Part shown: in pieces, positions 1 to 32,545 of the stretch
How positions within the stretch are numbered: the stretch's first letter is position 1
Layout of the letters: the number at the start of each line of letters is the position of its first letter
Assembly (NCBI GenBank): GCA_025057055.1
Contig: JANWYF010000207.1
Location: forward strand, 1 to 32,545
Direction of reading: 5' to 3'
DNA from: Rhodovarius sp.
GTDB lineage: Bacteria; Pseudomonadota; Alphaproteobacteria; Acetobacterales; Acetobacteraceae
DNA: 32,545 bases
Position numbers and translations under genes: made by a program
The notes under the pieces: generated by a model
What the model was told of the DNA's origin: nothing
The model's database searches: none
Seen by the model: the letters and a program-made list of their open reading frames with translations, nothing else

Positions 1-191
1 ACCACCAGCACATTGGGCCCGGGCGCCGCCTGGGCCAGCGCATAAGCGCGGGCGAAGCCAGCATCGTCGAGCCAGCCGTGCTCGACCACCACGAGGCGAT
101 GCATCTCGGCGATCACGGCGCTGCCACCACCCACCGCGACCAGCGACAGCAGGGCAAGACCCGCCATCAGGGCCCAGAGGTCATCCTCCAT
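1..191 (-). CDS. Chromate transporter (CHR family), second half-subunit, 3' end cut off by window edge
   Basis: This is the first 63 codons of a short-chain CHR-family membrane protein. The ATG (191-189) overlaps the TGA of the upstream half-transporter by one base (TGATG), which indicates translational coupling. The visible N-terminus has a first membrane helix with a GGGSAV loop (the CHR FGGG-type motif), then a HGWLDDAGFARAYALAQAAPGPN stretch whose central AQAAPGPN is the CHR family Q-x-x-PGP signature. In the family, two half-size proteins of about 180 residues each form the equivalent of one long ChrA, exporting chromate by proton-driven antiport. Substrate is inferred from family only; many CHR members have no tested substrate. 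The C-terminal two thirds lie outside the window. Confidence 0.85.
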   Translation of the reverse strand, partial: MEDDLWALMAGLALLSLVAVGGGSAVIAEMHRLVVVEHGWLDDAGFARAYALAQAAPGPNVLV

Positions 192-730
192 CAGCCCGCC
201 CTGCCCCGCCACTCCCACCAGGCCGCCAGGATGCCGGCCGGCGCACAGGCGACCACCACCGCACCGATCGGCAGGCGGAGCAGCGCGAGGGCAAGGACCA
301 GCCCCCCTACTGCCCACATCGCCGCAGAAGGGCGGGACCGCCGCGCCATCTTGATCGCGGTGCCGAGCATCATCCCCGCTGCCCCCGCCGCCACCCCAGC
401 CAGCGCCCCGCGGACCGGAGGATGCGTGCCATACTGGTCATAGAGCCCGGCCAAAGCCGCGAGGATGACAAGCGGCCCCAGAAAGAGGCCGGCCACCGCG
501 GCCAAGGCTCCGGGCAGGCCGGCAAAGCCATAGCCCACGATGATCGCCGTATTCATCGCATTGGGGCCTGGCAGCGCCTGGCCCAGGCCCAGCCGTTCTG
601 CATATTCGGCATCGGTCAGCCAGCCGCGCTTTTCGACCAGCATGCGCCGGGCCCAGGCATTGGCGCCTCCGAAGCCCGACAGCCCGACCTGCAGATAGGC
701 CAGGAACAGCGCCGCCGCGCCGGGCTTCAC
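191..730 (-). CDS. Chromate transporter (CHR family), first half-subunit
   Basis: A 179-residue integral membrane protein of the CHR family, the length expected for a short-chain half transporter. Near the N-terminus it has an SGFGGANAW loop (residues about 18-26; canonical members have FGGP) and a GWLTDAEYAERLGLGQALPGPN segment containing the family L-x-Q-x-x-PGP motif. Four to five hydrophobic segments follow. The start is GTG at 730-728, overlapping the stop of the M20 amidohydrolase (GTGA, 4 bases), so the amidohydrolase and both half transporters form one operon. It presumably pairs with the next gene to make the functional transporter. An anion other than chromate is possible, and the amidohydrolase neighbour gives no support for chromate resistance. 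Confidence 0.85.
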   Translation of the reverse strand: MKPGAAALFLAYLQVGLSGFGGANAWARRMLVEKRGWLTDAEYAERLGLGQALPGPNAMNTAIIVGYGFAGLPGALAAVAGLFLGPLVILAALAGLYDQYGTHPPVRGALAGVAAGAAGMMLGTAIKMARRSRPSAAMWAVGGLVLALALLRLPIGAVVVACAPAGILAAWWEWRGRAG

Positions 731-1902
731 CGCGGCAGCAGCTGCTCGACCAGCCGCGCCCAGTAGCTCGCGCCGATCGGCAGCACCTCATCGTTGAAAT
801 CATAGGCGGGGTGGTGCAGCCCCGGGTCGGAGCCGGTCCGCCCGCTGCCCAGCATGATGTAGCAGCCCGGCCGGGCCTGCAGCATGAAGGCGAAATCTTC
901 AGCCCCCATGGTGGGTTGGGGCATCTCATGCACCCGCCCCTCCCCGGCGATGGCGACGGCGGCCGAGATCGCGAGGCGCGTGCTCTCCGGATCATTGACG
1001 GTGGCGGGGTAGGAGCGGTCGAAGCGCGCCGTCGCCTGCGCACCGAAGGCAGCCGCGATAGTGGGCACCATGTGCAGGAAGCGCTGCTCCAGCAGATCCC
1101 CCACCTCCGGGCGGAACCAGCGCGCCGTGCCCTGCATGCTGACCGTGTCGGGAATCACGTTGTAGGTGAAGCCCCCCTTCACATGGCCGATGGTCAGCAC
1201 GCCCGCCTCCAGCGGATCGACATTGCGCGCGATGATGCTCTGCAGGGCCTGGATGATGGCGGCGGCGACGAGGATCGGGTCCGTCCCCTCATGCGGCATG
1301 GCGGCATGGGCGCCGCGGCCGGTGATCAGGACCTCGAGATTGGCCACGGCCGCCATCACCGGCCCCTCGCGCCAGGCGAAATGCCCTGCCGGGAGGCCGG
1401 GCCAATTGTGCATGCCGAAGACGCGTTCGACCGGGAAACGTTCGAACAGCCCATCGGCCACCATGACCCTGCCGCCGGCCAGATTTTCCTCCGCCGGCTG
1501 GAAGATCAGCACCACGCTGCCCGAGAAGTTCCGCGTCTCCGCCAGGTAGCGGGCGGCACCGAGCAGCATCGCGGTATGCCCGTCATGCCCGCAGGCGTGC
1601 ATCTTGCCCGGATGGCGGCTGGCATGCGGGACGCCGCTGCATTCCTCGATCGGCAGGGCGTCCATGTCGGCGCGCAGCCCGATGGCCCGGCCATGGGGGC
1701 CGCCCCGACCATGAATGACCGCCACCACCCCGGTGCGGCTGAAGCCCTCCACCACCTCGTCGCAGCCGAAGGCGCGCAGCCGTTCCGCCACCAGCCGGGC
1801 GGTGCGGTGCTCCTCGAAGCCGAGTTCGGGATGCTGGTGGAAATCACGCCGCCAGGCGGTCATCTCGGCGTGGAATTCGGCGATGCGAGGGATCACGGGC
1901 AT
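727..1902 (-). CDS. M20 family amidohydrolase (hippurate hydrolase / N-acyl amino acid amidohydrolase type)
   Basis: A 391-residue cytosolic M20D-type metallo-amidohydrolase, normal length for the family. Metal-ligand motifs are intact: ACGHDGHT at 103-110 (C104, H106), PAEEN at 136-140 (E138/E139), the His of GMHNWPGLP (H165) and GAEDF near the C-terminus. The dimerisation (lid) domain lies between roughly residues 185 and 295, with the conserved GRGAHAAMPHEGTDP. Members hydrolyse N-acyl or N-aroyl amino acids (hippurate, indoleacetyl conjugates, N-acetyl amino acids); the substrate here is unknown. The ATG is preceded by GGAGG six bases upstream, and a promoter-like sequence lies at 1923-1951. 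It is the first gene of an operon with the two CHR half transporters. Confidence 0.93.
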   Translation of the reverse strand: MPVIPRIAEFHAEMTAWRRDFHQHPELGFEEHRTARLVAERLRAFGCDEVVEGFSRTGVVAVIHGRGGPHGRAIGLRADMDALPIEECSGVPHASRHPGKMHACGHDGHTAMLLGAARYLAETRNFSGSVVLIFQPAEENLAGGRVMVADGLFERFPVERVFGMHNWPGLPAGHFAWREGPVMAAVANLEVLITGRGAHAAMPHEGTDPILVAAAIIQALQSIIARNVDPLEAGVLTIGHVKGGFTYNVIPDTVSMQGTARWFRPEVGDLLEQRFLHMVPTIAAAFGAQATARFDRSYPATVNDPESTRLAISAAVAIAGEGRVHEMPQPTMGAEDFAFMLQARPGCYIMLGSGRTGSDPGLHHPAYDFNDEVLPIGASYWARLVEQLLPR

Positions 1903-1922
1903 GGCAGGCCTCCGGCCCCACC

Positions 1923-1951
1923 TGTCTAGACCTTTGGCCAGGCCGCGTCAC
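1923..1951 (-). promoter_or_regulatory. Putative sigma70-type promoter of the amidohydrolase-chromate transporter operon
   Basis: On the minus strand GTGACG (1951-1946) and TAGACA (1928-1923) are separated by exactly 17 bases. The expected transcript would begin about 15 bases upstream of the gene start at 1902, leaving room for the GGAGG ribosome binding site. Seen by eye; no start-site data. Confidence 0.45.
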
Positions 1952-1980
1952 CGCCCAGGGCCCCCCGCTTGATCCGGCAG

Positions 1981-2007
1981 AGCGATCGACCATCTGGCAA
2001 GCGATCG
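1981..2007. repeat. Paired AGCGATCG direct repeat
   Basis: The octamer AGCGATCG occurs at 1981-1988 and again at 2000-2007, 19 bases start to start (close to two helical turns). Each copy contains the palindrome CGATCG. The pair lies between the putative amidohydrolase promoter and the small membrane-peptide gene at 2024, a position suited to a regulator binding site. No regulator gene is adjacent, and short CG-rich repeats can arise by chance in this genome. Confidence 0.3.
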
Positions 2008-2023
2008 GGCGGAGGAGCCTCGG

Positions 2024-2170
2024 ATGATCGTCAGGACCATGCTGGCACCGGTGTTGATCGCGCGCTGTGCGGCGCGGCTTGGCTTTGCCGCGGGAGCCTT
2101 GGCCGGGGTGGCCGGGGTGATCAGCCTGTGCGCCCTGAGCCGCGCCTGCCGCCGGCGCCAGGGCGCGTGA
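2024..2170 (+). CDS. Small single-pass membrane peptide, 48 residues, unrecognised
   Basis: An ATG-initiated frame encodes a 48-residue peptide starting MIVRTMLAPVLIARCAARLG and ending in CRRRQGA. It is preceded by a strong Shine-Dalgarno sequence (GGAGGAG at 2011-2017, six bases before the ATG), stronger than that of many longer genes here. Residues about 6-38 are largely hydrophobic with alanine/glycine-rich runs, consistent with one membrane helix. The arginine-rich C-terminus would favour an inside location of that end. There is no family match I recognise. It sits alone between the divergent amidohydrolase operon and the convergent lolD, and a different, longer frame covers the same DNA without comparable signals. 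The case rests on the ribosome binding site plus hydrophobicity. Confidence 0.5.
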   Translation: MIVRTMLAPVLIARCAARLGFAAGALAGVAGVISLCALSRACRRRQGA

Positions 2171-2233
2171 TCACGCCGGAAGGCTGATCGGGGTCATCGC
2201 GCAGGGGGGCAGCTGCGCCTGTCCTGCTCGATC

Positions 2234-2273
2234 GGTGCTGCCGCCTCCTGACAGCGCCCGCGGACGCCGGCGC
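2234..2273. terminator. Weak overlapping hairpins between the small ORF and lolD
   Basis: In the plus-strand RNA GGTGCTG (2234-2240) can pair with CAGCGCC (2252-2258), one G-U pair, 11-base loop. In the minus-strand RNA GCGCC/GGCGC at 2254-2273 can pair with a small loop. Either could end transcription of the flanking convergent genes. Neither has a T-run, so support is weak. Confidence 0.25.
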
Positions 2274-2284
2274 CGACTGCTCCC

Positions 2285-3040
2285 TCAACGCCCCACGACC
2301 AGGGCGGGCATCACCCTGCCCTCGCGGATCGTCAGCGCCCGGTCCATCCGCGCCGCCAGTTCCGGATTGTGGGTGGCAATCAGCGCGCCCAGGCCATGGG
2401 CGCGGCTTTCGGCCAGCAGCTCCTCGAAGACGCGGCTGCCGGTGGCAAGGTCCAGATTGCCCGTCGGCTCATCGGCCAGCAGCAGCCGCGGCCGGTTGGC
2501 GAGGGCGCGGGCGATGGCGACGCGCTGCTGCTCCCCGCCGGAGAGTTTGCCCGGCCGGTGCGACAGCCGTTCCGCCAGACCGAGGCGCGAGAGCAGCTCG
2601 CGCGCCCGGGCTGCCGCCGCTGCCCGCGGCGTGCCGGCGGCAAGCTGCGGCAGCAGGACATTCTCGAGCGCGGTGAACTCCGGCAGCAGGTGGTGGAACT
2701 GGTAGACGAAGCCGATCCTCGACCGGCGCAGCGCCGTGCGCGCGTCATCGGGCAGGGTGCCGGCCGCCCGGCCTTCGATCAGCACCTCCCCCGCATCGGG
2801 GCGTTCGAGCAGGCCGGCCAAGTGCAACAGCGTCGATTTTCCGGTGCCCGAGGGGGCGATGAGGGCCACGATCTCCCCCGCGCGGAGCGTGAGCGAGGCA
2901 TCCTCGAGCACGGTCAGGATCCCGGCCTCGGTCCGGAAGCGCCGGGCCACCCCGCGCAGTTCGAGCAGCGGCGGGTCGGTCGCCGGGATCGAGGCTGCGC
3001 CCCCCGGCTGTGCCGTGACGCCGGCGGCCCGTTCATTCAT
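2285..3040 (-). CDS. lolD: Lipoprotein-releasing system ATP-binding protein LolD
   Basis: A 251-residue ABC ATPase that powers extraction of outer-membrane lipoproteins from the inner membrane together with LolC/E. P-loop APSGTGKST is at residues 62-70 (alanine at its first position instead of glycine). Next come a Q-loop in [17 protein letters not shown], which is typical of LolD, the signature LSGGEQQR, Walker [13 protein letters not shown], and the H-loop in IATHNPE. The first 22 residues are a low-complexity extension before the ABC core. The ATG overlaps the end of lolC by 8 bases (3033-3040), so the two subunits are translationally coupled. It is the last gene of the coxG-moxR-lolC-lolD unit. 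Confidence 0.95.
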
Positions 3041-4283
3041 GGCGCAGCATCACCACCGGATCGGTCCGCGCCGCGCGCCAGGCCGGATAGATGGTCGCCA
3101 GGAAGGAGAGGACCAGGCCCATGCCGACCGCCTGCGCCACATCGACCGGATCGACCACCGCCGGCAGCTGGGTGAGGTAGTAGACCTCGGGGCTGAAGAG
3201 TTCGGTGCCCGAGAGCGATTGCACGAGCTGGCGGATCTCCTCGATGTGGGCGCAAAAGAGCAGGCCCAGGGCGAAGCCGATCGCGGTGCCGGCCACGCCG
3301 ATCGAGGCGCCGGCGAGCAGGAAGATGCGCAGGATCGCCCCGCGCGTCGCCCCCATGGTGCGCAGCACCGCGATATCGCGCCCCTTGTCCTTGACCAGCA
3401 TGATCAGGGAGGAGACGATGTTGAAGGCGGCGACCAGGATGATCAGCGTCAGGATCAGGAACATGACGTTGCGCTGCACCTGGACCGCGGCGAAGAAGCT
3501 GCTGTTGAGCTCCTGCCAATCGAGGATGCGCACCGGCATTCCGGCGGCGGCCCGGATCGCGGCATGCGCGGCGCGCGGGCGGGTCGGATCGGCCAGGAAC
3601 ACCTCGATCTGGTGCGCGGCATCGCCGATCTGGAAATAGCTCTGCGCCGCCGCCATCGGCAGGAAGACGAAGGCGCTGTCGTATTCGTGCATGCCGACTT
3701 CGAACAGCGCGACCACGCGGAAGGCGCGCAGGCGCGGGATCGTGCCGATCACGGTCGCCCGCCCCTGGGGCGAGACCAGGGTGATGCGATCCCCGACCGC
3801 GAGGCCGAGGCGGAAGGCAAGCCGGGTGCCGATCACGATCGCATCCTCGCCCCGGAACTCCTCGAGGCTGCCGGCGCGGATATTCTCGGCGATGATGCGC
3901 CGGGCGCGCAGATCCTCCGGCCGGATGCCGCGCGCGATCCCGCCCGTCGCCCCGCCGGCTTCGGAGGTGAAGAGCACCTGTCCCTCGACGATCGGGGTGG
4001 CGGAGACGACCCCCGGTGCGGCGCGCAGCCGTTCGGTGAGGGCGACCCAGTCCGACAGCGGCGTGCGGTCGGCCGCATGAACGCCGAGATGGCCGTTCAG
4101 CCCCAGGATGCGGGTCAGCAGCTCCTCGCGGAAGCCGTTCATCACCGACATCACGATGATCAGCGTGGCCACCCCGAGGGCGATGCCGATCAGCGAAAAG
4201 ACGGCGATGATGGAGACGAAGCGTTCCCCCTTGCGCGCGCGCAGATAGCGGAAGGCCACCATCCGTTCGAAGGCGTCGAACAT
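3033..4283 (-). CDS. lolC: Lipoprotein-releasing system transmembrane protein LolC/LolE
   Basis: A 416-residue inner-membrane permease of the LolC/E family, normal length. The start [20 protein letters not shown] (ATG 4283-4281) matches the family N-terminus. The first membrane helix follows ([20 protein letters not shown]), then a large periplasmic MacB-like domain to about residue 265, then three C-terminal helices in the FtsX-type permease domain. The frame runs open far upstream, but those residues do not resemble LolC and overlap the moxR gene. The ATG lies 22 bases after the moxR stop. A single LolC/E-type subunit is encoded here, as in many alphaproteobacteria where a homodimer (LolF-like) is assumed. 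Not stress-related to the cox genes by any known mechanism. Confidence 0.94.
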
Positions 4284-4305
4284 CAGGCAAGCCCCGCGCG
4301 ATGGG

Positions 4306-5202
4306 TCATGAGGCGGCGCGCGCCTCCGCCACCAGCCGTGCCGCCTCGGCCCCGCGCAGGCGCGCGATGTCGTCCTGGTATTTGAGGAGCACGCCGATCG
4401 TCTCCTCGACCAGGGCGGGGGAGAGATCCTCGGCGTTGAGGGCCGTGAGGGCCTGGGCCCAGTCGATGGTCTCGGCCACGCCGGGCAGCTTGAAGTAATC
4501 CCCCTGCCTGAGCTTCTGCACGAAGGCGACGACCTGGGCGGAGAGCTGCTCCCCCACCTCGGGCGCGCGCAGGGCCAGGATCGCGCGTTCCCGCGCGGCC
4601 GAGGGGTAGTCCACCCACTGGTAGAGGCAGCGGCGGCGGATCGCGTCATGCACCTCCCGCGTACGGTTGGAGGTGATGACGACGATCGGCGGCGTCTCGG
4701 CGCGGATGGTGCCAAGTTCCGGGATGGTGATCTGGAAATCGGCCAGCACCTCGAGCAGGAAGGCCTCGAAGGGCTCGTCGGCGCGGTCCAGCTCGTCGAT
4801 CAGCAGCACCGCCGGCGGGCCGGAGAGGGCGGCCAGCAGCGGCCGTTCGAGCAGGAACTCGCGGCTGTAGATGTCAGGGCGGGCACCGCCCTCGGCCATC
4901 CGAATGGCCAAGAGCTGCTTGGCCGCGTTCCACTCGTAGGCGGCCGCGGCCAGATCGAGCCCGTCATAGCACTGCAGCCGAACCAGCCGCCGCCCCAGCC
5001 CCGCGGCCAGCACCTTGGCGATCTCGGTCTTGCCGGTGCCTGGCTCCCCTTCGAGGAACAGCGGCCGGCCCATGACCAGCGCCAGGAAGATCACCGTCGC
5101 CAGGGCCCGGTCGGCGACATAGCCCTGGGCGGCGAGCAGCGCCTCCGTCTCCTCGACGCTGGCCGGCAGGGGGCGGGGGGCGGGGGTGGCTGGGCTGTCC
5201 AT
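4306..5202 (-). CDS. MoxR-type AAA+ ATPase, CoxD-like
   Basis: A 298-residue AAA+ ATPase of the MoxR group. Walker A GEPGTGKTE is at residues 52-60, Walker B LLIDELDR at about 133-140, sensor-1 Asn at 179 (VITSNRTRE), and the arginine-finger region RRRC at 189-192. CoxD of aerobic CO dehydrogenase clusters is an AAA+ chaperone that acts with CoxE in maturing the [CuSMoO2] centre. Other molybdenum hydroxylases (xanthine dehydrogenase-like enzymes) use related CoxD proteins. The ATG (5202-5200) overlaps the coxG stop by one base (TGATG). No CoxE (VWA protein) follows; lolC does. No molybdenum hydroxylase subunits are in the window. CoxD-like is chosen because of the adjacent coxG; a general MoxR chaperone is the alternative. 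Confidence 0.87.
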   Translation of the reverse strand: MDSPATPAPRPLPASVEETEALLAAQGYVADRALATVIFLALVMGRPLFLEGEPGTGKTEIAKVLAAGLGRRLVRLQCYDGLDLAAAAYEWNAAKQLLAIRMAEGGARPDIYSREFLLERPLLAALSGPPAVLLIDELDRADEPFEAFLLEVLADFQITIPELGTIRAETPPIVVITSNRTREVHDAIRRRCLYQWVDYPSAARERAILALRAPEVGEQLSAQVVAFVQKLRQGDYFKLPGVAETIDWAQALTALNAEDLSPALVEETIGVLLKYQDDIARLRGAEAARLVAEARAAS

Positions 5203-5807
5203 CAGGTCGAGAGGAAAAGGAGGTAGAGCACCCAGAGGAAGAGGAGGCTTCCGATCCAGAAGGCGAGAGGCATGCCGGCAAACTCCTTGGGGATGAGGCT
5301 GAGCATCGACAGACCGGGGGCCGGGGCCGGGGCGGCTGGCTGTTCGGCCGCCGGGGCCGGCGAGCTGGCCGCCAGCTGCGCGGCGAAGCGGTCGAAGAAC
5401 TGATCCGACATCTGCTTGGCGGTGGCGTCGATCAACCGGGCGCCGAGCTGGGCCATCTTGCCCCCGACCTGGGCCTTGGCGGCATAGGTCAGGCGGGTCT
5501 CCTGCGGGCCGTGCTCTTCCAGCCGGACTTCGGCGCTGCCCTTGGCGAAGCCCATGGCCCCTCCCTGCCCCTCTCCGGAGATGATGTAGCGGGCGGGTGG
5601 ATCGAGGTCGGAGAGCGCGACCTTGACCGTAAAGCGCGCGGCCATGGGGCCGATCTTGAGGGCGACGCGGGCCGTCAGCTCGGTGTCGGAGTGCTTCTCC
5701 AGCGCCTCGCAACCCGGAATGGCCGCCTGCAGCACGGCAGGGTCATTGAGCGCGGCCCACACCCTCTCCCGCGGGGCGGGGATCAGCCGCTCGCCGGTCA
5801 TGTCCAT
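5202..5807 (-). CDS. CoxG family protein (carbon monoxide dehydrogenase subunit G, SRPBCC fold)
   Basis: A 201-residue protein. Residues 1-145 form a CoxG/SRPBCC domain: opening GERLIPAPRERVWAALNDP, the PGCEALE segment, and the VGGKMAQLGARLID region typical of the family. A proline/alanine-rich linker (about 147-165) follows, and a C-terminal membrane helix (about 181-199, LAFWIGSLLFLWVLYLLFL). CoxG recruits CO dehydrogenase to the cytoplasmic membrane in Oligotropha, and the membrane tail is the expected anchor. The ATG at 5807 has GGAGGTG eight bases upstream (5822-5816) and a promoter-like sequence at 5838-5866. It heads the unit coxG-moxR-lolC-lolD. Its molybdenum hydroxylase partner must lie elsewhere. 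Confidence 0.9.
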   Translation of the reverse strand: MDMTGERLIPAPRERVWAALNDPAVLQAAIPGCEALEKHSDTELTARVALKIGPMAARFTVKVALSDLDPPARYIISGEGQGGAMGFAKGSAEVRLEEHGPQETRLTYAAKAQVGGKMAQLGARLIDATAKQMSDQFFDRFAAQLAASSPAPAAEQPAAPAPAPGLSMLSLIPKEFAGMPLAFWIGSLLFLWVLYLLFLST

Positions 5808-5837
5808 GATGCGCGCACCTCCATCGCTGCCCGGGCG

Positions 5838-5866
5838 GTATTACGGGTGGCGGGCGCCGCTGGCCA
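5838..5866 (-). promoter_or_regulatory. Putative promoter of the coxG-moxR-lolC-lolD unit
   Basis: Minus strand: TGGCCA (5866-5861), a 17-base spacer, then TAATAC (5843-5838), which is the most consensus-like -10 in the window. The gene start is at 5807, leaving a leader of about 25 bases that contains the GGAGGTG ribosome binding site. Divergent from prpB. Confidence 0.5.
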
Positions 5867-5875
5867 GGGGGGATG

Positions 5876-5905
5876 CTGCCGCGGCTGCCCGATCCGGGCT
5901 ATGAG
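5876..5905 (+). promoter_or_regulatory. Putative prpB promoter
   Basis: CTGCCG (5876-5881), an 18-base spacer, TATGAG (5900-5905). The prpB ATG is at 5935 with a purine-rich GGAGGGAGGTG ribosome binding site between. The -35 match is poor. Confidence 0.35.
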
Positions 5906-5934
5906 CGCCCCCATCTGCAGGAGGGAGGTGCGAG

Positions 5935-6858
5935 ATGCCCTACATCGTCGGTGAGGATCTGCCCACGGCACCGGCCGGGGAGCGTTTCCGCGCCCTGCTC
6001 GAGCGGGGGCGAATCCTGCAGATGCCGGGAGCGCATCTCGGCCTGGCCGCGCTGCTCGCCAAGCGCCAGGGCTTTGAGGCGCTCTACATCTCCGGTGCGG
6101 CGATGTCGGCCACCATGGGCCTGCCTGACCTCGGCATGATCACGATCGAGGATGTCTGCTTCCACATCCGCCAGGTGGTGCGCGCCGCCATGCTGCCCGT
6201 GCTGGTGGACGGCGATACCGGCTATGGCGAGGCGCTCAATGTCATGCACATGGTCCGCTGCTTCGAGGAGGCGGGCGCGGCGGCGGTGCACCTCGAGGAT
6301 CAGCTGCTGCCCAAGAAATGCGGCCACCTCAACGACAAGAAGCTCGCCCCGGCCGGGGAGATGGCCGCCAAGATCGCAGCGGCGCGCAAGGCGCGGCGGC
6401 ATCTCTACATCATCGCCCGCACCGATGCGGTGGCCAGCGAGGGGATGGATGCCGCCATCGACCGGGCCAAGCGCTACCTGGAGGCGGGGGCGGATGCGAT
6501 ATTTCCCGAAGCGCTGACCAGCCGGGAGATGTTCGTCGAGTTCGCCCGCCGCCTGCCGGGGGTGAAGCTGCTCGCCAACATGACCGAGTTCGGGCGCACC
6601 CCGTTCTTCACCGCCGCCGAGTTCGAGCAGATGGGCTATGCGATGGTGATCTGGCCGGTCTCCCACCTCCGCGTCGCGGCCAAGGCCTGGGAGTCGCTCT
6701 ATGCCGAGATCCGCGCCGAGGGCGGCACCCACAAGAGCCTCTCGCGGATGCAGACGCGCGCCGAACTCTACGAGACGATCGGCTACCACGACTACGAGGC
6801 GCTGGATCACAGCCTGATCCGCACCGTCCTGCCGGAGGCCATGGCGCAGCAGCCGTGA
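5935..6858 (+). CDS. Isocitrate lyase / PEP mutase superfamily protein, 2-methylisocitrate lyase-like
   Basis: A 307-residue TIM-barrel carbon-carbon lyase. Magnesium-binding VDGDTGYG is at 91-98 and HLEDQ at 119-123. The catalytic loop KKCGH is at 127-131, with the KxCGH cysteine (C129) that marks the true lyases of the superfamily. The closest characterised enzyme is PrpB, which splits 2-methylisocitrate to pyruvate and succinate in the methylcitrate cycle. Relatives also include oxaloacetate decarboxylase and 2,3-dimethylmalate lyase, so the substrate is open. No prpC or prpD is adjacent. The ATG at 5935 follows a strong AGGAGGGAGGTG. Its stop overlaps the GTG start of the next gene by 4 bases, so it is co-transcribed with the deacetylase-like gene. 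Confidence 0.88.
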   Translation: MPYIVGEDLPTAPAGERFRALLERGRILQMPGAHLGLAALLAKRQGFEALYISGAAMSATMGLPDLGMITIEDVCFHIRQVVRAAMLPVLVDGDTGYGEALNVMHMVRCFEEAGAAAVHLEDQLLPKKCGHLNDKKLAPAGEMAAKIAAARKARRHLYIIARTDAVASEGMDAAIDRAKRYLEAGADAIFPEALTSREMFVEFARRLPGVKLLANMTEFGRTPFFTAAEFEQMGYAMVIWPVSHLRVAAKAWESLYAEIRAEGGTHKSLSRMQTRAELYETIGYHDYEALDHSLIRTVLPEAMAQQP

Positions 6859-7961
6859 CGGCGCCGCTGCTCATCGCCTCCGAGATCTATCGCGGCTCCT
6901 CCTATGGCCCCAAGCATCCGCTGGCGATCGAGCGCGTCCCGCCTACCCTTGACCTGATCCGCGCCCTGGGCTGGTTCGACCCCGCCCGCTATCGCGAGGC
7001 GCCGGTTGCGACCGTGCCCGAATTGGCGCGCTTTCACAGCCTTGACTACATCGCCGCGCTGCAGCGGGCCGAGGCGACGCAGCAGGTGAGCGCCGCCGAC
7101 CGCGCCCGCTTCCGGCTGGGGGCCGATGGCAATCCGATCTTTCGCGAGATGTTCCGCCGCCCGGCCACCGGGGCAGGCGGCGTGCTGGCCGGCGCCAGGC
7201 TGACCTTGGGGGGCGGCATCGCCCATATCCCGGGCGGGGGGACGCATCACGGCAGGCCCGACCGCGCGGCGGGCTTCTGCTACCTCAATGATTGCGTGCT
7301 CGGCATCCTCGCCTGGCTCGATGCCGGGGTTGCGCCCATCCTCTATGTCGACATCGACGCCCATCACGGCGATGCGGTCCAAGATGCCTTCCACGACGAG
7401 GATCGGGTCTTCACCCTCTCGGTGCATGAGGCGGGCCGCTGGCCCTTCACCGGTGCGGCGGATGACCGCGCCGGTGGCGCCGCGCTCAACCTGCCGCTGC
7501 CCCCGGGGGCGACCGATGCCGATCTGTTCGCCCTGCTCGATGGGGTGATCCTGCCGCTCGCGCAGCGCCTCAAGCCCCAGGCGATCATGATCCAGGCCGG
7601 GGCCGATGCGATCGCGGAGGACCCGCTCTCCCGCCTCGCCTTCTCTAACGCGGCGCACCGGGCGGTGGTGGCCGCGCTCCAGCCGATGGCGCCGCGCCTG
7701 CTGCTGCTGGGCGGCGGCGGCTATAACCCGTGGTCGGTCGCGCGCTGCTGGACGGCGCTGTGGGGCGTGCTTAACGGCTGGTCCGCGCCTGACCGCCTGC
7801 CGGCGGCGGCCGAGGCCGTGCTGCGCCGGCTCTCGCTCGACCGCGCGGTCGGCCGCCACCCGCCCGAACATTGGTTCACCACCCTGCATGATCCGCCGCG
7901 CCTGGCTCCGCTGCGCGAGGAGACCCGGGACCTGCTCAGGCGGCATGCCGCCGTGCCATGA
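6855..7961 (+). CDS. Histone deacetylase-like amidohydrolase (AcuC/HDAC superfamily)
   Basis: A 368-residue zinc hydrolase of the arginase/deacetylase fold, starting with GTG at 6855 inside the prpB stop (GTGA). All catalytic positions are present: HH at 131-132 (GGGTHHGR), zinc ligands D168 and H170 in DIDAHHGD, the third zinc ligand D251 in QAGADAIAEDPL, and the transition-state Tyr 290 in LGGGGYN. Bacterial members include AcuC (removes acetyl from lysine of acetyl-CoA synthetase) and polyamine or acetoin-linked deacetylases. With a lyase of acyl metabolism directly upstream, protein deacetylation controlling a CoA-dependent enzyme is a reasonable guess. Nothing in the sequence fixes the substrate. 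Confidence 0.92.
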   Translation: MTAPLLIASEIYRGSSYGPKHPLAIERVPPTLDLIRALGWFDPARYREAPVATVPELARFHSLDYIAALQRAEATQQVSAADRARFRLGADGNPIFREMFRRPATGAGGVLAGARLTLGGGIAHIPGGGTHHGRPDRAAGFCYLNDCVLGILAWLDAGVAPILYVDIDAHHGDAVQDAFHDEDRVFTLSVHEAGRWPFTGAADDRAGGAALNLPLPPGATDADLFALLDGVILPLAQRLKPQAIMIQAGADAIAEDPLSRLAFSNAAHRAVVAALQPMAPRLLLLGGGGYNPWSVARCWTALWGVLNGWSAPDRLPAAAEAVLRRLSLDRAVGRHPPEHWFTTLHDPPRLAPLREETRDLLRRHAAVP

Positions 7962-7967
7962 TGGGCC

Positions 7968-8462
7968 ATGCGTCGCCGTCCGCTTCTCTCCTTCCTGCTC
8001 ATCGCCCTGCCCCTGCCAGGGGCTGCCCAGCCCGGGGTGGATCGGCCCCAGCCCCGACTGCCGACGGAGGAGCTCTACATCCTGACCCGCGATGGCCGGC
8101 GCCATCGCTTCGTGGTCGAGATGGCGGTGGACCCCGCCCAGCAGATGATCGGTCTGATGTTCCGCCCGAGCATCGGGCCAGATGAGGGGATGCTCTTCGA
8201 CTGGGGCAGCCCGCGCGAGTCCAGCATGTGGATGCGCAACACCCTGGTCAGCCTCGACATGCTCTTCATCGCCGCCGATGGACGCATCCACCGCATCGCC
8301 GAACGCGCGGTGCCGCTCAGCTTGGAGACCATCTCCTCCCGCGGGCCGGTGCGCGCCACGCTCGAACTGGCCGCCGGCACGGTGGAACGCCTCGGCATCC
8401 GGGTGGGTGATCGGGTGGAACACCGCATCTTCAATGCCGCTCCCGCCGCCTCCGGCCGATAG
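7968..8462 (+). CDS. DUF192 family exported protein
   Basis: A 164-residue protein with an N-terminal signal peptide (MRRRPLLSFLLIALPLPGAA, likely cut after GAA), followed by a complete DUF192 domain. Family hallmarks include QQMIGLMFRPSIGPDEGMLF, the SSMWMRNTLVSLDMLFI core with its M-W-M-(R/K)-N-T motif, and a C-terminal LELAAGTVERLGIRVGD block. The domain is a small beta fold of unknown function, usually periplasmic. The gene begins 6 bases after the deacetylase stop and should be translated from the same message. The function cannot be assigned. Confidence 0.9.
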   Translation: MRRRPLLSFLLIALPLPGAAQPGVDRPQPRLPTEELYILTRDGRRHRFVVEMAVDPAQQMIGLMFRPSIGPDEGMLFDWGSPRESSMWMRNTLVSLDMLFIAADGRIHRIAERAVPLSLETISSRGPVRATLELAAGTVERLGIRVGDRVEHRIFNAAPAASGR

Positions 8463-8467
8463 CGGCC

Positions 8468-8496
8468 TTGCGCCTTCCGTTCCGGCCCCATAGCTT
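8468..8496 (+). promoter_or_regulatory. Putative tRNA-Pro promoter
   Basis: TTGCGC (8468-8473), a 17-base spacer, TAGCTT (8491-8496). Transcription would start about 8503, only about 7 bases before the mature tRNA 5' end at 8510, as expected for a stand-alone tRNA gene. Confidence 0.5.
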
Positions 8497-8509
8497 GCCG
8501 CGGGCCATC

Positions 8510-8583
8510 CGGGGCGTGGCGCAGCCTGGTAGCGCGCCTGTTTTGGGTACAGGAGGTCGTGGGTTCGAATCCCGCCGCCCCGA
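8510..8583 (+). tRNA. tRNA-Pro (anticodon UGG)
   Basis: A 74-base tRNA. The acceptor stem CGGGGCG (8510-8516) pairs with CGCCCCG (8576-8582), including the C1-G72 pair characteristic of bacterial tRNA-Pro. The D arm is GCGCAGCCTGGTAGCGC. The anticodon stem CCTGT/ACAGG holds loop TTTGGGT with anticodon TGG at 8544-8546, and the T arm has the GGTTCGAATCC core. The discriminator base is A (8583) and CCA is not encoded. It reads proline CCN codons via the UGG anticodon. Confidence 0.97.
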
Positions 8584-9139
8584 GTCGGTGCCCAGGCATG
8601 GCGCAACAGCCCGACCCGGCCTCTGGCCAGCCCCCGGCGAGGAAGGGGGCGGCCTCGGCCGGCACCTCCCCGCCCGGCCAGATGGCAGGGTGATGGCCCG
8701 AGGTGCGGAGGGCTTGGGCCGCCCATCCCGCTTTCATCACTAGCCGCTGCGCGAGCAGCCCCCTGGCCGCGCCCCGGCGCTGGCCCTTGCCGCTGCGCTG
8801 GCTGCAGCGACCGGTCCGCAAGCCGCGACCCCGGCCGGCGGCCTGCATCCTCCCGCCCGCCGCCGGGCTCGGGCGGGGCGCGGGCCGGGCGGTGCATCAG
8901 CCGGGCCGCCGCCCTGGCATGGCTGTCTGCCGGGCGGGCGCATCTGGGCGGCGGCCATCCCTGCCCCTTGGTTCCGCGCTGGCGGGGCATCGCCCGCCCG
9001 CGGCTTGGGCAGACGATGCGCCGGCGGGTGCTTTGCCGCCGGCTATCCCCTTGATGGACGGCGGCCAAGGCCGCACATCCGGGGCAACACGTCGGGAGGC
9101 GGCGTGTTCTGGGACAACCGAAGGCGAAGGACCGAGCCG
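8584..9139 (+). other. 556-base gene-free stretch between tRNA-Pro and aapJ
   Basis: I see no credible gene here on either strand. Open frames exist but are proline/arginine/alanine-rich low-complexity translations without ribosome binding sites or family features. The contents I can support are a strong hairpin at 8625-8654 just after the tRNA, and a weak promoter-like pair for aapJ (TTGATG 9051-9056, 17 bases, CACATC 9074-9079). The DNA is dominated by short GC-rich words (GCCGG, CGGGC) in both orientations. Confidence 0.5.
8625..8654 (+). terminator. Strong GC hairpin downstream of tRNA-Pro
   Basis: GGCC (8625-8628), a bulged A, GCCCCC (8630-8635), a 9-base loop, then GGGGGC (8645-8650) and GGCC (8651-8654). 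This gives a ten-pair stem with one bulge, 42 bases after the tRNA. There is no T-run, so it is either a GC-only terminator or a 3' boundary for processing. Confidence 0.45.
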
Positions 9140-10171
9140 ATGAAATGGGCAGTGCTCGCGGCCGCTGTGGCCGCATTCCTGGGCTTGAGCGCGGGCGATG
9201 CGCTCGCCGGGCGCGACCTCGATCAGATCCGCCAGCGCGGCGTGCTGCGCTGCGGGGTGCAGGCCCCCTCCAACCCGGGCTTCGGATTCCCCGACGCCCA
9301 GGGCCGTTGGCAGGGCTTCAACGTCGAGATCTGCCGCGCCATCGCCATCACCATCCTGGGCGATCCCAACCGGGTGGAGTTCATCCCGGTCACCACGCAG
9401 AGCCGCTTCCCGGCGCTGGCCTCCGGCGAGGTGGACATCCTCTCCAACAACTCGACCTGGACCCTGACGCGCGATTCCAACGTCAACCGCTTCAATTTCC
9501 CGGCCATCGTCTTCTATGACGGCCAGGCGATGATGGTGCCGCGGCGCCTCAACGTCACCAGCGCCCGCCAGCTCAACGGCGCGACCGTCTGCGTCCAGCC
9601 CGGCACGACGACCGAGCTCAACCTCGCCGACTATTTCCGCCAGCACAACATGCGCTTCACGCCGGTGGTGGTGGCCGACCTCGACGAGCTGCGCCGGGCC
9701 TATGACAGCGGCCGCTGCGACGTCTTCACCAACGACTTCGCCGCGCTCGCCGCCCAGCGGACCCTGCTCTCCCGCCCGCAGGATCACATCATCCTGCCCG
9801 AACGCCTGAGCAAGGAGCCTCTCTCCCCGGTCATCCGGCAGGGTGATGAGGAGCTGACCAACATCGTCGCCTGGACGGTCTTCGCCCTCATCGACGCGGA
9901 GGAGATGGGCATCACCCAGGCCAATGTCGACCAGATCGCCGCCACCTCGACCGACCCGCGGGTGCGCCGGCTGCTCGGCGTGGAGGGCAATATGGGCGAG
10001 AGCCTCGGCGCGGCGCGGCCCGACTATGCGCGGCAGATCATCCGCACCTTCGGCAACTACGGGGAGATCTACGACCGCTGGCTCGGCCCCAACACCCCGC
10101 TCAACCTGGAGCGGGGCATGAACCGCACCTGGCTCCAGGGCGGCCTGCTCTACGCGCCGCCGGCGCGCTGA
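9140..10171 (+). CDS. aapJ: General L-amino acid ABC transporter substrate-binding protein AapJ
   Basis: A 343-residue periplasmic solute-binding protein (SBP_bac_3 family). A signal peptide covers residues 1-23 (cleavage after GDALA). The mature protein opens with a GVLRCGVQ strand typical of AapJ, and has QGFNVEICRAIA and the LDELRRAYDSGRCDVFTND block, which bind the amino acid backbone in this family. The length matches AapJ (about 340), which is longer than ordinary polar amino acid binding proteins. The ATG has AAGGA eight bases upstream. It is the first gene of an aapJ-Q-M operon that takes up a broad range of L-amino acids. Open frame extends upstream but without a signal sequence. Confidence 0.95.
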   Translation: MKWAVLAAAVAAFLGLSAGDALAGRDLDQIRQRGVLRCGVQAPSNPGFGFPDAQGRWQGFNVEICRAIAITILGDPNRVEFIPVTTQSRFPALASGEVDILSNNSTWTLTRDSNVNRFNFPAIVFYDGQAMMVPRRLNVTSARQLNGATVCVQPGTTTELNLADYFRQHNMRFTPVVVADLDELRRAYDSGRCDVFTNDFAALAAQRTLLSRPQDHIILPERLSKEPLSPVIRQGDEELTNIVAWTVFALIDAEEMGITQANVDQIAATSTDPRVRRLLGVEGNMGESLGAARPDYARQIIRTFGNYGEIYDRWLGPNTPLNLERGMNRTWLQGGLLYAPPAR

Positions 10172-10179
10172 ACAGGGCC

Positions 10180-10198
10180 GGGGGGCTGCGCGCCCCCC
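10180..10198 (+). promoter_or_regulatory. Intercistronic stem-loop between aapJ and aapQ
   Basis: GGGGGGC (10180-10186), a 5-base loop, GCCCCCC (10192-10198): a perfect all-GC 7-bp hairpin starting 8 bases after the aapJ stop. Stem-loops at this place in binding-protein operons (malE-malF, hisJ-hisQ) protect the upstream message and lower expression of the permeases relative to the binding protein. That role is inferred here. Confidence 0.6.
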
Positions 10199-10231
10199 AT
10201 CCTGCCATCCGTCTGACCTCGGCCGGGGATC

Positions 10232-11416
10232 ATGAGCAGCAGCAGCCTTCCCCTCGACCCGCCGCGGCCGCTGATCCCGCTGCCCGGCGGGCAGGGGCTG
10301 CGCGGCATCCTCTGGCAGGCGGTGCTGGTCATCGCACTGCTGCTCCTCGGCTGGTCGATCTATCACAACATGCAGGCCAATATGGCCGCGCGCGGCCTGC
10401 AGTTCGGCTTCGGCTTCCTCGGCCGTTCGGCCGGGATCCCGATCGGGGAGAGCATCATCCCCTACACGCCGGCCGATACCTATCAGCGCGCGCTGACTGT
10501 CGGGCTGCTCAATACGCTGCGGGTGGCGGTGCTCGGCATCCTGCTCTGCACCATCCTGGGCGTGCTGCTCGGGATCGCCCGGCTCTCCTCCAACCCGCTG
10601 CTGCGCGGCCTGGTCGGCGCCTATATCGAGGTCATCCGCAACACCCCGCTCGTGCTGCAGCTCGTCTTCTGGCATGCGATCGTGCTGCAGCTGCCCTCCG
10701 TGCGCCAGGCGCTCAACCCCCTGCCTGGCGTCTATCTCTCCCAGCGCGGGGTGAAGCTGCCGGTCTTCGTCGCCGATCAGGCCCTGTTCGCCTGCCTTGC
10801 GGGCTTCGCGCTCGGGCTGCTGTTGTGGCTCGTGCTTGCCTGGCGTGAGCGTGCGCGCCAACGGCTGAGCGGCGAACGGCGCTCCACCCTGCTGCCCGGT
10901 CTGCTGCTCACGGCGGGGCTGCCTGTACTGGCAGCCGCCATCTTCGGCGCGCCGCGCTGGGATTGGCCGCAGCTCGCGGGCTTCAACTTCGAAGGCGGCG
11001 TGACCCTCTCGCCCGAGTTCTTCGCCCTCCTCCTCGGCCTCGTGCTCTACACGGCGGCCTTCGTGGCCGAGATCGTGCGCGCCGGCATCCAAGCCGTGCC
11101 GAAGGGGCAGTGGGAGGCCGCGCGCGCCCTCGGCCTGCCGCGCGGGCGGATCATGCGCCTGGTCATCCTGCCGCAGGCGCTGCGCGTCATCATCCCGCCG
11201 CTGACCAGCCAGTATCTCAACCTGACCAAGAACAGCTCGCTTGCGGTCGTCATCGGCTATCCGGATCTGGTCTCGGTCTCCAACACCTCGATCAACCAGA
11301 CCGGCCAGGCCGTCGAGGTGATCCTGATCTTCATGACGGTCTATCTGCTGATCTCGCTGTTCACCTCGCTGCTGATGAACCTCTACAACCGCGCGGTGGC
11401 GCTGAAGGAGCGCTGA
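10232..11416 (+). CDS. aapQ: General L-amino acid ABC transporter permease AapQ
   Basis: A 394-residue inner-membrane permease of the His/Glu/Gln/Arg/opine family, the usual AapQ size. The first helix is at about residues 27-46. After it comes a long hydrophilic loop, then the TGLLNTLRVAVLGI-type helix that opens the permease domain. A large non-conserved insert follows (about 165-250), and the cytoplasmic EAA coupling loop near residues 293-315 (EAARALGLPRGRIMRLVILPQALR) contacts the ATPase. It starts 60 bases after aapJ across the hairpin at 10180-10198, and ends 1 base before aapM. It pairs with AapM as a heterodimer. Confidence 0.95.
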   Translation: MSSSSLPLDPPRPLIPLPGGQGLRGILWQAVLVIALLLLGWSIYHNMQANMAARGLQFGFGFLGRSAGIPIGESIIPYTPADTYQRALTVGLLNTLRVAVLGILLCTILGVLLGIARLSSNPLLRGLVGAYIEVIRNTPLVLQLVFWHAIVLQLPSVRQALNPLPGVYLSQRGVKLPVFVADQALFACLAGFALGLLLWLVLAWRERARQRLSGERRSTLLPGLLLTAGLPVLAAAIFGAPRWDWPQLAGFNFEGGVTLSPEFFALLLGLVLYTAAFVAEIVRAGIQAVPKGQWEAARALGLPRGRIMRLVILPQALRVIIPPLTSQYLNLTKNSSLAVVIGYPDLVSVSNTSINQTGQAVEVILIFMTVYLLISLFTSLLMNLYNRAVALKER

Positions 11417-11417
11417 G

Positions 11418-12488
11418 ATGGCCGCCGCCCCCGCCCTGCCCGGTCTCGCGGCCCGTCTGCGCGCCTTCGTGGCGGCCTGTTTCGCAGGCCCGGTCAACAC
11501 CCTCATCACCCTCGGCTGCCTTGGCCTGCTCGCGCTCTTCCTGCCGCCCTTCGTCAACTGGGCGCTGATCGAGGCCACCTGGTCGGGCACCGCCGCGACC
11601 TGCCGGGCGGGCAACGGGGCCTGCTGGGCCTTCGTGCGGGAGAAGTTCTGGTTCTCGATCTTCGGCCTCTATCCCTTCGAGGAGCGCTGGCGGCCCGCCA
11701 CCATGCTGGTGATCCTGGTCGCCATGGTGGTGGCCTCCACCATCCGCCGTTTCTGGAACCGCTGGCTGCTGCTGGCCTGGGCGGTGGCCGCCCCGGCGAT
11801 GTGGATCCTGATGCAGGGCGGCCTCTTCGGCCTGCCCTATGTGCAGACGCGCCTATGGGGTGGGCTGGCCATCACCGGCATCATCGCGGTCTTCGGCCTG
11901 GCCCTCGGCTATCCGCTCTCCATCCTGCTCGCGCTCGGGCGGCGTTCTTCCCTGCCGCTGCTGCGCTGGTTCTGCACCGCGCTGATCGAGTGCATCCGCG
12001 GCGTGCCGCTGATCTCGCTGCTGTTCATGGCAGCGATCATGGTGCCGCTCTTCCTGCCGCAAGGCGTGACGGTGGATCGGCTGATCCGCGTCCTCTTCGC
12101 CTATACCCTCTTCACCGCGGCCTATATGGCCGAGGTGGTGCGCGGCGGGCTGCAGGCAATCCCGCGCGGGCAGTACGAGGCGGCCGACAGCCTCGGCCTG
12201 ACCTATTGGCAGAAGATGCGCCTGATCATCCTGCCGCAGGCGCTGACCATCACCATCCCAGCCCAGGTCAACACCTTCATCGGCCTCTTCAAGGATACCA
12301 CGCTCGTCGTGGTGATCGGCGTCTTCGACTTCTTCACCACGCTGCGCGCGGCCTTGGGCGATCCCAACTGGCTGGGTTTCCCGACCGAGGCGTATGTGTA
12401 TGCCGCGACGGTCTATTTCGTGCTCTGCTTCGCCATGAGTCGCTATTCGCTCGCCCTCGAACGCCGCTTCCGGGCCGGCCAGCGCTGA
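11418..12488 (+). CDS. aapM: General L-amino acid ABC transporter permease AapM
   Basis: A 356-residue permease, partner of AapQ. Hydrophobic segments cover the N-terminal helix (about 26-48), several helices to about residue 185, and the conserved permease core with the EAA loop YEAADSLGLTYWQKMRLIILPQAL near 253-276. The start ATG at 11418 has AAGGAG (11405-11410) seven bases upstream, inside the aapQ end, and follows the aapQ stop with 1 base between. The gene that should follow in a canonical aapJQMP operon, the ATPase aapP, is not present; a TctC-type gene with its own promoter-like sequence comes next. The ATPase must be supplied from elsewhere or the operon was broken. Confidence 0.94.
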   Translation: MAAAPALPGLAARLRAFVAACFAGPVNTLITLGCLGLLALFLPPFVNWALIEATWSGTAATCRAGNGACWAFVREKFWFSIFGLYPFEERWRPATMLVILVAMVVASTIRRFWNRWLLLAWAVAAPAMWILMQGGLFGLPYVQTRLWGGLAITGIIAVFGLALGYPLSILLALGRRSSLPLLRWFCTALIECIRGVPLISLLFMAAIMVPLFLPQGVTVDRLIRVLFAYTLFTAAYMAEVVRGGLQAIPRGQYEAADSLGLTYWQKMRLIILPQALTITIPAQVNTFIGLFKDTTLVVVIGVFDFFTTLRAALGDPNWLGFPTEAYVYAATVYFVLCFAMSRYSLALERRFRAGQR

Positions 12489-12498
12489 GGGCGGGTGC

Positions 12499-12527
12499 TG
12501 GACAGCCCGGCCGGGGCGCGCCATAGC
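12499..12527 (+). promoter_or_regulatory. Putative promoter of the TctC-type gene
   Basis: TGGACA (12499-12504, one mismatch to TTGACA), a 17-base spacer, CATAGC (12522-12527). It lies in the 65-base gap after aapM and would give the following gene its own transcript, separate from aap. The -10 register is uncertain by two bases. Confidence 0.5.
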
Positions 12528-12553
12528 CCCGCCGACGCCCAGGAGAGGATATC

Positions 12554-13522
12554 ATGCGCACCGGCCGTCGCCTTGCCCTCGCCCTGCCTGCCCTCCTGCC
12601 GGCCGCGGCCGCGGCCCCGGGCTGGGCGCCCAGCCGACCGATCCGCCTGATCGTGCCCTTCACCGCCGGGGGCGCAACCGATGCCTCGGCCCGGATCATG
12701 GCCGAACGCATGGGCCCGCTGCTCGGCCAGCCGGTGATGGTCGAAAATCGCCCGGGCGCGGGGGGCAATGTGGGGGCCGAGGCGGCGGCCAAGGCCGATC
12801 CGGACGGCCATACGCTGCTGATGTGCACGATCGGCACCGCGAGCATCAACCAGTTCCTCTACCCGCGCCTGCCCTTCGACCCGCAGCGCGACTTCGCGCC
12901 GATCGCCCTGGTCAGCATGGTGGCCAACGGCATCATCGCCCATCCCTCGCTGCCGGCGCAGAACCTGCGGGAGATGATCGACTTCGCCCGCCGCAATCCG
13001 GGGCGGCTCAACTACGCCACGCCCGGCAACGGCAGCTCGGGCCATATGAGCGGCGAATACCTGAAGTTCCGCACCGGGGTGGACATCGGCCATGTGCCCT
13101 ATCGCGGCACCGGCGTGCTGCTCCCGGATCTCCTGGCCGGCCGGGTCGATCTCTCGATCGACAATCTGCCCGCCTATCTGCCCCATCTGCGCGAGGGCCG
13201 GCTCCGCCTGCTCGCGGTCACCAGCCGCGAGCGCTGGTTCGCCGTGCCCGAGGCGCCGACCGTGATCGAAAGCGGCATCGCCGATTTCGAGGCGGTCGCC
13301 TGGTTCGGCCTGCAGGCCCCCGCCCGCACGCCGGAGGCCGCCCTGCGCCGGCTGTCGGAAGTGGCGCTCGCCATCCTGGCCGAACCGGCCACCCAGCAGC
13401 GCTTCCGCGACATCGGCGCGGCCGCCACCCCGCTCGATGCCGCCGCCTTCCAGCGTTTCATCGAGGCCGAGAACGCCAAATGGAGCGAGGTGGTGCGGGT
13501 CGCGCGCATCCGCCTGGAATAG
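12554..13522 (+). CDS. Tripartite tricarboxylate transporter receptor (TctC / Bug family)
   Basis: A 322-residue periplasmic binding protein. The N-terminal signal sequence (MRTGRRLALALPALLPAAAAA) is followed by the Bug family pattern: RPIRLIVPFTAGGATDASAR near 35-54, VENRPGAGGNVGAEAAAKADPDGHTLL near 64-90, and HVPYRGTGVLLPDLLAGRVD near 176-195. Such proteins capture carboxylates or aromatic acids for a TctAB permease, or act in sensing. No tctA or tctB is nearby, so this is an orphan Bug protein, a class that is greatly expanded in Acetobacteraceae and Burkholderiales. The ligand is unknown. The ATG follows AGGAGAGG (12541-12548). It is not the missing transport ATPase. Confidence 0.94.
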   Translation: MRTGRRLALALPALLPAAAAAPGWAPSRPIRLIVPFTAGGATDASARIMAERMGPLLGQPVMVENRPGAGGNVGAEAAAKADPDGHTLLMCTIGTASINQFLYPRLPFDPQRDFAPIALVSMVANGIIAHPSLPAQNLREMIDFARRNPGRLNYATPGNGSSGHMSGEYLKFRTGVDIGHVPYRGTGVLLPDLLAGRVDLSIDNLPAYLPHLREGRLRLLAVTSRERWFAVPEAPTVIESGIADFEAVAWFGLQAPARTPEAALRRLSEVALAILAEPATQQRFRDIGAAATPLDAAAFQRFIEAENAKWSEVVRVARIRLE

Positions 13523-13532
13523 CCCCCGGGGC

Positions 13533-13561
13533 GTGACGGCGTGGCCCGGCGGCGCTATGGC
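13533..13561 (+). promoter_or_regulatory. Putative promoter of the ene-reductase gene
   Basis: GTGACG (13533-13538), a 17-base spacer, TATGGC (13556-13561), immediately upstream of the ATG at 13573. The resulting leader would be very short (about 5 bases), so translation may be near-leaderless or the real promoter may lie further upstream. Confidence 0.35.
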
Positions 13562-13572
13562 CCGGGGTTGAG

Positions 13573-14703
13573 ATGAGCACCGCCAATCCCGGCAGCGGGG
13601 AGGATGCACGCCGCATCGCCCGCCCCGCGCCCGATCCTTTCCTCTTCCGCCCGATCAGCCTGCGCGGCGTGACCGCGCGCAACCGCATCATGCTCTCCCC
13701 GCTGTGCGAATACTCGGCCGAGGAGGGCATGCCCAACGACTGGCACCTTGTGCATCTCGGCGCACGGGCGGTGGGCGGGGCCGGCATCGTCTGCGTCGAG
13801 GCGACGCATGTCTCGCCCGAGGGGCGGATCACGCCGCACTGCCTCGGGCTGTGGAATGCCGCCCAACGCGATGCGCTGGCCCGCATCGCCGCTTTCGTCG
13901 CGAAACAAGGCGCGGTGCCGGCGATCCAGCTCGCCCATGCCGGCCGCAAGGGCAGCGTGACCCGCCCCTGGGAGGGCACGCGCCCCATCCCGCCCGAGGC
14001 GGGCGGCTGGCAGACCCTGGCCCCCTCCGCCCTGCCCTTCCTGCCCCACCACCCCCCGCCGCGCGCCATGACCCGTGCCGACATCGCCGAGGTGACGGGG
14101 CAATTCGCCCGCAGCGCCGCGCTGGCGCGGGAAGCCGGCTTTGCCATCCTCGAACTGCACGCCGCGCACGGCTATCTGCTGCACAGCTTCCTCTCCCCCC
14201 TCTCCAACCGGCGGGAGGACGAATATGGCGGGAGCCTCCAGAACCGCGCCCGTTTCCTGCTCGAGGTGGTGGCCGCGGTGCGCGCCGAATGGCCGGCCGA
14301 ACGGCCGCTCTTCGTCCGGCTCTCCTGCACGGAATGGGTCGAGGGCGGGCTCACCCTCTCCGATGCGATCGAGATCGCCCGCCTGCTCCAGGCCACCGGC
14401 GGGGTCGATGTGATCGACTGCTCCTCCGGCGGAGGCGATGCGCGCCAGCGGATCCGCCCCTTCCCCGGCTACCAGGTCCCCTTTGCCGAGGCGATCCGGC
14501 GCGAGGTCGGCATCGCCACCGCCGCCGTGGGGCTCATCACCACCCCGGAAATGGCCGAGGAGATCCTGGCCAATGGCCGGGCCGACCTCATCGTCATGGG
14601 CCGCAAGCTGATGGCCGACCCGCACTGGCCGCTCAAGGCCGCGCGGGCCCTTCACGCCGAAGTGGCCTGGCCCGTGCAGTATGAGCGGGCGAGCCTGACC
14701 TGA
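13573..14703 (+). CDS. NADH:flavin oxidoreductase, Old Yellow Enzyme family, class III (YqjM/XenA-like)
   Basis: A 376-residue FMN-dependent TIM-barrel oxidoreductase. Redox-tuning C45 and Y47 lie in SPLCEYSAEEG, the arrangement of C26/Y28 in YqjM that defines thermophilic-like (class III) enzymes. Substrate-binding H196 and H199 lie in LHAAHGYLLHSFLSP. The R-E-D-E-Y-G-G-S block and the C-terminal phosphate-binding segment (DLIVMGRKLMADPHWP) are intact. These enzymes reduce activated C=C bonds using NAD(P)H; the physiological substrate is usually unknown. The first 20 residues are a poorly conserved extension. It ends the plus-strand run and converges on yjbH. Confidence 0.94.
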   Translation: MSTANPGSGEDARRIARPAPDPFLFRPISLRGVTARNRIMLSPLCEYSAEEGMPNDWHLVHLGARAVGGAGIVCVEATHVSPEGRITPHCLGLWNAAQRDALARIAAFVAKQGAVPAIQLAHAGRKGSVTRPWEGTRPIPPEAGGWQTLAPSALPFLPHHPPPRAMTRADIAEVTGQFARSAALAREAGFAILELHAAHGYLLHSFLSPLSNRREDEYGGSLQNRARFLLEVVAAVRAEWPAERPLFVRLSCTEWVEGGLTLSDAIEIARLLQATGGVDVIDCSSGGGDARQRIRPFPGYQVPFAEAIRREVGIATAAVGLITTPEMAEEILANGRADLIVMGRKLMADPHWPLKAARALHAEVAWPVQYERASLT

Positions 14704-14746
14704 CACGCCCCGCAGCTTCCGCCCCGCCGCATCCGGGGCTCGGGCG

Positions 14747-14770
14747 GCTGCCCGCGGGCACCGCGGCAGC
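14747..14770. terminator. Hairpin between convergent ene-reductase and YjbH genes
   Basis: GCTGCC (14747-14752), a bulged C, GCGG (14754-14757), a 3-base loop, CCGC (14761-14764), GGCAGC (14765-14770): a ten-pair stem with one bulge. It lies in the 124-base gap between two stop codons, so it can serve both strands. There is no T-run. Confidence 0.45.
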
Positions 14771-14827
14771 GCGGCCTGCCTCGCCTCCCGCCCGCCTGCC
14801 GCCACGCCAAGCCGATCGGACCGAGGC

Positions 14828-16957
14828 TCAGCGCAGGAAGCCGAGGTAGCCGCGCCCCAGCGCGAGCGCGCTGCCCTCGCGCGAGAGGTCCCAGAGCGGA
14901 TGGTCCACCACCAGCCGCTGCCCGCCATCCCGCTGCACCGGCCTCAGGTTGAGCCCGACCCGGGCCCGGGTGGCGGGGCCGAAGACATCGAGCGGAATGC
15001 GCAGGTAGATGCCCTTGTCGAAGCTGCCTTCGCCGAAGCGGCGGAAGGGCACATTGGTGAAGGTGGCAAAGCCGCCCACCTCGATGCCGTTGTCGAAACG
15101 CCGGCCGAGCTCGATCGTCCCGCCCCAGTCCCCGGCCAGGTAGCGTCCTGCCCGCAGCACCGCGTAGCTGTTCCACCAGGGCGTGTCCCAGTAGAGCGAG
15201 GCGTGTCCGGTCCAGACGCGGTAGGGCAGAAGCCCGAAGCCTTGGGCATAGTCGCGCTGGCGCACCCAGTTGAGATCGACCCCAAGCGCCAGCCGCCCCC
15301 CCGCCGGGCGCCACAGCAGCTCGCCTGAGAGGCCGGCAAACATCGGCTCGAGCAGCCCCGCGGTCAGCCGCGCATACCAATCGGGCGCGGGGTTCCACAG
15401 CCCCTCCAGATAGAGGGCGGGCAGGCTCGTCCGCCCCTCCCGCGCATAGCGGGCGAAATCGCTGCGCACCCGCGGCAGCACGGAATCGCTCGGCAGCCCG
15501 GCATCGAGGTTCTGCGCCAGGATCTGCTGCACCGACCCGGCAAGCGCGAAGCCCCCGCCGAGCGACAGCCGCGCCCCGGCCGCCACCCCGGCCTGGTAGC
15601 GCAGCGCCGCCGTCGGATCGCCCACCACCAGGTTGAGCCGCGGCTCCACCCCCCAGGAGAGGCCGAGCGGTGCCGCGGCGAAAGCGCTGCGGAACGGTCG
15701 GGCAGGGAGGATTTCGGCCGTCGCATGGATCTCCTCGGCGCTGCCCGCCCCGCGGGCGGCGGCCTCGAACCCCCCCCGCAGCAGGGCGATGCGGCCGATG
15801 GCGGCACCCTCCTGCTGCCAGATCACCTCGACCCGCTCGACCTCGGCCGGCAGATGCGGCTGGGCTGCGCGCAGCACCCTGCCTGCCACCTGGGCGAGGC
15901 TCCGATACCGCCCGCCGGAGACGGCGATGACGGCCGTCAGCCCGCGGATCTCCAGCCCGATCGGGCGGAAGCCGGCCTCCCGCAGGGCCGGGAAGAGGGC
16001 AGCGGCGACCGAGGCCTCGCTCCAGGCCGCCACCGGCGCCGGCCGCGGAGCGAGCGGGGGGCTCGGCGGGCGCGGCAGCAGGAGGGGCGGGGCATGGGGA
16101 TCGAGCCGGGCCGCGATGCGGAAGATCGCATCGCTCCCGTGCACGAAGGCCGCACCGAACTCGAAGTGCTCGGTCTGCCAGGCCAGGCCGGCATGGACCC
16201 GGCTGCGCGCAAGCCCCGTCAGGCCGGTGGTGCGGGCGGGATAGCCGCCGCGTTCGTCGCGCAGCGCATCGGCCGAATACTCGAGCTTGAGCCTGAGGCC
16301 AGAGAGCCTCCCGGCCGGGGTGGAGATGGGCGGCAGCGCATATTCCGCCCCGGCGAAAATGCCGGCGCGGGGCCCGCGGAAGAGTCCCTCGATGCCGGGC
16401 AGACCACCCTGCCCCACCCGGCGCGGACGGGTCTCGAAGGCGGGGTGGAGAAGGCCGAGCGGGTTGCGCAGATCCCCCCCGGTGCCGAGCCTGCCCCAGC
16501 CGAGCCCCAGGCTCAGATCCAGATCCCAGAAGCGTTTCGAGGCGACCACATACTCCCCGGCGTAGATGCCGGTGCCGATCGCATCCTGCAGGCCCACCAC
16601 CACGGCGGGGCGCCAGGCATCCTCGGTCAGCAGGCGCAGCCGCAGGTCGAAGGCGCGGTCGCTGCTGCGCCCGAAGCCGCGGGTGGCGTTGAGCCGGTCG
16701 GCGATGCGGAAAGTGGCCTCCAGGAAGGGCAGCGCCTGCCAGCTGACGAACCAGAAGCTACGGTCGCGGCGGAGCGAGATGCCGGTCTCGATCGTCCCAT
16801 CGGGCCGCATGCGCGCGTTGCGCATCTCGATCAGGCCGGCGCCGCCGAAGTTCGATCCGCTGGGCTCGATCGCCTCCTCGGCGCGGGCGGGCGGGGCGGA
16901 TCCGGCCTCGGCCAGCAGGAGAAGGCAGAGCGCGGCCGCCGCCCGCGCCCGCCTCAT
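14828..16957 (-). CDS. YjbH-family exopolysaccharide outer-membrane protein
   Basis: A 709-residue protein, close in size to E. coli YjbH (about 700). The signal peptide (residues 1-26, cleavage near ARAEE) is followed by SGSNFGGAGLIEMRNARMRPDGT, the family opening. A long beta-strand-rich region with alternating aromatic strands follows, consistent with an outer-membrane barrel. The C-terminal block (KGIYLRIPLDVF and the RPVQRDGGQRL region) is typical of the YjbH domain. In E. coli the yjbEFGH operon is required for an exopolysaccharide, and YjbH is the probable outer-membrane component. The ATG overlaps the upstream SLBB protein stop (ATGA), so both are co-translated. The middle region (about residues 290-430) contains a proline-rich linker and a periplasmic domain. 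Confidence 0.88.
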   Translation of the reverse strand: MRRARAAAALCLLLLAEAGSAPPARAEEAIEPSGSNFGGAGLIEMRNARMRPDGTIETGISLRRDRSFWFVSWQALPFLEATFRIADRLNATRGFGRSSDRAFDLRLRLLTEDAWRPAVVVGLQDAIGTGIYAGEYVVASKRFWDLDLSLGLGWGRLGTGGDLRNPLGLLHPAFETRPRRVGQGGLPGIEGLFRGPRAGIFAGAEYALPPISTPAGRLSGLRLKLEYSADALRDERGGYPARTTGLTGLARSRVHAGLAWQTEHFEFGAAFVHGSDAIFRIAARLDPHAPPLLLPRPPSPPLAPRPAPVAAWSEASVAAALFPALREAGFRPIGLEIRGLTAVIAVSGGRYRSLAQVAGRVLRAAQPHLPAEVERVEVIWQQEGAAIGRIALLRGGFEAAARGAGSAEEIHATAEILPARPFRSAFAAAPLGLSWGVEPRLNLVVGDPTAALRYQAGVAAGARLSLGGGFALAGSVQQILAQNLDAGLPSDSVLPRVRSDFARYAREGRTSLPALYLEGLWNPAPDWYARLTAGLLEPMFAGLSGELLWRPAGGRLALGVDLNWVRQRDYAQGFGLLPYRVWTGHASLYWDTPWWNSYAVLRAGRYLAGDWGGTIELGRRFDNGIEVGGFATFTNVPFRRFGEGSFDKGIYLRIPLDVFGPATRARVGLNLRPVQRDGGQRLVVDHPLWDLSREGSALALGRGYLGFLR

Positions 16958-19689
16958 CGCCGGGCGATCACCGCCAGCGCCGCGGCCGAGATCGCGACCT
17001 GCCCGAGCACCGCCGAGGCATCGCGCAGCAGCCCCCAGGTCTCGTAGGGGGAGGGATCCTGCGGCACCACGATCAGCGAACCGGGCGGGACGGGCGGCCC
17101 GCCCGCTTGCCAGGCACCCAGCCCAGCCGGCACCGAAGTGCCGTTGGGCAGCACGATGAAGGCGCGCGAGGGGTCGGCAAAGCGCTGGGTGCCCCCGGCC
17201 GCGCGCACATACTGGGCGGCGCGCCAGCCGCTCTGGAACTGCAGGCTGCCGGGGTTGAGCACGCTGCCCACCACCGTCACCTCGTTCGGGCGCTTGGGCA
17301 TCACCAGCAGATCGCCCGGTTCGAGCAGGATATCGAGCTCGGGCCGGGCGGCGAGCACGACCGGATTGGCCTCGACCACCAGACGCCCGGCGGCGCGGGC
17401 CTCGCGCAGGGCGGCGGCCATCTCGCGGCCAGCGGCGATCGCGCCGGCAAGATCGGCGCTGCCGCTGCGGTTGCCGATCACCGCCTGGCCGGCGGCCACC
17501 TGCATCAGGCCCATCTCGAGCTCGCGCGCCATGCGCTGGAACCCCTCCTGCTGGCGCTGGCGCACGCTCTCGCGCGTCAGCACGGCGCCGTAGGGGTAGG
17601 CCTGGGGCGTCAGCCCCCCGGCCCGGGCGATGACTTCCGACAGGCGCTCGCCGCGGCGGATGTCGTAGACGCCGGGGCGGAGGAACTCGCCCAGCAGGGT
17701 GACCGGGCCGGCGTCGCGGTCGGTGAAGCCGCGCGGAATGCGCAGCGTATCGCGCGGGGAGAGGCGCACGGCGGCGAAGTTGCGGCTGCGCAGGTCGAGG
17801 ATGGCGCGCGAGAGCGGGACCGCCCCGCTGCCCTCCACCGGCTCGCGCGTCAGCTCCACCGCCGCCAGGTCGGCCGCGTCCGTGACCTCGCCCGCCACCT
17901 CGAGCAGCGCATCGAGGCCGGTGTTGTCGAGCACCGGATAGAGGCCGGGCAGCCGCACCTCGCCCAGCAGCAAGACGGCATGATCGAGCAGGAAGGGCAG
18001 CAGGGAGGGGTAGTCAAGGAAGAGCTGCGGGCAAGGCGTGGTGCCGAAGTCGGGAAAGCCCGCCGCCCGGGCATGGGCAAAGCGCTGCGGGGTGCTGCGC
18101 GCGGCCACCACGAGCTGGGTCAGGGCCGGGCATTCCGCGGCCAGATTCGCCCCCGGCCGGCCCTCGGCCTGTCGGGCGGCCGCCAGCGGCTCCACCCCCT
18201 CTCCGCGCAGGGCGCGCTGGACCGAGGGGCTGGTCAGCCACAAGACGTCGGAGAGGCCGATCAGGATCACCTCATCGCCCTCCTGCAGGCGGATGTCCGG
18301 TCCGCCGGCCATCAGCCGGCCGAGGTCGAAGGGGATCAGCCGGCGCAGCCGCGTCACCGGATCGGCCCGCCAGATCACGCCCATGCGGATGTAGGGATCG
18401 GGGCGCAGAAGGCGCGGGTCCGACAGCAGCCCGCGCAGCGTGGCGCCACGGCCGGCGCTGGCGCGGGTGAGCTGCGTCGTGACATGGCCGGCCAGCCGCA
18501 GCCCGCCTGCCTGGGCATCCACGCCCGGCTGCACCAGCAGCGCATCGCCTCGGCGCAGCGGATCGCGCGGCCCGATCTCGCGAAAGGCGCGGCGGCCTTC
18601 GGCATCCGTGGTCTCGAGCAGGAAGCGATGCCCCGAGGGGCGCAGCGTGTTCCCAGCCAGCCTCAGCATCGCCGCCAGGGGGGCCGAGGCAGCACCCGGC
18701 GGCAGCTCATAGATGCCGGGGCGCGCGACCTCCCCCCCGATCGCCACCACCCCGCCCACCGGGGGCACCAGGATGCGCTCCCCCTCGCGCAGGGTCAGGT
18801 CGGGCGCTGGCCCCTCCCCACCCGCGATCACGGGATAGAGGTCGATCACCCTCTGCCCGACCTGGATCGCGCGCAGGCTGCCGGTGCGCCGCGGCCCGCC
18901 GGCGGCGATCAGGGCATCGAGCACATTGGCGAGCGGCGAGAGGACAACCATGCCGGGGCGCATCACCTCTCCGCCCACGAAGACCGCCACTTGGCGGAGC
19001 TGGCCGATCGAGACGTAGACCTCGCTGCCCGGCAGCTCGCGCGCCACGCGCTCCTCGATCTCGGCGCGCAGGGCGCGCAGGCTCCGCCCGGCGGCTGGGA
19101 TCGGCTGCATATCGGGCGGCAGCAGCAGCCCCTCGCGGGTCACGCGCAGGCTCACGCTCTGCCGGGTGCGGCCGCGGAAGGTCAGGATCACTTCGTCATC
19201 GCGGCCGATCACGTAATCCTCCGGCACCGCGCCGAAGCCCACGCCGGTTGCCGCCTCGCGCTCGGCGCGGAAGCCGTCGTAGCCGAACTGGCGCAGCGGG
19301 GTGGTCAGGCGTGCGGCGAAGAAGGCCTCGACGGGAGAGAGCGGCTCCTCCCGCGCTGGTGGTCCGACGGGTGGGGCCGGCTGGGCCTGGGGATCCGGGG
19401 CTCGCCCGGGCGGGCTGCGCTCCGGCAGGCCGGGCAGGGGCGGCGGCGGGGGGGCCAGCGCGCCTGCTCCGCGCCCCGCCCCGGCATCGAGCAGGCGCTG
19501 CAGGATCTCCTGCTGCGCGGTGGGAGAGAGGCTGGGCAGCGGCGCCCCGCCCGGCAGAACGGGGGGCAGCGAGGGCGGGGCCAGCACCGTCCCGCCACCG
19601 CCTGGCGTCTGTCCCTGCGCCGCCGGCGGCAGACAGAGCACCGGCAGCAGCACGAGGGCGAGGATCAGACGAAGGCGGCGGCTTCTCAT
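16954..19689 (-). CDS. Large polysaccharide export protein with multiple SLBB domains
   Basis: A 911-residue periplasmic/outer-membrane polysaccharide export protein, more than twice the size of Wza. The signal peptide ends at about residue 26 (no lipobox cysteine in the right place), followed by a proline-rich linker (about 30-115). A Poly_export domain lies near 155-235 (VPEDYVIGRDDEVILTFRGR). At least five SLBB repeats are recognisable by their G-E-V-x-x-P-G-x-Y cores at 239-247, 319-327, 576-584, 667-675 and 808-814. Residues 700-780 are helical, and a weak C-terminal hydrophobic segment ends the protein. The start (ATG 19689) is chosen from the signal peptide; the frame is open well upstream. 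A GGAGAG lies immediately before it. It is operonic with yjbH and divergent from the heparinase-like gene. Confidence 0.9.
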   Translation of the reverse strand: MRSRRLRLILALVLLPVLCLPPAAQGQTPGGGGTVLAPPSLPPVLPGGAPLPSLSPTAQQEILQRLLDAGAGRGAGALAPPPPPLPGLPERSPPGRAPDPQAQPAPPVGPPAREEPLSPVEAFFAARLTTPLRQFGYDGFRAEREAATGVGFGAVPEDYVIGRDDEVILTFRGRTRQSVSLRVTREGLLLPPDMQPIPAAGRSLRALRAEIEERVARELPGSEVYVSIGQLRQVAVFVGGEVMRPGMVVLSPLANVLDALIAAGGPRRTGSLRAIQVGQRVIDLYPVIAGGEGPAPDLTLREGERILVPPVGGVVAIGGEVARPGIYELPPGAASAPLAAMLRLAGNTLRPSGHRFLLETTDAEGRRAFREIGPRDPLRRGDALLVQPGVDAQAGGLRLAGHVTTQLTRASAGRGATLRGLLSDPRLLRPDPYIRMGVIWRADPVTRLRRLIPFDLGRLMAGGPDIRLQEGDEVILIGLSDVLWLTSPSVQRALRGEGVEPLAAARQAEGRPGANLAAECPALTQLVVAARSTPQRFAHARAAGFPDFGTTPCPQLFLDYPSLLPFLLDHAVLLLGEVRLPGLYPVLDNTGLDALLEVAGEVTDAADLAAVELTREPVEGSGAVPLSRAILDLRSRNFAAVRLSPRDTLRIPRGFTDRDAGPVTLLGEFLRPGVYDIRRGERLSEVIARAGGLTPQAYPYGAVLTRESVRQRQQEGFQRMARELEMGLMQVAAGQAVIGNRSGSADLAGAIAAGREMAAALREARAAGRLVVEANPVVLAARPELDILLEPGDLLVMPKRPNEVTVVGSVLNPGSLQFQSGWRAAQYVRAAGGTQRFADPSRAFIVLPNGTSVPAGLGAWQAGGPPVPPGSLIVVPQDPSPYETWGLLRDASAVLGQVAISAAALAVIARR

Positions 19690-19715
19690 CTCTCCGGCTG
19701 GACCCAGTTCATCAT
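19686..19715 (-). promoter_or_regulatory. Possible 9-codon leader frame overlapping the SLBB gene start
   Basis: On the minus strand ATG ATG AAC TGG GTC CAG CCG GAG AGA TGA ends so that its TGA overlaps the SLBB ATG (ATGA). The main start has its GGAG only two bases away, which is short, so coupling to such a leader is possible. It may equally be chance. Confidence 0.2.
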
Positions 19716-19745
19716 TCCGGCGACGTATGCAACCATCGCGCGAGC

Positions 19746-21197
19746 ATGGCCAGTAGATTAGCGTTGATGTGGGACGCCGCCATGCGGCTTGGCCCACGCC
19801 CGGTGGTGCTGGCCGCCTGGGGCAAGGGGCCGGGCCGATGGCTTGCCGCCCGGCGCCTGCGCGCAGAACAGCAGGATCTGCTGCGCCCCGGGCAGGATAT
19901 CCGCCCGCTGTGGGAGGCCGCGCGCTGGACCGACCTGCCGGCCGAACCGCGCGCGGCGGCGGAGGCCTGGATGGCGGCCCATCCGCCCTTCTCCGGCCCG
20001 CATTGGCAATGCGGACAGGAGGCGGCGCTGCGGCTGCTCCAGCTCGCTTTGCGCCTGGCGCCGCCGCTGCCGGACTGGGCACGCCCGATCATCACCGCCC
20101 ATCTCCGCCGCATCCAGGCCAATCCGGCCTATGCCCTGGCGCAGGACAACAACCATCCGGTGAGCGAAGCCGCGGGGCTGCTGGCCGGCGCGCTGCTGCT
20201 CGGCGATCCGGCGCTGGCCCGCCGTGCCTCCATTCGGCTTGACCGCGTGACAGCGCGGCTGGTGGCGGCGGATGGCAGTTTTGCCCAGCCCTCTCCCTGC
20301 TACCACCGGTTGATGCTCGATGTGCTGACGGCGGCAGAGCTGCTGCGCCGCCGCTGGGGCGGCCCTCCCGCAGCACCCGGCACCCTGGGCCGGGCGGCGG
20401 CGGCCACGCGCTGGCTGGCCTGGGTCGCCTGCCCGCAGACCGGCGCCCTGCCTCGCATCGGCCATCAGGACGACAGCGCCTTCGACGGCAGCGCCGATGC
20501 GCGCGGCAGCATCGCCCGCGCCGCCGCCCTCTTCGGGGATCCCGGCCCGGCGCCCGACCGCTGGGAGGGGGGCTGGCTGCGCGGCTGGCAGGCGGCCGGT
20601 GCCCGCGTCCTGCTGCGCCGTGGCCCGCTGCGCTTCCGCCCGGCCCATGCCGATCTGCTGCACCTCGAGCTCTGGGACGGCGCGGCCCCGCTGCTGCGCG
20701 ATGCCGGCAGCGGCGCCTACAACCCGCCGCCCGAGTCGCGCTGGTGGCTGTCCTATTTCTGGTCCACGGCCGCCCACAACACGGTCGCCTTCGACGGGGA
20801 GGATCAGATGCCGCGCCTGTCCACCTTTCTGCACGCGCATTGGCCGCGCTGCGGGACCACCGCCGACGGCGGGGCGGATTGGCTGGAGGATGCGCGCGGC
20901 CGGCGTCATCTGCGGCAGGTGGAAGCGGCCGGGCGCCGCTGGCTTGTGATCGACCGTCTGTCAGGCCCCTATCGCGAGGCGGCGCTCTATTGGCACCTTG
21001 CCCCGGCCGATTGGCGGCTGCTGCCGGATGGGGTCGAAAGCGGGCGAGCGCGCCTGCGCATCGCCGGCGAGGGAGAGATGACGGTCAGCCTCGAGCAGGG
21101 ATGGCACAGCCCGCGTTACGGGGTGGTCGAGCCCTCGCCAGTGCTGGTGGCGCGCGGGCGGGTGGGCGGCTTCGTCACCCGGGTGGAGCTGCCCTGA
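19746..21197 (+). CDS. Heparinase II/III family protein
   Basis: A 483-residue putative polysaccharide lyase. The N-terminal alpha/alpha-toroid includes AQDNNHPVSEAAGL (about 135-148), with the conserved NNH/E motif, and SPCYHRLMLDVL (about 181-192) with the family tyrosine. The C-terminal beta-sandwich Hepar_II_III domain includes the hallmark LLRDAGSGAYNPP and STAAHNTVAFDGEDQ (about 339-353), the latter with the conserved histidine. There is no obvious signal peptide. Family enzymes eliminate uronic-acid polymers, but many alphaproteobacterial members are uncharacterised. Placed head to head with the SLBB/YjbH export genes, with 56 bases between, it is likely to act on the same polysaccharide. 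The start is ATG 19746, with a weak ribosome binding site; ATG 19767 is an alternative. Confidence 0.88.
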   Translation: MASRLALMWDAAMRLGPRPVVLAAWGKGPGRWLAARRLRAEQQDLLRPGQDIRPLWEAARWTDLPAEPRAAAEAWMAAHPPFSGPHWQCGQEAALRLLQLALRLAPPLPDWARPIITAHLRRIQANPAYALAQDNNHPVSEAAGLLAGALLLGDPALARRASIRLDRVTARLVAADGSFAQPSPCYHRLMLDVLTAAELLRRRWGGPPAAPGTLGRAAAATRWLAWVACPQTGALPRIGHQDDSAFDGSADARGSIARAAALFGDPGPAPDRWEGGWLRGWQAAGARVLLRRGPLRFRPAHADLLHLELWDGAAPLLRDAGSGAYNPPPESRWWLSYFWSTAAHNTVAFDGEDQMPRLSTFLHAHWPRCGTTADGGADWLEDARGRRHLRQVEAAGRRWLVIDRLSGPYREAALYWHLAPADWRLLPDGVESGRARLRIAGEGEMTVSLEQGWHSPRYGVVEPSPVLVARGRVGGFVTRVELP

Positions 21198-21211
21198 ATG
21201 CGGCCGTGAGG

Positions 21212-21236
21212 TGCCGGCTGGCTTGCCGGGCCGGCA
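21212..21236 (+). terminator. Hairpin downstream of the heparinase-like gene
   Basis: TGCCGGC (21212-21218), an 11-base loop, GCCGGCA (21230-21236): a perfect 7-bp stem 15 bases after the heparinase stop. The rest of the 270-base gap to 21467 holds further GC-rich partial dyads and no gene I can support. Confidence 0.35.
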
Positions 21237-21467
21237 GCGCTGCGCCAGCGGGCGGGCGGATCCGGCCGGCGGAGCAAATGCGCGGAGATGCCGGCCGCCG
21301 CTTTGCCGCGGCGGGCGGTGGCGCTCGGATGGCACCCCGGGCGAGGGGATCAGCCAGGCCTTCGCCCCGGCCGGGCCTGGCCGGCCCGCGCGGTTCGGCG
21401 GATGCTGGGCGCCGGGTGAGCGGGAGGACCGCGAGAGCGACCACAACAGCACGGGGGAGAGCAGCCC

Positions 21468-22109
21468 ATGGGCGATGATCTGCGGCTGAGCCCATCCGGA
21501 CTGCACAGGGCTTACGGGCAGCGTTTCGATCCCGCACGGCTGGCCTGGGTGCCCGATCCGGCCGCCCCCTGCCCCGGGCGGGCGGTGACGGCGGAGGAAG
21601 CGGCGGCCTGGGCCCTGCGCGAGGCCGGGGCGCCGCGCCTGCCGGTTGCCATCATCGGCCCGCGCGAGGCCTCGCCCGCCGTGCTCGCAGCGGCGGCGGA
21701 GGCAGGCCGGCGGCTCGGTGGGCTCGGCTTTCCCCTGCTCTGCGGCGGGCGCGGCGGGGCGATGGCTGCCGCCTCGGCCGGCTGCGCCGAGGCCGGGGGG
21801 CTGATGATCGGGCTGTTGCCCGGCGATGATTGGCGCGAGGCCAATCCCCACCTCACGGTGCCGATCGCCACCGGCATCGGGGAAGCCCGCAATGCGCTGA
21901 TCGCCACCGCCGCCTTCGCGCTGGTCGCGGTCGGCGGGGCGGAGGAGCCCTTCAGCTACGGCACCCTGACCGAGATGGGCTTCGCCCTGCGCCTGGGCCG
22001 GCTGGTGCTGGCCCTGCCGCTGGCACCCCAGGTGCCGGGCGCACGCGCCTGCGCGTCGATCGAGGAGGCGGTGCGGCTGGTGGCACGCCGCTACCTGGGC
22101 CTCGAGTGA
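21468..22109 (+). CDS. SLOG / LOG-like Rossmann nucleotide-binding protein (TIGR00725 type)
   Basis: A 213-residue protein. Residues 57-213 form a Rossmann-like SLOG domain: LPVAIIGPREASP opening strand, nucleotide-binding GGRGGAM at 93-99, LMIGLLPGDDWREAN near 112-126, GIGEARNALI at 136-145, and VGG...GTLTEM at 155-170. The TIGR00725 group is related to lysine-decarboxylase-like LOG phosphoribohydrolases and to DprA. In typical members the glycine pair is followed directly by YGTLSE, but here six extra residues (AEEPFS) separate them. The first 55 residues form an extension not found in the minimal fold (SGLHRAYGQRFDPARLAWVPD). The ATG follows GGGGGAGAG. Function is unknown; binding of a nucleotide or its derivative is the safe inference. 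Confidence 0.8.
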   Translation: MGDDLRLSPSGLHRAYGQRFDPARLAWVPDPAAPCPGRAVTAEEAAAWALREAGAPRLPVAIIGPREASPAVLAAAAEAGRRLGGLGFPLLCGGRGGAMAAASAGCAEAGGLMIGLLPGDDWREANPHLTVPIATGIGEARNALIATAAFALVAVGGAEEPFSYGTLTEMGFALRLGRLVLALPLAPQVPGARACASIEEAVRLVARRYLGLE

Positions 22110-22200
22110 GCAGGCGGGCCGCCCCTGCCTCCCGCGCCCCCTCCCGCGCGGCACGCGGCCGGGCGCACCGCCCCTGCCCGCCCGCGGAACGCCCGCCGAC

Positions 22201-23331
22201 TCACCCGGCTGCCGGGGCCGCGGCCAGCGCCGCAAAGGGCAGATCCGGCCCGCGGGAGACCAGACGGTCGAGCGGACCTCCGGCCTGGGTTCCGACCAGC
22301 ATGGGCCGGCGCAGCCCGGGCAGGACCGCGATGTCGTAGAGTTCGCGCACCACACCGCCGAGGCGCAGCGTGTGCCGGACCTGCCCGGTCGCCAGGTCCA
22401 CCGCCACCACGGCGCATTGCGGCTCGAGCTTCCTCTCCTGGAGCTTGGCCTCCAGCGGAAGGTCGCTGAAGGTCGCATCCGCCCGCGGCAGGGAGAGGCC
22501 GACCAGCGCGCAGCCGCCGGCAAAGGCAAGCCCGCGCGCAAAACCAGGCAGGAAGCAGATCGGCCGGAAGCACCCGGCATCGGTGTCGACGAAGCCGAAC
22601 TCCCCCGTCCCGGCATTGAGGAGATAGAGCCGGCCCTCATGCAGCCGGGGCGAATGCGGCATGGTCAGGCCACGGCAGATGATCTTCCCATCCGGCACCG
22701 AGAGCACGACGCCGCTGCCTTCGCGCCGGTCCCGCCAGCCGCGAGGGGTGTCGGTCTCGGCCGCCGCGGTCACGTAGCGCGGCAGGCCGTTCCGGTCGGT
22801 GGCCAGGCCGTTGAGGTGGCAGCGGTCCTGCGGCGCCAGGGCGGTGATGAAGGGCGGCTGCCAGATGCGGCGGAAGCTCGCATCCTCATCCACCGCGGCC
22901 AGGCAGGAGAAGAGCGTGTTGATGAAGACCGGCCGGCCGGAGGGTGCGACCGCCACGTCATGGGCCTGCACATCGCCGGTGAACCAAGCGATGCGGGGGA
23001 GGAAGACGGCATCATGCCCCTCCAGCGACTGGCCCGGCGGGATGACATTGGCAAAGCGCCAGATCGCATGAAGCCCGGCGAGCACGAGCCCGCCCTGCCG
23101 ATCCGGCGCCACCCCCAGGCAGCGCTGGAAGGTGCGCTCGCAGACCGAGAGGGTCTGCGGCGTATCGGCCCCGATCAGGAACAGCTTGCCGATCTGGTAG
23201 GTGGTGACGGCGAGCGCCACGCCGGCCGCATGCAGCCAAGCTGCGAAACCCGGCGAGGCCTCGATCGCATAAGGTGGGGCGCTGTCGCCTTCGGTGCGGA
23301 TGGCGGGTGGGGTGCTGCCGTTGCTGCTCAT
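22201..23331 (-). CDS. TIGR03032 family protein (predicted beta-propeller-like, function unknown)
   Basis: A 376-residue protein matching the TIGR03032 family in general pattern. It opens with FAAWLHAAGVALAVTTYQIGKLFLIG near 29-54, then the FQRCLGVA segment, the LHAIWRFANVIPPG block (about 86-99), DVAVAPSGRPVFINTLFSCLA near 124-144, CHLNGLATDRNGLPRYVTA near 169-187, and a C-terminal ELYDIAVLPGLRRPMLVGTQ. Repeated strand patterns suggest a propeller fold. There is no signal peptide or membrane helix, and the biochemical function is unknown. The ATG at 23331 is chosen because homology starts soon after; the open frame continues 116 codons upstream with low-complexity sequence. It converges on the SLOG gene. 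Confidence 0.75.
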   Translation of the reverse strand: MSSNGSTPPAIRTEGDSAPPYAIEASPGFAAWLHAAGVALAVTTYQIGKLFLIGADTPQTLSVCERTFQRCLGVAPDRQGGLVLAGLHAIWRFANVIPPGQSLEGHDAVFLPRIAWFTGDVQAHDVAVAPSGRPVFINTLFSCLAAVDEDASFRRIWQPPFITALAPQDRCHLNGLATDRNGLPRYVTAAAETDTPRGWRDRREGSGVVLSVPDGKIICRGLTMPHSPRLHEGRLYLLNAGTGEFGFVDTDAGCFRPICFLPGFARGLAFAGGCALVGLSLPRADATFSDLPLEAKLQERKLEPQCAVVAVDLATGQVRHTLRLGGVVRELYDIAVLPGLRRPMLVGTQAGGPLDRLVSRGPDLPFAALAAAPAAG

Positions 23332-23468
23332 CGGCGCCACACATACCCCTCTGGCCGGCTGCGAGGGAGGCGGGGTGGCCCGGTGGTGTAGGAGGCCGGG
23401 GCCGCCGCCTTGCCGGCGTGGGGCAGCGGGCCTGGGCTGGCCCGGCCCGGTGCTGCGGGAGGCGGGGC

Positions 23469-24347
23469 TTACTCCACCACGATGCGCGCCCCGGCAGCCC
23501 CTGCGCGGCGAGCGGCAGCCAGGGCGGCATCGGCCTCCCCCACCCCCATGAAGGGGCCCAGGCGGACGCGCCATTCCTGCTGACGCCCGCGCGGGCCCAA
23601 AGGCTCGGCCCGCCCGCCGAGCCGGGCAGCGAGCAGGCGCGCCGGTGCGGCGGAGAAGAACTGCGCCGCCTCGACCCACAAGAGCCCGGGTCGCACCGGG
23701 CCCTGCTCCACCTCCTCCGGCAGGCGCAGCGGCGGCAGGCCGGGCGGGGTTGGAGCCTCCGGCCGCGGCAGAAGGCGCGCGGCAGGTGCCGGGAGGGCGC
23801 GGCTGCCCTCCGGAGCGGCGAGCGCCTCGCGCCGCACTTCCGCCACCGGAGCGGCGGCGAGCACCGGGCCCCTCCGCTCGCCGTCCAGAGCTTCGGCCAG
23901 GGCGCGGCTCGGCTCGGCCAGCACCTCGAGCCGGGCCTGGAAGACGGCACCGGGGGCGGCGCCCAGCAGCTCCCCGGCACGGGGCGAGACGCCTAGCATC
24001 CGCCCCGGCACCGCCGGCCCGCGGTCATTGAGGCGAAGGAGCAGCGCCCGCCCGGTCTCGAGGTTGGTCACGCGCAGGATGGCAGGCAGCTGGAGCGTGC
24101 GATGCGCGGCCAGCAGGGCGGCATCGTCCCAATGCTCGCCGTTTGCGGTCAGCCGCGGGCGGCCGGGCGGCAGCACGACCGCAAGCCCCTGTTCGATCAG
24201 CGCGAAATCCTCGGCCGGATAGGACCACTCCCCGGCCAGCTCGTAGGCGCCGCCGACCAGATAGCGCGGCTGCGCTTCGGGCAGGGACGGGGCGCAGGCA
24301 GCCAAGCCTGCCATGGCCAGAAGCAGCGACCACAACCCCCTGCGCAT
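23469..24347 (-). CDS. rlpA: RlpA-like lipoprotein with C-terminal SPOR domain
   Basis: A 292-residue outer-membrane lipoprotein. The signal sequence ends in lipobox LAAC (Cys 18). The double-psi beta-barrel RlpA domain spans about 33-130 with the catalytic set E71, D74/D75, H82 (AAHRTL) and D108 (LNDRGP) in place. After it the usual IIDLS motif reads MLGVS, a mild divergence. A long alanine/proline-rich linker leads to a SPOR domain (about 218-292, ending RRAGAAGARIVVE), which binds denuded septal glycan. RlpA in Pseudomonas is a lytic transglycosylase that acts on such glycan at division. The ATG overlaps the stop of the upstream mltB-type gene by one base (TGATG), giving a murein-hydrolase pair. 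Confidence 0.85.
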   Translation of the reverse strand: MRRGLWSLLLAMAGLAACAPSLPEAQPRYLVGGAYELAGEWSYPAEDFALIEQGLAVVLPPGRPRLTANGEHWDDAALLAAHRTLQLPAILRVTNLETGRALLLRLNDRGPAVPGRMLGVSPRAGELLGAAPGAVFQARLEVLAEPSRALAEALDGERRGPVLAAAPVAEVRREALAAPEGSRALPAPAARLLPRPEAPTPPGLPPLRLPEEVEQGPVRPGLLWVEAAQFFSAAPARLLAARLGGRAEPLGPRGRQQEWRVRLGPFMGVGEADAALAAARRAGAAGARIVVE

Positions 24348-25345
24348 CAGGGCAGGATCCGATCCCCGAGCATCCCGACCACCAGGGCGTAGAAGTTCGA
24401 GGGGTTGTAGCGGCGGATCGCGTGGAAATTGGGCAGGGCAAGGAAGGCCTGCCGCCCGTCGCGCTGGTTGGCGGGCAGGATCAGGCCCGCCCGTTGCGTC
24501 GAGGGGCCAAGCGGGGCGCCGTCGGCGCGGCGCAGGCCCAGGCGCTGCCACTCGCCCAGGCTGCGCCATTCCTCGGCCGGGCGGGGGCGGGCCGGTTCGG
24601 CCAGGGCGGGGTCGAAACCGGGGGGCAGGATGACCTCGAAGCCCCAGCCCTCCCCGCCGCGCCAGCCGGAGCGCGCCAGGTAGTTGGCGATGGAACCCAG
24701 CGTGTCGGGCACGCTGCCCCAGATGTCACGCCGCCCATCCCCGTCGAAATCCACCGCCAGCCGCTCGAAGCTGGTCGGCATGAACTGGGGCTGGCCCATC
24801 GCACCGGCATGGCTGCCGATCATGCGCTCGGGCGTGATGTGCCCCGCCTCCAGGATGCGCAGCGCAGCCAGCAGCTCGGTCCGGAAGAAGGCGGCGCGCC
24901 TGCCCTCCCAGGCCAGGGTGGCCAGCGCCTCGATCACGCGGAACTGTCCGGTGAAGCCGCCGTAGTTGGTCTCCAACCCCCAGATGCCGAGGATGATGCC
25001 GGGCGAGACGCGAAAGCGCCCCTCCACCGCCGCGAGCAACCCGCGATGCTGCGCCTCCATCCGGCGCCCCTGCTCGATGCGGGCGGCGGATAGGCGGCCG
25101 TCGCGATACTGTTCCCAGGTGAGGGTGAACTCGGCCTGGCGGCGGTCGAGCTCGATCACCCGCTGATTGGGGCGCAACCCGGAAAAGGCACGATCCAGCG
25201 TGGCGGCGGAGATGCCGGCCGAGAGCGCCTCGCGCCGGACGGAAGCGAGAAAGGCCTCGAAACTGCTGCCCTGGGCGGCCGCGGCGGCCGGCAGCAGAAG
25301 GCCAGGCACGACTCGGGGCAGAAGACGACGGGGCAGGACCGGCAT
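24347..25345 (-). CDS. Lytic murein transglycosylase, MltB family
   Basis: A 332-residue exported lytic transglycosylase of the MltB/SLT_2 group. The signal peptide is MPVLPRRLLPRVVPGLLLPA, cleaved within AAAAAQG. The catalytic glutamate is E125 in IWGLETNYGG, and the calcium-loop-like DFDGDGRRDIWGS lies near 208-220. FMPTSFERLAVD and the C-terminal peptidoglycan-associated segment (AIRRYNPSNFYALVVGML) are typical. It cleaves the beta-1,4 MurNAc-GlcNAc bond, leaving 1,6-anhydroMurNAc. The ATG at 25345 is preferred over an in-frame TTG at 25381, because a signal peptide starts there and GGGAAAGG precedes it. Downstream rlpA overlaps it. The region upstream holds a perfect inverted repeat. Confidence 0.92.
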   Translation of the reverse strand: MPVLPRRLLPRVVPGLLLPAAAAAQGSSFEAFLASVRREALSAGISAATLDRAFSGLRPNQRVIELDRRQAEFTLTWEQYRDGRLSAARIEQGRRMEAQHRGLLAAVEGRFRVSPGIILGIWGLETNYGGFTGQFRVIEALATLAWEGRRAAFFRTELLAALRILEAGHITPERMIGSHAGAMGQPQFMPTSFERLAVDFDGDGRRDIWGSVPDTLGSIANYLARSGWRGGEGWGFEVILPPGFDPALAEPARPRPAEEWRSLGEWQRLGLRRADGAPLGPSTQRAGLILPANQRDGRQAFLALPNFHAIRRYNPSNFYALVVGMLGDRILP

Positions 25346-25364
25346 GGCCTTTCCCTGCCACAGC

Positions 25365-25390
25365 GCGCCAAGGCTCCTCAACCTTGGCGC
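25365..25390. repeat. Perfect 9-bp inverted repeat in the mltB / MmgE divergent intergenic region
   Basis: GCGCCAAGG (25365-25373), an 8-base spacer, CCTTGGCGC (25382-25390). It lies 20 bases upstream of the mltB start, and its right arm contains the putative -35 (TTGGCG) of the MmgE gene. It could be a repressor operator for the plus-strand gene, a leader hairpin in the mltB message, or both. Confidence 0.6.
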
Positions 25391-25412
25391 CCCGCGGCCC
25401 GGGGCCTAAGCT
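25384..25412 (+). promoter_or_regulatory. Putative promoter of the MmgE/PrpD gene
   Basis: TTGGCG (25384-25389), a 17-base spacer, TAAGCT (25407-25412), followed by AGGAGGA and ATG at 25435. The -35 is the right arm of the inverted repeat at 25365-25390. Confidence 0.5.
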
Positions 25413-25434
25413 GCGCGCCCAGGAGGAACCTGCC

Positions 25435-26835
25435 ATGACCGCCCTCAGCCGCATCTTCGCCGAGTTTGCCGCCGGCCTGACCTATGCTGCCCTGCCCGCG
25501 GCAGTGCAGGAGAGGGTGCGCTTCCTCCTGCTCGATCTCGCGGGCAACATGCTGCGCGGGCGGGTGGATGCCGAAAGCTCCGCCCCGCTGCTGCGCGCCG
25601 CGGTGGCGATGGGGCTGGCGGGCGGGCGGCACATCGTCTTCGCCGAGGAGAGCCGCTGGAGCCCAAGCGGTGCCGCCCTGCTCAACGGCGCCTTCGCCCA
25701 CAGCCTCGATTTCGACGACACCCACGCCGGTGCCACCCTCCATCCCGGGGCGCCGGTCATCCCAGCCGCCCTGGCGGCGGCCGAGCTCGCGGGGGCAGCC
25801 GGGGCCGAAGTGCTGGCCGGCATCGTCGCGGGCTATGAGGTGACGATCCGCCTCTCGCTGGCCCTGCCGGGCGGGGAGCATTACGACCGCGGCTTCCACC
25901 CGACCGCCACCTGTGGCGCATTCGGCGCGGCGGTGGCGGCGGGGCGGGTCCTTGGCCTGCCCGCGGCGCGGATCGAGGATGCGCTCGGCATCGCCCTCAG
26001 CCAATGCGCGGGCTCCCTCGCCTTCCTGCACAACGGCGCCTGGACCAAGCGCTTCCAGGTCGGCTGGGCGGCGATGGCCGGGCTCTCCGCCGCGCTGATC
26101 GCGCGCGAGGGCTTCCGCGGCGCTTCGGAGGCGCTGGAGGGCCGGCACGGCTTCCTGCGCGCCTATGCCCCGAACCCCGACCCGAGGCGGGCGCTGGAGG
26201 GGCTCGGAGAGGCCTTCGAGCTGATGCAGACGGCGGTCAAACCCTATCCCTCCTGCCGCTATGGCCATGCCTGCGTCGATGCGGCGCTGGCGCTGCGCGC
26301 GGAGCTCGACCTCAAGCCTGAGGAGATCGAGGGGGCGCATATGGGGCTGCCGGCGCGCGGGATGACGCTGGTCGGCCACCCGCAAGAGTACAAGCAGAAC
26401 CCGCAGAACCTGGTCGATGCGCAGTTCAGCGGCCCCTTCGTGGTGGCTCACGCGCTGGCCTATGGCCAGTTCGGCTGGGACAGCTACAACCGGCTGCAGG
26501 ATCCGCTGCTGCGTCGGCTGATGGCGCGCATCACCACCGGCCAGGATGCCGAGGCGGAGGCCGAATTCCCGCGCAACATGGCGGGGCGGCTGACGCTGCG
26601 CGCCCGCGGTCAGGTCTTCGAGCGCTTCGTCAAGGTGCCGAAGGGCGAGCCTGCCAATTTCCTGACCGAGGCGGAGCTGCGCGCCAAGTTCCACGGCCTG
26701 GCCGATGCCGTGATCGGGCCCGAACAGGCGGCGCGCCTGGCCGATGCCGTGCTCGGGCTTGATCGCGCGCCGGATGTGGAGGGGCTGATGCGCCTTGCCC
26801 TGCCGCCGCGCCGCCAGGGCCTGGCGGCGGAATAG
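25435..26835 (+). CDS. MmgE/PrpD family protein (2-methylcitrate dehydratase-like)
   Basis: A 466-residue MmgE/PrpD superfamily protein with the all-helical domain and the small lid domain. Recognisable blocks are HSLDFDDTHAGATLHPGAP near 89-107 (D92, D94, D95, H97 and the HPG turn), HPTATCGAFGAAVAAGRVLGLP near 157-178, and TAVKPYPSCRYGHACVDAALAL near 264-285, which carry the active-site histidine, lysine and tyrosine residues of the family. Members include 2-methylcitrate dehydratase, cis-aconitate decarboxylase and iminodisuccinate epimerase. No prpC or acetylating partner is adjacent and the prpB-like gene is 18 kb away, so the methylcitrate role is only one possibility. The ATG is preceded by AGGAGGA at seven bases' spacing (25421-25427). 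Confidence 0.9.
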   Translation: MTALSRIFAEFAAGLTYAALPAAVQERVRFLLLDLAGNMLRGRVDAESSAPLLRAAVAMGLAGGRHIVFAEESRWSPSGAALLNGAFAHSLDFDDTHAGATLHPGAPVIPAALAAAELAGAAGAEVLAGIVAGYEVTIRLSLALPGGEHYDRGFHPTATCGAFGAAVAAGRVLGLPAARIEDALGIALSQCAGSLAFLHNGAWTKRFQVGWAAMAGLSAALIAREGFRGASEALEGRHGFLRAYAPNPDPRRALEGLGEAFELMQTAVKPYPSCRYGHACVDAALALRAELDLKPEEIEGAHMGLPARGMTLVGHPQEYKQNPQNLVDAQFSGPFVVAHALAYGQFGWDSYNRLQDPLLRRLMARITTGQDAEAEAEFPRNMAGRLTLRARGQVFERFVKVPKGEPANFLTEAELRAKFHGLADAVIGPEQAARLADAVLGLDRAPDVEGLMRLALPPRRQGLAAE

Positions 26836-26879
26836 CGGCGGCGCGGCCCGCTGCCCCGGCCGCGCCGGGTCCTGCCGCC

Positions 26880-26902
26880 TCTTGCCGGCGCGTGCGGCAA
26901 GA
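26880..26902. terminator. Hairpin between convergent MmgE/PrpD gene and ilvD
   Basis: TCTTGCCG (26880-26887), a 7-base loop, CGGCAAGA (26895-26902): a perfect 8-bp stem, with GCC/GGC able to extend it outside a small bulge. It sits 45 bases after one stop and 66 before the other, a position that suits a two-way terminator. No T-run. Confidence 0.5.
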
Positions 26903-26967
26903 CAGGCCGCAGAGGCTGCGCCCGCGCATACAGCCCGGCGCGCGCCCCCACCCCGCGGCCCGCCTGG

Positions 26968-28686
26968 TCAGATATCGGCGTAGACGTGAGTCTCGGCCTT
27001 GGCGCCGGGATGGGTCACCGCTCCGTAGCGGGCCGGGCCGACAAGCTGGGCGTATTTCCACAGCGCGCCGGAGTTGAAGTCATGCCCGCGCGGGCGCCAT
27101 TCGGCACGGCGGCGCGCCATCTCCTCCTCGCTGATCAGGACGTCGATCGTGCCTTTCTCGGCATCGATGACGATGCGATCGCCGTTCCTGACCAGCGCGA
27201 TGGGCCCGCCGACCGCGGCCTCGGGCCCGACATGGCCGATGCAGAAGCCGCGGGTGGCGCCGGAAAACCGCCCATCGGTGATCAGCGCCACCTGCTCGCC
27301 CATGCCCTGGCCGTAAATCGCGCTGGTGGTCGAGAGCATCTCGCGCATCCCCGGCCCGCCCTTCGGCCCCTCGTAGCGGATCACGATCACATCGCCCGGC
27401 TTGTAGGCGCGCGCCTCGACGGCGGCGAAGGCGTCCTCCTCGCAGTCGAAGCAGAGTGCGGTGCCCTCGAAGCGCAGGTTCTTCATGCCGGCGATCTTCA
27501 CGATCGCCCCATCGGGGGCGAGATTGCCGAAGAGGCTGACGACGCCGCCGATCTTCGAGATCGGGTCGGAGACGGGGCGGACCACATCCTGGTTCTTCGG
27601 GAAGACCACATCCCGGTGGTTCTCGGCCAGCGTCTTGCCGGTGACCGTCAGGCAATCGCCGTGCAGCAGCCCGCCCTCGAGCAGCGCCTTGATGATCACC
27701 GGCACGCCGCCGATGCGATGGACATCGAGTGCGACATAGCGCCCGCCGGGCTTGAGGTCGGCGATGTGGGGGGTATCGCGCATCAGCCGCGCCACCTCCT
27801 CGAGCGGGAAGTCGATCCCGGCCTCATGCGCGATCGCGGGCAGATGCAGCGCGGCGTTGGTCGACCCACCCGTCGCCCCCACGATGCGCGCCGCATTCTC
27901 CAGCGCCTTGCGGGTGACGATGTCACGCGGGCGGATGCCCAGGCGGATCAGCTCCACCACCGCCCGGCCCGATTCGTAGGCCCAGCGGTCGCGCTCCGTA
28001 TCCGGGGCGGGCGCGCTGGCCGAATAGGGCAGCGCAAGGCCGATCACCTCGCTGATGCAGGCCATGGTGTTGGCGGTGAACTGCCCGCCGCAGGCCCCCG
28101 CGCCGGGGCAGGCGTGCATCTCAAGCTCCTCGAGCTCGGCATCCGTCATCTTGCCCGCGGCATGCGCGCCCACCGCCTCGAAGACGTCGAGCACCGTCAC
28201 ATCCCGCCCCTGGAAACGGCCGGGCATGATGGAGCCGCCATACATGAAGACGCTCGGCACATTGAGGCGGACCATCGCCATCATCACGCCGGGGAGGGAC
28301 TTGTCGCAGCCGGCCAGCCCGACCAGCGCGTCATAGCAATGCCCGCGCACGGTGAGTTCGATCGAATCGGCGATCACCTCGCGCGAGACGAGGGAGGATT
28401 TCATCCCCTGATGGCCCATGGCGATGCCATCGGTCACCGTGATCGTCGTGAACTCCCGCGGCGCGGCGCCGGCATCCTTCACACCGCGCTTGGCCGCCTG
28501 CGCCTGGCGGCTGAGGGCGATGTTGCAGGGCGCAGCCTCATTCCAGCAGGAGACGACGCCGACCAGGGGAGAGGCGATCTCCTCCTTGGTCATGCCCATC
28601 GCATAGTAGTAGCTGCGGTGCGGCGCGCGCTCCGGCCCCAGGCTGACATGGCGGCTCGGCAGCCTGGACTTGTCCCAGCTGGTCAT
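26968..28686 (-). CDS. ilvD: Dihydroxy-acid dehydratase
   Basis: A 572-residue IlvD/Edd family iron-sulfur dehydratase. It converts 2,3-dihydroxy-isovalerate and 2,3-dihydroxy-3-methylvalerate to the 2-keto acids that precede valine, leucine and isoleucine. Cluster cysteines are C54 (AAPCNIAL), C127 (CDKSLPG) and C199 (GACGGQFTANTM), the pattern of [2Fe-2S] members. The second family signature is ALITDGRFSGAT, whose serine is the catalytic base. Length matches the long IlvD class; sugar-acid dehydratases of the same family (about 580-600 residues) are the main alternative. ATG at 28686 with GAGGGA upstream. A weak promoter-like pair (TTGCCG 28747-28742, 17 bases, CAGAAC 28724-28719) lies upstream. 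No other ilv gene is near. Confidence 0.92.
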   Translation of the reverse strand: MTSWDKSRLPSRHVSLGPERAPHRSYYYAMGMTKEEIASPLVGVVSCWNEAAPCNIALSRQAQAAKRGVKDAGAAPREFTTITVTDGIAMGHQGMKSSLVSREVIADSIELTVRGHCYDALVGLAGCDKSLPGVMMAMVRLNVPSVFMYGGSIMPGRFQGRDVTVLDVFEAVGAHAAGKMTDAELEELEMHACPGAGACGGQFTANTMACISEVIGLALPYSASAPAPDTERDRWAYESGRAVVELIRLGIRPRDIVTRKALENAARIVGATGGSTNAALHLPAIAHEAGIDFPLEEVARLMRDTPHIADLKPGGRYVALDVHRIGGVPVIIKALLEGGLLHGDCLTVTGKTLAENHRDVVFPKNQDVVRPVSDPISKIGGVVSLFGNLAPDGAIVKIAGMKNLRFEGTALCFDCEEDAFAAVEARAYKPGDVIVIRYEGPKGGPGMREMLSTTSAIYGQGMGEQVALITDGRFSGATRGFCIGHVGPEAAVGGPIALVRNGDRIVIDAEKGTIDVLISEEEMARRRAEWRPRGHDFNSGALWKYAQLVGPARYGAVTHPGAKAETHVYADI

Positions 28687-28762
28687 CGGCGATCCCTCGA
28701 TCCCTAAGCTCCGGCGCTGTTCTGGCCCGCTCGCCCCGGCCCGGCAAGACGGCCGCGCCCGC

Positions 28763-30889
28763 TCAGGCCGCGAGCTTCATCAGCCCATCCAGGGCGAGGC
28801 AGCCCTGCGGGGTGCAGACCAGGGGGTTGATCTCCATCTCCTCGAGCCTGTCGCCGAGCGCGGCGGCCAGTTCGGAGAAGGCGGCGATCGTGGACGCTGC
28901 CGCCGCCAGATCGACGCGCGGTGCGCCGCGGAAGCCATCGAGCAGGGGGAAGGATTTCAGGCTGCGCAGCATCTCCTCGGCCCGGGCGGGAGAGACGGGC
29001 GCCAGGTCGAGCGCCACATCGCGCCAGAGTTCGGCCTGCACGCCGCCCAGGCCGACCAGCACCGTCGGGCCGAATTGCGGGTCGCGCCGCGCGCCCAGGA
29101 TCAGCTCGGGCCCCCGTTCGGCCATGCGCTGCACCAGCACCCCATCGACCCGCGCTGCCGGGGCATGCCGGCGCACCCCCTCCATGATGGCGGCGAAGGC
29201 CGCGCGCACCGCATCGGCATCGCGCAGATCGAGCCGCACCCCGCCGACCTCGGTCTTGTGAGCGATATCGGGGCTGTCGACCTTGAGCACGACCGGATAG
29301 CCGATGCGCTCGGCCGCTGCGACCGCCTCCTCCGCATTGCGGGCGCGCTCATCCGGCATCGCGGGCAGGCCGGCGGCGCGCAGCGCTGCCTTGGCCGCGG
29401 CCTCCATCAGGGTGGCCGGGCCGGAGGGAAGCGCCGCCGCCGCCGCGCGCGCTGCCTCCCCCACACTGCCTTCCGGCGCGCGCGGCCCGTGCCAGGCAAG
29501 CCAGAGGGAGATCGCCTTCATCAGCCGCCGCATGGAGCGGAACAGGCTGAGCCCGGGGGAGGCATCGGCCGCCTCCGGGCCGGGGCCTTCGAGGCTCTCC
29601 GGGATCCAGGCGATGCAGATCGGCTTGCCCGCCTCCTCGGCCAGCGGGGACATGTTGCGCAGCCGCGCCGGCGTCGCGGTGGGTGCAGGGTTGTGATAGA
29701 CCACCGGCATCACCACCACGCCATATTGCGGATCGGCCAGCACGGCGCGCATGCAGGCATCGAAGCTCGCCGGATTGGTCGCGACCTGCGCGGTCAGGTC
29801 GCAGGGGTTGCGCGGGCTGCCGAAATCCGGGATCGAGGCGCGCAGCACCTCGGCCGTCTGCGGCAGGGGTTGGGGCAGGCTCAGGCCCTGATATTCGGCA
29901 TGATCGGCCGCCATGATGCCAGCCCCGCCCGAGGGGGTGACGATGCCCACCCCGCGCGCCTTGGGCGGCGGCGCCTTGGCCAGGAAGCCTGCGGTCTCGA
30001 GCAGGGCGTCGAAATCCTCGACCTCCAGCATGCCGGCGCGGCGGAAGGCAGCCGACCAGGCGGCGGTGGAGCCGGCCATCGAGCCGGTGTGCGACATCGC
30101 CGCCTTCGCCCCTGTCTCCCCTCGGCCGAGCTTGAGCACGACGATCGGCTTGCCCGCCTCGCGCGCCATGCGCCCGAGGGTGAGCAGGCGCCGCCCGTCG
30201 CGCAGACCCTCGACCACCAGCGCGATCGCACGGCATTCCGGCATGGAGAGCTGGAAAGCCGCCAAGTCGCAGACGTCAAGGTCGGTCGAGTTGCCGGCGG
30301 TGGCCATGTGGCACATGGCAAAGCCGCGTTCGGCCGCCTGCATCAGCGCATAGCCGAGCGCGCCCGATTGGCTGACCACCCCGACCCCGCCGGCCGGTGC
30401 CGTCATCTTGTGGTAGTCGGGCATGAAGGTCGCACCGACGCGCAGGGCGTGGTGCACAAAGCCCAGGCAATTGACGCCGAGCAGCGGAATGCCGAGGGCG
30501 CGCGCGCGATCGCGCAGTTCCGCCTCTTCCCGCGCGCGTTCGGGCAGGTCGGTCTCCCCATAGCCCGAGGCATAGACGGTGATGCCACCCACCCCGCGTT
30601 CGGCCGCGGCCTCCAGGCTCTCCATCACGCCGCTGCGCGGCATGCAGAGCACCATGCTGTCGACCGCGATCGGCAGGTCGCGGATGCTGCCCACGCAGGG
30701 AAAGCCGTGCAGCTCCTGCCCCGCATATTTCGGGTTGACCGCGAAGACCGGCCCCTGAAAGCCCCGCATGTTGAGGATGGTGCGGGCCCCGAAACTGGCC
30801 GGATCGGCCGAGACCCCGACCACGGCGACCGAGGTCGGGGCAAGCAGGCGGCGCAGCGAGGCGGGATCACGCAGCGTGGGCAGGGACAA
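28763..30889 (-). CDS. Acyl-CoA synthetase (NDP-forming) / acetate-CoA ligase (ADP-forming) family, fused subunits
   Basis: A 708-residue fusion of the alpha and beta parts of ADP-forming acyl-CoA synthetase. A CoA-binding Rossmann domain comes first (about 10-140, SVAVVGVSADPASFG), then the Succ-CoA-ligase-like flavodoxin domain. The catalytic His is H267 in the conserved G-R-G-E-T-G...SHTGSMAG, phosphorylated in the cycle. A C-terminal ATP-grasp domain (about 485-705) carries VVLKVDSPDIAHKTEVGGVRL and EMEINPL. It links acyl-CoA hydrolysis to ATP formation or the reverse; the acyl group is unknown. Translation starts at TTG (30889-30887), fixed by AGGAGG five bases upstream. The upstream aminotransferase lies 68 bases away. 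Confidence 0.9.
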   Translation of the reverse strand: MSLPTLRDPASLRRLLAPTSVAVVGVSADPASFGARTILNMRGFQGPVFAVNPKYAGQELHGFPCVGSIRDLPIAVDSMVLCMPRSGVMESLEAAAERGVGGITVYASGYGETDLPERAREEAELRDRARALGIPLLGVNCLGFVHHALRVGATFMPDYHKMTAPAGGVGVVSQSGALGYALMQAAERGFAMCHMATAGNSTDLDVCDLAAFQLSMPECRAIALVVEGLRDGRRLLTLGRMAREAGKPIVVLKLGRGETGAKAAMSHTGSMAGSTAAWSAAFRRAGMLEVEDFDALLETAGFLAKAPPPKARGVGIVTPSGGAGIMAADHAEYQGLSLPQPLPQTAEVLRASIPDFGSPRNPCDLTAQVATNPASFDACMRAVLADPQYGVVVMPVVYHNPAPTATPARLRNMSPLAEEAGKPICIAWIPESLEGPGPEAADASPGLSLFRSMRRLMKAISLWLAWHGPRAPEGSVGEAARAAAAALPSGPATLMEAAAKAALRAAGLPAMPDERARNAEEAVAAAERIGYPVVLKVDSPDIAHKTEVGGVRLDLRDADAVRAAFAAIMEGVRRHAPAARVDGVLVQRMAERGPELILGARRDPQFGPTVLVGLGGVQAELWRDVALDLAPVSPARAEEMLRSLKSFPLLDGFRGAPRVDLAAAASTIAAFSELAAALGDRLEEMEINPLVCTPQGCLALDGLMKLAA

Positions 30890-30900
30890 GGCTTCCTCCT
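30890..30900 (-). promoter_or_regulatory. Shine-Dalgarno sequence that fixes a TTG start
   Basis: AGGAGGAAGCC runs directly into the TTG at 30889. The perfect AGGAGG with a five-base spacer decides the rare start codon for the acyl-CoA synthetase; no in-frame ATG with comparable support lies nearby. Confidence 0.75.
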
Positions 30901-30913
30901 GGTTTTTGGCGGC

Positions 30914-30941
30914 AGGCTATCGCCGCCGCCGGGAAGGACAA
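30914..30941 (-). promoter_or_regulatory. Putative promoter of the acyl-CoA synthetase gene
   Basis: Minus strand: TTGTCC (30941-30936), a 16-base spacer, TAGCCT (30919-30914). It lies in the 68-base gap after the aminotransferase stop, so the synthetase may be transcribed on its own as well as by readthrough. Confidence 0.45.
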
Positions 30942-30957
30942 GCCCCGCCGCCGCCGC

Positions 30958-32349
30958 TCAGACCGCGGCCAGCCCCTCGCGCCGCAGCTCGATCGCCAGG
31001 GCGTCGAGGGCGCGCGCCACCCCGGCGATGATCTCCTCGATCTCCGCCTCGGTGATGACAAGGGGTGGTGAGAAGGCGATCGCATCGCCGGGCAGCACGC
31101 GCATCAGCAGCCCCTCGGCCTCGCACAGCTTCTGCAGGCGGAAGGCAATCTTGCGCGCAGGGTCGAAGGGCTGCTTCGTCGCCTTGTCGGCCACCAGCTC
31201 GATCGCGCCGATCAGGCCCATGCCGCGCGCCTCTCCCACCAGGGGATGTTGGCCGAGGCGGCGCAGTCCCCGCTGCAGCACGGGGGCGACGCGCGCAACA
31301 TGCGAGAGGATATCGATCTCGTCGTAGATGCGCAGCGTCTCCACCGCAACCGCGGCCGCCACCGGATGGCCGGAATAGGTGAAACCATGGCCGAAGGTGC
31401 CGATGCTCGCGCTGCCCTCGGCGATCCCTTCGGCGAGGCGTTCGTTCACCATGACGGCCGAGATCGGCAGGAAGGAGGCGGAGAGCGCCTTGGCGCAGGT
31501 CAGGATATCGGGGCGCAGGCCGAAGGCCTGGCTGCCCCAATAGTGGCCGGTGCGACCGAAGCCGCAGATCACCTCATCGGCCACCAGCAGCACGTCATGG
31601 CGCCGCAGCACGGCCTGGATCTTGTCGAAATAGGTGGCGGGGGGAACGATCACCCCGCCTGCCCCCATGATCGGTTCGGCAAAGAAGGCGGCGACGGTAT
31701 CCGGCCCTTCGGCCAGGATCAGCGCCTCCAGCTCCTCGGCCAAGCGGGTGGCAAAGGCCTCCTCATCCTCGCCGGGCAGGGCTTCGCGGTAGTGATGCGG
31801 CGTGCCGACATGCAGGATGCCCGCTATCGGCAGGTCGAACAGGCGGTGGTTGTTGGGCAGACCGGTCAGGGAAGCGGCCGCCACGGTCACGCCGTGATAG
31901 GCCTTGCGGCGGGAGATGATCTTCTTCTTGCGCGGCCGGCCGATGGCGTTGTTGTAGTACCAGATCATCTTGACCGCGCTGTCATTGGCCTCCGACCCGC
32001 TGTTGGCGAAGAAGACCTTGCTCATCGGCACCGGGGCGCGCTCGATCAGCATCTCCGCGAGTTCCACCAGCGGTTCATGGGAACGGCCGGTGAAGGCGTG
32101 GTAGAAGGGCAGGCGGCGCATCTGGCGCGCCGCGGCCTGAACAAGCCTCTCATTGGAGAAGCCGAGCGAGGCGCACCACAGCCCGGCCGCCGTATCCAGA
32201 TAGCTCCTGCCCTGTTCGTCGTAGACGCGGCAGCCCTCCCCGCGGGTGATCACGAGCGGCCCCGAGGCCGCATGCGCCCGCGCATCCGTATAGGGATGCA
32301 GGACATGGGCGATGTCGCGCATGGCGGTGCTGTTGCGGGCTGCGGTCAT
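30958..32349 (-). CDS. Class III PLP-dependent aminotransferase (omega-transaminase type)
   Basis: A 463-residue fold-type I aminotransferase. Phosphate-binding SGSEAND is at 117-123, the ring-stacking region YHGVTVAAASLTG at 151-163, D258 in VADEVICGFGRTG binds the pyridine nitrogen, and K287 (ILTCAKALSASFLP) is the Schiff-base lysine. The N-terminal DTAAGLWCASLGFSNERL matches omega-transaminases of the putrescine/beta-alanine/2-aminoethyl group: pyruvate transaminases. The exact amine is unknown. The ATG at 32349 has GAGGAG seven bases upstream and a promoter-like sequence at 32369-32397; further upstream codons in the open frame are low-complexity and not part of the fold. It is the first gene of a minus-strand run. 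Confidence 0.92.
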   Translation of the reverse strand: MTAARNSTAMRDIAHVLHPYTDARAHAASGPLVITRGEGCRVYDEQGRSYLDTAAGLWCASLGFSNERLVQAAARQMRRLPFYHAFTGRSHEPLVELAEMLIERAPVPMSKVFFANSGSEANDSAVKMIWYYNNAIGRPRKKKIISRRKAYHGVTVAAASLTGLPNNHRLFDLPIAGILHVGTPHHYREALPGEDEEAFATRLAEELEALILAEGPDTVAAFFAEPIMGAGGVIVPPATYFDKIQAVLRRHDVLLVADEVICGFGRTGHYWGSQAFGLRPDILTCAKALSASFLPISAVMVNERLAEGIAEGSASIGTFGHGFTYSGHPVAAAVAVETLRIYDEIDILSHVARVAPVLQRGLRRLGQHPLVGEARGMGLIGAIELVADKATKQPFDPARKIAFRLQKLCEAEGLLMRVLPGDAIAFSPPLVITEAEIEEIIAGVARALDALAIELRREGLAAV

Positions 32350-32368
32350 GGCGGTCTCCTCGGCCGGG

Positions 32369-32397
32369 ATGCTAGCGGCCCTTCCGCCATCCGTCAG
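32369..32397 (-). promoter_or_regulatory. Putative promoter of the aminotransferase gene
   Basis: Minus strand: CTGACG (32397-32392), a 17-base spacer, TAGCAT (32374-32369). It would give a leader of about 13 bases before the ATG at 32349, including the GAGGAG ribosome binding site. The remaining bases to the window end (32398-32545) are GC-rich, with no gene I can support. Confidence 0.5.
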
Positions 32398-32545
32398 GCG
32401 GGGGGCGGGCCCAGGCGCGCCGGACCCGCAGCCAAAGCTTGGCCTCCGCGCAGCCGGGCCGGGCGCGCCGGTGCGGCCGGGCACCGCCGGGCCCGCGGCT
32501 GCCGCTGGCGATGCGGCTGGCTGCCCGGCGCCGCGGCCGTGCTTC

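Follow-up and report, generated by a model that had tools for sequence, protein, structure and literature searches.

Long OPX exporters of Class 2B (KpsD type) combine a Poly_export domain with several SLBB domains, one to six being expected, a GfcC-like C-terminal part and a C-terminal helix (Wza_C) that spans the outer membrane. In the sections of the OPX survey used here (Saidi et al. 2022, PMC9603273), Class 2B proteins have a median length of 824 aa, Class 1 proteins carry from 1 to 14 SLBB domains each, and 19 Class 2B genes are reported with YjbH homologues nearby (Table 1). An OPX exporter beside a YjbH/GfcD porin is a known pairing, and the E. coli group 4 capsule (gfcABCDE-etp-etk) and yjbEFGH systems share with the locus described below a YjbH/GfcD-type protein, a YjbF/GfcB lipoprotein encoded in the genome and a GfcC-like module. 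A polymer-cutting lyase can also be encoded with its polymer's own export genes, as is AlgL of alginate. For roseomonads, our literature search, by keyword and not exhaustive, returned no description of the surface-polysaccharide locus presented here.

An exporter-porin pair and a divergent lyase-fold gene

The window, a stretch of 32,545 nucleotides from Rhodovarius sp. (contig JANWYF010000207.1), contains 26 genes according to the gene caller. On the minus strand, a yjbH/gfcD-like gene (positions 14828 to 16957; 709 aa) overlaps by 4 bases the SLBB gene (16954 to 19689, minus strand; 911 aa). A third gene, HEP, runs on the plus strand from 19746 to 21197 and encodes a heparinase II/III-superfamily protein of 483 aa. 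SLBB and HEP diverge from an intergenic region of 56 bases (19690 to 19745), counted from one start codon to the other with the HEP start taken as the ATG at 19746; the in-frame ATG at 19767, which the gene caller chose, would widen it to 77 bases. These coordinates and lengths, the overlap and the 56-base gap had been proposed in a sequence-only reading of this DNA, and the sequence confirms all of them.

The SLBB protein has the architecture of a Class 2 OPX exporter, as judged from Pfam, profile searches, AlphaFold and Foldseek. It begins with a signal-like stretch and matches Poly_export (PF02563; 34.3 bits, cut-off 28). Pfam also finds five PF10531 stretches, which fit the Class 2B range, and our own reading of the strand list of the AlphaFold model, a model of moderate confidence, gives about six beta-grasp units including the GfcC-like part; the earlier count of at least five SLBB repeats is thus correct. 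The GfcC-like part (positions 734 to 873) matches GfcC (3p42) in a profile search (E 3.9e-7), and the model matches the same structure in Foldseek (E 3.0e-6); Wza is matched in both searches as well. The protein differs from Class 2B in lacking a Pfam Wza_C match and in a GfcC match (PF06251, 18.4 bits) just under the cut-off of 20, and its last helix (residues 881 to 910, 30 residues) lies in a stretch of low pLDDT, with similar sequence in 27 orthologues. NCBIfam returned export-protein matches below cut-off only. The sequence-only reading took the exporter to be unusually giant, which is not borne out: its length is similar to the Class 2B median in the survey sections used (PMC9603273), and the lengths given there rule out that it is unprecedented in size. 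The multi-SLBB type is already known and is not exotic.

YjbH, with a signal-like N-terminal stretch, is a predicted outer-membrane beta-barrel porin of polysaccharide export; a double barrel is expected of the YjbH/GfcD type. PF06082 matches it over its full length (559.8 bits, residues 34 to 692, profile positions 2 to 656 of 658), and an alignment of 28 orthologues adds to the evidence; NCBIfam gave it no name, and a sequence search of the PDB returned no believable relative. In the group 4 capsule, gfcC and gfcE are separate genes of one operon with gfcD; here the GfcC-like part is fused to the exporter, yjbH has no separate GfcC-like gene beside it, and the genes are split over several contigs. 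Moreover, the parts of the literature examined mention no lyase for the group 4 capsule or yjbEFGH, unlike the situation here, where HEP is a new element of the locus.

On sequence and model evidence, HEP is a lyase-fold protein and a candidate enzyme with a conserved Asn-Tyr-His triad. Its Pfam match (Hepar_II_III_C, 91.4 bits) is confined to the C-terminal half, as is the significant stretch of its profile match to PL12 (E 7.1e-5); NCBIfam gave it no name. The AlphaFold model (pLDDT 91.7) has the predicted alpha-toroid and beta-sheet fold of the PL12 heparinase III structures (4mmh, 5jmd, 4fnv). Its best structural match is 4mmh (Z 28.2, rmsd 5.3, 408 residues aligned, 17% identity), and lyase 5jmd gives Z 27.0. 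The putative triad N136, Y186 and H344 was placed by alignment to 5jmd, in which the Asn/Tyr portion is not significant by itself; for 4MMH, the part of the source consulted lists Asn240, Tyr294 and His424 (PMC12088678). N136 and Y186 are conserved in 85 of 86 aligned rows and H344 in all 86, the sole exception (L152) being an alignment gap. These rows comprise 74 public loci, 11 from the family sample and the window, near-duplicate genomes included; six public loci in which the gene caller returned no HEP (L121, L145, L148, L162, L164 and L176) stand outside the rows and the tree.

HEP differs from the PL12 enzymes in being only 12 to 17% identical to them, in being shorter, in its place in a biosynthesis locus and in showing no signal peptide. 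Across 25 orthologues, hydropathy, the sole basis of our signal-peptide calls, revealed no Sec-like hydrophobic stretch. Measured in the same way, the most hydrophobic 12-residue stretch reached at least 2 in 14/27 SLBB and 23/28 YjbH rows; in some rows with low values the gene caller probably shortened the start. The trimming of exported polymer proposed in the sequence-only reading is unsupported, because HEP has no signal peptide by this measure and no assigned substrate. AlgL, which HEP resembles in being encoded with polymer export genes, is exported by a signal peptide and belongs to a different lyase family. The locus poses a puzzle: a conserved lyase-fold enzyme is tied to an exporter gene, and the missing Sec-like stretch leaves any contact with periplasmic or exported polymer unexplained.

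Linkage of HEP to the exporter gene

Among 150 family genomes, 36 have a strong long-SLBB match (best E <= 1e-60, our own threshold), and all 34 genomes with YjbH and all 31 with HEP fall within those 36. In 28 of the 31, HEP and SLBB stand next to each other and diverge. The other three (G035, G047 and G087), whose HEP surroundings lie outside the comparison, have the two genes on different contigs, with SLBB at a contig end. The public loci, the best 80 of 274, give the same picture: 73 have the divergent pair with no predicted gene between, and in the remaining seven no more than 490 bases separate HEP from a contig end. Wherever the contig of a public locus reaches SLBB, HEP has it as its divergent neighbour (73/73). 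Together, the family and public counts rule out chance adjacency. Predicted start-to-start distances are 30 to 358 bases in 60 of the 67 public loci measured and larger in seven. YjbH is linked to SLBB less tightly than HEP is, lying directly beside it in 25/34 family genomes, within 5 kb in two and elsewhere in seven. The three genes belong together in a conserved locus, as the sequence-only reading supposed, with YjbH as its looser member; the scattering of orthologues that this reading named as evidence against itself was not found.

Almost all public HEP loci come from roseomonads or Acetobacteraceae relatives. One (L148) is titled Asaia bogorensis, and several others are titled only Acetobacteraceae, Rhodospirillales or Alphaproteobacteria.

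Outside the family the linkage was not seen. SLBB matches occur in 46 genomes of the class, including the window's own, and in the 20 others examined no close HEP relative stands beside SLBB (0/20); this kind of exporter therefore does not need HEP. With an E threshold of 1e-3 the HEP profile missed the L075 housekeeping heparinase, so the 0/20 applies to close HEP relatives only. A broader search with PF07940 detected genes of this kind in 18 of the 20 genomes, all of them beyond the fetched stretches; the nearest that share a contig with SLBB lie about 34 and 45 kb from it. Since the gene caller, trained on the high-GC window, fails on lower-GC genomes, this step was redone with stop-to-stop frames.

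Synthesis genes in relatives and in the window lineage

In the 80 public loci, Wzz-like (75/80), Wzy-like (69/80) and PglC-like (65/80) genes lie downstream of HEP, which precedes them on the same strand in most loci; the shortfalls beyond L109-L113 fall at sequence ends. Pfam names in relatives include Wzy_C, a domain shared with O-antigen ligase, Bac_transf, Glycos_transf_4, YjbF, DegT, GT4, Epimerase_2, Polysacc_synt_2 and UDPG_MGDP_dh, and the Wzz-like label rests on sub-cut-off matches (GNVR, 22 bits; cut-off 27.7). The initiating transferase and the Wzy-like gene expected of a Wzx/Wzy-dependent exopolysaccharide pathway adjoin HEP in relatives. In the extended locus (L091/L102), the genes that could be named include no Wzx flippase.

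Only the window's branch, a single branch of the HEP tree (support 100/99), lacks a synthesis block at HEP among the 80 loci; the contig of L112 stops 270 bases past HEP, and its missing Wzz is visible only through its own genome, G072. None of the 26 window genes falls in the relatives' Wzz-, Wzy-, PglC-, WecA- or YjbF-like clusters, and Pfam recognized no glycosyltransferase, Wzx, Wzy or Wzc among the 15 of 26 scanned, as the sequence-only reading had it. Its corollary, that synthesis is encoded elsewhere, also stands, and the likely genes can be located. In the window genome (G000), Wzz/Wzy/PglC-like genes occur on contig C110 (L086), a DegT/GT/GT/PglF/DegT block on C118 (L209) and YjbF on C134 (L210; PF11102, 62.7 bits), unlinked to yjbH. 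The block is on another contig in three genomes of the genus; L109, L110 and L113 lie outside this search. The C110 Wzz-like copy has no Pfam match and an NCBIfam chain-length match below cut-off, and the only flippase candidate, a Polysacc_synt gene on C121, belongs to a different cluster, which has a sugar transferase of its own.

A nucleotide-sugar dehydrogenase, an enzyme that yields uronic acid, comes straight after the PglF-like gene in 10 of the 23 public loci that reach that point; it was not found in 11, with 423 to 632 bases left, and two end there. We have accordingly dropped the general claim of a uronic-acid dehydrogenase in every such locus. The only homologue in Rhodovarius is at 38-41%, and in the window genome it lies beside a UDP-GlcNAc 2-epimerase on C247.

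A proposed pathway and its alternatives

We consider it probable that the three genes encode the last stage, export and processing, of a roseomonad exopolysaccharide system of the Wzy type. A PglC-like sugar-phosphate transferase would start the polymer, glycosyltransferases would build it, and a Wzy-like protein would polymerize it under a Wzz-like regulator. Transit of the periplasm would fall to the long OPX protein, in which exporter and GfcC-like module are fused; it would deliver the polymer to the YjbH/GfcD barrel, and the YjbF/GfcB lipoprotein would be its partner. HEP would be a dedicated pathway enzyme that acts by beta-elimination where uronic acids are linked in the polymer or in pieces of it. 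The sequences themselves show the family memberships, the linkage, the triad, the predicted fold and the lack of the synthesis block at this locus in the window's clade; we infer that HEP is active, along with its substrate and cellular site of action, and that the blocks, though scattered, still cooperate in making a single polymer. Several observations count against this reading: the missing Sec-like stretch of HEP, the dehydrogenase seen in fewer than half of the loci that reach its place, the sub-cut-off basis of the Wzz-like label, the occurrence of Wzy_C in O-antigen ligases, the WecA-like orthologue and the flippase that were not found in the window genome and the extended locus, respectively, and the exporters outside the family that have no close HEP relative beside them. 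A bolder version is unlikely: HEP might be an obligatory, non-secreted biosynthetic part of the Wzy-type machine across the whole bacterial group. It would work at the inner membrane, where the lipid-linked repeat or the growing polymer would be its target, either as an epimerase of uronyl residues or as a lyase for proofreading or chain-length control, not degrading exported polymer, and its divergent pairing with the exporter would have outlived the break-up of the rest of the locus.

Other roles for HEP fit part of the data. The lyase fold could serve a polymer-tailoring uronyl C5-epimerase, in which proton abstraction is followed by rebuilding of the sugar: the model shares its fold with human dermatan sulfate epimerase 1 (6hzn; Z 19.7, rmsd 3.5, 405 aligned), and in most loci HEP stands ahead of the Wzz/Wzy/PglC-like genes in the same orientation, a position that would suit an enzyme of biosynthesis. 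Yet the Z scores are clearly better for the lyases 4mmh and 5jmd, and we think this role improbable. Somewhat less doubtful, though still unlikely, is a cytoplasmic enzyme that recycles re-imported oligosaccharides of the cell's own polymer, for which the pairing with SLBB would reflect shared regulation. The hydropathy of the 25 orthologues and the closely spaced divergent starts across the group agree with it, and importers recur on the YjbH side in some relatives (clusters 8, 11 and 13: a DctM-type transporter with an NMT1-like binding protein in 4 loci, and an MFS gene). Yet these lie several genes from HEP, are present in a minority of 38 loci and do not occur in the window, and no uronate-catabolic gene was recognized among the recurrent clusters named, a minority of clusters being annotated.

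That HEP is the housekeeping alphaproteobacterial heparinase-like paralogue, here by chance, is hardly credible. The paralogue shares its Pfam domain, and part of it aligns with HEP at 26%, but it is a separate gene on C12 of the window genome, beside the ribulose-phosphate 3-epimerase gene (rpe), and lacks the triad Asn and Tyr; with the unbroken HEP-SLBB linkage, this rules the identification out. The sequence-only reading had pointed to linkage of such lyases to another locus, for example rsmB-purH, as a way it could fail; what is found near rpe is this distinct gene, and purH is not on its 7.1-kb contig. We also judge it improbable that an export remnant, now serving a different polymer or none, is all that the three genes represent in the window lineage. 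The locus has no synthesis block, no WecA-like orthologue was found in the window genome, although two congeners have it, and the C118 block lacks both the epimerase between the two GT genes and the dehydrogenase between PglF and the last DegT. Against this, the three frames are open with motifs intact (reading frames and alignments), and the displaced Wzz/Wzy/PglC, DegT/GT/GT/PglF/DegT and YjbF genes are kept in 3/3 genus genomes examined.

The locus provides numerous natural pairings of a YjbH/GfcD porin with a GfcC-fused exporter, in which polymer hand-over from Class 2 OPX proteins to a barrel can be tested. It also gives roseomonads, which are mostly environmental, a defined surface-polysaccharide locus. 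R. mucosa, a species associated with skin, is among the public loci (L172).

The exporter and its predicted barrel partner

The window is contig C242 of the 3.07-Mb genome G000, and the coordinates and layout that the sequence-only reading gave for its three genes are correct: yjbH (14828-16957, minus strand, 709 aa), the SLBB gene (16954-19689, minus strand, 911 aa) and, starting divergently 56 bases from the latter, a gene for a heparinase II/III-superfamily lyase-like protein, HEP (19746-21197, plus strand, 483 aa). The same reading named this three-gene module as its best candidate for an underdescribed system. Its five SLBB stretches (PF10531) are indeed found by Pfam, along with a Poly_export domain, but the architecture is that of Class 2 polysaccharide export (OPX) proteins, a known exporter class. 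A profile of 27 orthologues matched Wza at positions 163-296 and GfcC (3p42) at positions 734-873. Both were also matched by Foldseek with the predicted model, which is of moderate confidence only (mean pLDDT 71.7, pTM 0.42) and has a C-terminal helix at 881-910. An OPX survey gives a median of 824 aa for the Class 2B subclass and reports YjbH homologues near 19 Class 2B OPX genes (PMC9603273). In E. coli, both GfcC and GfcB, a lipoprotein, bind the barrel GfcD (PMC8592465). A GfcC-like module fused to the exporter and encoded beside a YjbH barrel therefore makes mechanical sense.

Linkage of the three genes

Among 150 Acetobacteraceae genomes, 36 carry the long SLBB protein (strong match, best E ≤ 1e-60), and all 34 genomes with YjbH and all 31 with HEP fall inside these 36; for HEP-SLBB co-occurrence, Fisher p is ~3e-27, uncorrected for shared ancestry. 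The five genomes with SLBB and without HEP comprise one with an SLBB fragment (G003), one with a more distant SLBB (G038), and three that are incomplete or in which contig ends cut SLBB (G050, G075, G097). HEP and SLBB are divergent neighbors in 28 of the 31 HEP genomes, the other three (G035, G047, G087) having them on separate contigs. YjbH directly follows SLBB in 25 of 34 genomes, lies within 5 kb in two (G075, G097) and elsewhere in seven, making HEP the tighter SLBB partner.

A scan of named genomes yielded 274 relatives, of which the best 80 were kept. In 73 of these best 80 loci, SLBB sits upstream of HEP in the opposite orientation; no gene is predicted between the two, and their aligned ends are 87-811 bases apart, or 2049 bases at L159, whose weakly conserved SLBB start fell outside the alignment. 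In the remaining seven, HEP starts within 490 bases of a contig end. The sequence-only reading was right to group the three genes.

Outside the family, an SLBB relative (E ≤ 1e-25) occurs in 46 of 385 alphaproteobacterial genomes, including the window's own. Of 20 others examined, 18 have YjbH in the same stretch as SLBB and none has a close HEP relative there; heparinase-family genes are present in 18 of these 20, the nearest on the same contig lying ~34 kb from SLBB. Exporter and porin are therefore paired widely across the class, and HEP appears to have been added in roseomonads and near relatives.

Some individual loci depart from this layout. G038, in which HEP was not found, has two divergent SLBB-YjbH pairs (L051, L072), a YjbF-like gene adjoining each; these are possibly a different subtype. 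In G024, ~7 kb with an IS1595-type transposase gene (Pfam) splits the SLBB gene (contig C44; L048, ~890-8230), with the short repeat GACCTGGCC at both junctions, and the downstream YjbH, WecA-like and YjbF genes remain open. In G003 (contig C59; L098:1-750), the only SLBB sequence found is a C-terminal fragment beside an 88-aa ORF at the contig start; the ORF had no Pfam match but looked like an IS21 transposase. No HEP gene turned up in G003, where yjbH persists elsewhere in the genome.

Synthesis genes

Downstream of HEP, the best 80 of the 274 loci carry a Wzz-like gene (75), a Wzy_C gene (69) and a PglC-like Bac_transf gene (65), followed in 37-38 by an aminotransferase, two glycosyltransferases and a UDP-GlcNAc 2-epimerase (Pfam); shortfalls in the first three genes other than at L109-L113 are sequence ends. 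On the other side, the genes after YjbH often encode a WecA-like protein and a YjbF lipoprotein. The full run to the locus end is visible in three genomes (G016, G011, G102), where its last genes encode a PglF-like protein, a nucleotide-sugar dehydrogenase and another aminotransferase. Of the 23 public loci that reach PglF, 10 have the dehydrogenase immediately after it. In G005 the run stops after the second glycosyltransferase, and a dehydrogenase orthologue lies elsewhere.

Among the HEP loci examined, the Wzz-like gene beside HEP is missing only in the window and L109-L113, which the HEP tree places together on a single branch (support 100/99; 75 rows). The sequence-only reading had placed synthesis elsewhere, rightly, and the likely genes can be located in the window genome: a Wzz/Wzy/PglC-like block at C110:2265-4907 (L086), a DegT/GT/GT/PglF/DegT run on C118 (L209) and YjbF on C134 (L210). 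In two congeners these genes are scattered in the same way. In the C118 run, no epimerase gene separates the two GT genes and no dehydrogenase gene separates PglF from the final DegT gene; an epimerase/dehydrogenase pair of 36-41% identity lies on C247. The window genome's 97.5%-complete assembly yielded no WecA-like orthologue, and the gene may be lost or simply absent from that assembly.

By eye, the congeneric loci L110-L113 carry a motif like TACAACC-N-ATGGCGAG or AAAGCGAG close to the HEP start, and window:19690-19767 holds a diverged copy, TGCAACCATCGCGCGAG. The motif might belong to a promoter or an operator.

The lyase-like protein and its role

Pfam finds a Hepar_II_III_C domain in HEP, and the predicted model is confident (pLDDT 91.7, pTM 0.91). 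Its closest structure is the PL12 heparinase III 4mmh (Z 28.2, rmsd 5.3, 408 aligned, 17% identity); alginate lyases and other uronic-acid lyases come next, and dermatan sulfate epimerase (6hzn) scores Z 19.7. The catalytic triad of 4MMH is listed as Asn240, Tyr294 and His424 in PMC12088678. In HEP, N136 and Y186 are conserved in 85 of 86 aligned sequences, the exception being one gap, and H344 in all 86. The window genome's sole other family match, which adjoins a ribulose-phosphate 3-epimerase gene, lacks the Asn and Tyr of the triad. No Sec signal is apparent by hydropathy in the first 60 residues of HEP across 25 orthologues, whose top 12-residue hydrophobic stretch there averages 0.56-1.81; in the window, HEP scores 0.94 versus 3.2 for SLBB and 2.25 for YjbH.

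Novelty rests with HEP, not with the exporter. Our literature search, which mostly did not extend to subscription journals, found nothing on this gene combination beyond the OPX survey (PMC9603273). Export followed by degradation of the polymer is possible; a non-secreted lyase or epimerase acting during assembly would fit the missing signal peptide equally well. The three genes are probably the export and processing end of a Wzy-type exopolysaccharide system, a reading slightly weakened by two points: the matches behind the Wzz-like label are sub-cut-off, and importer genes are found repeatedly near the loci of some relatives.

Beyond YjbF, on the YjbH side, L045, L049, L058 and L067 carry a DctM-type transporter and an NMT1-like binding protein. 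One kilobase from HEP, window:22201-23331 (minus strand) strongly matches TIGR03032/DUF4915, a protein of unknown function that clustered with no gene of 38 related loci. Contig C121 of the window genome holds a second sugar cluster (L087:632-8400), in which a flippase-like Polysacc_synt gene accompanies genes for an initiating transferase and at least two glycosyltransferases. Two congeners have genes like these (L107, L108). A second exporter system on C142 (L073:5878-9371) combines an OPX protein of 559 aa with an ABC ATPase and, by a sub-cut-off match, a Wzz-like protein, as in ABC-dependent capsules.
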